A stretch of DNA of 64,000 nt, taken from Candidatus Dependentiae bacterium (GTDB taxonomy: Bacteria > Babelota > Babeliae > Babelales > Vermiphilaceae). Below the pieces are notes generated by a model. That model searched no databases, had not been told where the DNA came from, and saw only the letters and a list, made by a program, of their open reading frames with translations. Positions 1-64,000 of this stretch are shown piece by piece. The position numbers and the translations under genes were made by a program. Location: NCBI GenBank assembly GCA_020431705.1, contig JAGQHQ010000002.1:62001-126000 (forward strand), in the 5' to 3' direction. Within the stretch, counting starts at the first letter, position 1, and every line of letters starts with the position of its first letter.

Positions 1-553
1 AGACGCCTCGTGCAAGTTCTCTGCACACACCAGTATCTAGTAGCTCGTGGTAGGTTTTGAGTGCAAGTTCCAGAGATGCCAAATATTTTTTTTTTAATGT
101 TTTATTTTCAAACGATTTGGCAGAAGCTTGTTTATTTGTTTTATCTTGTGTACGCCATTTGACTGGTACATAAAACTCTTCTTTGGCTTTTGCATATCGA
201 TAACTAATTTCGTTATATGAATTCATACGATGTCGCATCCACTGTCTACCAACAAAAATGGGACATTTTACACGAAACGAAAGTTGATTGTGTTCAAATG
301 GACTGGTATGTGCGTGTTTAATCAAAAATTTAATAAGATGTATATCACGCTCAGTTACTTCAGTTACAACTTTACCATATGATACGCGTGCTGCATTAAC
401 AATGTCAACATCAGAGCCAGATATACGAATAAGCTCAAGCGAACTGATACCATCTTTAAGCGGATCAACTTTTTGTCTTGGTGTTATAGCTATTTGGTTT
501 GTATTTATTGCAGATTTATAAGAGTTTTGTGTATTCACTTTTCGGTTTGTCAT
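1..553 (-). CDS. thyX: Flavin-dependent thymidylate synthase ThyX, C-terminus cut by window edge
   Basis: The reverse strand from the ATG at 553-551 encodes an uninterrupted product that runs off the left edge after about 184 residues. It contains the ThyX signature RHRMNSYNEISYRY, which carries the RHRxxS flavin/dUMP-binding motif, preceded by SPFEHNQLSF. ThyX makes dTMP from dUMP using FAD, NADPH and methylene-tetrahydrofolate in the cytoplasm. An AAGGAGC ribosome binding site precedes the start. The family is usually 210-260 residues, so the missing part is a short C-terminus. Identification rests on the motif and is firm; completeness cannot be judged. Confidence 0.93.
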   Translation of the reverse strand, partial: MTNRKVNTQNSYKSAINTNQIAITPRQKVDPLKDGISSLELIRISGSDVDIVNAARVSYGKVVTEVTERDIHLIKFLIKHAHTSPFEHNQLSFRVKCPIFVGRQWMRHRMNSYNEISYRYAKAKEEFYVPVKWRTQDKTNKQASAKSFENKTLKKKYLASLELALKTYHELLDTGVCRELARGV

Positions 554-636
554 AGTGCTCCTTGCTATAAAAATATGCGGTCATTTTTTTGTATTGTACA
601 GATAGCAGAAATTTTATGTACAAAAAGCATTGCGAG

Positions 637-1695
637 TCAAATAGCCTTGAAGTAAGCACATGGTATCCCATTGATTATTTTACTAGTTTGTTGATATTTA
701 TTTGTATCAATGTCTTTTTTAAATTTGATTGACCATTTATTATTTTTTTCTTCTACAAGAGTTCCATGATATGGGGTAATGCAAGAGTCTGGTGATAGGC
801 GAATTCCAAATTTTTTATCAATATATTTACTAAAATGTAGTGTTAGGCGTATATGATTACCGTATATGCTATTGTGAGAAAATATTTCATCCAAAAATTT
901 CCTCATTCTACTTTGTCTGGCCATGAGCTTAACAGCAATATCTTTAACAGATTTTTTTTGTATTATTTTTTTACCCTCTTGATAATCAAATTCTAGTAAA
1001 ATTCTTTGTTTTAGTGTTTCAGGTAGATTGTATTCAATGCTTGTTATAAAATCATCATTGTTTGGAGGATAACTATCAACGATGTTACGCATTGTCTTCT
1101 GGGCATTTTTAAGATCAACATTATAGAGGATCATATGTGACATATCCTGAGTTGTAATTAACGTAATGTATGCTAAATCTTGAGAAAGCTTTTTGAGTGT
1201 TGCTTCGTAGGTGCTAATTTCGTCATCAGTAACGTCAAAGAATTCACCAAAAAAAGTACCATCGCAAAAAATGGTTATATGTGCGCCTGGCTCATATATT
1301 CGAGAAATATCTTGGAAAATTGTATTGAGATATTCAAGTGATTTACGCTCTGCCATATCTGCACTTGTACTAATTACTTTTTTTTCAATGTTCTTTGATT
1401 TAAATGGGAATCCGACAACCAAAAATGCTAGTGGTGTTTTATGCGAGACAAAGGTGTTTATTTGTTGTATAAAAGCCTCTACGCCCTGGGCATGCTCTGG
1501 TTTCTGCTGTATGCCTTGACTAATGCTGCACTGATCTATATCAAATGTAATACGATGTTGCTCTAATATGGAGTAAATATGTTTAGCTACCATATAGCTA
1601 TTATTTTTTTTGTATAAAAATAATAATATCACACTTGTCATTAGGGAAAATGTTAGCGCGATAATGAAAATGGTAGAGTGTTTTTTTGATACCAT
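637..1695 (-). CDS. Isonitrile (isocyanide) synthase homologue, PvcA/Dit1 family, membrane-anchored
   Basis: The 352-residue protein matches the DIT1_PvcA (IsnA) family, whose characterised members condense an amino acid such as Tyr or Trp with ribulose-5-phosphate to form an isonitrile. Visible family blocks are FPFKSKN (about 96-102), the stretch ending YEPGAHITIFCDG (134-146), VTDDEISTYEATL (155-167), IRLTLHFS (282-289) and ITPYHGTLVE (305-314). Unlike typical cytosolic PvcA, residues 8-28 form a hydrophobic segment after a basic N-terminus, which looks like a signal anchor. It lies 63 bp downstream of a paralogue in the same orientation. No PvcB/IsnB oxygenase is visible nearby. Family assignment is strong; product and activity are unknown. 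Confidence 0.85.
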   Translation of the reverse strand: MVSKKHSTIFIIALTFSLMTSVILLFLYKKNNSYMVAKHIYSILEQHRITFDIDQCSISQGIQQKPEHAQGVEAFIQQINTFVSHKTPLAFLVVGFPFKSKNIEKKVISTSADMAERKSLEYLNTIFQDISRIYEPGAHITIFCDGTFFGEFFDVTDDEISTYEATLKKLSQDLAYITLITTQDMSHMILYNVDLKNAQKTMRNIVDSYPPNNDDFITSIEYNLPETLKQRILLEFDYQEGKKIIQKKSVKDIAVKLMARQSRMRKFLDEIFSHNSIYGNHIRLTLHFSKYIDKKFGIRLSPDSCITPYHGTLVEEKNNKWSIKFKKDIDTNKYQQTSKIINGIPCAYFKAI

Positions 1696-1758
1696 AGCTG
1701 TTTATCTTTCTTTCTATGTAAATATCTTTTTCTACATATGTAATATAGCGGTAGTGTG

Positions 1759-2946
1759 TTATTTTGATTGTGTAGCATCAACGTAATTTAACAAAAATCC
1801 ACCGTACTTGTATTGTTTTACTGGGAATTTTTTGACTAGATATCTATCGGTCAGTGTTACACTTTCCTTGTTAACGACAGGTGTCTTGTGCCATGGTGTA
1901 CCACGTACATTAAGTGTGGCCTGTAATCCAAGTTTTTCTTTGCTTCCATGAATAGAAGCGCGAATGTATTCTGTCTTGTAATTGGGTATTTCTTTTTCCA
2001 TAAATTTTCGTACCCGTTGGGAGCCGTCACTAATATCTTGTGCTAATTGTTGAGCGAGTTCTTTTGTGCGATTTTTGACTCCTAACTGAGATAAAATATA
2101 TGTATTAAAAAATCTGTATGCTAGATTGTTATGTTGTATTTCTTTATATGTTTTACCTTTAATTAAAGTATTATACTTTTGCTGTGTTGCAGTTTCCTTG
2201 TTTTGGAAGAATCGTTCTATACATTCTTTTTTTTCTTCTAAAAGTTGTGCAATGATATTATTTTTTATTCGTTCTTGCTTAATTTCTCCGTCTATAAAGG
2301 TTATATAATCACGAATATGTGGCAATGGTTGTACTGGAATACCCTGATATTCTTTAGTATAAAGTTCTTGAGGATTATCCATATGAAAAATAGATACATG
2401 ATCAAATAAAGCGATAAGTTGCCTCATTTTCTCTTGATATTTTTCAACAGATCCTACTTTAAATAATGGTTTGCCTGTCAGCTTTTTGCATGTTTCATCC
2501 ATATCGCTCAAGAAAAAATCATAAGGAAATGTGACAACATGTGCTCCTGGTTTATATACTTTATTGATCTGCTCACCAATATTATTGAGTGTTTTTAGTG
2601 CTATGAATTCACCAAAATCTGGTTCTATACCCAAAATTTTACGTTCAATATTAGATGATCGAGATGCAAAGCTTGGCACAATAAGGGTTATTAGTTTTTT
2701 TTGTTTGATACGAGATTGCAATAGTAAAACGAGTTGTTCTTTTTGCATTGTATCGCCACTTCCGCTGTGTTGTATGAGAAAGTCAGCTATTTTTTCAGCA
2801 ATACTACCTTGTGTATCATGGTTAATGGTTGGAAGTATTTTTATATAGTGTTGCGCTCCTGAAGGTAACGTTTTTGTTTCTTTCATTGCATAAAACGGTA
2901 TCTCAACAAGTAGTGCTATTATTAACAGCAGTTTTTTTATATTCAT
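1759..2946 (-). CDS. Second isonitrile synthase homologue (PvcA/Dit1 family), exported and divergent
   Basis: This 395-residue paralogue of the downstream gene begins with a signal peptide: hydrophobic residues 5-19 followed by YAMKET. Family blocks are LIVPSFASRSSNIERKILG (88-106), PDFGEFIALKTLNNI (109-123), YKPGAHVV (131-138), and near the C-terminus IRASIHGSKEKLGLQ and RGTPWHK. The Asp-Gly pair that follows the PGA block in most relatives, kept as CDG in the neighbour, is replaced here by PYDFFLSD. The copy may therefore have altered or lost activity. The pair was probably created by duplication and is likely co-transcribed. A catalytic role is inferred only. Confidence 0.78.
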   Translation of the reverse strand: MNIKKLLLIIALLVEIPFYAMKETKTLPSGAQHYIKILPTINHDTQGSIAEKIADFLIQHSGSGDTMQKEQLVLLLQSRIKQKKLITLIVPSFASRSSNIERKILGIEPDFGEFIALKTLNNIGEQINKVYKPGAHVVTFPYDFFLSDMDETCKKLTGKPLFKVGSVEKYQEKMRQLIALFDHVSIFHMDNPQELYTKEYQGIPVQPLPHIRDYITFIDGEIKQERIKNNIIAQLLEEKKECIERFFQNKETATQQKYNTLIKGKTYKEIQHNNLAYRFFNTYILSQLGVKNRTKELAQQLAQDISDGSQRVRKFMEKEIPNYKTEYIRASIHGSKEKLGLQATLNVRGTPWHKTPVVNKESVTLTDRYLVKKFPVKQYKYGGFLLNYVDATQSK

Positions 2947-3340
2947 TTTTTAGCCCATATTGCAAATATCACTGATAGGTATTTTTCAATTATAAAAAAC
3001 GTTAAAATATACAATCAATAAAATCATTCTTTTTGGGGTTTTGATAAAAAGATATGTATTGACTATAGTTATTGTATTAAAGATAGAGACAAGGAATATT
3101 AATATGAAAAGGAATAAATAGGGCTAAGCCCAACGATAATAGGACATGTGCGTAAAAGCTATTATCTTCAAAATAAAAGGGATATGAATGTTTTTATTAG
3201 CATGTATTGTCTTATGCCAATCGCGTTGCATAATCATTCTCCGTTTATTTGTTAATAATAATTTTTCAAACAATACTATTTCGAATAGTTACATCAATTG
3301 TTACCTTTGTCAAGCCCACTTTGGTTTAAAGATATATATT
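2947..3340. other. 394-bp intergenic region, no supported gene
   Basis: The region lies between the ends of two minus-strand neighbours. It holds a TTGACT hexamer at 3059-3064 and a five-codon reading frame (3104-3121) behind AAGGA. A 22-codon frame starts at about 3184 behind AGGG. Neither is long or conserved enough to call a gene. The strand asymmetry of these signals suggests a decayed plus-strand gene, but nothing recognisable remains. Confidence 0.4.
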
Positions 3341-4459
3341 TTAATATGATGAGTACATGTTGTAATATGCCATATTGATAATCAAACCAATCATGAAAAT
3401 GATGCATACAAGAGAAGTGTTACCATAGCTTACAAAAGGTAAACCAATTCCTTTGGTGGGGGCCAACCCAGTAGTAACTGCAAGGTTAATAATTGTTTGT
3501 AGCGAAATTAAAATAATAAAACCAAGAGTGGCGAATATACAAAATGAATCTTTCATCTGCCAGGCAAGCTTCATACCAAAATAAGTGAAAAGCATATATA
3601 AACTTATCAATAGTAACGAGCCAATAAATCCAGTTTCTTCTGCGATAATAGAGAAAATAAAGTCTGTGTGTTGCATGGGTAGATAAAAAAATTTTTGTTT
3701 TGAGTTGGAAATACCAATTCCACAAAAACTACCAGAACCAATTGCAATAAGTGATTGTATAATTTGAAATCCTGCGCCTTGTGGATCATTCCAGGGATTC
3801 AAAAAAGTTAAAATACGTTTTATGCGATAGGGTTTTATCAAAATAAGCGTAATGACAAGGGGAATGCATGTAGCAAATAGTGCAGATAAATAGGCTGCGT
3901 GAAATTGCCCGATAAAAAGAAGTGTGATAGCGGTTGTTGCCAATGTAATAGTCAAGCCAAAATCTGGTTGCTGTAATAAAATAATGCTAGTAATACCGAT
4001 AATTACTAAAAAGGGTAAATAAGTTCGTGCAAAAGAAATAGTACGACGTTCTCGTTTGCTTAAAAAATAGGCGATATATAAAACAAATGCAATTTTTAAT
4101 AATTCACTTGGTTGAAAGCTAAATCCAGCAATATTTAACCACCTACTTGAACCGTGAATACGATAAGAGATTATAGGTATTAGCGTAAGTGCAGTAAGAG
4201 AGAGTGTGCCAATAAATAAGAGTGGGCTTAATTTTTTTATTAAATTCAATGGGGTAAAACGTGCAATAATAAAACCAACAATACCGAGTGATAAGCCGAA
4301 TAATTGTTTTTTTATAAAATAATGAGAAAAACCAAATGTTTCTAGTGCATAAACTGAACTTGCTGAGTAAATAAAAAGACACCCAATTAAAATAAGGATT
4401 ACAGTAATACCAATAAAAATACGTAAATCAATTTTTGTTTGTGCATGTTTAACAATCAT
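3341..4459 (-). CDS. ftsW: SEDS-family peptidoglycan glycosyltransferase FtsW
   Basis: This 372-residue polytopic membrane protein has the SEDS pattern: YSASSV near the first helix, GSSRWLNIAGFSFQPSELLKI, QQPDFGLT, and QHTDFIFSIIAEETGF in the large periplasmic loop, ending with KGIGLPFVSYGNTSL. SEDS proteins polymerise lipid II with a partner class B PBP; FtsW does so at the division septum. FtsW is favoured over RodA because murD is the next minus-strand gene upstream, as in the division-and-cell-wall (dcw) cluster. A TTGACA/TACGAT promoter lies 52 bp upstream of the start, so the gene appears to be transcribed independently of murD. Confidence 0.88.
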   Translation of the reverse strand: MIVKHAQTKIDLRIFIGITVILILIGCLFIYSASSVYALETFGFSHYFIKKQLFGLSLGIVGFIIARFTPLNLIKKLSPLLFIGTLSLTALTLIPIISYRIHGSSRWLNIAGFSFQPSELLKIAFVLYIAYFLSKRERRTISFARTYLPFLVIIGITSIILLQQPDFGLTITLATTAITLLFIGQFHAAYLSALFATCIPLVITLILIKPYRIKRILTFLNPWNDPQGAGFQIIQSLIAIGSGSFCGIGISNSKQKFFYLPMQHTDFIFSIIAEETGFIGSLLLISLYMLFTYFGMKLAWQMKDSFCIFATLGFIILISLQTIINLAVTTGLAPTKGIGLPFVSYGNTSLVCIIFMIGLIINMAYYNMYSSY

Positions 4460-4510
4460 ATAACTTTATTTATGCATTTTTCTGTATATATAGTTTTTTT
4501 TGTGTAGCTA

Positions 4511-4540
4511 ATCGTACGAAGAACTATTCTGCCTTGTCAA
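4511..4540 (-). promoter_or_regulatory. Sigma-70-type promoter for ftsW
   Basis: On the minus strand a perfect TTGACA (4540-4535) is separated by 18 bp from TACGAT (4516-4511). The expected start is near 4504, about 45 nt before the ftsW ATG. Confidence 0.6.
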
Positions 4541-4581
4541 TAAAATTATCTGTATATCACAGTTAATATTTTTATTCTGCT

Positions 4582-4728
4582 TTAACAAATTGCATTAATT
4601 TTATTTACTATTACTTCTAAATTTTTAAAGCGTTCAATTGGTGTAGGAAAATAGCCTAAGTCAATGTAGGGGCACATGGTGGTAAGTGTAGAGTAAGCAT
4701 CAAAAAGAGGAAGATATTTATGGACCAT
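4582..4728 (-). pseudogene. N-terminal fragment of an ACC-deaminase/D-cysteine-desulfhydrase-like PLP enzyme
   Basis: A 48-codon reading frame starts with ATG at 4728. Its product contains KYLPLFDAYSTLTT and then LGYFPTPIERFKNL, which resembles the first 40 residues of fold-type II PLP enzymes of the ACC deaminase/D-cysteine desulfhydrase group. It stops at TAA before the expected catalytic-lysine region, and no continuation is seen in any frame down to the ftsW promoter. I read it as the stub of a deleted gene. The IS target site lies just upstream of its start. The match is short, so the family call is tentative. Confidence 0.42.
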
Positions 4729-4754
4729 ATTTTTGACGTCTTTAATCCTATAAT

Positions 4755-5490
4755 GAGCGAATTGTGAAATTAAAAAATAAGTAAAAATAGAGTAGGCTAG
4801 CTTCGTTTTTTGGAAAAAAAAAGGAACTAGCCAATGCTAAAAAGCATAGAAGAAGTTTACTACATAATTGACGAAATTGTACAGAACGGAATTACACAAA
4901 AATCAAAACAAGGACGCAAAAGTAAGATGACAGTAAGCGAAGTGATTACAGTTCTAATCGAAGGTCACAAAAGAAATTTCTTTACAGAGAAACAACTTTA
5001 TAGGTTGATTCGAGCAGAGCTTTCAGGATGTTTTAAAAATATTCCAAGCTATCCACAATTTACTCGGTCAATTAGAAAAGCTTTGCCATATATAGATCTT
5101 GTTTTAGCTGTTTTTACAAAAATTAACGCAAAAAAGTATCAAGAGTTTTGCATTATTGACTCAAGCTCACTGCCCGTATCTGGGTATAACAGAAAAAACG
5201 TTAAGTGGGCTTTAAATTCTGCTGGCATAGGCAAAAATATGCATGGATATTATCAGGGTTTTAAACTTCATATAATAATTAATCAAAATCGAGAGATCGT
5301 TTCTGTTGCGACTACCCCGGCTAATGTACATGATGTAAAAATGCTAAACGATGATCAATTTATAGCACATATAAAAGGTCTTTTGATAGGCGATAAGGGT
5401 TACATTGCGCAAGTAAAGACTGCTGTTTTAGCCTACATGTTTAGGACTTTTGAATCGGATGTATCGATTTTTTAATTTCACAATTCGCTC
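4755..5490 (+). mobile_element. IS982-like insertion element, 736 bp, perfect inverted ends and 8-bp target duplication
   Basis: The two ends are perfect 24-bp inverted repeats: 4755-4778 begins GAGCGAATTGTG, and its reverse complement is at 5467-5490. Both sides carry the same 8-bp direct repeat CCTATAAT (4747-4754 and 5491-5498), a clean target-site duplication. The only gene inside is the short transposase. IS982-family elements are usually about 1 kb, so this copy seems to have lost internal sequence. Intact ends and identical duplications point to recent insertion. Confidence 0.88.
4834..5475 (+). CDS. IS982-family transposase, internally shortened
   Basis: The 213-residue protein has the IS982/DDE layout: an N-terminal helical region, the first catalytic Asp in CIIDSSSLPV (about 107-116), a GFKLHIIIN strand, and the second Asp in LLIGDKGYI (about 187-195). 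Full-length relatives are about 290-310 residues with a later catalytic Glu. Here the sequence jumps from GDKGYIAQ to a short tail, AVLAYMFRTF, resembling the family's C-terminal end, and stops inside the right inverted repeat. The third acidic residue is absent, so the enzyme is probably inactive, although the ends could be mobilised in trans. The in-frame-deletion reading is inferred. Confidence 0.85.
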   Translation: MLKSIEEVYYIIDEIVQNGITQKSKQGRKSKMTVSEVITVLIEGHKRNFFTEKQLYRLIRAELSGCFKNIPSYPQFTRSIRKALPYIDLVLAVFTKINAKKYQEFCIIDSSSLPVSGYNRKNVKWALNSAGIGKNMHGYYQGFKLHIIINQNREIVSVATTPANVHDVKMLNDDQFIAHIKGLLIGDKGYIAQVKTAVLAYMFRTFESDVSIF

Positions 5491-5588
5491 CCTATAATAT
5501 AGGGATATTTTAATTATGAATAATAAGCAATCTTATTTTAAAGTATTTATGAATTTTGGGATAGGTTCTAAAATTAAGAATAACAATA

Positions 5589-7133
5589 ATGAAGATATTA
5601 CAGAATAGATATAAGACAGTTATTTTTATTGTAGTTTTCACTTTTACATCAGGTTTTTTGCATGCAATGGAAGAGAAAAAACAAGTTGTATGGAATCATA
5701 ATAATGATGATGCTGAATTTCAATCTCGTATTTTTTGGTATCAAAAAGACTATTTACGAAAGATTTTTGAACCTATTTGTACACGTTTATGCACTTGTGA
5801 AAAACAAGTGGATCTTAAGCACTATATTATACCTGCTGTTATAGGAGGATCTTTCTTAGTCGGCGGTATTTATAGTTTATATAAAGGAAATTTTAAGACA
5901 GCCGTAGCCTGTGCTGGTGGTAGTATGGCATCATGCTTGTTTTTTCCTGCTGGTACATTTGCTCAGAGAGAATTTGATACTAGTAATCAATATAAAAAGA
6001 TTAAGAAACATCTTTTAAAAAAGATTAAAGAAGAACCAATATATCCATTGTATCCTGGGTGTGATAAGTTTACCACTGATGCAATTCGAGACCTGTATCA
6101 GGCGCCGCAAAAATTTAATAATGAATATAAAACATCAGATATGGTAGCTTCGTGGATATGCACGACTAAGACAAAAAGAAATAAATTATTTAATGATATA
6201 AATAATAAGCGCGCCCAAATGCCATTAATACACTTTTTTTTAAGTTTTTTATTTCCGAAGAAAAGAGAAAATTACGATGCTATATATAACGGTGGGTTAC
6301 ACAATATCATGTATATGTATAATGGCGAGTTATGCGATACTATATATAAAGGTATTATTATCGATTTACGAGAGTATACAATGCATTTGTTTGATGTATT
6401 AGGAAAAAAAGAAATCGATAAAATACTTACTCAACAAAAAAAAGATAATGGGAACTGTAGGCAAAAACTAAGCGCACAAGCATTTTCTTTTTTTATAAAA
6501 AATATTAATGAAAAACAACTAAATCGTTATCTTAATAGATTTTTGTCGTTTCAAAGTGTGAATACAACATCAAACACAAAAAAAGAAAAAAAATGTGTGA
6601 ACTCTACTCATGCTGCTGTTACAATACAAGATCTAGATAATTTTTCTATTAAGGTACACAATCTTCAAATAGGCTTTAAATATAATGCTTTGTATGTTTT
6701 ATATGCTGCGTTACAAGAAGGTGTTTTTGCAAAAAGTGATCACGCTGTTTTTACAAAAAAAATTCTTGGAACAACGCTATCTGCTACAAGGCCAATACAG
6801 ATGTGTTTTTGTAGTCATGCAGAGATACTTTTTGGTAAACGAGGGAGTGGTGTGAATGAGAAAGTTGATTCTGTAAAATTTCAAAGTACTTTGTGTAAAA
6901 ATGATAAATTTCATCGTTTTTATAATATAATGAATCCTCGTAATATTGATAAATTACCCTTTGATTTGGCTAATTTTAGTATCTATGAAAATGTGGTAGA
7001 TCTGCTATTTCAAAAAGTTAGTAATACAGATTTTTGTACATTTCCTATGTCTATCAATGATTTTAATATATTGCGAAAGATGAATGTTGTAGCATTGGAA
7101 TGTTATCTACAAAATATATTAAAGAAAGATTAG
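5589..7133 (+). CDS. Exported protein of unknown function, family A copy 1, ended by a premature amber codon
   Basis: The 514-residue product starts with a signal peptide ending GFLHAMEEKK. Residues about 78-122 form a glycine-rich hydrophobic hairpin (PAVIGGSFLVGGIYS, then AGGSMASCLFFPAGTFAQREFD) that is almost identical in the gene at 7756. The remainder is lysine-rich with cysteine pairs and matches no family I recognise. Alignment to the paralogue continues in the same frame past the TAG at 7131-7133, where the paralogue has TGG (Trp). The annotated end is therefore probably a nonsense mutation. It lies in the plus-strand island between ftsW and murD, just after the IS. Confidence 0.8.
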   Translation: MKILQNRYKTVIFIVVFTFTSGFLHAMEEKKQVVWNHNNDDAEFQSRIFWYQKDYLRKIFEPICTRLCTCEKQVDLKHYIIPAVIGGSFLVGGIYSLYKGNFKTAVACAGGSMASCLFFPAGTFAQREFDTSNQYKKIKKHLLKKIKEEPIYPLYPGCDKFTTDAIRDLYQAPQKFNNEYKTSDMVASWICTTKTKRNKLFNDINNKRAQMPLIHFFLSFLFPKKRENYDAIYNGGLHNIMYMYNGELCDTIYKGIIIDLREYTMHLFDVLGKKEIDKILTQQKKDNGNCRQKLSAQAFSFFIKNINEKQLNRYLNRFLSFQSVNTTSNTKKEKKCVNSTHAAVTIQDLDNFSIKVHNLQIGFKYNALYVLYAALQEGVFAKSDHAVFTKKILGTTLSATRPIQMCFCSHAEILFGKRGSGVNEKVDSVKFQSTLCKNDKFHRFYNIMNPRNIDKLPFDLANFSIYENVVDLLFQKVSNTDFCTFPMSINDFNILRKMNVVALECYLQNILKKD

Positions 7134-7388
7134 TATACTAATGTAATGACTAACTATCATAAGAGAGCAGAGTTGCTTCCAACATGGAAGTTATTTGTGA
7201 TGTGGAACCTTTGTATTGGGAAAGGTATTTTGGAAGAAAAAAACATGGAAAAAGAAGTGTTGTATAAAAACGGAGATGGAGGTGTGCGAGTTTTTGTTTA
7301 TTTACCTGATGAAATAATAGGAAGGATACGGTGGCATTTATTGGCGAGCTTAGGTATATTTTTAGAGAATATGTTTTATAGGATCTAA
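7134..7388 (+). pseudogene. In-frame C-terminal remnant of family A copy 1, downstream of the amber codon
   Basis: Reading on in the same frame after TAG gives YTNVMTNYHKRAELL and later YKNGDGGVRVFVYLPDEII. These match the paralogue's WYSGVVHDYKTRIKLL and YKDGDGKGFPVYLPREII at the same spacing. An ATG at 7146 opens an 80-codon frame here, but it has no convincing ribosome binding site. It is best read as the detached tail of the preceding gene, either dead or reached by readthrough. Confidence 0.72.
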
Positions 7389-7622
7389 TATTTTTTTACT
7401 CCACGCGTTAAAATGCTTGAAAATACTATTCAAATTGCCGTATCTTTCATATTTTTTTTCAATACTATCATATAAAAAATCTCTACTGTTTTAAAAAGTC
7501 AATAAAGCCTAAGTACAATACTTATCGATCTCACCAATATTTACAATAATTACCTCCTTGGCAATACTATAAAAATACTTGTGCCTAAAAGTCTCATATG
7601 TATTGACTTTAAGTGTTTTTCT

Positions 7623-7646
7623 ATTATGCAATAATTATTGCATAAT
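7623..7646. repeat. 24-bp perfect palindrome in a 367-bp gene-free region
   Basis: The sequence centred on AATAATTATT at 7634/7635 is its own reverse complement over 24 bases, with half-site ATTATGCAATAA. It lies 20 bp after a TTGACT hexamer (7603-7608) and 109 bp before the next gene's start. It may be a repressor operator or a chance AT-rich palindrome. The rest of 7389-7755 shows no gene or RNA that I can recognise. Confidence 0.45.
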
Positions 7647-7755
7647 GCAGAAAAATTGTTATAATAGTTTTAATCATATTTTTGACAATTCAGTTGTGGT
7701 TTTTTACTTCAAAGAACTTTTAGTGGTAAAAAATGCTATTTTTTCGGGGTATGCT

Positions 7756-17074: not shown

Positions 17075-18386
17075 TAAATGTATTGCTTTACTTTTGTCCA
17101 CAATACTTTTAAACAGTGCATTTTTTTGGCCACTATACTTTTTTTGGTGTATATTTTTTTTCCTTATTCCGATTTTTTGGTATACGAGGAAATATAACAA
17201 GCTATTTTCTTTTAAGGATGGCTTTATTTGGGGGGTATTTTTTTTTACGGTTCATTGTAGTTCCTTTTTGCAGATTTTAATCAACAAGGGATGTGGCCAA
17301 GGCCGAGTTTTAGCATATGTTCTTTTGGTGATATATATGAGCTTACATAGCGGCATTTGGTTTTTTTTTGCTAATCAACTAACCAAAAAGGTGAGTGTAA
17401 GTTTGGCATGGCTTGCTGCAACGGTAGGCTATTTTTTTTTTATGGATCATTATATTCTTTGGATCTTTGGTGTTGCCTATGGTTATCCATTTGGTAATCC
17501 GTTAATACTTCTATCAGTGTATCCATCGCTTCTTTTTTTACTTACAACGCTTACTCGATATGGATTACTTTCCTGCATCATTTTGTTTTCTTGGTATATG
17601 TCTGCTCAGACAAGAGGGCAGAAATATGTATCTTTTTTATGTATGATTCCATTTTTTACGGGTTTTATTATAGGAATAGAAGATGTTGTTGTGCCAAAAT
17701 ATGTGCAAAGAATTGTGATTATAACGCCATCGAAAGTACAAAGGCATCCCCTGGATATAGCACAAGAGATTGCGCATAAAATAACATTAGTTTCCCAAAG
17801 GTATAAAAGAAGTAATAGTATTATTATTATGCCTGAATCGAGTTACCCATTTCCATTAAATCAACAGCTAGATATAGTTGAATTATGGCAAACAAACAGC
17901 TTGATAGACAAGCAAACTGTAATAATCGGATCTCACAAAATAAAAAATAAAAAACTATTTAATTCAGCTTATTTAATTTCAAAGTGTCGCATAATGCAAA
18001 CTTATGACAAAATAAAACCAACTCCAATTACTGAATGCATCAACTTTCCACTTAACAAAATTAATTTTTTAAAAAAACTTCTATTACACGATAGGGAACC
18101 ATTTAACGTTGGATCATCATTTAAAAAATTTCACATTCAACCAAACATAACTTTTTGCCCGTATATCTGTTCTGATTTATTTTTTAGCCCTAAAATGTAT
18201 ACAAAAAAAACACCATTATTTTTAATCAACGACAGCTGGTTTCAACTAAATTATATACCCCGTCTAATGCTATATCACGCTATATTCAAAACAATAGAAT
18301 GGCAAACAAGCAGTATTTACGTTGGACATTCAAACGGCATATTTATTGATAAAACAGGTTCTCAAATACCACTTTTTAAAATATAA
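17067..18386 (+). CDS. lnt: Apolipoprotein N-acyltransferase-like protein (Lnt, nitrilase superfamily)
   Basis: The 439-residue protein has about six N-terminal membrane helices followed by a nitrilase domain. The catalytic triad is recognisable as Glu257 (MPESSYPFP), Lys315 (TYDKIKPTP) and Cys368 (YICSDLFF). Later blocks NDSWFQ and KTIEWQTSSIYVGHSNGIFID match the Lnt C-terminal half. Lnt adds the third acyl chain to lipoproteins on the periplasmic face of the inner membrane. It is somewhat short compared with the usual 500 residues and diverged. The plus strand shifts from G-rich to C-rich inside this gene. Confidence 0.75.
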   Translation: MRDKCIALLLSTILLNSAFFWPLYFFWCIFFFLIPIFWYTRKYNKLFSFKDGFIWGVFFFTVHCSSFLQILINKGCGQGRVLAYVLLVIYMSLHSGIWFFFANQLTKKVSVSLAWLAATVGYFFFMDHYILWIFGVAYGYPFGNPLILLSVYPSLLFLLTTLTRYGLLSCIILFSWYMSAQTRGQKYVSFLCMIPFFTGFIIGIEDVVVPKYVQRIVIITPSKVQRHPLDIAQEIAHKITLVSQRYKRSNSIIIMPESSYPFPLNQQLDIVELWQTNSLIDKQTVIIGSHKIKNKKLFNSAYLISKCRIMQTYDKIKPTPITECINFPLNKINFLKKLLLHDREPFNVGSSFKKFHIQPNITFCPYICSDLFFSPKMYTKKTPLFLINDSWFQLNYIPRLMLYHAIFKTIEWQTSSIYVGHSNGIFIDKTGSQIPLFKI

Positions 18387-18432
18387 TAACAACATTACTT
18401 TAAAATCATAAAAACCCTAGAAAGGCCAAACA

Positions 18433-18894
18433 ATGAAAGTCTTTTTACTCAAAGATATTCCAAGCGTTGGAATGGCTGGAGAAATTGTAAAAGTAAAACC
18501 AGGCTATGCAACCAATTTTTTGCTTCCTCGCAAATTAGGTGTAGAAATAACCAAGAAAAATGAGTCTATTTTTGCTGAGCGCCAAAAAGTCATTGAACAT
18601 CGTAGTGAAGTTATTGCAACAGAAACATCAATGCTCGCAGAAAAAATTAAAGCGCTCACCCTTATTTTAAGAGAAAAAGTACATGGTGACGGTGACAATG
18701 AGGGTAAACAAAAATTGTACGGTGCCATCAGTGCATCAGAAATTGTTGATGCACTTGCTACAAAGGGAATCCGAATCTCAAAAAGCCAGGTTGAATTTAG
18801 CAAATCAATTAAGACAACTGGAACATTCGAAGTCACTATCAAGTTGTCTTCACGTTTGAAACCAAAAGTAACCATCAAGGTGATGTCAGAGTAA
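18433..18894 (+). CDS. rplI: 50S ribosomal protein bL9
   Basis: The 153-residue protein begins MKVFLLKDIPSVGMAGEIVKVKPGYATNFLLPRKLG, the bL9 N-domain that binds 23S rRNA, followed by the long connecting helix and a C-domain with KLYGAISASEIVDAL. AAAGG lies just upstream. The rplI-dnaB order is common in bacteria. Confidence 0.97.
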   Translation: MKVFLLKDIPSVGMAGEIVKVKPGYATNFLLPRKLGVEITKKNESIFAERQKVIEHRSEVIATETSMLAEKIKALTLILREKVHGDGDNEGKQKLYGAISASEIVDALATKGIRISKSQVEFSKSIKTTGTFEVTIKLSSRLKPKVTIKVMSE

Positions 18895-18950
18895 GTATAC
18901 ACAAAAATAACTAACATCATTATTGTTATACAAGAAAGTTTTGGTTTTAT

Positions 18951-20324
18951 ATGCGCAATGGCAATAGACATTCGTCACAAGCTCATTTAGTTAGACCTGA
19001 AAAAATATTGGGACGCTCTTTGCCATCACATTCGGAAGCAGAACGGGCAATTCTTGGTGCGATTCTATTGAATGACGAATACGTTGCTCTTGTCAGTGAA
19101 TTACTCAAAGCAAGTGATTTTTATCACATACCGCATCAAATTATTTATCAGGCAATTCTTGATGTGTCAGCCCAACTTAAGCGGATTGATCTCATTACAC
19201 TACAAGATGAATTAACAAAGAAAAATAAACTCGAAGATATTGGCGGTATTGTGTACCTCATGTCACTTCAAGAAGATATTCCAGCTATTGGATTACTCGA
19301 ACAGCATGCAAAAATTGTCAAGGAAAAGTCAGTATTAAGATCGCTCATTAATTCTGCTGCTGATATTATTACCAATTGCTACAATCAAAATGAAACTGAT
19401 ATTGATCGCGTATTGGACGAAGCAGAAAAAACTATTTTTCAAATATCAGAAAAAAGATCAAACCAAAATTTTATACAACTTAATATTTGGTTAAAAAAAA
19501 CATTTCAACATCTATCTAACATTAAAAGCCATAGCAAGGGAATAACTGGTGTTCCGTCTGGTTATAAGCAACTTGACTTGATGTCTTCAGGATTTCAAGG
19601 TGGAGATTTAGTTATTTTAGCCGCACGTCCTTCAATGGGAAAAACAGCACTTTCTTTGAGTATTGCAAATAATGCAGCCTTTAGTGGTGCTACTGTTGGT
19701 TTTTTCTCTTTGGAAATGTCAGCTGAACAACTAACCCTACGAATGCTTTCAGCAGAATCAGGTATTTCGCATCATAATATTCGCAATGCAACCATTACAT
19801 CAGATGAGTGGGTTGAATTGACAAATGTCGCAGCAAAGCTTGCAAATATGAAATTATTTATTGATGATACCGCAATGCTTTCTGTGATGGAATTACGTGC
19901 AAAAGCGCGAAAGCTAAAGATTGAGCATAATTTACAGTTCCTAATAATTGATTATTTACAGTTATTACATAGCAAAAAAAGACATGAAAATAGACATCAA
20001 GAAGTTTCAGAAATCTCTCGTTCTTTAAAAGGACTTGCAAAAGAGTTAAATATTCCTATATTAGCGTTATCTCAACTTTCTCGAGCTGTTGATAGCAGAA
20101 TGGACAAACGCCCCATGCTTTCTGATCTAAGAGAGTCTGGCGCAATTGAGCAAGATGCTGATCTCATTATTTTTTTATATCGAGATGTTGTGTATAATCA
20201 AGATACAGAAAACCCAGAGCTTTCCGAACTTATTGTTGGCAAGCAGCGTAATGGGCCGACAGGAACCGTCTATCTCAATTTTATTCGCGAACTTACCAAA
20301 TTTGAAGATTTTCAAGATATGTAG
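18951..20324 (+). CDS. dnaB: Replicative DNA helicase DnaB
   Basis: The 457-residue protein has the DnaB N-domain (LPSHSEAERAILGAIL) and a RecA-like helicase core. The core carries Walker A in AARPSMGKTALSLSIA, FFSLEMSAEQL, Walker B in LQFLIIDYLQLL, ALSQLSRAVDSR and a C-terminal PELSELIVGKQRNGPTG. It unwinds DNA ahead of the fork as a hexamer. Length is normal. The start has no clear ribosome binding site. Confidence 0.97.
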   Translation: MRNGNRHSSQAHLVRPEKILGRSLPSHSEAERAILGAILLNDEYVALVSELLKASDFYHIPHQIIYQAILDVSAQLKRIDLITLQDELTKKNKLEDIGGIVYLMSLQEDIPAIGLLEQHAKIVKEKSVLRSLINSAADIITNCYNQNETDIDRVLDEAEKTIFQISEKRSNQNFIQLNIWLKKTFQHLSNIKSHSKGITGVPSGYKQLDLMSSGFQGGDLVILAARPSMGKTALSLSIANNAAFSGATVGFFSLEMSAEQLTLRMLSAESGISHHNIRNATITSDEWVELTNVAAKLANMKLFIDDTAMLSVMELRAKARKLKIEHNLQFLIIDYLQLLHSKKRHENRHQEVSEISRSLKGLAKELNIPILALSQLSRAVDSRMDKRPMLSDLRESGAIEQDADLIIFLYRDVVYNQDTENPELSELIVGKQRNGPTGTVYLNFIRELTKFEDFQDM

Positions 20325-20328
20325 AAAG

Positions 20329-20337
20329 TGATATACT
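20329..20337 (+). promoter_or_regulatory. Extended -10 promoter close to the start of the PmtA-like gene (possible leaderless transcript)
   Basis: TGATATACT is an extended -10 element ending 7 nt before the ATG at 20345. Initiation at the usual distance would start the RNA at or next to the ATG. No ribosome binding site is present. Confidence 0.5.
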
Positions 20338-20344
20338 CACGCCT

Positions 20345-21070
20345 ATGAACAGTAAAGTAAAGAAAAGTCTTATTGTAATAATACTACTCGCCGGATTTTT
20401 GTATCACGGTGCACATTGGTTTTGGGGAAAAAATTTTCTTCATTTTTTTAGTGGTTTAGTGCAAAATCCATTCCAAGTTGGTGCTTTTACACCATGCTCA
20501 CGTTTTGTAGCGAAAGAAATTACTAAACAAGTAAAAAGGGCTTCCGATACTGGTCATTTGAAAGTTCTGGAAGTTGGTGCTGGGTCTGGTATATTTACTC
20601 AAAAACTTGAAAAAATTTTAGGACGTCGTAGCGCTCCTTATACATTAGATGTTGTCGAGATTGAAAAAAAATACTGCAATCTCTTACATAAACGTTTTGA
20701 TAAAAATAATAATATAGCTATTCATTGTACAGACATTCTTAGCTGGAGGCCAGCCTATAAATATGATTATATTATTTCTGCTTTGCCATTTACTTTGTTA
20801 TCATTCAACTTTGTTCGAACAGTATTTTCTTTGTATAAAAACCTATTGCAACCTAATGGGATGCTATCTTATTATGAACACATGTGGCTTCCAGGGCTTA
20901 AACAACATTTTTTAACAGGAAAAGAGGGAGAGGACTACAAAGCAAAACGAACTTATCTACAAAAATTTATAAAAAAATATTCTTTCAAAAGTGTCGATAT
21001 CTGGGCAAATGTAACCCCAGTACGAGTATATCACGGAACATTTAAGCCAGAAGAATCTCAACATCTTTAA
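20345..21070 (+). CDS. Membrane-anchored SAM-dependent methyltransferase, PmtA-like
   Basis: The 241-residue protein has an N-terminal hydrophobic segment (about 8-22). It is followed by NPFQVGAFTPCSRFVAKEI, a block typical of PmtA phosphatidylethanolamine N-methyltransferases. The SAM-binding motif VLEVGAGSGIFTQKL and an acidic VVEIEKKYC follow. ISALPFTLL corresponds to the PmtA post-I/motif IV region. PmtA enzymes methylate phosphatidylethanolamine towards phosphatidylcholine. An rRNA-dimethylase relative is the main alternative, but the VGAFTPCSR block favours PmtA. Substrate is inferred. Confidence 0.68.
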   Translation: MNSKVKKSLIVIILLAGFLYHGAHWFWGKNFLHFFSGLVQNPFQVGAFTPCSRFVAKEITKQVKRASDTGHLKVLEVGAGSGIFTQKLEKILGRRSAPYTLDVVEIEKKYCNLLHKRFDKNNNIAIHCTDILSWRPAYKYDYIISALPFTLLSFNFVRTVFSLYKNLLQPNGMLSYYEHMWLPGLKQHFLTGKEGEDYKAKRTYLQKFIKKYSFKSVDIWANVTPVRVYHGTFKPEESQHL

Positions 21071-21095
21071 CCAACAGAGAAAATAAGGAAATTCT

Positions 21096-22646
21096 GTGAA
21101 AAAATTTTTTCATATTATAAATGTACTTGTTTTTTTTACCGCTGCAATAAACGTAAATACTTCTCAACTATATGCTAAAACAAAAAATAAATGGTTAGAA
21201 ATTCAACAAAAAGGACATAATGCTGTTGTGCAAATTTTTTGTCACAATGTTATTACTGATCTTATTATTCCATTCCGCATGCCCGAAGAAAAGAGTTCTT
21301 GTTCAAGTGGCTTTTTTATTAAACAAAATAATAATTTTTTTATAGTAACAAACGCTCATGCTGTTGGTACACAAAAAGAAGTGTATTTTTGCCTTCCTGC
21401 AGCAGGAAATAGACCATTTAAAGCTTATGTTTTAAGCATTGCGCCAGAACGAGACCTTGCATTGCTTAAGCCAATCAAAAAGTTCAATCACTATATGCAA
21501 GAATATTTTGGATCAATTCATTACCTAGAGCTTGCAGATTCTGATATGGTAGCAATAACTGACGAAGTTTTAGCATTAGGTTATCCACTTGGCCAACAAG
21601 GTATAAAGGGGACAAAAGGTGTTGTTAGCGGTTGGCACCAGGGACTGATTCAAACAGATGCACCAATAAATCCAGGAAATTCTGGTTGTCCATTGTTAAG
21701 CCGAGATGGAAAGGTCATTGGTATAACATGTAGTGGTATACCACAAGCGCAGAATGTTGGCTACTTTATTCCCGTCAATGAACTTAAGCTTATTTTACCA
21801 GCGCTGCACGAACATGCCTTAGTAAAAAAACCATTTTTAGGAATTTTATCAATTAACGCAACAGATGCTATGACTGATTTTTTAGGTAATCCACGGCCGG
21901 GTGGTTGCTACGTTGTCGAGGTAATCAAAGATTCTCCTCTGTATAAAGCGGGTGTACAAAGTGGCGATATGATTTATGAAATTGATGGTCATAAACTTGA
22001 TATTTATGGTGATATGCAAGTTGATTGGTTTTTTGATAAAGTTTCACTTATTGATTATGTTGCGCGTTTGGCAATAGGGCAAACAGTCAATCTTGTTTTA
22101 TACCGCAACGGAGAACGTAAAGAATTAGAAGTTGATTTTGATTATTCTCAAGATTTACCAATTCGTCATATTTATCCAGGATATGATAAAATTGATTATC
22201 GTGTTTTCGGTGGCATGGTTATTATGCCTCTTTCGCTCAATCATGTAGCAATTTTTGAAAAACATGCACCTGGTTTACAACGCTATTGCAAGCTGAAAAA
22301 CCAAGTTGAGCCACGTTTAATTATTACGCATATTTTTTCAAATACTGCGTTGCATCTATCTCGTACTATTGCACCGGGTGTTGTTATAAATAAAATCAAT
22401 GATAAGCAAGTAAAAACGCTAGAAGACTTTGATCAGGCATTATCAGATAGTATTACAAGCGGCTACCTTACCTTAAATGTTGTCGATACTATCACTAAAG
22501 CATCGGATAGCATACCGGTAGTTTTATTGTTTGAAGAATTACTAAAAGAAGAAATAACATTGTTGCAAACATATCATTATCCATTACTTGAAAGCACAAA
22601 ACAATTGTTTGAAAAAGCAGGTTATGCGGATGCATTAAACCATTAG
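21096..22646 (+). CDS. HtrA/DegP-family serine protease with PDZ domain
   Basis: The start is GTG at 21096 with AAGGAA upstream. The 516-residue protein has a signal peptide (1-28) and a trypsin-like domain with the complete triad: His88 (VTNAHAV), Asp120 (ERDLALL) and Ser196 (NPGNSGCPL). A PDZ domain follows (about 240-340, with GGCYVVEVIKDSPLYKAGVQSGDMI). A second, weaker PDZ-like region lies near 420-470 (APGVVINKINDKQVKTLEDF). It probably works in periplasmic protein quality control. Confidence 0.9.
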   Translation: MKKFFHIINVLVFFTAAINVNTSQLYAKTKNKWLEIQQKGHNAVVQIFCHNVITDLIIPFRMPEEKSSCSSGFFIKQNNNFFIVTNAHAVGTQKEVYFCLPAAGNRPFKAYVLSIAPERDLALLKPIKKFNHYMQEYFGSIHYLELADSDMVAITDEVLALGYPLGQQGIKGTKGVVSGWHQGLIQTDAPINPGNSGCPLLSRDGKVIGITCSGIPQAQNVGYFIPVNELKLILPALHEHALVKKPFLGILSINATDAMTDFLGNPRPGGCYVVEVIKDSPLYKAGVQSGDMIYEIDGHKLDIYGDMQVDWFFDKVSLIDYVARLAIGQTVNLVLYRNGERKELEVDFDYSQDLPIRHIYPGYDKIDYRVFGGMVIMPLSLNHVAIFEKHAPGLQRYCKLKNQVEPRLIITHIFSNTALHLSRTIAPGVVINKINDKQVKTLEDFDQALSDSITSGYLTLNVVDTITKASDSIPVVLLFEELLKEEITLLQTYHYPLLESTKQLFEKAGYADALNH

Positions 22647-22675
22647 CAAAAAATAAGCACAACAGGAGAAGGGTA

Positions 22676-23191
22676 ATGGTAGTGTTGGGCATTGATCCAG
22701 GTTTGCGCTTTAGCGGTTACAGTGTTATTAAAGAAGATAAAGGAACTACTTTTTTAATTGATTGCGGTTATTTGGCGTTACCTCAAAAAAAATCTATTGC
22801 GCATCGCCTACGACTATTCCATGACTTTTTTGATCAAAAAATACAGAAAAAAAATATTACCGATATAACCATAGAAATACCATTTTTGGGAAAAAATGCA
22901 CAAAATTTCTTAAAGCTTGGTTATCTACGTGGAATTGTTTATCTATTATCAGACTTACATGAAATCAATTTGCATGAGTATTCGCCACGTGAAGTAAAAC
23001 AAGCAGTAACTGGCTTCGGCGGCGCAAGTAAAGAACAGGTTGCGCGCATTCTGTTACAACTTTTTCCCGGTTTACAAAAACCAAAACGAGAAGACGTAAC
23101 TGATGCGCTTGCAGTAGGTCTGTGTGGTTTATGGCGAAAAAAGAATATCCAAATTAATAACACAACCTATAAAGACTATAAAATAACCTAA
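22676..23191 (+). CDS. ruvC: Holliday junction resolvase RuvC
   Basis: The 171-residue protein begins MVVLGIDPGLRFSGYSVI (first catalytic Asp in GIDPG). It has ITIEIPFLGKNAQNFLKLGYLRGI with a catalytic Glu, SPREVKQAVTGFGGASKEQV, and the C-terminal KREDVTDALAVGL with the last acidic residues. An AGGAGAAGGG ribosome binding site precedes it. RuvC cuts four-way junctions during recombination repair. Confidence 0.95.
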   Translation: MVVLGIDPGLRFSGYSVIKEDKGTTFLIDCGYLALPQKKSIAHRLRLFHDFFDQKIQKKNITDITIEIPFLGKNAQNFLKLGYLRGIVYLLSDLHEINLHEYSPREVKQAVTGFGGASKEQVARILLQLFPGLQKPKREDVTDALAVGLCGLWRKKNIQINNTTYKDYKIT

Positions 23192-23283
23192 AACCATTGC
23201 ATTTCTGTTCTCATTTTTTGTATACAACTGATATAAGGGGCAACATAATAAGGTGTAGTTAACAATTAAGGGGGATTAATACG

Positions 23284-23778
23284 ATGCAGTCAGGTGAAAA
23301 GCACAAGCAAAATAATCTATTTGTATATGAAAGATATGTAGATTTAACAAAAGTACATCACATAGGAACATCTCTTCAGGAAGAAGATATTATAAAAATA
23401 CAGCACATATTTATGTCTTGCGGTGTTCACCATGTAAAAATAAAAAATATAACAGCAGGGCGCGAAATTATCGCTAAATTTTTAAACGCTCTTAACTGTT
23501 ATTGTGAAGTAGGATGTCTAACTATGGAAAAAGATCAACTTTTCGATAACGTATGGGATATGTATTATCATCTGATTGGCGGTGGTTATATACAGTGTAA
23601 TCAACTTGTAAAACGTGAGCAATTTTTTGTAGATGAATTTTATGCAGATTTTTTATGGGTCGAAGCAACTGACAAACTCATGTTACAATCATGGTTTGTA
23701 ATGATACAGAAAGCACTAGTTGACCTGCATATTGACCAATATGTACCCATCATTTTTTTGTCATACGAAGATCAATAA
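23284..23778 (+). CDS. Hypothetical protein, 164 residues
   Basis: The gene has its own strong GGGGG-containing ribosome binding site and stands alone between ruvC and the dif-like site. The product is predicted soluble and cytoplasmic, with no signal peptide or membrane segment. It looks like a mixed alpha/beta domain rich in aromatic and histidine residues. No family is recognised. The intact frame and good initiation signals support a real gene. Confidence 0.6.
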   Translation: MQSGEKHKQNNLFVYERYVDLTKVHHIGTSLQEEDIIKIQHIFMSCGVHHVKIKNITAGREIIAKFLNALNCYCEVGCLTMEKDQLFDNVWDMYYHLIGGGYIQCNQLVKREQFFVDEFYADFLWVEATDKLMLQSWFVMIQKALVDLHIDQYVPIIFLSYEDQ

Positions 23779-23905
23779 TTACGTAAAATGATTTACTTGC
23801 AATACCAAAATTTTGATATAGTATTGAGTGTAAGTGGCTTCTTATCTTTGAATAAAACTTCTCACACATTTCATGAAATTCTTATGTGGTAGCAAAGAAT
23901 GATTT

Positions 23906-23933
23906 ATTTCTGATAATGTATATTATGTAAAAA
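23906..23933. other. dif: dif-like chromosome dimer resolution site
   Basis: The 16-base core ATAATGTATATTATGT (23913-23928) is identical to the centre of E. coli dif. The layout fits an 11-bp XerC arm (ATTTCTGATAA), a 6-bp spacer (TGTATA) and an 11-bp XerD arm (TTATGTAAAAA). It is intergenic and lies 8.4 kb from a Xer recombinase gene. The site is where XerC/XerD resolve chromosome dimers and marks the replication terminus. Confidence 0.72.
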
Positions 23934-23980
23934 AATAGATACCCTCGAAAAGCTTTTACTAATCGATGGTATCGTTGATT

Positions 23981-25591
23981 TTAGCTATAATAAATGCCAG
24001 CCCTTATCGACAAGCCCCATGTGTCGAGTGCTTTGTTTCCATTGCCAAATTCGATGTCAAATCCGGCACCTAAAAACGCTGAATAATCTTCTCGTTTCCA
24101 CATATGTTGTCCGTAAGCAAACAACGTATGTGAAATTGCGCGCGGTGCTCGACTGCGATCAAAATCAAGTTTGCTAAAAATATTGTGCTGATTCAAAAGA
24201 TTACTATTAGAATCTGCATCAACATTCATTCCTGATGTCATTATTATCGTTGACGTTGGATCAACTAAACCAATACTAGATCCCCCAGCACCTGACAAGC
24301 CCTTAATGCCATAATCTTTTTCATCCAAATCAGAGCCGCAGATGCATAGCCTAATTTTATCGCAGTCAAATCTTTCGCGTGCACGCGCCCAAAGATTATA
24401 ACCTAGATCAAAACTCCACGCTTTATAGTCGATGCGTGCTGCAGCAAGAAGCTCCATCTGCCAATCAAAATGAGAGCGGACAACAACAGAAAACACGTCT
24501 GCAAAATTAACAAGATTATTATTATAGTCTCCGTCAACATTAAACTCCTTAAGCAACAAATATCGACTTGCACAACCGTTGTCCTTTAAATCAAAACAGC
24601 GGCATACGTGGCGGGCAAAAAGATGTGTGGCATATATATCAAAAGTACCATTGACGCTGATATCTTTATCTTCCAATTTCCAAAAAAGTGCTTGCCCATG
24701 AAATCCACCACCAACCTGCCATCTCCCATTACCAATACGTGGTTCAAAAATATGCGCCCCTTCAGGCTCACCGCCAGCTGGCGCTATGGTTCGGAAATAC
24801 CAAGCAACATGCCAGTCTTCTTTTGAAACAAAATTCCACCCCAAATTCATAGTAACATCGGCAACACCCCATTTTGATTCTTCGCAACAAACAATTTTGC
24901 AACGCTCAAGCCCTTTTTTCTTGTCGCCAAAGGTAGATTTACCTGCAAATGCATCCAAAGCGCTTGTTGCTCCAACTGCAACTGGATCATTGGTGTTCCT
25001 AACAAAGTTAGCCGCAAAAGTAGCATCACCTTTTTCTAGAATCTCTTCACAGCAATCAAGTTTCCACTGCGTCCATGTTATTGGCAAACGAATATCAAAC
25101 CATGCACCAGAAAGATGATAGTCTAAATCAACATAAAATGACGGCTCAATAACAAAGTTTTGAATTTTAGGGTTTAACATTATTCTACTTTTAAATGTAT
25201 TGGACAAACCCAAATCAACGTTACGAATATTAGTGTCAGTACCCCCAGCAGTGGTATCTGGGCCTACAATAAAAGAGTTACATCCTTTGTTAAAAGAAAA
25301 ATAAGAACCCAGAGTATCCCTATTTCTGTTTCGGTAATACTCAAGAGCCATACTAAACAACCAGGCAAAAGAATCCTCGTTCGATTCAAATTCATGAATA
25401 AAACGATTTGATCCGACATAAGATCGAGCAAGTGATATACCTTGAGATCGTGGAATAAATGGCGCCTTACAAAACTCATCCTCACAAGAATCAGAATCTG
25501 TTGTCGCCGTAACGCAACATGAATCAGCATAAAGCATGCCCGCACATACCATTACCATACATAAAGCTAAAAAATATATACGCTTAATCAT
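23981..25591 (-). CDS. Outer-membrane beta-barrel protein of unknown function
   Basis: The 536-residue protein has a signal peptide (1-22, ending GMLYADS) and then a Cys-rich N-terminal segment. A long region follows with alternating aromatic/polar strands (for example FVIEPSFYVDLDYHLSGAWFDIRLPITWTQWKL), ending LSIRAGIYYS with the terminal aromatic pattern expected for BAM-dependent barrels. The repeated short strands and Gly/Asp turns suggest a porin-like barrel. It is the downstream partner of a beta-helix gene 26 bp upstream and is probably co-transcribed with it. Confidence 0.72.
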   Translation of the reverse strand: MIKRIYFLALCMVMVCAGMLYADSCCVTATTDSDSCEDEFCKAPFIPRSQGISLARSYVGSNRFIHEFESNEDSFAWLFSMALEYYRNRNRDTLGSYFSFNKGCNSFIVGPDTTAGGTDTNIRNVDLGLSNTFKSRIMLNPKIQNFVIEPSFYVDLDYHLSGAWFDIRLPITWTQWKLDCCEEILEKGDATFAANFVRNTNDPVAVGATSALDAFAGKSTFGDKKKGLERCKIVCCEESKWGVADVTMNLGWNFVSKEDWHVAWYFRTIAPAGGEPEGAHIFEPRIGNGRWQVGGGFHGQALFWKLEDKDISVNGTFDIYATHLFARHVCRCFDLKDNGCASRYLLLKEFNVDGDYNNNLVNFADVFSVVVRSHFDWQMELLAAARIDYKAWSFDLGYNLWARARERFDCDKIRLCICGSDLDEKDYGIKGLSGAGGSSIGLVDPTSTIIMTSGMNVDADSNSNLLNQHNIFSKLDFDRSRAPRAISHTLFAYGQHMWKREDYSAFLGAGFDIEFGNGNKALDTWGLSIRAGIYYS

Positions 25592-25616
25592 TATTACTTC
25601 TCCTTTTTTTATTTTC

Positions 25617-27860
25617 TTATCTCATAAGACTTATATTAACGCCCTCTTTCAATCTCTCCATGCTTGCAAGAGCGCAATAACTTCCATAGATTAATGGTAT
25701 TACTTTACCTGGATCGGTATAAGAAACAGCAAAGTTAGTGTGATTTCCGTGTGCGATGTTACGTATAATAAATGATCCATCGGCTTCAGTTATTGCCATA
25801 CCATAGCCAAATCCAAATGAACCATCAGATCTATTATTTGCAAATCCATTGTTTGTGATTGTCATATATTGGGCATTTTTAGCGTACATACCATATCCTT
25901 TGCCTGCGCCACCGTTATTTGAATTCGCTTGGCAATCAGTAATAATGGTATATGTATCATTGCTGCTATCAGATTTATCGATAGAAAAACCTGCAGCAAT
26001 TGATTGTGATTCTGCTGTTGCGTCTGTTTCTCCAGAACAATACATATTTATTGCCTGACACTCTCTACATTCCGTTCCTTCTGTGCCCAATAGCTGGAAT
26101 CCAATAGCGCGCTTTTCGCTTGTTAAAGTCAAACTGGAGGTTGCTTTATTATCAAAAGCGGTACAGCTATTGAATAGATTCGCTCGAGATCCTTCAATAG
26201 AAAACCCATAGCAATAACGAGGTGATTCAAGTAGTTGAGCTTGGCAATTGGTAAACTCGTTTGAATTCGCAGTATTATCAACAATAAAACCATAGACATG
26301 AGATGAAGGATTTACCACAGAAGAAGGATTATCTAAAAAGGCAACATGATCATTTGATAAGCAGTTAATAAAATCATTTACTGATGATTCATTTATAACT
26401 GAAACGCCATTAACATTTCCATTGGTAGAGGAACACTCAAAAACAGATGTATCAACAACAGAACAGTTATGACATGCAGTCAATGAGACACCATACACAT
26501 CATTTCCTGTATAGCGTATTTGATCAAAGTCATAATTTTCACCAGCAGGAATATCTGAAAGTAAGTGCCCTTTATCACCAATATTTTCCAACCCAAAAAC
26601 ACGACAATTCTTAATATATACACCATGGCCACAGTCAACGCGTATACCAAAAACCCCTTTATCTGTATGACCAGCAAAATCACCAACAAACCCAGGCTTT
26701 ACCTGGCTTAAAAAGGTGGTTTCATCTGGAGAATCAGAAAGAATATTATTAGCAAATCCTTCGGGTAGTAGCTCAGGATGATTTTCATTGACCGCATATG
26801 TTTGCGCTTTTAATAATGCATTAGGAGCAAATGTACCATCAGGATAGGCATCAGCCCAACGCATAACGCCAAAGCGCTCACCCTTGAGAGTGATGCCATT
26901 GTTATCTTGTATATGAATTGTTTCAATAACTTTTGATTTCATATTACATACAGTTACATCCTCAATGATAACACAGTTGGTTGTCGCATCGGTACAATGA
27001 AGTGGTAGTGGACCAACATCTACGGTACGATTTAAAAACAAGCCATACGCATTGCCATCATGGGTAGCGCTTGGATGATCAGAGCCATTTTGGGCAGGAT
27101 CATTTGCCATAATTTCTAAAGCGGTAATATACGGTTGGGCATTGACATCTCCACCATCTTTCAATTTGTTTAGCTCAACTAAAGCCATGTTGATAACAGC
27201 CAACAACCCAGTAAATGGCACTTCATGTTCGATACCAGAGATATCCAGGTGTCTCATTTCTCCACTCTTTAAACCATTCAAACTAACACCAGCCACCTCG
27301 AAATCTCTTATAATTAAGTTATCTATTCTCACATTCACATTTCCGTTACCGTGAATACCATGATGTGGTGAACGGCCCAAGGTCCCATTGGTAATCAAAA
27401 CATTTTTTGCTGTTTTTATCTCAGTTTCTCCTGGATATGCAAATAAAAAATGTGGAAATGGCGAATTATTTAACTCAATCATTGAAAAAACTTTAAAGGA
27501 ATGAGTATCTATGAAATCTTGGCTTGTTTCTAATGTTTTTGTATTCAAATCAAAAACGACATTATCACACTCAATTGACAACGCGGTAAACCAGCCAACG
27601 TCTGGCTTATCAGTTCTTGATGCTTCAGAAGCTGGAATGGGAGCAAAGATGATATCTTCTGTAAGATAGTAGTATCCGGACTCTTGAATACGATATGAGC
27701 CACTATCAAAGTCCGATTGACTCAATGCAATGGCATTATTAGTAACAAGCAACCCAGTTGGCTGCAGCTGCGGCCCACGATGCTTACCAAAACTATTAAA
27801 CACATAAAGCAACAAGAATACAAAAAAACTTTTCCTCACAATATCATTATAGCGCACCAT
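25617..27860 (-). CDS. Exported right-handed beta-helix repeat protein
   Basis: The ATG at 27860 is chosen because AAGGAGACGG lies just upstream; the frame also extends to 27884. The 747-residue product has a signal peptide and then parallel beta-helix (NosD/pectate-lyase-like) coils. These are visible as repeated patterns such as GVYIKNCRVFGLENIG, YGVSLTACHNCSVVDTSVFECSS, YGFIVDNTANSNEFTNC and YGFSIEGSRANLFNSC. Such folds serve as polysaccharide-active enzymes or passive surface adhesins. No catalytic set is recognisable here. Its tight coupling to the barrel gene suggests a surface assembly. Confidence 0.75.
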   Translation of the reverse strand: MVRYNDIVRKSFFVFLLLYVFNSFGKHRGPQLQPTGLLVTNNAIALSQSDFDSGSYRIQESGYYYLTEDIIFAPIPASEASRTDKPDVGWFTALSIECDNVVFDLNTKTLETSQDFIDTHSFKVFSMIELNNSPFPHFLFAYPGETEIKTAKNVLITNGTLGRSPHHGIHGNGNVNVRIDNLIIRDFEVAGVSLNGLKSGEMRHLDISGIEHEVPFTGLLAVINMALVELNKLKDGGDVNAQPYITALEIMANDPAQNGSDHPSATHDGNAYGLFLNRTVDVGPLPLHCTDATTNCVIIEDVTVCNMKSKVIETIHIQDNNGITLKGERFGVMRWADAYPDGTFAPNALLKAQTYAVNENHPELLPEGFANNILSDSPDETTFLSQVKPGFVGDFAGHTDKGVFGIRVDCGHGVYIKNCRVFGLENIGDKGHLLSDIPAGENYDFDQIRYTGNDVYGVSLTACHNCSVVDTSVFECSSTNGNVNGVSVINESSVNDFINCLSNDHVAFLDNPSSVVNPSSHVYGFIVDNTANSNEFTNCQAQLLESPRYCYGFSIEGSRANLFNSCTAFDNKATSSLTLTSEKRAIGFQLLGTEGTECRECQAINMYCSGETDATAESQSIAAGFSIDKSDSSNDTYTIITDCQANSNNGGAGKGYGMYAKNAQYMTITNNGFANNRSDGSFGFGYGMAITEADGSFIIRNIAHGNHTNFAVSYTDPGKVIPLIYGSYCALASMERLKEGVNISLMR

Positions 27861-27960
27861 ACCGTCTCCTTTTTTTAAAAACATGTGCTTCTTATAACTA
27901 ACTATATTGATGAAAAAACTGCAATATAATTGCTTATTTTTTCTGCCATAAAATATGGTA

Positions 27961-28470
27961 TCATGTAAGCAACATAAAAAATGCCATACCAGCCATTAAT
28001 AGGTCCTCAAAAAGGGTAACGTACGTCATTGGAATTTTAAAAACAACACCTAGGCATGCACATATAATCTGCTTACCTTTTCGCAATTCATTAAAAACGC
28101 CAGCAGCACTAACAAGCATAAGAATAAGCGCAAAGCTATTAATAATAATTGGCTGCCATCCCGTAAGATAAGCAAACCCTAGGCCAACCTCTAAAAATGG
28201 ATATATGTAGCCGTATTGAGGCATATGCGCAGCAATAAGATCATACTCCGCATATGCTTTTGCAAATCCGGCAATATTTATTACCTTAAATCCACCAAAG
28301 ACTAAAAAAAATGCTGCCATAAAAATTCGCATGGCATTCGTAACGTCCCAGCCATAATACAATTGATGTATTACTGTTATGCCAATTATGACGGTAAAAA
28401 TAAATATCAGTGGCATAAAATCAGTTAATGTATAACCTTCTTGATTGCTTTTTTGATTGTTATGATTCAT
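27961..28470 (-). CDS. MauE/DoxX-family integral membrane protein
   Basis: The 169-residue protein has four predicted helices. The pattern resembles MauE/DoxX proteins: FFLVFGGFKVINIAGFAKAY, YGYIYPFLEVGLGFAYLTG and CACLGVVFKIPMTYVTLFEDLLM. Some members support disulfide or quinone redox reactions; the function here is unknown. It lies 12 bp after the propeller-like gene, suggesting an operon. Confidence 0.7.
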   Translation of the reverse strand: MNHNNQKSNQEGYTLTDFMPLIFIFTVIIGITVIHQLYYGWDVTNAMRIFMAAFFLVFGGFKVINIAGFAKAYAEYDLIAAHMPQYGYIYPFLEVGLGFAYLTGWQPIIINSFALILMLVSAAGVFNELRKGKQIICACLGVVFKIPMTYVTLFEDLLMAGMAFFMLLT

Positions 28471-28482
28471 TAGCGCTCCTTT

Positions 28483-29640
28483 TTATAGTGATATACTATC
28501 CAATAATTTCTGATCTATCTCACCTTCGATTGCTATCCCGTAGAACAACCTCCCTTTATGCATTAATGGCGCAAAACAAGTACTATCTGGACAACCAATC
28601 CACTTAATTTGTCCTGTAGATAGATTATACTGATACAATGTCATGTCACAATTAGATGAGCTACTTGCATAATATAATAAATTATCAAAATAACGTGGCA
28701 ATAGCGGTAGTAACGATTCATGCAAACGATCGGGGCCAGAAATTAATCCTGTGGGAACTGAGAAACTAAATAATTTGTTGCTTCGCCATAATTTTCCATT
28801 TTTATAGATACCATGATATGAGAGCTCAACCATATTTGTGCGTTGATCTATTGGTACTTTAAAACGAGCAAAAAAACCTTTTGCGCTACTAACCATTGAT
28901 AAAAATGCAACAACTTGAGTTCCAGTACTTAAAATAACATATTCTTTTTTTTGATCTTGAATGTCTTCAAATACTGAATCAGTCAATATATCCTCTTGGA
29001 TCAGATCAACATCACCAATTGTACCAAACAAATCAGTTGCTGCATCGGTCTTTCTTTTTTTTGTACTTTTATAAGCAACTTTAATAATTTGATATCGATA
29101 ACCAGTATTTAAATAGACCCGCTTGACTACAAAAAGCTGATTACCAACTTTTTGTGGATACAAATAATCGGCATCATAGGCTGAAAGTATGTGGGCAATA
29201 TCACCGTCCATATCTGTTTGTAATATTGCATAATGCCCATGCTGTTTCGCGCTAAAATAACAATGATTATTATCAGCCCATTCAACAAAAGTAACATCAT
29301 GAAGCGGCTCAGTAAATTCAAGTGAGCGTGCTGAGCGTTTTAAAAATGAATAAACACGAACCCTACCATTATCAATAAAGCTAAACCGAGTGCCATCAGA
29401 GCAAAATTGAACATTTGCTGGGTTATATACAGACCACAGCGCTTTCTCTATCTGTTGGGTGCGTATGTTGTATAGCCAAAGCTCAAGATTATGAAGTGAT
29501 TTTTGGTAGATGCAACAAATCTGTTTTTCTCCAAAAGCATCACACACTGCTACGGGATATAAATAAGAAATAGCGCAAAGCTCTAAGGAAGCACAACTTA
29601 AAGCAATAAAAAATAAAAAGGCAAACTGGTTATTTATCAT
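28483..29640 (-). CDS. Exported protein with beta-propeller-like repeats
   Basis: I place the start at the ATG at 29640, which follows GGTGAG and gives a signal peptide (FAFLFFIALSCASLELCA). The frame extends to 29712 without a better site. Repeats such as NLELWLYNIRTQQIEKALW, FSFIDNGRVRVYSF and CYFSAKQHGHYAILQTDMDGD look like TolB/WD40-type propeller blades. The protein is probably periplasmic. Function is unknown. Confidence 0.6.
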   Translation of the reverse strand: MINNQFAFLFFIALSCASLELCAISYLYPVAVCDAFGEKQICCIYQKSLHNLELWLYNIRTQQIEKALWSVYNPANVQFCSDGTRFSFIDNGRVRVYSFLKRSARSLEFTEPLHDVTFVEWADNNHCYFSAKQHGHYAILQTDMDGDIAHILSAYDADYLYPQKVGNQLFVVKRVYLNTGYRYQIIKVAYKSTKKRKTDAATDLFGTIGDVDLIQEDILTDSVFEDIQDQKKEYVILSTGTQVVAFLSMVSSAKGFFARFKVPIDQRTNMVELSYHGIYKNGKLWRSNKLFSFSVPTGLISGPDRLHESLLPLLPRYFDNLLYYASSSSNCDMTLYQYNLSTGQIKWIGCPDSTCFAPLMHKGRLFYGIAIEGEIDQKLLDSISL

Positions 29641-29719
29641 AGCACTCACCGTTTTAGTGTAAGCGTACTTAAAATAATGAAAGGAGAAAAGGAAATAGCA
29701 TGAATAACACAAAAAATAA

Positions 29720-29749
29720 CCATCGCATTGACCGAAATCAATGCGATGG
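29720..29749 (-). terminator. Intrinsic terminator on the minus strand downstream of recF
   Basis: A 12-bp perfect stem (29720-29731 with 29738-29749) has a 6-nt loop. On the minus strand it is followed by GTTATTTTTTGTG. It lies about 260 nt past the recF stop and ahead of the propeller-like gene. The surrounding gap 29641-30006 holds nothing else I can support. Confidence 0.7.
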
Positions 29750-30006
29750 AAAAAAGGAGAGTAGTAATGAAGCCTAGATTAATCACGTACACCTTTTCAC
29801 GGTATACACGAGTTGTGCTTTGATACAACACACACAATATATGTTATATATAGTATCGAAAAAATTTTATATGTCAAACTTTTAGATAATTTTTTTAAGC
29901 TTTGATTCATCCGAATTACCTCAAAGTTCACTAATAATCTAACTAATTTTTTTATGGCTGTCAACAGTAAAAAATAAAAAAAATAGTATAGATCCGGACT
30001 CTCAAT

Positions 30007-31059
30007 TCAATGTGTCAATATTAGTCTCTGCGCGCCTAAATCAAGCAATTGATCCTTGAAAAAACTCTCTTGAACTGGACTTGTAAAAACTAATTGCGAA
30101 CGTAAACTTTGCAATGCAGACAACAAGGATATTGTACGATTTTCATCAAAATCTGTCATAAAGTCATCAAGCAAGATAATAGCCGATCCTTTTACTTTTC
30201 TGAGCTGCTCTACTTGCGCAATCTTGAGCAACACGATAATAAGCTTTTGTTGTCCACGAGAAGCAAATAACTTCGACTGCTTACGCTGAAATTGTATTGC
30301 AAAGTCATCCAAGTGAGCTCCAAAAAGTGAGCGCCCGGAACGGGTTTCGGCGGTAAACAGTTCCTCTTGAAATGCTTTGCACTCATACGTAAAATGAATT
30401 GAAAGCTCTGGATCAACATAGCGATGTAGTAAAAAATTAACATCCTTTTCCAGCTGAGTAAGCGCCTCTTTACGCAATGCAGCAATTATGTCACTACAGC
30501 TACTCAATTGTTGCGTCCATACATCATATGATGTCCGGTTAATACCGCCACGTTTAAAACCATTTTTGAGTAGGCTATTACGATTATCTACAATATTTTT
30601 TAGTTTTTTTAGCAACCCAAGGTACTCGGCACCTTGCAGAACAAGAAGCTGATCCAGAAAACGTCTTCTACCCTCAGGCGCACCTTTTATAAGTGAAAGA
30701 TCATCTTCAGTAAGCGTAACAACACGGTAATGATCAAGCACTTGCTTATAACTCGCAACTGGTTTTTGGTTCAATTTTACTAATCGTTTTTTATCCGCAA
30801 AACCAATTTGTAGTTCATGTCGCTCTTGCGCGTAGGCAAATCCAACTTTAATAAAAAATGCTTCTTGTTCAAATCGAACAAGTTGCGCTGGATAATACGT
30901 TCTAAACGAGCGAACATAACATGCATAATGTATCGCTTCTAGCAAGGATGTTTTGCCAGAGCCATTGGGCCCCTCAACAAGCACCAATGGCTCTGTAAAA
31001 TCAAATGCTTTTCGCTCAAAACAGCGAAAGTTCTTTATATGAAGGTGTGTTAACTCCAC
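30007..31059 (-). CDS. recF: DNA replication and repair protein RecF
   Basis: The 350-residue SMC-like ATPase has LTHLHIKNFRCFE at the N-terminus, Walker A GPNGSGKTSLLEAIHY, the RecF motif PEGRRRFLDQLL, the signature ASRGQQKLIIVLLKI and Walker B IILLDDFMTDFD. RecF helps load RecA at gaps on single-stranded DNA. It follows dnaN by 21 bp, the usual partner order. Confidence 0.95.
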   Translation of the reverse strand: MELTHLHIKNFRCFERKAFDFTEPLVLVEGPNGSGKTSLLEAIHYACYVRSFRTYYPAQLVRFEQEAFFIKVGFAYAQERHELQIGFADKKRLVKLNQKPVASYKQVLDHYRVVTLTEDDLSLIKGAPEGRRRFLDQLLVLQGAEYLGLLKKLKNIVDNRNSLLKNGFKRGGINRTSYDVWTQQLSSCSDIIAALRKEALTQLEKDVNFLLHRYVDPELSIHFTYECKAFQEELFTAETRSGRSLFGAHLDDFAIQFQRKQSKLFASRGQQKLIIVLLKIAQVEQLRKVKGSAIILLDDFMTDFDENRTISLLSALQSLRSQLVFTSPVQESFFKDQLLDLGAQRLILTH

Positions 31060-31080
31060 ATCCTTATACCCCCATTATTC

Positions 31081-32217
31081 TTATTGATTAGTTGGAGAAA
31101 CAGGCATCACTAAATATAAAACATGATGCTCATTAACATCTGACTCAAAAATAATTGGCTTTGCAGAATTTTTCAAATGGAATCGAAGAGTGCTATCTGA
31201 AAACGCCTGTAATCCATTTAAGACATAAGGTGCATAAAATCTAATTGCCAGTTTATCGCTATTAAATTTATCGAGCGGCAATTCTTCATGCAGTTTTCCC
31301 ACCTCAGTATTATGCATGGATACTTGCAATACATTCGGAGTAAAATCAAAATTTGTTGCAATAAATTGACCAGATAGTAAACAAGCAGAACGACGTAACG
31401 TTTTAACCAGTTGTGCACGGTCAACTGTTGCTGGAGTAAATCCCTTTTTGTCCAAAATTGCAGAATATTCAGGGAATTCATTTACCAACAACTTAGTAAA
31501 AAAGTTAAACGATTCGCCAGAAACAACCAATTGATTTGAACACATACCAAAAAAGACTGCCGAATCTTTTTCTGATTTTCTATCATCAGATTCTAAAATT
31601 TTTTTTACTTCAAAAACGGCCCTGCGTGGTAACAGCCATTTTTGAGATTCGTTCAGTGTATACTTTGGTGTACGAACTTGTGCAAGGCAATGACCATCAG
31701 TTGTTGTCATGGTCAAGCCAGTATCATCAATTTCCAATAACAAACCGTTCAGCGCTGGGTTTGCATTATTTTGTGGAATTAAAAAAGCAACTTTACCCAA
31801 CATATCAAGCAAAAATGGTGATTCCAATTGCATCAAGTTTTCTATGCGCTCGGGAAATGGTGGAAACTCCTGCGCATCTTTTACATTAAGTGCAACATCA
31901 ACAGTACCAGCTTTAATTTCCAATTGCTGACCATTAAAACTAAAAGTAATATCACCTTCCAGTTCTTTTACAAGATCAAAAATACGTTTTCCCGAAACTA
32001 AAAATGATTGCGGTGAATCTATTTGCACTTCAGAAATAGCGCAACTTGATTGTAGGCTGATTTCTAAATCAGTACTTTTGAGTACAACTTCTTTATGTCC
32101 AACTTTAAACATAATATAACTTGTAATATCAAGCGCTGTACGTTTACCACAAATGGGTTGCATAGATGACAAAATTGCCAAAAGCGGCTTCTGTTCTATA
32201 ATAAATCTATTTTCCAT
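31081..32217 (-). CDS. dnaN: DNA polymerase III beta sliding clamp
   Basis: The start at 32217 follows AAAGGA and gives 378 residues beginning MENRFIIEQKPLLAILSSM, the normal clamp length; the frame extends to 32301. Clamp landmarks include FDLVKELEGDITFSF, NNANPALNGLLLEIDDTGLTMTTTDGHCLA, LLPRRAVFEVKKIL and the C-terminal HVLYLVMPVSP. It forms a dimeric ring tethering the polymerase. Confidence 0.95.
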   Translation of the reverse strand: MENRFIIEQKPLLAILSSMQPICGKRTALDITSYIMFKVGHKEVVLKSTDLEISLQSSCAISEVQIDSPQSFLVSGKRIFDLVKELEGDITFSFNGQQLEIKAGTVDVALNVKDAQEFPPFPERIENLMQLESPFLLDMLGKVAFLIPQNNANPALNGLLLEIDDTGLTMTTTDGHCLAQVRTPKYTLNESQKWLLPRRAVFEVKKILESDDRKSEKDSAVFFGMCSNQLVVSGESFNFFTKLLVNEFPEYSAILDKKGFTPATVDRAQLVKTLRRSACLLSGQFIATNFDFTPNVLQVSMHNTEVGKLHEELPLDKFNSDKLAIRFYAPYVLNGLQAFSDSTLRFHLKNSAKPIIFESDVNEHHVLYLVMPVSPTNQ

Positions 32218-32326
32218 AAAAAATCCTTTTTCACAAATGTGATGCAAATGTGCAACGATCAGTATATCTATATTATGTATAACAGCAAAGATATCAAGCA
32301 AATCCCTTACTCTTTAAATACATTTT

Positions 32327-33226
32327 TTAAGAACGTGGATGCTTTTTGTCATACACTTGCCTTAAGTAACTTGTTTCCAAATGTGTATAGATTTGTACTG
32401 TTGAAAGATTTTCATGTCCCAATAGCAATTGAAGCGAGCGCAAATTTGCCCCATGCTTAAGCATGTGTGTTGCAAATGAATGGCGAAGTTTATGTGGCGA
32501 AATAGTGCGCTTAATGCCAGTACGCGCCCATATTTTTTTTAAAATTATCCAAAATGCTTGGCGAGTGATTGGCTTTACTTTTCCAGCATAATACGTGGGA
32601 AATAAGTAATTTGTTTTTTTCTTTTTTTGTGTAAAATCCTTATGTATAGACTCCAAATATAGCCTAAGAAGTTTTATCATTGGTTGTGGAAGCGGAACCA
32701 TTCGCCCCCTTCCGCCTTTACCACTCACAGATATAAAGCCTGTATCAAAACGAACTTCACCAATAGTGACACTAACTAATTCACTAATGCGCATGCCAGT
32801 AACATATAATAAATACAGCATTACTTTATTACGAATACCATTATGAGTTATGTCCCTGTCAGCAACATGCAATAATTTTTCCACTTCATTTTCTGGTAAA
32901 TAATTAGGAAGTTGTTTTTCTAGCTTTGGAAAGGTAACGCTTTCAGCAATATCTTTATAATTAGCATGCTCAGATAAATATTTAAAAAATGATTTTAACG
33001 ATGATATTTTACGAGACATACTCCTTGCACTCATTTTTTGTGCTTTTAAATGATGCAAATATTTTTTTATATTATCTTGATGAGCTTTTTTGAGGGTAAT
33101 ATTCTGCTTTTTTAGAAATTTCATAAACTGCCCAATGTCAGTCTTATACGCAGCAAACGTATTATGAGAAACACATTTTTCAGTTAATAGATACGCTTCA
33201 AATTTAGCAACCAATGCTTCACTCAT
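32327..33226 (-). CDS. xerD: Xer-type tyrosine site-specific recombinase
   Basis: The 299-residue protein has a SAM-like N-domain and a complete tyrosine-recombinase catalytic set: Arg146 (TGMRISEL), Lys170, His245 and Arg248 (HKLRHSFATHML), His271 (LLGHENLS) and nucleophile Tyr280 (VQIYTH). Length and motifs fit XerC or XerD; I cannot separate them reliably. The likely target is the dif-like site at 23.9 kb. It lies 25 bp from proS. Confidence 0.9.
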   Translation of the reverse strand: MSEALVAKFEAYLLTEKCVSHNTFAAYKTDIGQFMKFLKKQNITLKKAHQDNIKKYLHHLKAQKMSARSMSRKISSLKSFFKYLSEHANYKDIAESVTFPKLEKQLPNYLPENEVEKLLHVADRDITHNGIRNKVMLYLLYVTGMRISELVSVTIGEVRFDTGFISVSGKGGRGRMVPLPQPMIKLLRLYLESIHKDFTQKKKKTNYLFPTYYAGKVKPITRQAFWIILKKIWARTGIKRTISPHKLRHSFATHMLKHGANLRSLQLLLGHENLSTVQIYTHLETSYLRQVYDKKHPRS

Positions 33227-33251
33227 AATATCACTTTTAGTACAAAATATG

Positions 33252-34676
33252 TTAATATGCTTTTGCTACCAATACATCACCTTTGTTTGGCTCAGAGCAA
33301 TTAAAACATTCATCAAAAAAAGACTCTTTTTCTATCAAACAACGAGTAAATGCTTTATATTTCTTTAGCTGTTGCTCACAAGTGTCTTTACCGCACCACC
33401 CAGTTTGATAAATACCATTTTCTTTTTCTAGTGTTGGTCCAAATTCGATAAGCTTAGCTCCTTTCTGCCACATACTTTTCAAACGCTTGTGCGCATTTTC
33501 AAACATGCTTTTTTGAATTACCTCTAGTAAGACTTGTATTTCTTGCACTACGCTTTCAAGTGGCAACACCTTCTTGTCACCGTTAAAGCGAATTGCTACT
33601 ATTGCTTGCTTTTTTTCCAGATCACGTGAACCAAGCTCAATGCGAATCGGTACACCTTTAAGTTCCCATTCATAAAACTTAGCACCGGGTGTTTTGTATT
33701 CGCGATCATCAACATGACAACGCACTTTTTCGCCAAGCTCTGTTTTTATTTTTTGTGCAGCATCAAGAATTACTTTGTTATCAGTATTTTTTTTCATAAT
33801 TGGTATAATCACCACTTGTTTTGGTGCAATTTTTGGTGGTAACACTAAACCATTCTGGTCACCATGTGTCATCACTACTGCACCAATTAAACGCGTTGTG
33901 GTACCCCAGCTGGTCAACCAGGGATGTATTTGCTCCTTATTTTGATCTTGAAACGTAATGTTAAATGATTGTGCAAACGTTTGAGAAAGCAAATGAGAAG
34001 TCCCCATTTGCAGTGCTTTACCATCCTGCATCACAGCTTCAAAAGTCATAGTAATATCAGCACCAGGAAATTTTTCGCTATCTGTTTTTCTACCAGCAAT
34101 CACTGGAATTGCTAAATAATCTTGTGCAAGGCTAACATACTCACCAAGCATCTGCATAACCTCTTTATACGCTTCATCACGTGTTGCATGTGCAGTATGC
34201 CCTTCTTGCCAAAAAAATTCTGTAGTACGCAAAAACGGACGTGGCCGTAGTTCCCAACGAACAACATTAGCCCACTGATTAATTTTTAGTGGTAAATCAC
34301 GCCATGAGTTGATCCATTTAGAAAACATATAATGAATAATAGTCTCGGATGTTGGACGTACTACCAACGGTTCTTCTAATTTTTTGCCGCCAGCATAAGT
34401 AACAACTGCCAATTCTGGTGCAAAACCCTCAACATGTTCAGCCTCTTTTTTCAAAAAAGATTCTGGAATTAAAAGAGGAAAAAGCATATTTTCATGCCCA
34501 GTTTCTTTAATACGTGTATCCAAACGGCTCTTTATACGTTCCCAAATGGCATAGCCATAGGGACGAACAATCATTGTTCCTCGAACAGGGGATTGATCAG
34601 CCAATTGAGCCTTATAAATAACATCTATGTACCATTCTGGAAACTTTTTTTTAATATCAGGTAACTGGTCACTCAT
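33252..34676 (-). CDS. proS: Prolyl-tRNA synthetase, short (archaeal/eukaryote-like) type
   Basis: The 474-residue class II synthetase has PVRGTMIVRPYGYAIWERI (motif 1), VVRPTSETIIHYMFSKWI, RWELRPRPFLRTTEFFWQEGHTAH (motif 2) and GTSHLLSQTFAQSFNI. It lacks the inserted editing domain of the long bacterial type and has a cysteine-bearing C-terminal domain (GWCGKDTCEQQL, then CFNC). It charges tRNA-Pro. Confidence 0.96.
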   Translation of the reverse strand: MSDQLPDIKKKFPEWYIDVIYKAQLADQSPVRGTMIVRPYGYAIWERIKSRLDTRIKETGHENMLFPLLIPESFLKKEAEHVEGFAPELAVVTYAGGKKLEEPLVVRPTSETIIHYMFSKWINSWRDLPLKINQWANVVRWELRPRPFLRTTEFFWQEGHTAHATRDEAYKEVMQMLGEYVSLAQDYLAIPVIAGRKTDSEKFPGADITMTFEAVMQDGKALQMGTSHLLSQTFAQSFNITFQDQNKEQIHPWLTSWGTTTRLIGAVVMTHGDQNGLVLPPKIAPKQVVIIPIMKKNTDNKVILDAAQKIKTELGEKVRCHVDDREYKTPGAKFYEWELKGVPIRIELGSRDLEKKQAIVAIRFNGDKKVLPLESVVQEIQVLLEVIQKSMFENAHKRLKSMWQKGAKLIEFGPTLEKENGIYQTGWCGKDTCEQQLKKYKAFTRCLIEKESFFDECFNCSEPNKGDVLVAKAY

Positions 34677-34897
34677 AACATACTTTCACAGCTAAAATAA
34701 AGATTATAACATCCGGATTATAGCAAATCAGTATGTAAAAGTCATGCTGCATTAGAATATTTCACATAGAAAAAACCGATGCCCGAAAATTCCCAATTGA
34801 ATTAAGCGCTTGATTTTGTTTTACATTATGATACATTTAATTACATGTGATGATTGCACTATAATATAACAACCTTGCTTAATAAGGTAACATTAAA

Positions 34898-35431
34898 ATG
34901 ACCAGAAAAAATTATTTACTAACATTTGTATCTTTATTTGTTGGTTTTTCGTTATACTCAATGCAAGAAAACTCTTTTGAAAAGTATAAAACAATATACA
35001 ATGAGGCACTAAAATCATTAGGGAAAGATCCCTCAAAATGTTCTCTTCTTTTTGTAAATGATGCTAGTGGCCCAGAAGCATACAGCACGCATAATACAAC
35101 TTGTCTAGATAAAGATAGATTCGAAAAATCAACACACGAGAAAAAAAATAAAACACTTATTCATGAAGCATGGCATGTTGGAAATAATGACTATCTAAAG
35201 CGAGTCTGCTTTTTCAGCTCTAACTTACTAACAGGTATCACCACTTCTTTACGCCTCTTTACGCATCGTGAAATTTTCGGCAAAAAGCCGGGACTTCCAA
35301 CAGTTTTAATGCTATTTAGCTCAGTGATGGGCCTTTTTTGGGGTGAAAAATATCTTATTTTACACCAAGAAAACCGTGCAAAACAATATACTAAAAAGAA
35401 AATAAATCAAATGTATAAAAGTAGTATGTAG
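34898..35431 (+). CDS. Small exported/membrane protein with HExxH zincin-like motif
   Basis: The 177-residue protein has a signal peptide ending LYSMQEN. It carries the motif LIHEAWHVGN, in which His89, Glu90 and His93 match the HExxH zinc-protease signature. One or two hydrophobic segments follow (about 105-122 and 135-155, with GEKYLIL). AAGGTAA lies upstream. It immediately precedes three tandem exported paralogues. Protease activity is inferred from the motif alone, and no third zinc ligand is obvious. Confidence 0.6.
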   Translation: MTRKNYLLTFVSLFVGFSLYSMQENSFEKYKTIYNEALKSLGKDPSKCSLLFVNDASGPEAYSTHNTTCLDKDRFEKSTHEKKNKTLIHEAWHVGNNDYLKRVCFFSSNLLTGITTSLRLFTHREIFGKKPGLPTVLMLFSSVMGLFWGEKYLILHQENRAKQYTKKKINQMYKSSM

Positions 35432-35492
35432 CAAGTTATACAAAAAGAAACGCATTTTAAATAGAGATTTCATCTAGGTTAGGGGGTTTTTT

Positions 35493-36437
35493 GTGAAACA
35501 GTATATATGCAATGTTATACTTGCATGTACGCTTATTTTTAGCGTGATAGATATTTATTCTAGCGTAGAAAAAAAAGAAAATTGCCTTAGTTCACCCTAT
35601 TTTGTATTAAAACTAGAAAAATTAACAAAAAATGATACTGTAAAGATAAAGCGATTAATAGAGCATAAAAATAAAATGAGAATACTACATAGCTTTAAAT
35701 GCACGGTGCGCCAAAATTCATTTGGAAATTATTTGAAGTACTCTTGGAGTAGAGGATTTGCTTTTATGGAACTTATGGCTAAGCAAATATGGTATATTTC
35801 TCGACTAATATCTACACCAATTGATATTTTGGCAAGTATATCGGTTTTCATACAAAAATGGGAGTATGGCTCTAAATTACTTAATGGAACAAAAGAAGAA
35901 AAAAAGATTAAGAATACATTAAGAAAAAGCCTAATCGGTAACAGGGTTGAACAGCTTGATGTGTATGAAATGTATGAAAACAAATATGATCTATTTAAGG
36001 TATCTATAGATAATCATGCTTTATGGGTTAATATCCATCAATATGGACAGTTGAATTCTCAACAAAAAGAACGTGCAATAACGTCAATGGGTAACTACAT
36101 GCGATATTATGGGCCAGCTGGTGAAATTATAGCTCCTTGGATAGCAGGAAGCTTTAGTTTTTGGTATGCAAATAAATTATTAAAAAAACATTATAGTACT
36201 GGCGTCGTTGGTATGATACGAAAAAGTAGAAATGCGCAAAAAATTGCTGCTCTCGTTGGGGGTGGAGTTATTGCTTTTAAAATTTTAAAAAGAGCGGTAC
36301 AAAAATCGATTGAGATAGGGCTTGCAAAGGGTCCGTTTAATTTTTTATTTAATAATACAGTAAAAGTGTGTCTTTGCACCGATAATGATAATAGCAAAAA
36401 GACACTAAAAAAGGAAAAACTGCTAAAAAATAAATAA
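35493..36437 (+). CDS. Exported protein of unknown function, family B copy 1
   Basis: The 314-residue protein starts at GTG behind AGGGGG and has a signal peptide (MKQYICNVILACTLIFSVID). It shares with the next two genes a helical middle part and a strongly conserved block, ITSMGNYMRYYGPAGEI, followed by AGSFSFWYANKLLKKHY, VGMIRK and a glycine-rich hydrophobic helix, GGGVIAFKILK. The glycine-rich helix suggests membrane insertion. No known family is recognised. Confidence 0.75.
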   Translation: MKQYICNVILACTLIFSVIDIYSSVEKKENCLSSPYFVLKLEKLTKNDTVKIKRLIEHKNKMRILHSFKCTVRQNSFGNYLKYSWSRGFAFMELMAKQIWYISRLISTPIDILASISVFIQKWEYGSKLLNGTKEEKKIKNTLRKSLIGNRVEQLDVYEMYENKYDLFKVSIDNHALWVNIHQYGQLNSQQKERAITSMGNYMRYYGPAGEIIAPWIAGSFSFWYANKLLKKHYSTGVVGMIRKSRNAQKIAALVGGGVIAFKILKRAVQKSIEIGLAKGPFNFLFNNTVKVCLCTDNDNSKKTLKKEKLLKNK

Positions 36438-36499
36438 CAGTCAGCTGTTTGAAACAAAAACGAAATATTTTAATATAGTAATTTTAGGGGGAATTTCTC

Positions 36500-37483
36500 A
36501 TGAAACAACATATATATAGTTTAGTATTTGCCTATGCACTTATTTTTAATGCAATAGATATTTTTAGCATGAAAAAAAAAGAAAATGATACCTATGCACA
36601 TTTTTCTGCATTCAATTCACTATCTTTAGAAAAAAATGACATCTTGAATAGAAATGTGAAGCAAATAATAAAATATGAAAATACAATGAACACATTAAAC
36701 AAGTTAGGATATCAAACCAACCAACGTACATTCAACGATTACATTAAATATTCTTTGAATAGACAGCATCCTTTTATGAGGTTTGGTGTAATGGCAATAT
36801 GGTATGTTGGTAAAAACTTTTATATGCCGGTAGATCTTGCATCAAGAGCATCCGTCACCATACAATCATTAGAGAATGGTTCTAAATTACTAGATTATGA
36901 GTGTGCAGACAAAATTAGAAATACATTAAGTGAAGAAAAGTCATTAGGAAATAAAGCTAAAAATATTGATCTTTATGCTATGTCTAATGATGATGATGAT
37001 CTATTTAGAGCAACAATTTTTAATAATGCCCTTTGGGTTAATATCCATAAATATAGACAATTAAATCCACAACAACAAAAAGAAAAAGTAATGTCAATGG
37101 GCAAATATATGAAATATTATGGGCCAGCTGGTGAAATTATTGCTCCTGGGTTAGCCGGAAGTTTCAGTTTTTGGTATGCAGACAAACTCTTAAAAAAGCA
37201 TTACGGTACTGGCATCGTTGGTATGATACGAACAAACAAAAATGCACAAAAAGTTGCTGCTATCTTTGGAGGTGGAGCGATTGCTTGGAAACTCCTCAAA
37301 AAACCAATGGAAAAAATGTGCGAAACAGGACTTAACAAAAGTCTATTTGATTCATTGTTTAATACCACAATGGCAAAAGTATGCACTTATACTGATGATG
37401 ATAAAAATAACGAGATAATAGAAGAGAAAAAAAAAATAGATACTACCAATACAAATGTTACGAAAGAAATGTCTAAAAGATAA
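36500..37483 (+). CDS. Exported protein of unknown function, family B copy 2
   Basis: This 327-residue tandem paralogue follows an AGGGGGAA ribosome binding site. It has a signal peptide (MKQHIYSLVFAYALIFNAID, then FSMKKKEN). The conserved core VMSMGKYMKYYGPAGEI, AGSFSFWYADKLLKKHYGTG, VGMIRTNKNAQKVAAIFGGGAIAWKLLKK closely matches copy 1. The C-terminus is charged and variable. Near-identical gene size and spacing indicate recent tandem duplication. Confidence 0.76.
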   Translation: MKQHIYSLVFAYALIFNAIDIFSMKKKENDTYAHFSAFNSLSLEKNDILNRNVKQIIKYENTMNTLNKLGYQTNQRTFNDYIKYSLNRQHPFMRFGVMAIWYVGKNFYMPVDLASRASVTIQSLENGSKLLDYECADKIRNTLSEEKSLGNKAKNIDLYAMSNDDDDLFRATIFNNALWVNIHKYRQLNPQQQKEKVMSMGKYMKYYGPAGEIIAPGLAGSFSFWYADKLLKKHYGTGIVGMIRTNKNAQKVAAIFGGGAIAWKLLKKPMEKMCETGLNKSLFDSLFNTTMAKVCTYTDDDKNNEIIEEKKKIDTTNTNVTKEMSKR

Positions 37484-37607
37484 ATAATGGTCTATTCCAG
37501 AACTAAAATCTTGGAAAGGTCCTTACAAAAAAGATAGTGGTACGAAGTAACAATATATATTAATTGTAATTCTATTTAAAATTTAGAGGATTTTTGCATG
37601 AAACAAT

Positions 37608-38618
37608 ATGTATGCAATGCTGTTGCTTGCTTGTACCTTGAGTCTAAACACAATGAATACTTTTTGCATGGAGAAAAAGGAAAATAAAACATTTTCTAGA
37701 CCTGATATAGAGCTAGGAAGAAAATTATATAATGCAAGTAAATTGAATGAGCAAGAAAAACAATTACAGTTAAAACATTATTCAGTTAACCAAGTTTCAT
37801 TAAATAATTACTTTAAAGATACTTGGAACAGACAAGCACCTTTCATAAAATTTGGATATTCGATGGTGTGGGAAGGTTTAAAGCTAATATCTGTGCCTTT
37901 CGAGCTAGCAGTAAACACTCTCGTGCCTATACAAAGATTGGAATTTGGCTCTAAGCTTCTTAGCAAAACAGATACAGAAGAAATTAAAAATGCATTAGGC
38001 AACAGTTCATTTAGCTATAGAATTAAAAGTCTTAATTTATACGATATGTCTAAATATAATGTGTCTAAAAATAAAGATAATTTGTTTAAGGCATCACTGA
38101 ATAATCGAGCTTTATGGGTTGATATCTATAAATATAAACAATTGAATTTACAACAAAGAAAACAGGCGGTAACATCAATGGGTAACTATATGAGATATTA
38201 TGGGCCAACTGGTGAAATAGTAATTCCTGGAGCAACAGGAAGCTTCTGCTGTTGGTACGCAAGTAAACTCACAAAAAAATATTTCGGTACTAGTATCGTT
38301 GGTATGATACAGAAAAATAAAAATACACAAAAAATGATTGGTATTATTGGTGGGGGGGCTATAGCATTTAAGGTTTTAAAAAAATCAACAAATAAAATAC
38401 ATGAAAATAATACCGATGTTTTGATTCATACTGCCGGAAAAGGAGGCGGAGCGATAACTCTTAATGCTTTACAAAAACCAATACATAAAACATTAAAAAA
38501 AACACTTGAAAAAGGTCCGTTTGATTCCTTGTTTGAGCACACAGTACCTGCGTGTACTTACACTGATGATGAAGACCAAGCACTATCAGAAGAAAAGAAA
38601 AATACCGATAAAAAGTAG
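37608..38618 (+). CDS. Exported protein of unknown function, family B copy 3, with shifted 5' end
   Basis: The 336-residue product has the family core TSMGNYMRYYGPTGEI, GSFCCWYASKLTKKYFGTS, VGMIQKNKNTQKMIGIIGGGAIAFK. It also has an extra segment with a second GGGAITLNALQKP block. The GAGGA ribosome binding site is placed for an ATG at 37598. That frame begins MKQYVCNA like the other copies but runs out of phase after one extra base. The frame from ATG 37608 restores a hydrophobic leader (MYAMLLLACTLSLN, then FCMEKKEN). Which start is used, if any, is uncertain. Confidence 0.7.
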   Translation: MYAMLLLACTLSLNTMNTFCMEKKENKTFSRPDIELGRKLYNASKLNEQEKQLQLKHYSVNQVSLNNYFKDTWNRQAPFIKFGYSMVWEGLKLISVPFELAVNTLVPIQRLEFGSKLLSKTDTEEIKNALGNSSFSYRIKSLNLYDMSKYNVSKNKDNLFKASLNNRALWVDIYKYKQLNLQQRKQAVTSMGNYMRYYGPTGEIVIPGATGSFCCWYASKLTKKYFGTSIVGMIQKNKNTQKMIGIIGGGAIAFKVLKKSTNKIHENNTDVLIHTAGKGGGAITLNALQKPIHKTLKKTLEKGPFDSLFEHTVPACTYTDDEDQALSEEKKNTDKK

Positions 38619-38650
38619 GTAATATTAACAATAATAGTATAATATACACA

Positions 38651-38691
38651 TATAATTGGCAGATAGGCATTTGAAATATCTGCCAATTATA
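38651..38691. terminator. Perfect 15-bp hairpin after family B copy 3
   Basis: The arms 38651-38665 and 38677-38691 are exact inverted repeats (core TTGGCAGATA) around an 11-nt loop. There is no strong T-run on either side, so it is a weak intrinsic terminator or an RNA-stabilising hairpin. Confidence 0.5.
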
Positions 38692-38766
38692 ACTCTACCA
38701 AAAATTATTACAATAATAGTATGCTGGTTATACAAAGTATTTTAAGTTATATAATGAGGAAGTATA

Positions 38767-39717
38767 ATGCTATTTATTCATACTAGAATAATATTTATTA
38801 TTATTGTAATAACATTTTTTTTCTATGCTGCATACAATCACGCAGCCAAAAATCACAGCAACAGCATTTTTATATATTCTCATGGTATTGCCGATACCCA
38901 TAAACAAGCTTATAGATATGCTCGATATTATCCAAAAAATGATAAAGAAAAAGAAATTTTTGTAGACTATAATAATCCAAATTCACTGTATGAATACGCA
39001 GCTAATAAACATTATCTTATTACTGCACCGTTTGTAACATTTGATTATCCAGATGCAACGTATAAATTTCGCAAGTCTAGCCTTGCACAAGCAGTTGATA
39101 TCAATCGATTAGCGTATGTCTTTAAAAAAACACTCCAAAAATACAACAAGGATATTATTTTATTTGGAGTATCTCGTGGTGCTTCGACAATTATCAATTT
39201 TATGGGACAAAAAAAACCTGGCGACGTACAAGCACTTATTCTTGAGTCACCCTTTGATACTATGGAAAATGTTGTTGCTCATAAAGTTAGACAAGCTCGT
39301 CTTCATAAAGTGCCTGGTATCAAGCAGTTGAGTCATGCAATTATAAGTGGCATTTTTTTAAAATATCATATGAATGGTATACGGCCAATTGATCTTGTAT
39401 CACATACTCCAAAGCAAACACCTATACTTTTTATATGCTCTGAGCAAGACACGCTCATTCCAATATCAAGTACAATAAACTTGTATCAAACATTAAAAGA
39501 AAAGGGCTATCCATACGTACATGTTCTAATTGTACCAACAGGAAAACATGCACATATCATTAATGGGTCCAGTGCTGATATATATCAAAATGTAGTTCAT
39601 GCCTTCTTAAAACACTATCACTTACCTCATGACGCAAAGCGAGCTTTGGCTGGAAAAAAACACTTCCAGAAAACACGACCAAGTAAAAGAATGGTTATGC
39701 GTTTTCTAAATACATAG
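38767..39717 (+). CDS. Membrane-anchored or exported alpha/beta hydrolase
   Basis: The 316-residue protein has an N-terminal hydrophobic segment (8-23). The alpha/beta hydrolase landmarks follow: the oxyanion strand IFIYSHGIAD, the nucleophile elbow GVSRGAS (Ser136), FICSEQDTLIP with a probable catalytic Asp, and GKHAHI with the His. It resembles serine aminopeptidase/lysophospholipase-type (BAAT-like) hydrolases. GAGGAAG lies upstream. The substrate is unknown; the catalytic triad looks intact. Confidence 0.8.
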   Translation: MLFIHTRIIFIIIVITFFFYAAYNHAAKNHSNSIFIYSHGIADTHKQAYRYARYYPKNDKEKEIFVDYNNPNSLYEYAANKHYLITAPFVTFDYPDATYKFRKSSLAQAVDINRLAYVFKKTLQKYNKDIILFGVSRGASTIINFMGQKKPGDVQALILESPFDTMENVVAHKVRQARLHKVPGIKQLSHAIISGIFLKYHMNGIRPIDLVSHTPKQTPILFICSEQDTLIPISSTINLYQTLKEKGYPYVHVLIVPTGKHAHIINGSSADIYQNVVHAFLKHYHLPHDAKRALAGKKHFQKTRPSKRMVMRFLNT

Positions 39718-39801
39718 CATTCATCCACTTTACAAAGGCAATAGATCAACTTATCCTGCAAACTGCAAAGTATAAAAATAGAGCTAGTAACGTGGAGTAA
39801 A

Positions 39802-40725
39802 ATGGAAGAAATTTCTTGTATTTTTTGTGGTATATATAGCAATAACATAGTTATTTCTGAAAATGGATATGCTGGTAAAAAGTGTCGCATATGCGGTTTA
39901 ATATATGTTTCCCCCCGACCTAGCAAAACAGAAATAGCCAATATTTACGGCCACGATAATGCACAACTGAGCGCACAACTTCATATAGAACAAAAACATG
40001 CCAAGAATTTACAAGCGCACCATCACTTGGCACTACTCAAACAATACTGTAAAAAAGGCAATTTGTTAGAAATTGGTGCTGGCGCTGGCTACTTTTTAGC
40101 TGAAGCAAAAAAATATGGTTTTGAGCCATTTGGTATAGAACTTAATCCCACACAAGCATACTTTATAACAAATAATCTTGGTATACCCTGTCAAATGGAA
40201 CCCATTTCCCCCAACAGCTTTGCAAATATGAAGTTTGATATTATTTACCATTGTGATGTTGCAAGCCATTTCTATGATCCTATTGATGCGTTTACAACAA
40301 TGTATAACAAACTCAAATCAGGCGGCATACTCTTTTTTGAAACGGGCAATATAGGTGATGTTGATAAGAGGTATTATCGCCTATTTGAGCATTTTCAATA
40401 CCCCGATCATCTTTTCTTTTTTGGTCAAAAATCACTATACAATCTCATGGTTCAAGCTGGTTTTGAAATAATTGCATATTACCGATACTGTATTATACCA
40501 CAGCTATTATTTAACAAAGTATTGCGCTTAATAAGAAAACCAACATCACAGAAAAAAACAAATCACCAAAAAACTTATATCACAAACAAAAAATCTTTTT
40601 TCAAAAACTATATAAAACAAATATATAACTACACACAACACACACTTCGATATAAAATTGGACGTTATTTTTGCAAAAAAAACAGCCCAGAAACAATTAT
40701 TATTGTTGCTCGTAAAAAAGGATAA
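39802..40725 (+). CDS. Class I SAM-dependent methyltransferase with N-terminal zinc-binding motif
   Basis: The 307-residue protein begins with two CxxC pairs (CIFC at 6-9, CRIC at about 30-33), as in zinc-ribbon methyltransferases linked to sugar or antibiotic modification. A Methyltransf_23-type domain follows: LLEIGAGAGYFLAEAKKYGF (motif I), IELNPTQ, FDIIYHCDVASHFYDP and LKSGGILFFETGN. The C-terminal 60 residues are basic and aromatic, with no domain recognised. The substrate cannot be told from the sequence. Confidence 0.8.
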   Translation: MEEISCIFCGIYSNNIVISENGYAGKKCRICGLIYVSPRPSKTEIANIYGHDNAQLSAQLHIEQKHAKNLQAHHHLALLKQYCKKGNLLEIGAGAGYFLAEAKKYGFEPFGIELNPTQAYFITNNLGIPCQMEPISPNSFANMKFDIIYHCDVASHFYDPIDAFTTMYNKLKSGGILFFETGNIGDVDKRYYRLFEHFQYPDHLFFFGQKSLYNLMVQAGFEIIAYYRYCIIPQLLFNKVLRLIRKPTSQKKTNHQKTYITNKKSFFKNYIKQIYNYTQHTLRYKIGRYFCKKNSPETIIIVARKKG

Positions 40726-40936
40726 AAAAACCTTTGCAATCAGTTGAATCAGAAAATATTTTTTACTGAGATTATATAACAAATAGTAGTGTGAGCTCAT
40801 TTTTATGTGTCATAACTATTGATTTTTTAGTTGTAATTTGTATACCATAAAATCATGGATAAAAAGTATGACATAAAATATTTAATTGAAAAGAAGTACT
40901 AGTTAGTTGTTAACTGTTACAAAAAAGGAGAAAGAA

Positions 40937-41287
40937 ATGGCAGTGAAACGTAAGAAATCAACCCGTAAAAAGGCTACAGCTAAGAAAAGGCCTGTAAAAC
41001 GCAAAGCCGCAGCTAAAAAGAAGTCCGTAAAGCGTAAAACAACCAAAAGAAAAACTGCAAAAGGTAAAACAGCTAAGAAAAAACCTGTAAAACGCAAAGC
41101 CGCTAAAAGAAAAACAGCAACAAAGGGCAAAACAGCTAAAAAGAAGCCTACAAAACGTAAAACAGCAAAGAAAAAAACTACAAAAGTCAAGCTCGCTAAA
41201 AAAAGGGCTTCTGAGCAAAACATTGCAGACAAAAAGCCTAAAAAACTCCGTATGAAAAAACGTCGCGTAAGACACAAAAAGGTGTAG
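40937..41287 (+). CDS. Histone H1-like lysine-rich DNA-binding protein
   Basis: The ATG at 40937 follows AAGGAG; the earlier in-frame start at 40907 has none. The 116-residue protein is about half Lys/Arg, arranged as irregular KRKTAKKKP-type repeats without acidic residues until the final third. This resembles eukaryotic H1 tails and the chlamydial Hc1/Hc2 nucleoid proteins that compact DNA in dormant cells. A plausible TTGATT/TATACC promoter lies at 40819-40846. DNA condensation is inferred from composition. Confidence 0.8.
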   Translation: MAVKRKKSTRKKATAKKRPVKRKAAAKKKSVKRKTTKRKTAKGKTAKKKPVKRKAAKRKTATKGKTAKKKPTKRKTAKKKTTKVKLAKKRASEQNIADKKPKKLRMKKRRVRHKKV

Positions 41288-41316
41288 ATAACACGCATAT
41301 TATTTATTTAGCCTTT

Positions 41317-41349
41317 AAAAAAGCTCCCTCGCTCAGAGAGAGCTTTTTT
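41317..41349. terminator. Bidirectional terminator between the histone-like gene and ymdB
   Basis: AAAAAAGCTC (41317-41326) pairs with GAGCTTTTTT (41340-41349). The A- and T-runs flanking the GC core allow termination of both convergent genes. Confidence 0.8.
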
Positions 41350-41378
41350 ACTTTCAACCCAAAAAAATCTTTAGCGTA

Positions 41379-42206
41379 TTATGCGTTCTCACTTGAGTTT
41401 AAGTGAATATCATCATCTAAAATTTTGATGCGCTCTATAGCAGTTGCGCTGCCAGTTTTAGTATCAACATCTACTATAACACCCGTCATAATCATAGGAT
41501 TAGAAGTTTCTACTTCGAACTTAACTGGCATTTGAGTAATTAAATGTCGAATAATAGGGTCTTTTTTCATACCAAGCATGGAGTTTTGTGATCCTACCAT
41601 ACCAAGATCAGTAACAAATGCAGTACCACCAGGTAAAATACGTTCATCAGCCGTTGGTACATGTGTATGTGTGCCAACAACTGCGCTAACCCTGCCGTCC
41701 AAATAAAAGCCAAGACCGATTTTTTCAGAACTTGCTTCAGCATGAAAATCGACAATAATTATTTTTGTTTTATGGTGTAGATAAGTCAAAATTGTATCAA
41801 CAGTTCTGAAGGGGCAACTCAAGTTTTCACGCATAAAAATGCGTCCCTGTACGTTTATTACTCCCACAAGAACATCTTTGCATAAAATAGTTGTTACTCC
41901 AACACCGGGTGTATCATTTGGAAAATTCGCAGGCTTCAATAAATCACTATTTTGTTGCAAATATGAATATATTTCACGATCTTGCCATATATGGTTGCCA
42001 GAAGTAATAACATTCGCACCATTATGTTTAAAAAACTTAACGATACGAGAAGAAATACCACGACCACGTTCACTACTATTCTCTCCATTAACCACGACAA
42101 AATCAATAGCATACTCCTTTTTGATATAGCCTATGTGCTTTTGAAACATAGCACGTCCAGTCGCACCAACCACATCACCCACACATAAAATTCTTAACTT
42201 TTCCAC
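41379..42206 (-). CDS. ymdB: YmdB-family metallophosphoesterase
   Basis: The 275-residue protein matches the YmdB/TIGR00282 family: ILCVGDVVGATGR, VVVNGENSSERGRGIS, ITSGNHIWQDREIYSYL, LLKPANFPNDTPG, IIVDFHAEASSEK and VVGTHTHVPTADE, which hold the conserved metal-binding Asp, Glu, Asn and His residues. B. subtilis YmdB hydrolyses 2',3'-cyclic nucleotides and interacts functionally with RNase Y. Here too it lies directly after rny, 9 bp away. Confidence 0.93.
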   Translation of the reverse strand: MEKLRILCVGDVVGATGRAMFQKHIGYIKKEYAIDFVVVNGENSSERGRGISSRIVKFFKHNGANVITSGNHIWQDREIYSYLQQNSDLLKPANFPNDTPGVGVTTILCKDVLVGVINVQGRIFMRENLSCPFRTVDTILTYLHHKTKIIIVDFHAEASSEKIGLGFYLDGRVSAVVGTHTHVPTADERILPGGTAFVTDLGMVGSQNSMLGMKKDPIIRHLITQMPVKFEVETSNPMIMTGVIVDVDTKTGSATAIERIKILDDDIHLNSSENA

Positions 42207-42215
42207 ACCAATTCC

Positions 42216-43778
42216 TTATCGAGCATATTCGATTGAGCGTTTTTCTCGTATAACATTTACTTTTATCTGTCCGGGAAAATTCATTTCATCTTCAATTCTA
42301 CGAGCAACATCACGAGCCATCATAGCAGATTTTTCATCTGTCATAACGTCTTCTTCTACGATAATACGCACCTCACGTCCGGCCTGTAATGCATATGCTT
42401 TTTTTACACCCTCAAAGGATAGTGCAATTTCTTCAAGTTTTTCAAGACGCTTGATATACGCAGTTAATGTTTCTCTTCGCGCTCCAGGACGTGAAGCTGA
42501 TATAGTATCAGCAATAACAACGATAACAGCATACAAGGATTTGAAAGGCTTTTCTTCATGATGCGCTTCAATGGCATTAACAATCACAGAATCTTCTCCA
42601 CAACGCCGTGCAATATCAGCACCTATTTGCGCATGAGGACCTTCCACTTCAGCAGTAACCGCTTTGCCAATATCATGTAAAAGCCCCGCTCGCAAGGCAA
42701 TTTGTCCATCAAGACCTAGTTCTTGCGCAATCATGCGAGAAAAAGCACCGACTTCTTTGGCGTGCTGCAATACGTTCTGAGAAAAACTTGTTCTAAAATG
42801 CAATTTACCTAGTAGAGTAACTATTTCTGGATGAATACCTTGAAGGTTAAACTCCAAAATCACTTCTTTACCATATTCTTGGATAATATCCTCAAGCTCT
42901 TTTTCGCATTGAGTGACGGTTTCTTCAATTCGCGTTGGATTAATACGTCCATCAGTGATTAAACGATTTAAAACACGACGTGCAACTTCTCTTCTAATGG
43001 GATTAAATCCAGATATAGTAATAACTTCAGGAGTATCACCAATTACAAACTCCATACCGGTAGCCATTTCAAGGGCCTTAATGTTGCGCCCCTCTTTACC
43101 AATAATACGTCCTTTCATTTCATCACTTGGCAAGTGTACAATACTTGATGAATGAGAAATAACTTGATCAGCGACATATCGTTGCATTGCAGTAACCACA
43201 ATATTATTTGATCGTTCTTTTGCTGTTTGTCGAGTTTCATCCTCAATTTTTTGAATCCATTTTTGACTTGTTAGCCGAACCTCTGCTTCCAATGTATCTA
43301 ACAAAGCTTGTTTTGCTTCATCTCTACTCATATTGGCAACCCGCTCAAGCTTAGTAAGTAATTCATCGTATACATTTTTAAGCTTAGTTTCATTAGCACG
43401 CAAGACATCCTCTTTACGTGAAAGACCACGCTCTTTTTGTTGCATTTCTCTTCTGAGGCAATCTATTTCCTGCTCTTTTTTATCCAGCGCATCATACTTA
43501 CTATTCAATTTTGATTGCAAACGATCAAGCTCAACACGTTCACGTTTGATTTCTAGCTCAAACTCGCTACGTCTTTTGTATATTTCATCTTTAAGTTTTA
43601 AAAATGATTCACGACGTTCTTGCTCGATTTCTTTTTTTGTGTTCTTCCACTTTGTTCGAGATTCTTTTGCTGCCCTGTAGGCTGTTTCAATATTTTTTTT
43701 AGCAAAATATATCAAAGCAACACTAATAACAATGCCAACACCACCTATAATGTTAAGCAATATTCCTATATCAATCAT
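42216..43778 (-). CDS. rny: Ribonuclease Y
   Basis: The 520-residue protein has an N-terminal membrane anchor (about 4-24), a long coiled coil (30-180) and a KH domain (IGKEGRNIKALEMATGMEFVIGDTPEVITISGF). An HD phosphohydrolase domain follows (RAGLLHDIGKAVTAEVEGPHAQIGADIARR). RNase Y starts mRNA decay at the membrane. It is paired with ymdB and separated from zapA by a terminator. Confidence 0.96.
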   Translation of the reverse strand: MIDIGILLNIIGGVGIVISVALIYFAKKNIETAYRAAKESRTKWKNTKKEIEQERRESFLKLKDEIYKRRSEFELEIKRERVELDRLQSKLNSKYDALDKKEQEIDCLRREMQQKERGLSRKEDVLRANETKLKNVYDELLTKLERVANMSRDEAKQALLDTLEAEVRLTSQKWIQKIEDETRQTAKERSNNIVVTAMQRYVADQVISHSSSIVHLPSDEMKGRIIGKEGRNIKALEMATGMEFVIGDTPEVITISGFNPIRREVARRVLNRLITDGRINPTRIEETVTQCEKELEDIIQEYGKEVILEFNLQGIHPEIVTLLGKLHFRTSFSQNVLQHAKEVGAFSRMIAQELGLDGQIALRAGLLHDIGKAVTAEVEGPHAQIGADIARRCGEDSVIVNAIEAHHEEKPFKSLYAVIVVIADTISASRPGARRETLTAYIKRLEKLEEIALSFEGVKKAYALQAGREVRIIVEEDVMTDEKSAMMARDVARRIEDEMNFPGQIKVNVIREKRSIEYAR

Positions 43779-43887
43779 GTTTATTCCTATTAATCTAATG
43801 TGCTATTCATCAAAATAGTGTACAACACCATTTTTTTCCCAAAAAAACTCTGCCGCTTTGCAAGCGAAAATATTGAGCTTAAGTGTA

Positions 43888-43926
43888 AAAAAACCCACGT
43901 ACACCAATACATTGGAGCAATGGGTT
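43888..43926 (-). terminator. Intrinsic terminator after zapA
   Basis: On the minus strand AACCCA (43926-43921) pairs with TGGGTT (43897-43892), with an inner CCAAT/ATTGG stem, followed directly by a run of T. It closes the recA-to-zapA transcript ahead of rny. Confidence 0.75.
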
Positions 43927-43993
43927 GTTTCTTTTTATGATTTGATATGAACAAATTGCATAACGAAAAAAAATGCACAAAAACTAAGCGTTT

Positions 43994-44290
43994 CTATGAC
44001 ACCGAAAGTAGTTCTTGATCTATCCAAGCTACAAGATTTTGTTCTACTTGTTTTCGCTGTTCTTTCCGCCCTTTTTCCTTTAATAAAATAATCGCTACTC
44101 GCAAGGCTGCCAGTACAGCACACTTTTTTGCTTGTGCTGTATGAGTTTGAGGAGACAATTTGCCTGCAACTTCCTTCATGTACGAGTCAATAAGCTGTGC
44201 TGCCTGAGTAACATAATCATCGGACTCATCACTCAACAACGAATACGTTTCACCAAAAATAGAAACTTTATAGCTTTTCTTTTCACTCAT
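43994..44290 (-). CDS. zapA: Cell division protein ZapA
   Basis: The 98-residue protein has the ZapA N-domain (KSYKVSIFGETYSLLSDESDDYVTQAAQLIDSYM) followed by a helical C-terminal half (VLAALRVAIILLKEKGRK). ZapA bundles FtsZ filaments at midcell. It follows the ZapB-like gene by 13 bp and shares its transcript. Confidence 0.85.
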   Translation of the reverse strand: MSEKKSYKVSIFGETYSLLSDESDDYVTQAAQLIDSYMKEVAGKLSPQTHTAQAKKCAVLAALRVAIILLKEKGRKEQRKQVEQNLVAWIDQELLSVS

Positions 44291-44303
44291 TATTTTATAT
44301 TCA

Positions 44304-44555
44304 CTATCGATTTTCAGCTGTAACTAATGAGTCAATACTTTTAATCAAATCGTCAACAACCAATTTCGTTAATGTTTTTTCCTGACTGAGCTCATTAATG
44401 CGCTGTGTACCATTGTCCACTGAGCACTCCAATGTTGTAAGCTTTGCATTCAGTTGCGCATTTTCTTCCGCTAGCCGGACATTTTCTGTTTTAAGTTCTC
44501 TAATCAAATCCACCAAAGAAACAATTTTTTCTTCCAGCACCTTCAAAACTTCCAC
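44304..44555 (-). CDS. ZapB-like coiled-coil protein
   Basis: The 83-residue product is almost wholly a heptad-rich coiled coil (ELKTENVRLAEENAQLNAKLTTLE), resembling ZapB in size and character. Its place immediately before zapA supports a Z-ring role. Coiled coils align easily, so the name is based mainly on context. Confidence 0.65.
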   Translation of the reverse strand: MEVLKVLEEKIVSLVDLIRELKTENVRLAEENAQLNAKLTTLECSVDNGTQRINELSQEKTLTKLVVDDLIKSIDSLVTAENR

Positions 44556-44650
44556 GATGCTTCCCCTCCTCCTACGATATTTATAAGGTACGCAAGGATA
44601 TCTAATCTGAACTCAGTTTAGTAAGATCAAATTGTCATTGTCAAGAAGAA

Positions 44651-44998
44651 CTATTTTTTGGCAATTTCAACAAGCTGAACAAAGGCTTTTGGCTCATAAA
44701 TAGCAATCTGGCTCAACATTTTACGATTAAGAGTAACATCAGCTTTTTTTAATCCTGAAATAAGGAGATTGTATGAAATACCATTTTGCTTTGCTGCCGC
44801 ACTTATTCTAGTAATAAAAAGTGCACGCATATCGCGTTTTTTGAGCTTGCGGCCCTTAAACGCGTATGCCATAGCACGAAGTAAAGTTTCTTTTGCTCTT
44901 TTAAATATGTTTTTACGTTGTCCCCAGAAACCTTTTGCCTTTTTTAGTAGTCGTTTGTGTCTTTTTTTAACAACGACACCTCTTTTTACTCTTGTCAT
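44651..44998 (-). CDS. rplT: 50S ribosomal protein bL20
   Basis: The 115-residue basic protein has the bL20 sequence: MTRVKRGVVVKKRHKRLLKKAKGFWGQRKN, AKETLLRAMAYAFKGRKLKKRDMRALFITRISAA and NRKMLSQIAIYEPKAF. It follows rpmI by 13 bp in the infC-rpmI-rplT operon. Confidence 0.97.
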   Translation of the reverse strand: MTRVKRGVVVKKRHKRLLKKAKGFWGQRKNIFKRAKETLLRAMAYAFKGRKLKKRDMRALFITRISAAAKQNGISYNLLISGLKKADVTLNRKMLSQIAIYEPKAFVQLVEIAKK

Positions 44999-45011
44999 TA
45001 TTAATCCCTAA

Positions 45012-45206
45012 CTAGTATGGAAGTAATTTCAATATACGGACTATATCGGCTTTACAAACATAGGTCCCTTTACGCAGTTCTCTTTTTTTCTTAGCTGTCT
45101 TTTTTGTTAACAAGTGTCTGCAATATGCTTGAGACCTTTTTACGAGTCGCTTTCCCATTTTCTTAAATCGCTTTTTAGCTGCAGACCGTGTTTTCACCTT
45201 TGACAT
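45012..45206 (-). CDS. rpmI: 50S ribosomal protein bL35
   Basis: The start at 45206 gives 64 residues beginning MSKVKTRSAAKKRFKKMG, the normal bL35 length and N-terminus. The frame extends upstream into infC to 45266, but those 20 residues are hydrophobic and unlike the family. Confidence 0.93.
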   Translation of the reverse strand: MSKVKTRSAAKKRFKKMGKRLVKRSQAYCRHLLTKKTAKKKRELRKGTYVCKADIVRILKLLPY

Positions 45207-45238
45207 AACATCTTTCATGATTAAATAAATTATGAATA

Positions 45239-45826
45239 TTATTTTATATAATAAACACGAGACCAAAACGGACCCATTTTAGCATCCTTTTCTCTAACTA
45301 AATTGTCAGAAAATCCACTATCGGCCAAGGTTTGATCAATTTTTTCAAAAAATTCTTTTCCACGCTCTTCTTTTGTTGCACGCTCTCGCCCTCGGAAAAA
45401 CAATGTTACCTTTACCCGCTTTCCGTCGCTTAAGAATTGCATTGCACGCTTCATTTTTGTTTGATAATCATGCTCGCCAATTTTTGGGCTCATTTTTATT
45501 TCTTTTACCTGAATCACTTTTTGATGCTTTTTAGCTTCAGCATGCTTCTTTTTCTTTTCATAAAGAGCCTTTCCGTGGTCAATTATTTTAACCACAGGAA
45601 CACCTTCTTTACCACACTCGGCAATCATAACTAAATCAAGCTGTGCATCACGAGCTTGCTGCAATGCTTCGTGTCGGGAAACAACTCCAATATTATCGCC
45701 AGTATGTGTAATAAGTTGTACCCTAGGCGCCCGAATACGTTCGTTAATCAAAGCTACTGGCTCTTTTGAATCTCGATCTCTATGTTCTTTCAATGGTATA
45801 GCTACTCCGTATAAAGATTGCGTCAA
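45239..45826 (-). CDS. infC: Translation initiation factor IF-3
   Basis: The product has [31 protein letters not shown] (N-domain), a Lys-rich linker, and the C-domain with [18 protein letters not shown] and [11 protein letters not shown]. The furthest start is TTG at 45826, whose first bases overlap the recA stop as TTGA. No ATG lies nearby. Non-AUG starts are a known infC feature used for self-regulation. A later TTG in the N-terminal extension is possible. Confidence 0.94.
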
Positions 45827-46905
45827 CTTACTATTTTATGCGTGTTTTGTCGCTCTGCCAACTCTTCAATTTTTGCTTTTACAAGCCCACTTATTTTTTC
45901 ATAAAATGCTGCATCTTCTTTAAAAAACTTCAGTGCAAGTTCTCTACCCTGCGCAAAATTTACACCATCAAACGCTAACCATGCGCCAGATTTTTTTATT
46001 ATATCATAATGAAGCGCAGCATCCAGTAAATCAAGCTCTGGGCTAATGCCTCTATTAAACAGGAGGTCAAGCTCTACTCGTTTGAATGGTGGAGCAACCT
46101 TATTTTTAACTACTTTTACCGCAATTCTATTACCAAACTGCACGTCATTTTTCTTCAAACTTGCAATTCTACGAACATCCAAGCGAATTGAAGAGTAAAA
46201 CTTTAATGCATTACCACCGGTGGTCGTTTCTTTTTTTGCATATGGCATAGAATTTATATTTTGACGCGTCTGATTAATAAAGATCAAAATTGTTTTTGAT
46301 TTGTGCACTATGGGCGTTAATTTCCTTAATGCCTGAGACATAAGGCGTGCCTGAAGACCAACATGTACGTCACCCATATCACCCTCAAGCTCCGCTTTTG
46401 GAACTAAAGCAGCAACTGAATCTACAACAATAATATCAACAGCGCCAGAACGAATAAGCATCTCAGCAATATCTAGCGCCTGTTCACCGTAATCAGGCTG
46501 GGAAATAATAAGATCATCTACCTTAATACCAATATTAGCAGCATGAATGGGATCAAGAGCATGTTCGGCATCAATAAACGCACAAATACCACCCTTTTTT
46601 TGTGCTTGAGCAATAGCATGAAGTGCAAGTGTCGTTTTTCCTGATGCCTCAGGTCCATAAATTTCAACAATACGGCCAACCGGTAAACCACCTACTCCAA
46701 TTGCTTGATCAATCAAGATTGATCCAGTAGAAACGGAATCAATCTTCGTATGGCCAGCCTGTCCCAAAAGCATAACTGCACCATTACCGTATTGCCGATC
46801 TATCTGAGAAAAAGTAACTTCTAGTGCTTTCCTTTTCGGATCCTCTGTAGCACCCTCTTTGAAAGAAGAAAATTTTGCTTTAGGCTTGACACTTTTGATT
46901 GCCAT
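45823..46905 (-). CDS. recA: Recombinase RecA
   Basis: The 360-residue protein has Walker A in [36 protein letters not shown], Walker [23 protein letters not shown], and the loop-2 region [22 protein letters not shown]. Length is normal. It starts 11 bp after the PpiD-like gene without a clear ribosome binding site, so coupling is likely, and it overlaps infC. Confidence 0.98.
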
Positions 46906-46916
46906 ATTGTAATTCT

Positions 46917-48812
46917 TTACTGCTGATTATAATTATAAGATTCATTTGTTTTTATTGTAGCATTTCTATACAAAGAAGCAACAAATGCTTGCTGAGATAT
47001 TTGATAGGCGTCTTTTAATTGCATGCGCCGCAACTGCGTTTTTTGTGCATTAAACAATTGTTCATCAAAAGCCTGAATATCATCAAGACGACCTAAATGC
47101 CCTTCCTTTCCGGTAGTAAATTCAACAACGGCACCTATCTTTTCTAACTGTAGCAATTGCGTGGTTGGAACTCCTTCTGCAGTAAGTTTTTGTAGAGTTT
47201 CTTGATCTTTTGTATTTATCCAATCTGTTGTTCTAACTTTTGCATCTAAATCCTTAGCAATTTCTTGAAAGCTTTTACCTTGAGATTCCTGCTTGAGCTG
47301 AGCAAATTGCTCTTGCATTGCCGTGAGAGCTCGTTCTTGGTACAAATCCTCAGTAACACGTTCTTGTAATAAAGCAAGAGAAGGTAAATGTCTTTTATCA
47401 ATGTAACTCAACTTGACCACAAAGCCTTTACCCTCTGAAAAGTAAAATGAGTACCCATCTTTGTGTAGTCTGAAGAGTACTTGAGCCAATGGAGAATTAT
47501 CATTAACTATGGATTCAATATTCTTACTAGCACCTCCTTTTTCATCAACAAATTTCTGCCATACAGTAACATCTTGCAATGCTCGTTTTTTTAGTTGTTG
47601 TACATCTTCTTCAAATGCATGCTGAAACGATTGTGCCAATAAGCTATCTCGAATGCTATTACTAACGGATGAAAAAGACTTATATGTTTGAGGTTCTCTA
47701 GAAATTCTCTGTATGATCTCAAAACCTTTACTTGTTTTAATCACAGGAGAAAAATCACCATCATTTTTCAATAAAAATGCTGCCTTTTCAAAGTCTCGTT
47801 CATGGGTATTTTTTGAAAAAGTTGCTATCGACTCAGCATCATTTGCAAATGATGCCGGATCAGCAATAAATTTTTGGCGTGCATTTGTTGCTTCCTGTTT
47901 ATTGTTAAATACAATACGACGCACGGTTACTTTAGTTGGACTTTCAACAAAATAGCGGGCTTTATTGTCATTATAATATTTTTCTATTTGCTCGTTAGAA
48001 ACAGTAATACCATACATTCGTGGTGTAATCTCCCATACAATACCAGCGCGTCTTTCTGGCACCCAGTAGCGTTTTTCTTTTGAATTTTTTGCATCAAAAA
48101 ATGTTTTTAACTCCTGTTGGGAAACTTCTTGCTCTTTTACCTTTTTCAAAAAAGTGCTCATTGGTATAGTAAGTAGTGTAAATTTTTTACCTGAATTTTC
48201 CCTAATAAACCTATTTTTTACCTCAGATTCAAGAGTATAACTAGCATGTTGTACAAATACTAGGGTCATAGATCGTTCAAGAGCATGTTCTATACGATCT
48301 TCAAAGTCCGCGGTAGTGAGCCCTATTTTCTGCAAATGATTGCGCAATCGATTCATCTCAATTCCTTGCGGCCCAATTATATAGCGTGGTACAAGGCTGG
48401 GCGTTTCTTGTTGTAAAAATGGCAAATTATGCAATTGTTGAGAAATATACTCTCGATCAACGGCAATAAAAAGCTTTTGAGTTGCCTGATCGAGTAATGT
48501 ATCACGAACTATTTTATCAAATGCAAGTACTTCAGGATTAAGAACAAGACCCATAAGTTGAGCAAATAGTTCTGCATTTTCTCCGTAATATGTTCTGAAT
48601 ATTTCAACCAACTCTTGCTGCCCCATGATTGCCCGAACAAGATCGTTACGATCAACCTTCGTACCATTAATATCAATTACCCACTCTGTTTTGCTCATTG
48701 CCATTTTAATAATCCCAGGTAGCGAAAATGCACCTGCAAGCGCAAGAGCTATGACAAGAAGTAATCCCTTATAAACTCTGCTTTTCATTCCTCGGCGTAT
48801 AACCGTAATCAT
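46917..48812 (-). CDS. PpiD/SurA-like periplasmic folding factor (peptidyl-prolyl isomerase type)
   Basis: The 631-residue protein has one N-terminal membrane anchor (about 14-36), then a SurA-N-like chaperone region ([25 protein letters not shown]). A parvulin-like segment follows (about 270-370: [62 protein letters not shown]), with a second chaperone-like part after it. Architecture matches PpiD. Whether the parvulin domain is catalytically active is not clear. Confidence 0.82.
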
Positions 48813-48847
48813 GGAGTATACCTTTTAGTTATGAGTATCTTATCACA

Positions 48848-49555
48848 TTAGGCTGCTACAATACGTACATCGTGTAGTCGCTCACTTTTTTTAACTCGAC
48901 TTACAAGTGTTTCAAGCTGTTGCCTGTTATTGTATGTATCAGTTACTACCTGATACCAAGCAATATTTTTTCCCTGAGATGTTTTACTTTTACGCGTTTT
49001 TAACTTAACTGGTACATTTTGTTTAGACATGCGATCAATAAACTGGTTTGCCGCTTTTTTTGTACCGAAGCCAATCAACTGAGCACAATATTTTTTACTT
49101 TCAGCTACTTTACCTATACGTTCAAGATCAATATTACTTTTATCTGATATAACTTCTCTTTCTCCCGCCTTAAAAGTCAGAGAATGCCTTGTATTACTAT
49201 TATTTAATGCATCTTGTAAAAGCTCTTTCTGCTCACAGGAGTTCACCACATCTATCTGTTCTTCAGGCACACAAACTTTTGCTTGTGATGTTTCTTGCTT
49301 GTCATACAAAGCACATACAGAACAATACATCTGATCAGCAAGTGATTCTTGTAGAGTAACACGTGAAAATTCTTGAGCACCCTCACTTTTACCCATAAAA
49401 TAACCTGAAATAAAAACAAAAAAACTAATCACCATAATACTTGCAACAAGCCAACTTGTGTGACGTGCGCTTAGGGATAATAATGTGTGCTTTTTTTCAC
49501 AAGTACACACCTTGTTACCTATTTTTTGTTCTTTAAAATAGCTCATAATACCCAC
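48848..49555 (-). CDS. SPOR-domain cell-envelope protein (FtsN-like)
   Basis: The 235-residue protein has a cytoplasmic N-terminus and one membrane helix (about 34-53: WLVASIMVISFFVFISGYFMG). A periplasmic linker follows, then a C-terminal SPOR domain (about 158-235: KKYCAQLIGFGTKKAANQFIDRM through WYQVVTDTYNNRQQLETLVSRV). SPOR domains bind denuded septal glycan. Topology fits FtsN/DedD. It overlaps the end of miaA by 13 bp. Confidence 0.82.
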   Translation of the reverse strand: MGIMSYFKEQKIGNKVCTCEKKHTLLSLSARHTSWLVASIMVISFFVFISGYFMGKSEGAQEFSRVTLQESLADQMYCSVCALYDKQETSQAKVCVPEEQIDVVNSCEQKELLQDALNNSNTRHSLTFKAGEREVISDKSNIDLERIGKVAESKKYCAQLIGFGTKKAANQFIDRMSKQNVPVKLKTRKSKTSQGKNIAWYQVVTDTYNNRQQLETLVSRVKKSERLHDVRIVAA

Positions 49556-50496
49556 CTCGTTACCAAATTAACCAATTGATTAATATATAAATCAGGCCCA
49601 GATAAAGTCAAGTCGGCTTGCAGTGTAAAAATCTTTTTTTTCAGCTGATTAGTGGAACTTAGTTCTCGTTCAAGCATTCGCAAAAATGTCATCTGTCGTT
49701 TAGCATAATTACGTGTTTTACGCTGAATGCACTCTACTACATCATCGCGTATTTTATCTGGTTGTTTACTCGATAAATAGTCCAAAATATCGTTATAACC
49801 AATAAATTTTTTTCTCCGCACAAAGCCTTCCCATGGCGTATTTTCTATAGCACGCACTTCTTCTGGCCAGCCACTTTCCATCATAACAAGGGTTCGTTTG
49901 TCGATACGATTATAAAGCTCTTTTTGCGCGCGAACAACCTGCACAATAATACCATTGGCGATCGGTTTAAACACTGGAGCATAATCAGATGGCTTTTTCC
50001 CCGTTGTATGCCAAATAGTAAGCGCACGCTTAATGCGATAAATATCATTCTTATTAATTGCCGCCGCACGCTTTGGATCAACAGTATTCAACTGATCCCA
50101 TGTTTCTGAATCTAACCCTTTACTGGGAGCTATGACCGTATTTTTAATAGTATTGTTTGGCGGAAACAAAAGCGATTTTAAATAAAAACCTGAACCACCA
50201 ACAAATACCGGTATATTGCCTCGTTTCCATACTTTTTTTAATAATGGTATCACTAAAGATCGATATTTATCAACCGAACAATCGACAGGCTCATCAATAA
50301 TATCAAACATATGATGTGGTACTTTTTGTGTTTTCCAAGTAGGTTTTGCAGTACCTATGGTAAACGGTAGATACAACTGGCCAATATCCATATTTATAAT
50401 CTCTATTGGCAGAGAACAAGTTAGCAATTCTGATAGCGCAGTTTTTCCAACACCTGTTGGACCATATAGCGCTATAAAAAATCTACCGTTATTCAT
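49543..50496 (-). CDS. miaA: tRNA dimethylallyltransferase MiaA
   Basis: The 317-residue protein has ALYGPTGVGKTALSELL (P-loop), INMDIGQLYLPFTIGTAKPT, PHHMFDIIDEPVDCSVDKYR, VFVGGSGFYLKSLLF and RKTRNYAKRQMTFLR, all MiaA landmarks. It prenylates A37 of tRNAs reading U-initial codons. The usual DSxQxY motif is altered to DIGQLY, a small deviation near the substrate site. Confidence 0.93.
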   Translation of the reverse strand: MNNGRFFIALYGPTGVGKTALSELLTCSLPIEIINMDIGQLYLPFTIGTAKPTWKTQKVPHHMFDIIDEPVDCSVDKYRSLVIPLLKKVWKRGNIPVFVGGSGFYLKSLLFPPNNTIKNTVIAPSKGLDSETWDQLNTVDPKRAAAINKNDIYRIKRALTIWHTTGKKPSDYAPVFKPIANGIIVQVVRAQKELYNRIDKRTLVMMESGWPEEVRAIENTPWEGFVRRKKFIGYNDILDYLSSKQPDKIRDDVVECIQRKTRNYAKRQMTFLRMLERELSSTNQLKKKIFTLQADLTLSGPDLYINQLVNLVTRWVL

Positions 50497-50542
50497 ATGA
50501 ACTTTCTATGTTAGTTATGCGTATTATTTGTGCGCATAAATA

Positions 50543-50573
50543 AAAGAGGAGCCTTACAATGAAGCTCCTCTTT
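50543..50573 (-). terminator. Intrinsic terminator after carD
   Basis: AAAGAGGAGC (50543-50552) pairs with GCTCCTCTTT (50564-50573) around an 11-nt loop, with T-rich sequence on the minus-strand side. Confidence 0.82.
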
Positions 50574-50601
50574 CTACGTATATAACGTTATTGTAAGGTA
50601 T

Positions 50602-51138
50602 TTACATGCTTTGGGCAACAGTTGAACCCTGATACAATCGAGATTTAAAGATTGACCGTAAGTCTTCAGTTGCTTTATCTTCTCCAACTTTATTTACAAT
50701 CGAAATCTCTTCAACAAGAAGATTTTCTGTTTGGGCAAGTAGATTTTTTTCTCCAAATGAAAGTTCTTTTTGTTGCGCTATGTAATTAAGATCTCGATAA
50801 ATTTGGCAAATTTCTCTTAAGTCACCAGTTCTGAGTTTGCATTGATACTCCTTATTGCGCTTGTTCCAATTGCTTGCTACGAAATCAGGTGTTATCTTTT
50901 TACGATCAACCGGCTCAGCAAGAATTTTGAAAATAGCAACAATACGTTCTTTAGAACTCAACTTACGAATACCAACTGAAGCAACATTGCGTGTGGGAAC
51001 AAGGATTGTCATATCCTTATTAAGGAACCTGAGCTCGAAAAATTGAACTATTAAACCTGCAACTTTTTTTTCAACAACACGGCTAATTTTGGCAACACCA
51101 TGACCAGGGTAAACAACTTTATCGTTGAGAGAAAACAT
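50602..51138 (-). CDS. carD: CarD/CdnL-family transcription regulator
   Basis: The start at 51138 follows GGAGTG and gives 178 residues beginning MFSLNDKVVYPGHGVAKISRV, the CarD Tudor-like RNA-polymerase interaction domain (residues 1-60). A helical DNA-contacting C-terminal domain follows (RTGDLREICQIYRDLNYIAQQKELSFGEKNLL). CarD/CdnL proteins stabilise open promoter complexes. The frame extends 10 codons upstream without a better site. Confidence 0.93.
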   Translation of the reverse strand: MFSLNDKVVYPGHGVAKISRVVEKKVAGLIVQFFELRFLNKDMTILVPTRNVASVGIRKLSSKERIVAIFKILAEPVDRKKITPDFVASNWNKRNKEYQCKLRTGDLREICQIYRDLNYIAQQKELSFGEKNLLAQTENLLVEEISIVNKVGEDKATEDLRSIFKSRLYQGSTVAQSM

Positions 51139-51250
51139 AAGAACACTCCTTCTTAGCAAAGCAAGCATATACTTACCAGAAAAAGCTCCTACCCTTGACT
51201 TTCCATTATATCATAAACAGGTTTTTTTTTAATTGAGGAAATTAATGGCC

Positions 51251-51961
51251 TTATAGCGCATCTTTAATACGTCTGCGTACCTGCGCCTGTCCAGTGTTAA
51301 CCGTTTTTTTGATTTTGTCTCTTTGAAAAACTGCATATGCAACAGAGCCAACTGTAACGGGTGGTACCCACCAATTGTTTACTAGCCACTCAGACCAACT
51401 TGCATCGGTAAAAATACCGTACTCTTTAAGAATATCCGTAAACTGCTCATAGCATTCATCAAGTGCATCAAGCACCTTACCTATTGGAAGTGTTTGTATT
51501 TTTCCATACAGCTCAGTTATTTGGTCAACAGAGACATTCATTGGGCGTCGATGAGATATCTCGATCAAAAAGTTTTTATATAAGGAAAAAATCATTGTTG
51601 CACATTCACGTAAAAATATATGTGGGTGTATCGATTTAAATGAGTCTAGAAATAGTTTCCATGTTTCAAATAATGGATCCAAACTGCTTTCTTGCAACAT
51701 TTTTATCGCGCAAAGTTTTGTTAGACCATGCTCGTAAGATACGTTTGAGTCGGTATATAAAGAATCTGTTAGTGGACGCGCAGCGGGCAAAACCTGCACC
51801 TTCTTGTTTTTTTTGTTAAACTGAGCAAAAACTTTGATGTGCCGATTTAAGCGATTGATGACGTAGTCTATATCAAAATCTTCGGCAACCGAACGTGCAC
51901 ATACACTAGTTACCAACACAGTACAAGCCACAAAGGGAAAAAATAATAATTTATTGAGCAT
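51251..51961 (-). CDS. Exported protein of unknown function
   Basis: The 236-residue protein follows AGGAGAGGG and has a signal peptide (MLNKLLFFPFVACTVLVTSVCA). The mature part is helical, with a C-terminal hydrophobic segment (WWVPPVTVGSVAYAVF, about 200-216) before a basic tail that may anchor it. No family is recognised. It diverges from a flippase gene 38 bp away. Confidence 0.65.
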   Translation of the reverse strand: MLNKLLFFPFVACTVLVTSVCARSVAEDFDIDYVINRLNRHIKVFAQFNKKNKKVQVLPAARPLTDSLYTDSNVSYEHGLTKLCAIKMLQESSLDPLFETWKLFLDSFKSIHPHIFLRECATMIFSLYKNFLIEISHRRPMNVSVDQITELYGKIQTLPIGKVLDALDECYEQFTDILKEYGIFTDASWSEWLVNNWWVPPVTVGSVAYAVFQRDKIKKTVNTGQAQVRRRIKDAL

Positions 51962-51999
51962 AACCCTCTCCTTATGGTTAGTAATTGATAATTACTCAT

Positions 52000-53334
52000 A
52001 TGATAACAACAAAAAATATAATTAAAAAGTTTCTACATAGTGTGCGCTGGAATACTATTGAAACAGTAGTATATCACAGTGTATTGCTTACGCATCAGGT
52101 ATGCTTATATAGGGTGGCGCCAGCACCTATTTATGGGCTTGCAGGTACCTTTTTTTCGTTATTCTATTTGGCTCTTACGGTTGTCAATATGGGACTTGAT
52201 CATGCAATGTCCTCATTTTTTTCATATGCAATACAAAATAAGAAACAATTTAAAAAAATCATTGGCAGTCAGCTGGCGATATCATTTGTGATGCTTACAC
52301 TTACTTCATGTACTTTTTGTTTTGCACAAAAAACGTTCTCGCTCTTTCTTGCGTTTATTATTGCAAGTTTATTTATCACCGAAAGCGTAAAAAAAACACT
52401 TCTCGTGTTGTTACAACTTGCTTTCTTTAATAAATATACTACCGCAATAGAAGTTAGCTCAATTGTGCTTTATGTTGGATCTGTTTGGATTGGTTATTAT
52501 TCTGGTATCAAGTTTTCACTTTACCTGATTTTTGTTCCAATGCTTGTATACTCAGGCCTAAGTGTTGCACTACTTTTCCTTTTTGTGTATAAGCTGTACC
52601 TGCAGTTACCAGACACGGTTTTTGAGTGTAAAAAAGTAAATTCATCAACAAAAAATATTGTTGTTACTCGTTTATGGACGTGGGTTAACCAAGTTAGTCA
52701 CAGCATTTTTTCTAGTAACTTTTTAGTACCACTTTTTGCATACCAATTCGGCTTAACATACGCCGGCATTTTAAAGCTAATCAGCACAATATCACACTCA
52801 GTAACATCAATTATTAGAAAAATTGGTGGAATAACAAGTAGCGCACTTTTTGCTTCCACAAAAACAGAAGATCAAGTTGTTTGGCAGAAAAGTTTTTTAG
52901 CAGTAACAAGTACCATTAACCAAATACTATATGGTATTATTATTTTTTTTAGTATCAATTGCATCAAAATTCTGGCAATAAAACACATTCCACTTTCTGG
53001 ATTGAGTGTATCGCTGGTATATTTTTTTATGATGATCACACTCTCCGAAAGTCTTTTTGTTTCGTACGAATCATTTTTGATCACACACGAATATGCTCAC
53101 TATGTTGCCTTTTTTAACCTTATTACTATGGGAGCTATATACATAACATATGCAATAACACGCCTTGGCCCTTTACAGACTATAGTATTACTATTGGCAA
53201 TACGTATCATAACATTTTGTATTTTGAGTTTTTTTACTTTCTATCAATGGCAACTCCGGCCATCATGGCACATCAAGCCAGCATGGCTGGTGTATGCAAT
53301 TGCTGCATCACTCGTATTTTTTATATTTGCATAA
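52000..53334 (+). CDS. Wzx-like polysaccharide/lipid flippase (MOP superfamily) 1
   Basis: The protein of about 444 residues has 12 or more hydrophobic segments arranged as in O-antigen flippases. ATG 52000 is used; an in-frame TTG at 51985 is the alternative, and neither has a clear ribosome binding site. The MOP fold is suggested by IYGLAGTFFSLFYLALTVVNMGLDHAMSSFFSYAI near the N-terminus and by the distribution of helices. The transported substrate is unknown. Confidence 0.62.
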   Translation: MITTKNIIKKFLHSVRWNTIETVVYHSVLLTHQVCLYRVAPAPIYGLAGTFFSLFYLALTVVNMGLDHAMSSFFSYAIQNKKQFKKIIGSQLAISFVMLTLTSCTFCFAQKTFSLFLAFIIASLFITESVKKTLLVLLQLAFFNKYTTAIEVSSIVLYVGSVWIGYYSGIKFSLYLIFVPMLVYSGLSVALLFLFVYKLYLQLPDTVFECKKVNSSTKNIVVTRLWTWVNQVSHSIFSSNFLVPLFAYQFGLTYAGILKLISTISHSVTSIIRKIGGITSSALFASTKTEDQVVWQKSFLAVTSTINQILYGIIIFFSINCIKILAIKHIPLSGLSVSLVYFFMMITLSESLFVSYESFLITHEYAHYVAFFNLITMGAIYITYAITRLGPLQTIVLLLAIRIITFCILSFFTFYQWQLRPSWHIKPAWLVYAIAASLVFFIFA

Positions 53335-53840
53335 AAAAATACAATATATTAAATTAAAGATGTTTATATGTGTTACATCGACTCAAAATTACGATCTGAT
53401 CGATATAATAAAAGCACCTTCATATATCAGCGATAATAAACGAATCGCATGGAGGATATACAAATCTATATAAAAAGGCAAAAAGATTCTTACAGTTAAA
53501 ATATGGTCACAATAAAAGCAATTATCTGTTTTTCGATTCGAAGGAAAATTTTTTTATTTTTTACAGTAAAAAATAATTAAAATTACAAATCATTTCTTTT
53601 TGGGCGAGACAAAAATAAAAAAACTATCTTTACGTCCAGTCCGAAATTGTTTTTATTTGATAATTTTAACAAAGTCCCAAGTTAAAATTCACTCAGATGC
53701 AAATTGTTTCTATCTGAGAAAATACTACCTAATTAATTCTACTTCAAATTCAGAGAGGGCGATATCAGACAGTTATTTTTTTTGAAAAATCAATGACATA
53801 TTTTTGTACAAATTTAGCACTCAAAGCTTCTGACTGTGAA
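53335..53840. other. 506-bp region without a supported gene
   Basis: This AT-rich stretch lies between convergent genes. It contains a near-repeat (AAATTGTTTTTATTTGA at about 53645 and AAATTGTTTCTATCTGA at about 53701) and a weak CTCAGAT/ATCTGAG hairpin (about 53693-53719) that could end the ankyrin gene. Short frames here lack coding character. Confidence 0.4.
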
Positions 53841-54545
53841 CTATCTTTTTGTCAGTGCCGAAACAACACTGTCTTCCCCAGTAAAGCCAAGCCGGTTCGC
53901 AAATTCAATGGGTGTTTCGTTGTTCTTATTTTTTATATTGGTACGCAATGCAGCACCGAACTCTTTACGTACAATTTGTATCCACGCCTTGTCTCTCATG
54001 CCAACTGCAAGGTGCAGCATAGTATTACCTTCGTTGTTTTGAACATTTATATTAGCACCGGCTTTTTTTAGTTTTTTCATGAGGCTAAGGCGTTCGACAA
54101 GATTGTCAATCTCTAATATGTAATGAATTGAGTGTTGGCCGCGGCTATTTTTAGCATTAACATTAGCTCCTTTTTCAATCAAAAGTTCTGCTATTTTGTA
54201 GCTCTGCGGAAAATCTCCATTAAAACATGCTATATGTAAAGCTGTATTTCCATCACCGTCATCGGAAACGAGATCAAGATTTGCACCCTTTTTAATAAGA
54301 AATTGTGCTGTTTCCAATTGTGCATTACCAGCAGCGTACATAAGTCCTGTTTGGCCAAACTCGTTTCTTATGTCAACATCATCTGTTGCTTGTTCAATTG
54401 CTTTTTTTACTTTCCGTGACCCTGCTTGGGGGGTAAACCATACCTTACCAACTATATATCGTGTGCCTATAATAGCAATGCCCAAAAAAACAACCCCTAT
54501 TTTGATAAAAAGTGCTTGCAGTAAAAATTTTTTCATCTTGTTCAT
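53841..54545 (-). CDS. Membrane-anchored ankyrin-repeat protein
   Basis: The ATG at 54545 lies downstream of GGAGAG and gives 234 residues. An N-terminal hydrophobic segment (about 6-30) is followed by four or five ankyrin repeats: NEFGQTGLMYAAGNAQLETAQFLIKKGANLDL, GNTALHIACFNGDFPQSYKIAELLIEKGANVNA, and NEGNTMLHLAVGMRDKAW. Ankyrin repeats mediate protein binding and are frequent in protist-associated bacteria. The membrane segment could equally be a signal for secretion. Confidence 0.88.
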   Translation of the reverse strand: MNKMKKFLLQALFIKIGVVFLGIAIIGTRYIVGKVWFTPQAGSRKVKKAIEQATDDVDIRNEFGQTGLMYAAGNAQLETAQFLIKKGANLDLVSDDGDGNTALHIACFNGDFPQSYKIAELLIEKGANVNAKNSRGQHSIHYILEIDNLVERLSLMKKLKKAGANINVQNNEGNTMLHLAVGMRDKAWIQIVRKEFGAALRTNIKNKNNETPIEFANRLGFTGEDSVVSALTKR

Positions 54546-54644
54546 TGGACTTCTCTCCGTAGTATACACAGCATATTCAAACCCAGAATACCAAGACGAA
54601 AATATCGGCGCAATCTTTTAAAAAAAGATAAAAAGATATTGTTA

Positions 54645-54653
54645 TGCTATAAT
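54645..54653 (+). promoter_or_regulatory. Extended -10 promoter next to the second flippase gene (possible leaderless transcript)
   Basis: TGCTATAAT is a perfect extended -10 element ending 7 nt before the ATG at 54661. There is no ribosome binding site, so transcription would start at or beside the ATG. Confidence 0.6.
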
Positions 54654-54660
54654 ATTCTCC

Positions 54661-55971
54661 ATGAATAAACAACACTTATTGCGCATGTTTTCATCTGCTA
54701 TTGGCTGGAATGCCTTTTCTTATACCACCTATAAAATTTTATACACAGGATTATTGTTCTTGCTCTACCAAAGACTTACCACTGATTATTTTGCTACCTG
54801 GTCAAATATTAATAGCATAATATACATCTTGCTTCTGTGGATTGATTTTGGTTTTAGCAAGAGCATCGCACGCTTTATACCAGAATTCTATTGTAGCACT
54901 AAGGACCTCAATCGTTTTGTTTCGCGTATGATACTCTTTAAGCTCATCACTCTTATGTGCGCTGTACCACTCTTTTTTGTAATTACACCCACGTTATGTT
55001 CATATCTTGGATTATTATGCATACATCACAGCTTTTTCCAACTAGGAGCGCTTGTCCTTGTCAGTCATGGTATTACCTCTACGATCAAACTTGTATATCA
55101 CGCACATTTTTGGCAAAAAGAGTTTAGTCTTTTAAGTACGCTGCTACTTATTCTAGAGACGATAATAAATATCATGTTATTTTTGTATATCGCAAGACCA
55201 GATAACCTAATTATTGGTATTTTTATTACCAGGATTATTAATAGTTTTATAACAGGCATACTTGCATTTGTTTTTCTCAAGAAGAAATATCGCACGTGTG
55301 GAAAGATACAGGGTAAAAAAATAAATACAAATAACCTGTATAAAAGTTTTTTGATGCATTCATCTTTTATGTGGTTTAGCACCAGCATCAAAAGCTTAAC
55401 CGAGCGTAATATTATGGTACCACTTCTCACCTACACACTCGGACCATTAACAGCAAACATTTTTAAAGTAGCTAATGATGGAGCATTACTTTTTTACCGT
55501 TCAGTCGCCCAAACAATCGGTACGGCAGATACAGCACTATTAACTCACGCAATGGTACACCACCACGCGCAAGAACATGTCTTACATACAGCGTTTAAAA
55601 CATTAGTTAGACAAGTATTATTTCTCTGTTTTATAGCAATAGCAATAGTGTGCCCACTACTATTTGTCATAAACGGGCACACACACAAAATAAGGATTAT
55701 TCCACTTTTTATACTGTTGACAATTAGCTATCTTATTGAAGCTGTCTTATCCCCTTACGAGCGTATTTTAGAAATAAAGCGCGCATACAAGCTGCTTAGT
55801 TTAGCCTATATACCATATACGATCACTATCGCTTTGTTTTTTTACTGGTACGATAAAGTACTTATTGGCCTTTTTGGCACACTTGTCGTCATACACGGTG
55901 CGCGACTTGCTAGCTCTGTATCAATGGTATGGCTGAGCTATACAATCCTCAAAAAAATGAAAAAACAATAA
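54661..55971 (+). CDS. Wzx-like polysaccharide/lipid flippase (MOP superfamily) 2
   Basis: The 436-residue integral membrane protein has about 12-14 helices. The sequence FGFSKSIARFIPEFYCS resembles the first loop of Wzx/RfbX-type flippases, where charged residues line the path. It may move an undecaprenyl-linked glycan across the inner membrane. It shares the general pattern, but little sequence, with the flippase at 52000. Confidence 0.68.
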   Translation: MNKQHLLRMFSSAIGWNAFSYTTYKILYTGLLFLLYQRLTTDYFATWSNINSIIYILLLWIDFGFSKSIARFIPEFYCSTKDLNRFVSRMILFKLITLMCAVPLFFVITPTLCSYLGLLCIHHSFFQLGALVLVSHGITSTIKLVYHAHFWQKEFSLLSTLLLILETIINIMLFLYIARPDNLIIGIFITRIINSFITGILAFVFLKKKYRTCGKIQGKKINTNNLYKSFLMHSSFMWFSTSIKSLTERNIMVPLLTYTLGPLTANIFKVANDGALLFYRSVAQTIGTADTALLTHAMVHHHAQEHVLHTAFKTLVRQVLFLCFIAIAIVCPLLFVINGHTHKIRIIPLFILLTISYLIEAVLSPYERILEIKRAYKLLSLAYIPYTITIALFFYWYDKVLIGLFGTLVVIHGARLASSVSMVWLSYTILKKMKKQ

Positions 55972-55979
55972 AAACGCTT

Positions 55980-57026
55980 TTATTCCCGTATCGTTCCCAT
56001 CAGATCCTGTTTAATTATTTGTACATTAGCATCTTCCCCAAATAACTTTTTGATCAATTCTTCGGTTATAAAATCAGACTTTTCCTGATAGGTTGGCGCG
56101 TGTATTTCCAAAAATTTTTTAAGCAGCTCTTTTTTATCGTCCTGAGTAAAAACAGGTAAAGATAGCGTCGCAATGAACTTATTACCCAAAATAACTGAAA
56201 CCGCTGCCTGATTTTGCCGCTTGCTTGCCTCTGCTGTTTTATCGGCAATAACCTGCCTAGCCTTTTGTATATTTTGTTCAATGCGCTTCTCATCTCTTTC
56301 ACGAGCATTAAACAGATCAATTATTTTTTTTAATTCAGGTGATGGTTCAGGGCCTAATTGCCTTTTTTGTTTTTCGAGTTCTTTTATATTTTTTTGTTCT
56401 TTTTGTATATCTTCAGTCAATGACGCTTTAATCTTTACCAAGTCTTGCTTACCTTTGGCAAGGCGCTGAAGCAGATTATCCAGCATTGTTTTAAAAAGCG
56501 TTTTTATGTCTTCTTGTCTGGATTTATCTATAGCACGCTTTTCGATAGTCTCATGTACCACACCACCAGCTATAGGATAACTCCTCTGTCCCCTCTTCTC
56601 TTTTTCTTGTCTCTCTTTCTCTATTAGACCTTTCTCCAAGTCAGGAAGAGTATCCAGTTGCTCCGTCTCTGAACCCTGCTTTTCTCCGGCCAATAATTCT
56701 TCACTTTGCAACACAGTTGGCTGCTCCCTCTCTTCCCCCCCCATCGGTGTGATATCAGCAGGAGTAGCATAAGTTTCTTTTCCGGGCTCATCAAACTCTT
56801 TTTCTTCTTCAGTAAGAATTATTTCTTTCTCTCCCTTGGGTTTTTGTTTTTTGACTGGAAGCGTAGAAATTTCTTGCATAGGCTCATCAAACTCTTTTTC
56901 TTCCTCAGGTTCTTCCTCAGGCGGCGAATACAAATACCTCAGTGCTTGTTGTAACATAGTATTAGCAGGTAAAAACCAAAATAATATCGACGTTATTACT
57001 GCGCTCAAAAGTAGCTTTTTCTTCAT
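55980..57026 (-). CDS. Exported acidic, coiled-coil protein of unknown function
   Basis: The 348-residue protein has a signal peptide (1-23). A low-complexity acidic region follows with the motif EEKEFDEP occurring twice (about 40-47 and 73-80), each followed by a Thr/Pro-containing stretch. The C-terminal half is strongly helical and Lys/Glu-rich. No domain is recognised. The composition resembles the exported coiled-coil protein at 13947-15674, but no clear homology is seen. Confidence 0.65.
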   Translation of the reverse strand: MKKKLLLSAVITSILFWFLPANTMLQQALRYLYSPPEEEPEEEKEFDEPMQEISTLPVKKQKPKGEKEIILTEEEKEFDEPGKETYATPADITPMGGEEREQPTVLQSEELLAGEKQGSETEQLDTLPDLEKGLIEKERQEKEKRGQRSYPIAGGVVHETIEKRAIDKSRQEDIKTLFKTMLDNLLQRLAKGKQDLVKIKASLTEDIQKEQKNIKELEKQKRQLGPEPSPELKKIIDLFNARERDEKRIEQNIQKARQVIADKTAEASKRQNQAAVSVILGNKFIATLSLPVFTQDDKKELLKKFLEIHAPTYQEKSDFITEELIKKLFGEDANVQIIKQDLMGTIRE

Positions 57027-57520
57027 AAGAACTCCCCCTTATTACACATATATTACACATAGTAACAAAAGAGCACATCAAATAGCAATTTAATTTTTTG
57101 TGAAGATGGCAGTATAAATCAAAAGATAGCATGTGAATGACAAACGCCAATTGCCAATTCAAAGACTTACTGACCGCATCAGAAACCGCCACCCTTCCCG
57201 TTAGTGATATTTTTAACCCTTCTGGGAAATAAAAAAATAAGAAATTTGGATAAAGATATATAAGCGACGTATGATGGTTATCAGCATTTAGCATGCCTTT
57301 GTGCGTTCTATTGGTTCGTAATGAGTATCTGCATAAGTGTCTACACGCATTTATTGTTTTATGTATGGTATGCGTATTTTTAGGAGAGGAGTTTATATAT
57401 TGTATCAGTGAGCATGTATATATAAGGATAAGGATGGGGTATAGTATCCATACCTTACCTTACTTTACTCGACCCGCCCCTCTTTCTCTTTTCTTGTTTT
57501 TCCTTCGAAGACCTCCTTTG

Positions 57521-57648
57521 AAATGAACGTAGTCAAGCCACTCAGCAGGCCAAAGGCCCACCCCCGTAAATGCTGCGTAAGATAAGCTTCGGCAGTAGAG
57601 TTTGCACTGCTGAGTGGGGCAGACGGAGTGGCTTGACTACGTTCATTT
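57521..57648. repeat. 128-bp GC-rich element with perfect 23-bp inverted ends
   Basis: The arms 57521-57543 and 57626-57648 are exact inverted repeats (outer part AAATGAACGTAGTCAAGC). Inside, CCACTCAGCAG (57538-57548) can instead pair with CTGCTGAGTGG (57607-57617), giving two alternative folds. The element is visibly richer in G and C than its surroundings. It could be a miniature mobile element, a dispersed intergenic repeat or a structured RNA. No second copy occurs in the window. Confidence 0.7.
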
Positions 57649-57866
57649 GTAATAGCTGTGTTAGGGAATGAATCCGTGCGTATAAATAACTCTGATTAGT
57701 CTAGCTCAAACCGAGTGGGGTAGATTATGCGACAAAAGGTGTCATTATTGCTATTTAAGAGCGCTTTATAGTAATTACCCCTTTTTCAAACTCGTAATAA
57801 AAAAATTCTTAATACCTACTATTAAAAAACCTGAGTCATTCACACTCAGAAAATATGAGCATGTAT

Positions 57867-57896
57867 TTGACATGCCCCTAGAAATTGCGCTATACT
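57867..57896 (+). promoter_or_regulatory. Sigma-70 promoter for dnaK
   Basis: A perfect TTGACA (57867-57872) and TATACT (57891-57896) are separated by 18 bp. The expected start is about 100 nt before the dnaK ATG. I see no CIRCE operator or heat-shock-sigma element. Confidence 0.72.
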
Positions 57897-58003
57897 ACCA
57901 GTTAAATTTAAAAAAAAATTTTAATACAAAATAATGCGCATGCTCCTGCTTTGCATAAGAATACAAAAAAGAGTAAGCGCATAAACAACAAAATGAGGAT
58001 CCT

Positions 58004-59917
58004 ATGGGAAAAATAATTGGTATCGACTTAGGTACAACAAATTCAGTGGTCGCTTTCATGGAAGGCGGAAGCGGTAAAATTATCCCAAACAAAGAAGGCG
58101 CAAATACAACTCCATCAATGGTTGCATTTACAAAAGAAGGTAAAAGACTCGTTGGAACATTAGCAAAACGCCAGGCAATAACTAACCCAGAAAATACTAT
58201 TTACTCAGCAAAACGTTTTATTGGCAGTAAATATGATGAAGTTTCCGGTGAAGTTGACCACTTGCCATACAAAATTGCAAAGCGTGCGAATGGTGATGTT
58301 GCCATTGTCGCACAGGGTAAAGAATATACACCACAAGAAATTTCGGCAGCAATACTCAGTCAACTAAAACAAGTGGCTGAAGATTACGTTGGACAACAAG
58401 TAACTGAAGCAGTTATTACTGTTCCAGCATATTTCAACGATTCACAGCGCCAAGCAACAAAAGACGCTGGTAAAATTGCCGGTCTTGACGTAAAACGCAT
58501 TATCAACGAACCAACAGCAGCAGCACTTGCATACGGTTTTGACAAGAAAAAAAGTGGAACAATCGCAGTATTTGATTTTGGCGGAGGTACTTTTGATATC
58601 TCAATTTTAGAGGTAAGTGATGGCGTTATTGAAGTAAAATCAACAAATGGTGATACACACTTAGGTGGTGACGATATCGACCAAGCATTAATTACATATA
58701 TCGCGGATGAATTTAAAAAAGAACAAGGTGTTGACTTACGCAAAGATCCAATGGCATTACAACGTATTCGTGAAGCTGCAGAAAAAGCAAAAAAAGAGCT
58801 TTCAAGTGTTACTGAAACTGATATCAATTTACCGTACGTAACAGCAGATACTTCTGGGCCAAAACACTTAAATATGAAACTGTCACGCGCAAAATTAGAA
58901 TCACTATGTGAAGATATTTTCAAGCGATTACTAGATCCATGCGAAGTTGCTGTACAAGAAGCTGGGTTGAATAAAGCCGACATCAGTGAAGTTATATTAG
59001 TTGGTGGTTCAACACGAATTCCAAAAGTACAGCAGCTCGTAAAAAATTTCTTTGGCAAAGAACCAAACAAATCAGTAAACCCTGATGAAGTGGTTGCCGC
59101 TGGTGCTGCAATTCAAGGTGGTGTACTTGCTGGGGATGTAACTGATGTACTCTTGCTTGATGTCACCCCCCTTTCATTAGGAATCGAAACAATGGGAGGC
59201 ATATGCCATAAACTCATTGAACGTAACACGACTATTCCAAGCAAAAAGTCTCAGGTATTTTCAACTGCTGAAAACAACCAAACATCAGTTGATATCCGCG
59301 TCTTCCAAGGTGAGCGAGAATTTACCAAAGATAATAAACTGCTTGGTCAATTTAGGCTCGATGGCATTCCAGCAGCCCCACGCGGTGTACCACAAATCGA
59401 AGTTACATTCAACATCGATGCAAATGGTATCGTAAACGTTTCAGCTAAAGATAAAGCAACAAATAAGGAGCAAAGTATTACCATTACTAGCAGCAGCGGT
59501 TTATCTCAAGCTGAAATCGATAACATGGTAAAAGACGCTGAAGTTCATGCAGCCGTAGACAAAAAGGCAAAAGAAACAGTAGAAAAACGCAATCAACTTG
59601 ATGGCATGATTATACAGGTGGAAAAAACAGTTAAAGAGAACAAAGAAAAACTACCTGCAGAAGAAATAACTAAAGTTGAAGCTGCTATAGAAAAAGCAAA
59701 AGCTGACCTTAAAGAGCATGAAAACAATGTTGAAAACTTACAAAAAGCAACTGATGAATTAATGCAAGCATCTCATAAAATGGCAGAGATTTTGTACAAA
59801 GAACAATCTGCTCAGCAAAAACCTACAGATCAAACATCTAGTGACGATACTGCTCAACAAGCTGATGTTGGAACACAACAACAAAGTGAGCCAATTGATG
59901 CTGAAATCAATCAGTAA
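58004..59917 (+). CDS. dnaK: Molecular chaperone DnaK (Hsp70)
   Basis: The 637-residue protein has all Hsp70 signatures: [14 protein letters not shown] at the N-terminus, [33 protein letters not shown] and [18 protein letters not shown] substrate-binding domain and a helical lid with a Gln/Ser/Thr-rich tail follow. GAGGAT lies before the ATG. It stands alone here; no grpE or dnaJ is adjacent. Confidence 0.98.
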
Positions 59918-59967
59918 ATAAATACGAAAAACATATAAGATCTCTCTACAACGTAAAATATTAATTT

Positions 59968-60008
59968 AAAAAACTAAGGGCGCAAGAAAAATGCACCCTT
60001 AGTTTTTT
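59968..60008 (+). terminator. Intrinsic terminator after dnaK
   Basis: A 17-bp stem with one mismatch (59968-59984 with 59992-60008, core CTAAGGG/CCCTTAG) ends in six T residues. The A-run on the left also allows minus-strand use. Confidence 0.85.
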
Positions 60009-60101
60009 AATAACCTAGTCTCGAACGTTAAAATAAGGCTGCCGCCATAGGTTGTGTACCCCTCTCTTTGTCTTATGCACCTTAAAATACTCTGCAAGAA
60101 A

Positions 60102-60350
60102 CTATTTCATTTTTTTACCGCAGCCACATTTACCACTACTAAGTACCATCACAAACATAGCAAAACTAATTACACCAGAAATACCAATAACATAATGAAT
60201 AATACTAAAAACCTGTGGTGACATACCTGTCACAAATTTTGTTTGAAAGATATTTAATTCCATTGGCACCAGACCAGTATTTATTGCTGCAAGCGCCGTA
60301 ATTGCCCACGTTACCATACCAACCCACTTCATTATTAGTGAATTTTCCAT
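60102..60350 (-). CDS. DUF378-type small membrane protein
   Basis: The 82-residue protein has two hydrophobic helices and the DUF378-like pattern: ALAAINTGLVPMELN, then SIIHYVIGISGVISFAMFV. It ends in a Cys/Lys-rich tail (GKCGCGKKMK). A GGAG-type site lies upstream. Function is unknown. Confidence 0.75.
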   Translation of the reverse strand: MENSLIMKWVGMVTWAITALAAINTGLVPMELNIFQTKFVTGMSPQVFSIIHYVIGISGVISFAMFVMVLSSGKCGCGKKMK

Positions 60351-60563
60351 TTTCTCTCCTTCTGAATAAAAGCGTTATTTATTATATACCAATTAACAGT
60401 ATGCATAGTATACTGCACGTATCGTTTGTAACACAAAGAACAGATTAAACGCAACAAAATGCAAAAAACGAAAACCCAACAATAATCTAAAATAATACCA
60501 TAATTGCATAAAGCTAACTTTTAAGCGATACTTAAGAATAAAAACACGGAGCTTACAAATATC

Positions 60564-61676
60564 ATGGGAATTAAAGCAGGCTTAGTTGGCCTTCCAAATG
60601 TTGGAAAATCAACTCTATTCAATGCATTAACCAAATCATCGATTCCAGCGGAAAATTACCCATTTTGCACGATTGAACCGCATGTAGCGATTACAAACGT
60701 TCCAGACGCACGAGTTGATCATTTATATACCATGTATCAATCTCAAAAAAAAATACCCGCTACGGTTACGTTCGTCGATATAGCAGGGCTTGTTAAAGGC
60801 GCAGCTGCAGGTCAAGGGCTAGGAAACCAGTTCCTGGGACATATAAGAGAAGTCGACCTCATTTTGCACGTCTTGCGTTGCTTTGAAGACGAAAATGTCA
60901 TTAGAGAAAACGGAAAGATCGATCCTTTGGCTGATTATGAGATTATTATAGCAGAATTAATGCTTAAAGACCTTGAATTAATTAATAAACGGCTTGAAAA
61001 AATGGTCAAACTCATTCGGAGAGCGCAAGGAAAACCAAAAGAATTAAAAGAACTACAAGACGAACAAAAACTGTTAGAAGACGTACAAAAGGCTCTAGAT
61101 ACAGGCAATTTTGAAAAAGCTCGTACATTACTTCAAGAAAGCAATGTTCAAGCCCCCCCAATGCTAAGTACCAAAAATTACCTGATTATCGCCAATGTAT
61201 CTGAAGAGGAACTTGATGGTAACGCCTATGAACGAAATCCTCATTACCAAGCACTTATAAAACAGTTTGGCAAAAAGCGCATTATTGCCTTGAATGCAAA
61301 AACAGAATTCGAGCTCTCGCAGATGGATGAATTACAAGCTAAAGAAATGATGGATATGCTTGGTATTAAAGAAAAAAGCTTGGATACGGTAATAAAAAAA
61401 AGTTATGAATATTTAGGTTTAATTACCTTCTTTACCTGTGGACCAGTAGAAATTCATGCCTGGCCAATACACGAAGGAACGGCCGCTCGCCAAGCAGCTG
61501 GTGAAATTCACTCAGACTTGGAGCGTGGTTTTATTTGCGCAGAAGTATTTAGTTATAATGATCTTGCAGAACTGGGCAGCACCGCAAAGGTTAAAGAAGA
61601 AGGTAAAACCCGCCGAGAAGGCCAAGATTATCTTGTTAGAGACGGCGATATTATCCTTATTAAATTCAATGTATAA
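60564..61676 (+). CDS. ychF: Ribosome-binding ATPase/GTPase YchF
   Basis: The 370-residue protein has LVGLPNVGKSTLFNALT (G1), NYPFCTIEPHVAI, VDIAGLVKGAAAGQGLGNQFLGHIREVD (G3), and a C-terminal TGS domain with LITFFTCGPVEIHAWPI, ERGFICAEVFSYND and GKTRREGQDYLVRDGDIILIKFNV. YchF is an Obg-family, ATP-preferring protein that associates with ribosomes. Confidence 0.97.
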   Translation: MGIKAGLVGLPNVGKSTLFNALTKSSIPAENYPFCTIEPHVAITNVPDARVDHLYTMYQSQKKIPATVTFVDIAGLVKGAAAGQGLGNQFLGHIREVDLILHVLRCFEDENVIRENGKIDPLADYEIIIAELMLKDLELINKRLEKMVKLIRRAQGKPKELKELQDEQKLLEDVQKALDTGNFEKARTLLQESNVQAPPMLSTKNYLIIANVSEEELDGNAYERNPHYQALIKQFGKKRIIALNAKTEFELSQMDELQAKEMMDMLGIKEKSLDTVIKKSYEYLGLITFFTCGPVEIHAWPIHEGTAARQAAGEIHSDLERGFICAEVFSYNDLAELGSTAKVKEEGKTRREGQDYLVRDGDIILIKFNV

Positions 61677-61864
61677 TACATATACAACAATCGCTATTTG
61701 CCTCTCACTCGATAACGTGTATACTAAAGAGTGTTGAGCAACGTTTAATTTAGCAGAAGGGTCCCTATAGAAAGCAATATCATTTCCAATTTCTTATTAA
61801 CCATATATCAATTTTATTATTTCCGAGTATCGATTTTATTTTTTCCAGAGGATTTTAAATAATT

Positions 61865-62146
61865 ATGAAAAATATTTACGTAGGTAACTTGTCATATAAC
61901 GCAACAGAAAATCAAGTTAAAGACCTTTTTGCAGAGTTTGGTGAAGTTGCTTCAGTACGTATAATCAAAGACAAATTTACTGGCAACTCTAAAGGTTTTG
62001 CTTTTGTCGAAATGCCTGCAAATGACGAAGCTGAACAAGCAATTAGTAGTTTAGATGGAAAAGAAATTGGCGGTCGCAACATTAAAGTTAATGAAGCTCG
62101 CCCACGTGAAGAACGTCCAGTTCGTCGTGGACCTCGCCATTTCTAG
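61865..62146 (+). CDS. RRM-domain RNA-binding protein
   Basis: The 93-residue protein is a single RNA recognition motif with RNP2 (IYVGNL, 4-9) and RNP1 (KGFAFVEM, 44-51), ending in a short Arg/Pro/Gly tail. It resembles the small glycine-rich RRM proteins of cyanobacteria and other bacteria. AGAGGA lies upstream and a terminator follows, so it is a monocistronic gene. Confidence 0.93.
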   Translation: MKNIYVGNLSYNATENQVKDLFAEFGEVASVRIIKDKFTGNSKGFAFVEMPANDEAEQAISSLDGKEIGGRNIKVNEARPREERPVRRGPRHF

Positions 62147-62189
62147 TTTTAATTAAAACTATTTTAATTAAAAAAATTGACAATAAGGA

Positions 62190-62219
62190 AAGTCCGGCCC
62201 TAAAAAGCCGGATTTTTTT
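62190..62219 (+). terminator. Intrinsic terminator after the RRM gene
   Basis: TCCGGC (62193-62198) pairs with GCCGGA (62207-62212) and is extended by A-T pairs. It is followed by seven T residues. Confidence 0.85.
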
Positions 62220-62329
62220 GCTCAAAAACATTTCAATGTGAATGTAGCTTGGATATTGATCTTGTAAAAATATATCTATTTGATATAGTAAAAAAATAAG
62301 ATAATTAAACAAATGGAAGGTATTCTACC

Positions 62330-63985
62330 ATGCATATAAATATAACCGTTGGTATGATGCGGATTTTATTAACAGCGTTGTTAGGTTTTTTTGGTGCAAC
62401 TAACGACTACTGCAAAACAAGTACAAACAGTTGCACAGACATAACAAAAAAACACTGGACATGGAAAAGAATCAATCAAAATGAGTATATATTTCCATCA
62501 TACTTTTTGTTTGGCGCCGGCACATCTGCACACCAAATAGAAGAAAATTGCGATAACAACACATGGGGTAAAAACTCACGATACGCACAACAATTACGTA
62601 TTATTAAACAATCTGAATTTGACAAAACGTGGAATGAACAAAAAGATAATTGGTGCAAAAATTTCTACAAAGTTTACTGCCGTAAGCCAACACAAGCAGA
62701 AATCAACCAGCACAAAGAAGAACACTTCACATTCTGTTTTGCTGGCGATGCATGCAAAAGCTGGCAGTATTACAAAAAAGACGTGCAAGCACTCAAACAA
62801 CTTGGGTGTAGTGCATATCGTTTTTCTGTTGCGTGGGAAAAAATTATGCCAACCGAAGATACTTTTGATGCAGCTGCATTACAACACTACGTTGATGTGT
62901 GTGATGAACTAATCGCTAACAATATAAAGCCAGTTATTACACTCTATCATTATACAGAGCCATTGTGGTTTGACGCAAAGGGCGGCTTTGAAAAAGCAGA
63001 AAATATTAAGTATTATGTTGCATTTTGTACAAAAATTTTTGAAACCCTTGGCGATAGAGTGCATCTGTATTTAACATTCAATTCGCCTATTGGTGGCATT
63101 GCACTCAATAGTTATCATCAAGGTGGACGCCCACCATTTAAGAAAAATAGCAAAGTTACATGCCAGGTAATTATAAACTTACTTGATGCGCACGTTGCTG
63201 CATATAAAGCAAAAGAACTTGTTAATCCAAACTTGAAAGTGGGTATTCTAAAAAATACACATCAACTTGATACGTGGAATAAGTGGAATCCAATTGATCA
63301 CTTGGTATGTAAAATGGGAAACAAACTACAAGACGATCCATTTTATCAATTCTTTACCACTGGTAAAATTGACATGATGTTGCCATTTAAAATTCAACAC
63401 GAAAATAAAAATGCACCATACTCACTTGATTTTGTCGGGCTTAACTATTACGGACATCGCTATTTAAAAGTTGGCTTAGGTCTTTCTAAAAAATGTAGTC
63501 CAAAAGAACAACGATGCGGTACGCCAGGTAACTACCATGAATCATATACTATTTATCCTGAAGGTATATATCGCGCACTCATGAGTATGCATGAACGTTT
63601 AATTAAACCACTCAGGCAAAATACTGGCAGGCACCTACCAATATATGTGACAGAAAATGGTATTGGTACCAATGATGAGAATCAACGTACTGAATTTATG
63701 AAAAAATATTTGTATGCAATTTCCCGAGCTATTCAAAATGGTTGTGATGTGCGTGGATATTTTTATTGGTCTTTGCTTGATAATTACGAATGGGGTCGCT
63801 ATAGCAAATGTTATGGACTATTTAAAGTTGCTAAAGATACATTTGATCGTATAATCAAACCAAGTGCTTCACATTATATGAATCTTATTGCTGCACATAC
63901 AAAAGCCGGCATAGATACCCTCAAAACAGGATCAGTTAATGATATTACAGTGCATATTGTTGATACACAAGTAAGTATACAATGA
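62330..63985 (+). CDS. Exported glycoside hydrolase family 1 protein lacking the acid/base glutamate
   Basis: The 551-residue protein follows GGAAGG and has an N-terminal signal-like segment (about 8-25). GH1 blocks are FLFGAGTSAHQIEEN, YRFSVAWEKIMP, YVTENG with the nucleophile Glu442, and GYFYWSLLDNYEWGRYSKCYGLF. The acid/base site, normally TFNEP, reads TFNSP here (Ser252, codon TCG). GH1 enzymes normally cleave beta-glycosides. Without the acid/base residue the protein may act only on substrates with good leaving groups, as plant myrosinases do, or may bind without cleaving. It also carries a Cys-rich insertion near 100-145. Confidence 0.88.
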   Translation: MHINITVGMMRILLTALLGFFGATNDYCKTSTNSCTDITKKHWTWKRINQNEYIFPSYFLFGAGTSAHQIEENCDNNTWGKNSRYAQQLRIIKQSEFDKTWNEQKDNWCKNFYKVYCRKPTQAEINQHKEEHFTFCFAGDACKSWQYYKKDVQALKQLGCSAYRFSVAWEKIMPTEDTFDAAALQHYVDVCDELIANNIKPVITLYHYTEPLWFDAKGGFEKAENIKYYVAFCTKIFETLGDRVHLYLTFNSPIGGIALNSYHQGGRPPFKKNSKVTCQVIINLLDAHVAAYKAKELVNPNLKVGILKNTHQLDTWNKWNPIDHLVCKMGNKLQDDPFYQFFTTGKIDMMLPFKIQHENKNAPYSLDFVGLNYYGHRYLKVGLGLSKKCSPKEQRCGTPGNYHESYTIYPEGIYRALMSMHERLIKPLRQNTGRHLPIYVTENGIGTNDENQRTEFMKKYLYAISRAIQNGCDVRGYFYWSLLDNYEWGRYSKCYGLFKVAKDTFDRIIKPSASHYMNLIAAHTKAGIDTLKTGSVNDITVHIVDTQVSIQ

Positions 63986-64000
63986 ACTTGGACCTGAAGA

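Follow-up and report, generated by a model that had tools for sequence, protein, structure and literature searches.

A candidate exported isonitrile-synthase-type enzyme and its altered paralogue in intracellular bacteria of two phyla

Ribulose-5-phosphate, a cytosolic metabolite, is the known donor of PvcA-type enzymes. The canonical PvcA-type genes that we examined encode proteins without export signals, and PvcB is their usual partner. Tandem isonitrile synthases are known from cyanobacteria, namely AmbI1/AmbI2 and WelI1/WelI2 (PMC5974471, PMC4236562). Yeast Dit1 belongs to the same family and illustrates that its members need not make isonitriles (PMC7345447). Here we describe a further pair of family members, termed A and B, from a window of 64,000 nucleotides, the whole stretch of DNA that was analysed, on contig C2 of a 1.11-Mb genome of the phylum Dependentiota. 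Dependentiae are described as long-standing parasites (PMC6561590), and the Holosporales, in which the same pair was found, as living in obligate association with eukaryotes (PMC11909080).

Both genes are located on the minus strand, B (1759..2946, 395 aa) being followed after 63 bases by A (637..1695, 352 aa), exactly where an earlier note on this DNA had placed two adjacent family genes (637-2946). An ftsW/rodA gene (3341-4459) lies 5′ of B on the same strand, and a gene called thymidylate-synthase-ThyX-like by its sequence lies 3′ of A; the genome contains no PF05141 genes other than these two. Elsewhere in the window, positions 4834-9447 hold a DDE transposase gene (PF13612) and, behind it, two genes (5589-7133 and 7579-9447) whose products look exported, resemble each other and are of unknown family, apparently as the result of a duplication.

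Membership in the PvcA/IsnA/Dit1 family, as previously claimed, was confirmed by searches with PF05141 (DIT1_PvcA; curated Pfam cut-off 26.4 bits), against which A scores 133.8 bits (1.1e-38, profile positions 1-271 of 273) and B 78.3 bits (9e-22, profile positions 2-260). With 92.5 and 36.1 bits, respectively, both proteins fall below the 600-bit cut-off of the NCBIfam equivalog NF045653 (L-tyrosine isonitrile synthase PvcA). Structure prediction agrees with the family placement. The nearest solved structures by phmmer are PIsnA and PvcA, and these are also the sole strong Foldseek matches of the AlphaFold models, which were computed from six sequences for A and eleven for B and each have a mean pLDDT of 80.6. 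The A model matches PIsnA/PvcA with E 2e-18 and TM 0.71/0.78, and the B model with E 5e-13 and TM about 0.5/0.65, in poorer superposition; both have the PvcA/PIsnA fold. A relationship of A to tyrosyl- or tryptophanyl-tRNA synthetases was set aside, as the structural matches were weak (E about 0.01, TM <0.3).

In a motif-by-motif comparison, FPxKSxN, DxAER, DG, H, KxGI and TPxHG occur in A as in PvcA and PIsnA, and all the NF045653-type motifs (FPxKSxN, DMAER, PGA, SDG, RLSxH, KxGI and TPWHG) are found in A with conservative changes. The blocks read GFPFKSKN from residue 95, DMAER (residues 113-117; 1345..1359, minus strand), YEPGAH from residue 134, CDG from residue 144, IRLTLH from residue 282 and TPYHG (residues 307-311; 763..777, minus strand), the last being TPWHG in PvcA and PIsnA; KFGI is present as well. 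Within the first block, FPFKSKN (residues 96-102; 1390..1410, minus strand) is shared by all cytosolic references aligned. Read from this conservation, A is probably a catalytic enzyme. We judge it unlikely that A is an exported enzyme of this fold devoted to another reaction, be it the N-formylation proposed for yeast Dit1 or a reaction with a different sugar phosphate or amine, and yielding no isonitrile: all motif blocks common to PvcA and PIsnA are retained. Such a reading draws on Dit1 itself, which appears to make formyl-tyrosine and not an isocyanide (PMC7345447), on the distance of the A clade from PvcA and PIsnA (22-25% identity for A in the structural alignment; about 130 bits against PF05141 versus about 280 for canonical members) and on the missing PvcB partner. 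The earlier note had seen no PvcB-type oxygenase nearby, and PF02668 indeed has no match anywhere in the window genome (G000). The same profile finds nothing in 12 of the 14 carrier genomes; G529 and G460 have single, non-adjacent matches.

The corresponding blocks of B are SFASRSSN, DFGEF, YKPGAH, PYD in place of SDG, IRASIH and TPWHK (residues 350-354; 1885..1899, minus strand), in which the Gly after His is replaced. Several NF045653-type conserved motifs fail in B, and some residues common to every cytosolic reference aligned are lost. The Arg of DxxER is absent throughout the B group, and the Pro and His of TPWH are present in all complete copies. Hence, the ordered motif blocks reported earlier are complete in A and partly changed in B. 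Likewise, the description of the locus as tandem isonitrile synthase homologues stands as regards family and tandem arrangement; two equivalent synthases would be too strong a claim, because B has lost residues kept by every aligned cytosolic reference. One apparently intact enzyme with an altered paralogue fits the pair better. Two B copies (L038:9128-10245 in G102 and L067:2884-3474 in G116) contain a frame break or early stop, which may be decay or a draft assembly error. The second gene of G529 (L087:6399-7532) was excluded as a B, having no Pfam match and only weak profile similarity.

Among 101 Dependentiota genomes, PF05141 occurs in three: the window genome, G078, which encodes A, B and a second B (named C), and G055, which has two loci with A and B at each. 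A profile scan of the genome contigs with an alignment as query gave five loci, and the same contigs gave zero matches with A as a single-protein query. The census also places the A+B pair in the order of Finniella (Holosporales, endosymbionts of protists), in which 9 of 42 genomes have PF05141, mostly as such pairs. A is followed by B both in Candidatus Finniella inopinata and in an alphaproteobacterial MAG related to it, B being frame-broken in the MAG. In another alphaproteobacterial order, PF05141 is present in 3 of 17 genomes, two of them with an export-type A. The family is rare among the 385 Alphaproteobacteria and 399 Pseudomonadota sampled, where canonical high-scoring genes come from genomes of 4-7 Mb; the three canonical genes of the Pseudomonadota sample, from free-living bacteria, all encode proteins without a signal, and a PvcB-like gene adjoins two of them. 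The exported form is confined to small-genome lineages among the genomes sampled. Plasmid relatives from Streptomyces, Burkholderia and Microvirga are all without export signals, and no relatives of A or B were found in the viral contigs, phages and viral structures searched. The pair seems to be dispensable in places, since G102 and G116 have an interrupted B, and the A protein of G128 has lost its export signal as well as its motifs.

A and B each form one clade (support 90/93 and 95/96, respectively). Within the A tree, the proteins of the window and G078 group with Finniella (99/99) and G055 groups with G127b (91/90); B of G055 groups with B of G127b in the first of two trees (98/94). Monophyly of the Dependentiota A proteins is rejected (lnL 49.5 worse, AU p=2.2e-6), which indicates that the gene has passed between phyla. 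Together, the two clades and the groupings across phyla point to an old duplication and to subsequent movement, and probably the pair, not just a single gene, was transferred. Two close pairs give dN/dS values of 0.15 and 0.21 (A) and of 0.18 and 0.44 (B); these low values argue for purifying selection on both.

The N-termini of both proteins are of the export type, in line with what had been noticed from the sequence. A has a hydrophobic segment of the signal-anchor type at residues 9-28 (IFIIALTFSLMTSVILLFLY; 1612..1671, minus strand), and residues 1-20 of B resemble a signal peptide ending in ...PFYA (MNIKKLLLIIALLVEIPFYA; 2887..2946, minus strand). Measured as the best 12-residue Kyte-Doolittle mean, N-terminal hydrophobicity reaches 2.42 in A and 2.78 in B, compared with ≤1.57 in cytosolic PF05141 relatives (n=8) and ≤1.50 in window proteins taken as cytosolic (n=13; families named by eye from sequence, without Pfam). 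Orthologues retain this property: the 29 A and B N-termini range from 1.62 to 3.33, except for A of G128 (1.28), and exceed those of the cytosolic relatives (Mann-Whitney p=1.8e-7, the rows being related and non-independent). Export-type N-termini are common in the carrier genomes, and a strict home-made signal test did not set the pair apart from this background, as it flagged 40-46% of soluble-type open reading frames and only 16 of 27 A/B N-termini. This test being too blunt, we place the weight on the comparison with cytosolic relatives. The segments differ in kind, with anchors in Dependentiota A and signal peptides with cleavage-type sites (AHS/ES) in the Finniella group; A of G108 carries a lipobox (LSSC). 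Orthologues in a second phylum strengthen the earlier idea of export and suggest that a reaction usually confined to the cytoplasm may take place at or beyond the bacterial cell membrane. None of the findings that would have spoken against the earlier note, namely a missing PF05141 match, an unrelated fold or orthologues lacking N-terminal signals, was made, A of G128 being the one protein without such a signal.

At three of the four Dependentiota loci, amino-acid ABC importer genes are in an operon with the pair. In G078, A, B and C are followed, with a 4-base overlap, by the gene for a PF04392 solute-binding protein and then by those for a PF02653 permease and an ATPase. Contig 73 of G055 encodes a permease, an ATPase and a PF04392 protein, followed by B and A, and on contig 90 A lies 10 bases downstream of genes for a PF00528 permease and for an ATPase. 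PF04392/PF02653 systems include the TrpXYZ tryptophan/tyrosine importers, and the importer operons make aromatic amino acids testable substrates. The link is absent from the locus of the window genome and from the Finniella loci; no PF04392 gene was found on searching the window genome, and its two PF00497 proteins are encoded on contigs other than that of the pair. G052, a Dependentiota genome of about 1 Mb, has about 20 PF04392 TrpX-type matches versus none to four in the other listed genomes. Neighbours seen in single cases, namely transketolase in G127a, LysE in G127b and, in G116, a ZnuA-type zinc-binding protein gene divergent to A (L067:345-1307), were kept out of the explanation. Transketolase genes adjoin PF05141 genes in two alphaproteobacterial genomes (L065:2-592 and L081:5920-8760); these two cases fit a pentose-phosphate substrate.

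The operons bear on two further readings. The hydrophobic segment of A might serve only as an anchor, with the catalytic domain in the cytoplasm and next to an amino-acid importer, where tyrosine or tryptophan would be trapped immediately on entry and combined with the cytosolic pool of ribulose-5-phosphate. The donor would then be in the appropriate compartment, ribulose-phosphate epimerase (Rpe) is encoded in all 14 carrier genomes, and the shared operons at three of four loci agree with such coupling. In addition, the charges flanking the signal anchors of Dependentiota A give no clear orientation, and the A domain could therefore face the cytoplasm. We nevertheless consider a membrane-tethered cytosolic enzyme improbable, as the cleavage-type sites of Finniella-type A and the lipobox of G108 A imply that the mature A domain is outside; B also carries signal peptides, and in the window genome the pair lacks an importer gene as a neighbour. 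Reuse of the fold by an exported, non-catalytic pair that binds or senses aromatic amino acids in the periplasm and feeds the neighbouring importer is, in our estimation, very doubtful. Operons with TrpX-type or His/Gln-type importers and the loss of conserved residues from B would suit this role, but both PF04392 loci already have a solute-binding protein of their own, and A retains, under purifying selection, residues that a mere binding protein could do without.

On the basis of these results, we tentatively propose, with somewhat less than even confidence, an exported isonitrile-synthase-type enzyme and an altered exported partner, forming a cassette among intracellular bacteria that would act on aromatic amino acids at the envelope. 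A and B would be exchanged between phyla as one unit. The N-terminal segment would carry A across the inner membrane or hold it there, and B, a paralogue that would likewise be exported, is altered in its active site and has accompanied A from the old duplication onwards, would probably serve as a partner subunit or catalyse a second step. Working on the outer side of the inner membrane, A would take a one-carbon unit off a pentose phosphate and attach it to the amino group of its substrate, most likely tyrosine, tryptophan or an amino acid resembling them; pores in the outer membrane could admit both substrates from the host cytosol to the periplasm. This would yield an isocyano (or formyl) amino acid able to bind metals, which may stay in the envelope or be taken up again through the neighbouring amino-acid importer; release to the host is one of several fates proposed. 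Compartment, substrates, product, including its isonitrile nature, and the role of B are what we infer for this scheme. Its main difficulty is the cytosolic location of the donor ribulose-5-phosphate, for which we assume a periplasmic supply.

Isocyanides bind metals. This property and the copper starvation reported upon overexpression of a fungal isocyanide synthase (PMC5974471) make a metal-related role a reasonable lead and no more. In its fullest form, which we regard as rather unlikely as a whole, the proposal holds that obligately intracellular bacteria from two or more phyla have in common a horizontally transferred, exported two-protein isonitrile synthase that works outside the bacterial cytoplasm on host-derived tyrosine or tryptophan and pentose phosphate, giving a metal-binding or host-acting isocyanide between symbiont and host. 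A separate clade with export-type N-termini, retained as a pair and moving between Dependentiota and Holosporales-type endosymbionts, would put isonitrile chemistry in a new setting. It would also be one of the few concrete candidates for small-molecule production at the interface of symbiont and host, and would offer testable substrates for lineages about whose dealings with their hosts little is known.

Compared with known systems, A shares PF05141, the fold and the ordered motifs with PvcA of Pseudomonas aeruginosa (PDB 3e59) and PIsnA (PDB 9dh4, 9dhm). The window pair differs from both in its export-type N-termini, its low identity, the lack of PvcB and the adjoining divergent paralogue. 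Yeast Dit1, in contrast to A and B, is cytosolic and has neither signal peptide nor membrane segment (PMC7345447). AmbI1/AmbI2 and WelI1/WelI2 resemble the window pair in providing two family members per cluster. Those genes sit in hapalindole-type alkaloid clusters, whereas A and B are without a biosynthetic cluster and are distinguished by their export-type N-termini and by the altered active site of one member.

Follow-up and report, generated by a model that had tools for sequence, protein, structure and literature searches.

A dif site at the skew maximum of a Dependentiae contig and its conserved, replication-gene-rich neighbourhood in the order Babeliales

Introduction

Is a 28-bp intergenic sequence in the genome of a Candidatus Dependentiae bacterium the site at which chromosome dimers are resolved, and, if so, what distinguishes its surroundings from those of dif in other bacteria? 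The sequence lies in a stretch of 64,000 nucleotides (hereafter the window), which corresponds to positions 62,001 to 126,000 of contig C2 in an assembly of 1,109,706 bases (52 contigs; 97.8% complete). From the letters of the window alone, the original prediction had placed a dif site at 23906-23933, regarded its identity with the core of E. coli dif as notable, and pointed to a Xer gene 8.4 kb away. The relevant passage of PMC3025954 describes dif as conserved across phyla and locates xerD genes near the origin (the table of that paper has no entry for Dependentiae), while that of PMC2731167 finds no apparent specific genetic environment around proteobacterial dif. Our literature search, by titles and the beginnings of abstracts, found no paper on dif or on a terminus-located dnaA in Dependentiae, a result that does not prove that none exists.

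Results

Re-reading of the sequence confirmed the coordinates. On the plus strand, the site shows the dif layout of two partly palindromic 11-bp arms around a 6-bp centre, namely an XerC-type arm, ATTTCTGATAA (23906-23916), the centre TGTATA (23917-23922), and an XerD-type arm, TTATGTAAAAA (23923-23933). The E. coli MG1655 record contains dif as GGTGCGCATAATGTATATTATGTTAAAT, the classical dif being on the strand opposite to that of the record. The two 28-mers are identical at 21 of 28 positions and differ in outer arm bases; the 16 consecutive identical bases that had been predicted were found, and correspond to the core ATAATGTATATTATGT at 23913-23928. As also predicted, the site is intergenic, occupying a 202-bp gap between the ORFs 23284-23778 (+) and 23981-25591 (-). 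A search of all 52 contigs (1.11 Mb) found the exact core at this one place, so that there are no multiple copies. When up to two mismatches were allowed, the real core gave 9 matches in the genome and the reversed pattern 6, the eight places other than dif each having 2 mismatches and being spread over several contigs. Within the window (about 65% A+T) there was no second match with one mismatch or fewer, and none of 100 shuffles gave any.

The position of the site relative to base composition proved closer than the original wording, "close to the skew change", had suggested. Cumulative G-C along the 126-kb contig C2 shows an overall rise from base 1 to C2:85665 (window 23665), followed by a fall, and dif (C2:85906-85933) is located 241 bp from this maximum, a distance within which a random point would fall with a chance of 0.004. 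The top 2000 positions of the cumulative curve span window positions 22134-24528. The predicted boundary toward mostly minus-strand genes likewise falls at dif, ORFs being mostly on the plus strand to its left and mostly on the minus strand to its right. With the skew maximum and the genes converging on it, dif marks the replication terminus. In two relatives assembled as single contigs, the contiguous stretches read have their skew maximum 6 kb (G055) and 12 kb (G022) away from dif. The polarity of dif relative to skew was dropped as a test, because either strand read through a terminus goes from plus to minus. On the right-hand side, the minus-strand arm is broken at 34898-40725 by six consecutive plus-strand ORFs (177-336 aa), in a part (34-40 kb) where the local skew is positive or near zero; this segment is possibly a recent insertion or inversion.

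The genome contains exactly two loci matching the phage-integrase family at E<=0.001. The first, C2:94375, is the Xer gene of the original prediction (32327-33226, minus strand) and scores best with the XerD model (309.7 bits, slightly below the equivalog cut-off of 329.6), while the second, C1:71279, scores best with the XerC model (282.7 bits, below the cut-off of 335.15). Aligned with the solved E. coli XerD (1a0p), the window protein keeps all six of the residues R, K, H, R, H and Y, which we take to be the catalytic ones. Contig C1 encodes an FtsK comprising the alpha, motor and gamma domains. Of the FtsK-orienting motifs of E. coli and B. subtilis that were scored, GGGNAGGG pointed toward dif in a ratio of 1:0 and GGNAGGG in a ratio of 9:1 on the contig, numbers too small to judge orientation; a search for an orienting octamer gave no clear motif.

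We extended the analysis to a set of 86 genomes: the genome itself plus 85 that belong to its family or order. Searching with the 16-mer core and at most one mismatch yielded 32 matches in 27 of the 86 genomes, as against 13 for the reversed pattern; the exact core was present in 13 genomes, once in each. Most of the 32 matches are intergenic and have common arm bases outside the searched core. Twenty-three were kept in an alignment (A1), from which seven in-gene matches (L017, L018, L022, L024, L035, L036 and L037) and two without a locus (G018:C52 and G028:C33) were left out; their consensus, in which bases outside the searched core are also common, is nnGTCTGATAATGTATATTATGTAAAAA. With a threshold of E<=0.005, a model built from these 23 matches without regard to xerD (R1) identified dif in 44 of the 86 genomes. 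A second model (R2), built from 42 sites (the 23 matches, 10 R1 hits, 8 sites from xerD stretches and 1 from a skew stretch), added 12 of the 40 genomes searched with it, giving 56 of 86. The site is found again in relatives despite divergence of the DNA on either side of it. One model hit (G018) lies inside an ORF, and a weak R1 hit, G022:C1:462860, was replaced by the one at 472644. At E<=0.005, 30 of the 86 genomes had no hit with R1 or R2; in four of these, to which R2 was not applied (G042, G048, G056 and G065), a weight matrix identified strong sites beside xerD. No convincing dif was found in the family of Babela (f3; G030, G044, G052, G060, G068, G073, G080 and G084), where the best E-values in G073 were 0.0055 (R1) and 0.037 (R2) and its best dif-like hits, at 318.8 kb, lie away from the skew maximum. 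The Xer proteins of this family are distant (best E 1e-9 to 1e-26), and it may use a changed Xer/dif pair.

Alignment of the 42 sites revealed that ATAA and TTATG are kept in all 42 and TTATGT in 40, while the centre comprises 19 different hexamers; TGTATA accounts for 13 of the 42, a count inflated by the fact that 23 of the sites had been gathered by that core. Ten of the 16 bases matching E. coli (ATAA and TTATGT) belong to the inner recombinase arms. As the inner arm bases are nearly invariant and the centre is variable, the identity with E. coli amounts to arm conservation plus a common central hexamer, and is not what makes the site notable. The nearby Xer gene is the more unusual part.

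Considering R1 hits only, dif and xerD share a contig in 31 of 44 genomes, from 13 families, at distances of 3.3 to 21.0 kb, and 30 of these 31 have one layout, with xerD on the side of the XerD arm and transcribed toward dif. Because R1 took no account of xerD, this linkage corroborates the dif sites independently. A uniform expectation for such closeness gives P ~1e-33, which is not a proper probability because the genomes are related. In the other 13 genomes, dif and xerD sit on separate contigs, apart from G077, in which no xerD was identified; judged by hand from contig extents, 8 of them may represent linkage cut by a contig end, 4 are unjudgeable and 1 (G018) has a doubtful dif. Of the 12 genomes added by R2, 10 have xerD on the dif contig (at 18.5 kb or less) and 2 do not; G021, G022, G037, G040 and G050 do not count as independent, because their own sites went into that model. 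The clearest exception to linkage is G027, with dif at C35:32943 (E 9.6e-5) and xerD at C3:30172, where the contig extends at least 25 kb on either side of xerD and 17 kb on its 3' side are devoid of a site. In G046, dif and xerD are 16 kb apart and their orientation relative to each other is not the common one, and in G004 the layout is mirrored.

Linkage to xerD is part of a larger arrangement. Forty-nine proteins of the window were compared by tblastn with 31 stretches from relatives (20 chosen for dif and xerD on one contig, 10 around xerD and 1 for skew), each of 20 kb or less, a length at which proteins distant from dif are undetectable. On the left of dif, we found rplI (ribosomal protein L9; 18433-18894, +) in 23 of 31 stretches, dnaB (replicative helicase; 18951-20324, +) in 25, ruvC (22676-23191, +) in 28, and the gene adjoining dif, which encodes a 164-aa protein of no known family (23284-23778, +), in 19. 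On the right, recF (30007-31059, -) and dnaN (sliding clamp; 31081-32301, -) are present in all 31, xerD in 29, the 2 lacking it (G011 and G022) ending before the gene, and proS (proline--tRNA ligase; 33252-34676, -) in 25. A 409-aa protein was matched in 14 stretches; of the remaining 40 proteins, 24 were found in no stretch and the others in 1 to 9. The order rplI-dnaB-ruvC-[dif]-recF-dnaN-xerD-proS recurs across the order Babeliales (Dependentiae). Stretches of up to 3 kb were also selected by dif alone; of these 29, 22 contained at least one gene of this neighbourhood and 7 none, and none of 7 in-gene decoy stretches contained any. Conservation of operons accounts for the rplI-dnaB and recF-dnaN-xerD-proS associations; it does not account for two operons and ruvC flanking dif, nor for the presence of dnaA within 100 kb while the genes between turn over. 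When the genome contigs were searched for RuvC by tblastn, no relative was matched. Immediately to the right of dif in the window, 23981-28470 contains three genes, encoding a MauE-like protein of 169 aa and two proteins without a known family (536 aa and 755 aa). None of the 31 stretches has counterparts of them in this position, and often a mere 1-2 kb separates recF from dif there; the three may be lineage-specific gains or fast-evolving genes.

In 15 of the 56 genomes with dif, dnaA is on the dif contig, at 29.8 to 94.5 kb in all 15. Sharing of a contig favours short distances, but four such contigs exceed 1 Mb, with distances of 41 kb (G022), 94.5 kb (G055), 53.6 kb (G040) and 57.6 kb (G057). 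In four genomes (G004, G046, G055 and G063), dnaA lies on the opposite side of dif or has a different direction, and inspection by hand shows the opposite side for G042 and G048 as well. In the genome under study, dnaA (C2:46494; about 45-48.5 kb) is 39 kb from dif, within the long rising arm of positive skew, and the ORF gaps beside it measure 31 and 51 bp, leaving no origin-like spacer.

Skew was sampled in 20 stretches of 20 kb each in G055 (1,174,272 bp), G022 and G073 (1,118,422 bp); by our identification, G055 is Chromulinavorax destructans and G073 is Babela massiliensis. The sampled skew changes sign from plus to minus close to dif, and back to plus about halfway around the chromosome. 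The G055 minimum falls at 652,126, and three TTATCCACA DnaA boxes occupy 651,689-651,938; the relevant passage of PMC6561590 gives 651641-652233, opposite dnaA, as the Chromulinavorax origin. For G022, the contiguous stretch that was read has its minimum at 1,135,744. In G073, the plus-to-minus turn is between 75 and 110 kb and the minimum of the sampled stretch is at 653,188, adjoined by four TTATCCACA boxes in 252 bp (C1 652023-652274), whereas none occurs in the first 1 kb, where dnaA sits. In all three genomes, rRNA and L16 genes are directed from the skew minimum to the maximum. Sites resembling parS marked no origin, being absent from the genome under study (G000), G055, G073, G004 and G031 and scattered elsewhere. 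The published Babela origin, which PMC4378268 in the passage concerned sets 152 nt upstream of dnaA, is contradicted by skew, DnaA boxes and rRNA orientation, and looks wrong. Overall, dnaA marks the terminus side, not the origin, in the order Babeliales.

Discussion

Taken together, these data make us highly confident that the 28-mer is the chromosome's dif, that it serves standard Xer resolution, and that it lies in a terminus with a fixed gene arrangement, dnaA being 30-95 kb off and the origin about half a chromosome away. The pathway, deduced from sequence, would be the standard E. coli mechanism. Two sister chromosomes fused through an odd number of crossovers would have their two dif copies brought together by FtsK at the septum; the FtsK gamma domain would activate XerD; and XerC, bound at 23906-23916, together with XerD, bound at 23923-23933, would exchange strands over the TGTATA centre, freeing two monomers.

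Elements that use Xer to integrate at dif do exist (the IMEX described in the relevant part of PMC5357621), and the three genes at 23981-28470, without relatives there in the 31 stretches, indicate that something was gained or has diverged beside the site. That the 28-mer is the attachment site or scar of such an element, and not the chromosomal site, is nevertheless highly improbable: the genome has no second exact copy and no pair of copies bounding an element, its only two tyrosine recombinases most closely resemble XerD and XerC, respectively, the region has no match in the phage collection, and the site recurs at the same place in relatives. Coincidence in an AT-rich palindrome, conceivable for so short a sequence in a window of about 65% A+T, has next to no credibility in view of the 100 shuffles without a match and of the search of 86 genomes, in which 32 core matches, mostly intergenic and with common arm bases beyond the core, compare with 13 matches to the reversed pattern.

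The gene content raises another reading, in which the region is a replication origin with inverted skew and the dif-like motif is coincidental. Other bacteria often have dnaA, dnaN-recF and rplI-dnaB close to the origin, and dnaA, dnaN, recF and dnaB are all in this region. The published Babela origin at dnaA (PMC4378268, in the passage cited above) is in keeping with it. Such an origin would, however, have rRNA and L16 genes transcribed against replication in G055, G022 and G073; the skew minimum is where TTATCCACA boxes cluster, with three within 250 bp (G055) and four within 252 bp (G073), and the first 1 kb at Babela's dnaA has none; the Chromulinavorax origin has been placed opposite dnaA (PMC6561590, same passage); and the dnaA of the genome under study lies inside a long positive-skew arm between gaps of 31 and 51 bp. 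We give this reading a very slim chance, and retain that of a chromosomal dif at the terminus.

As such a dif, the site is like the dif/XerCD systems of E. coli and most bacteria in its 28 bp, its 11-6-11 layout, its intergenic position at the terminus, and the accompanying XerC, XerD and FtsK-gamma. It differs from what PMC3025954 reports for xerD genes, in the passage cited, in that xerD is close to dif. Linkage of a recombinase gene to its terminus site is known from the difSL/XerS system of streptococci and lactococci and the difH/XerH system of epsilon-proteobacteria (relevant passages of PMC5357621 and PMC2731167), and in this respect the systems are alike. Those, however, have a single recombinase, whereas here two recombinases go with a 6-bp centre, and xerD is separated from dif by dnaN, recF and other genes. 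A dnaA away from the skew minimum, as in Babeliales, has also been described for Chlamydiales, where it is not linked to that minimum; the passage concerned (PMC2878342) reports neither a terminus location nor a conserved dnaN-recF-xerD-dif layout.

The dif itself is therefore an ordinary site, which extends a known system to another phylum, Dependentiae; what is unusual is a well conserved terminus neighbourhood holding replication genes that are normally located at the origin. The Babeliales terminus has a fixed order, with dnaA, dnaN, recF, dnaB and xerD at or near dif. Its history is a matter of speculation: an ancestral origin neighbourhood might have become the terminus after the origin moved by about 180 degrees, and replication of dnaA last of all might act as a once-per-round timer of initiation in these parasites, a scenario that we put forward as rather doubtful. 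In practice, dif provides a fixed reference point when Dependentiae genomes are finished and rotated. With dnaA on the terminus side, genomes started at dnaA, as well as the published origin of Babela, are misplaced by roughly 460 kb. If it holds true across the order, the location of dnaA, dnaN and dnaB at the terminus would be a natural experiment on why these genes usually lie near the origin.
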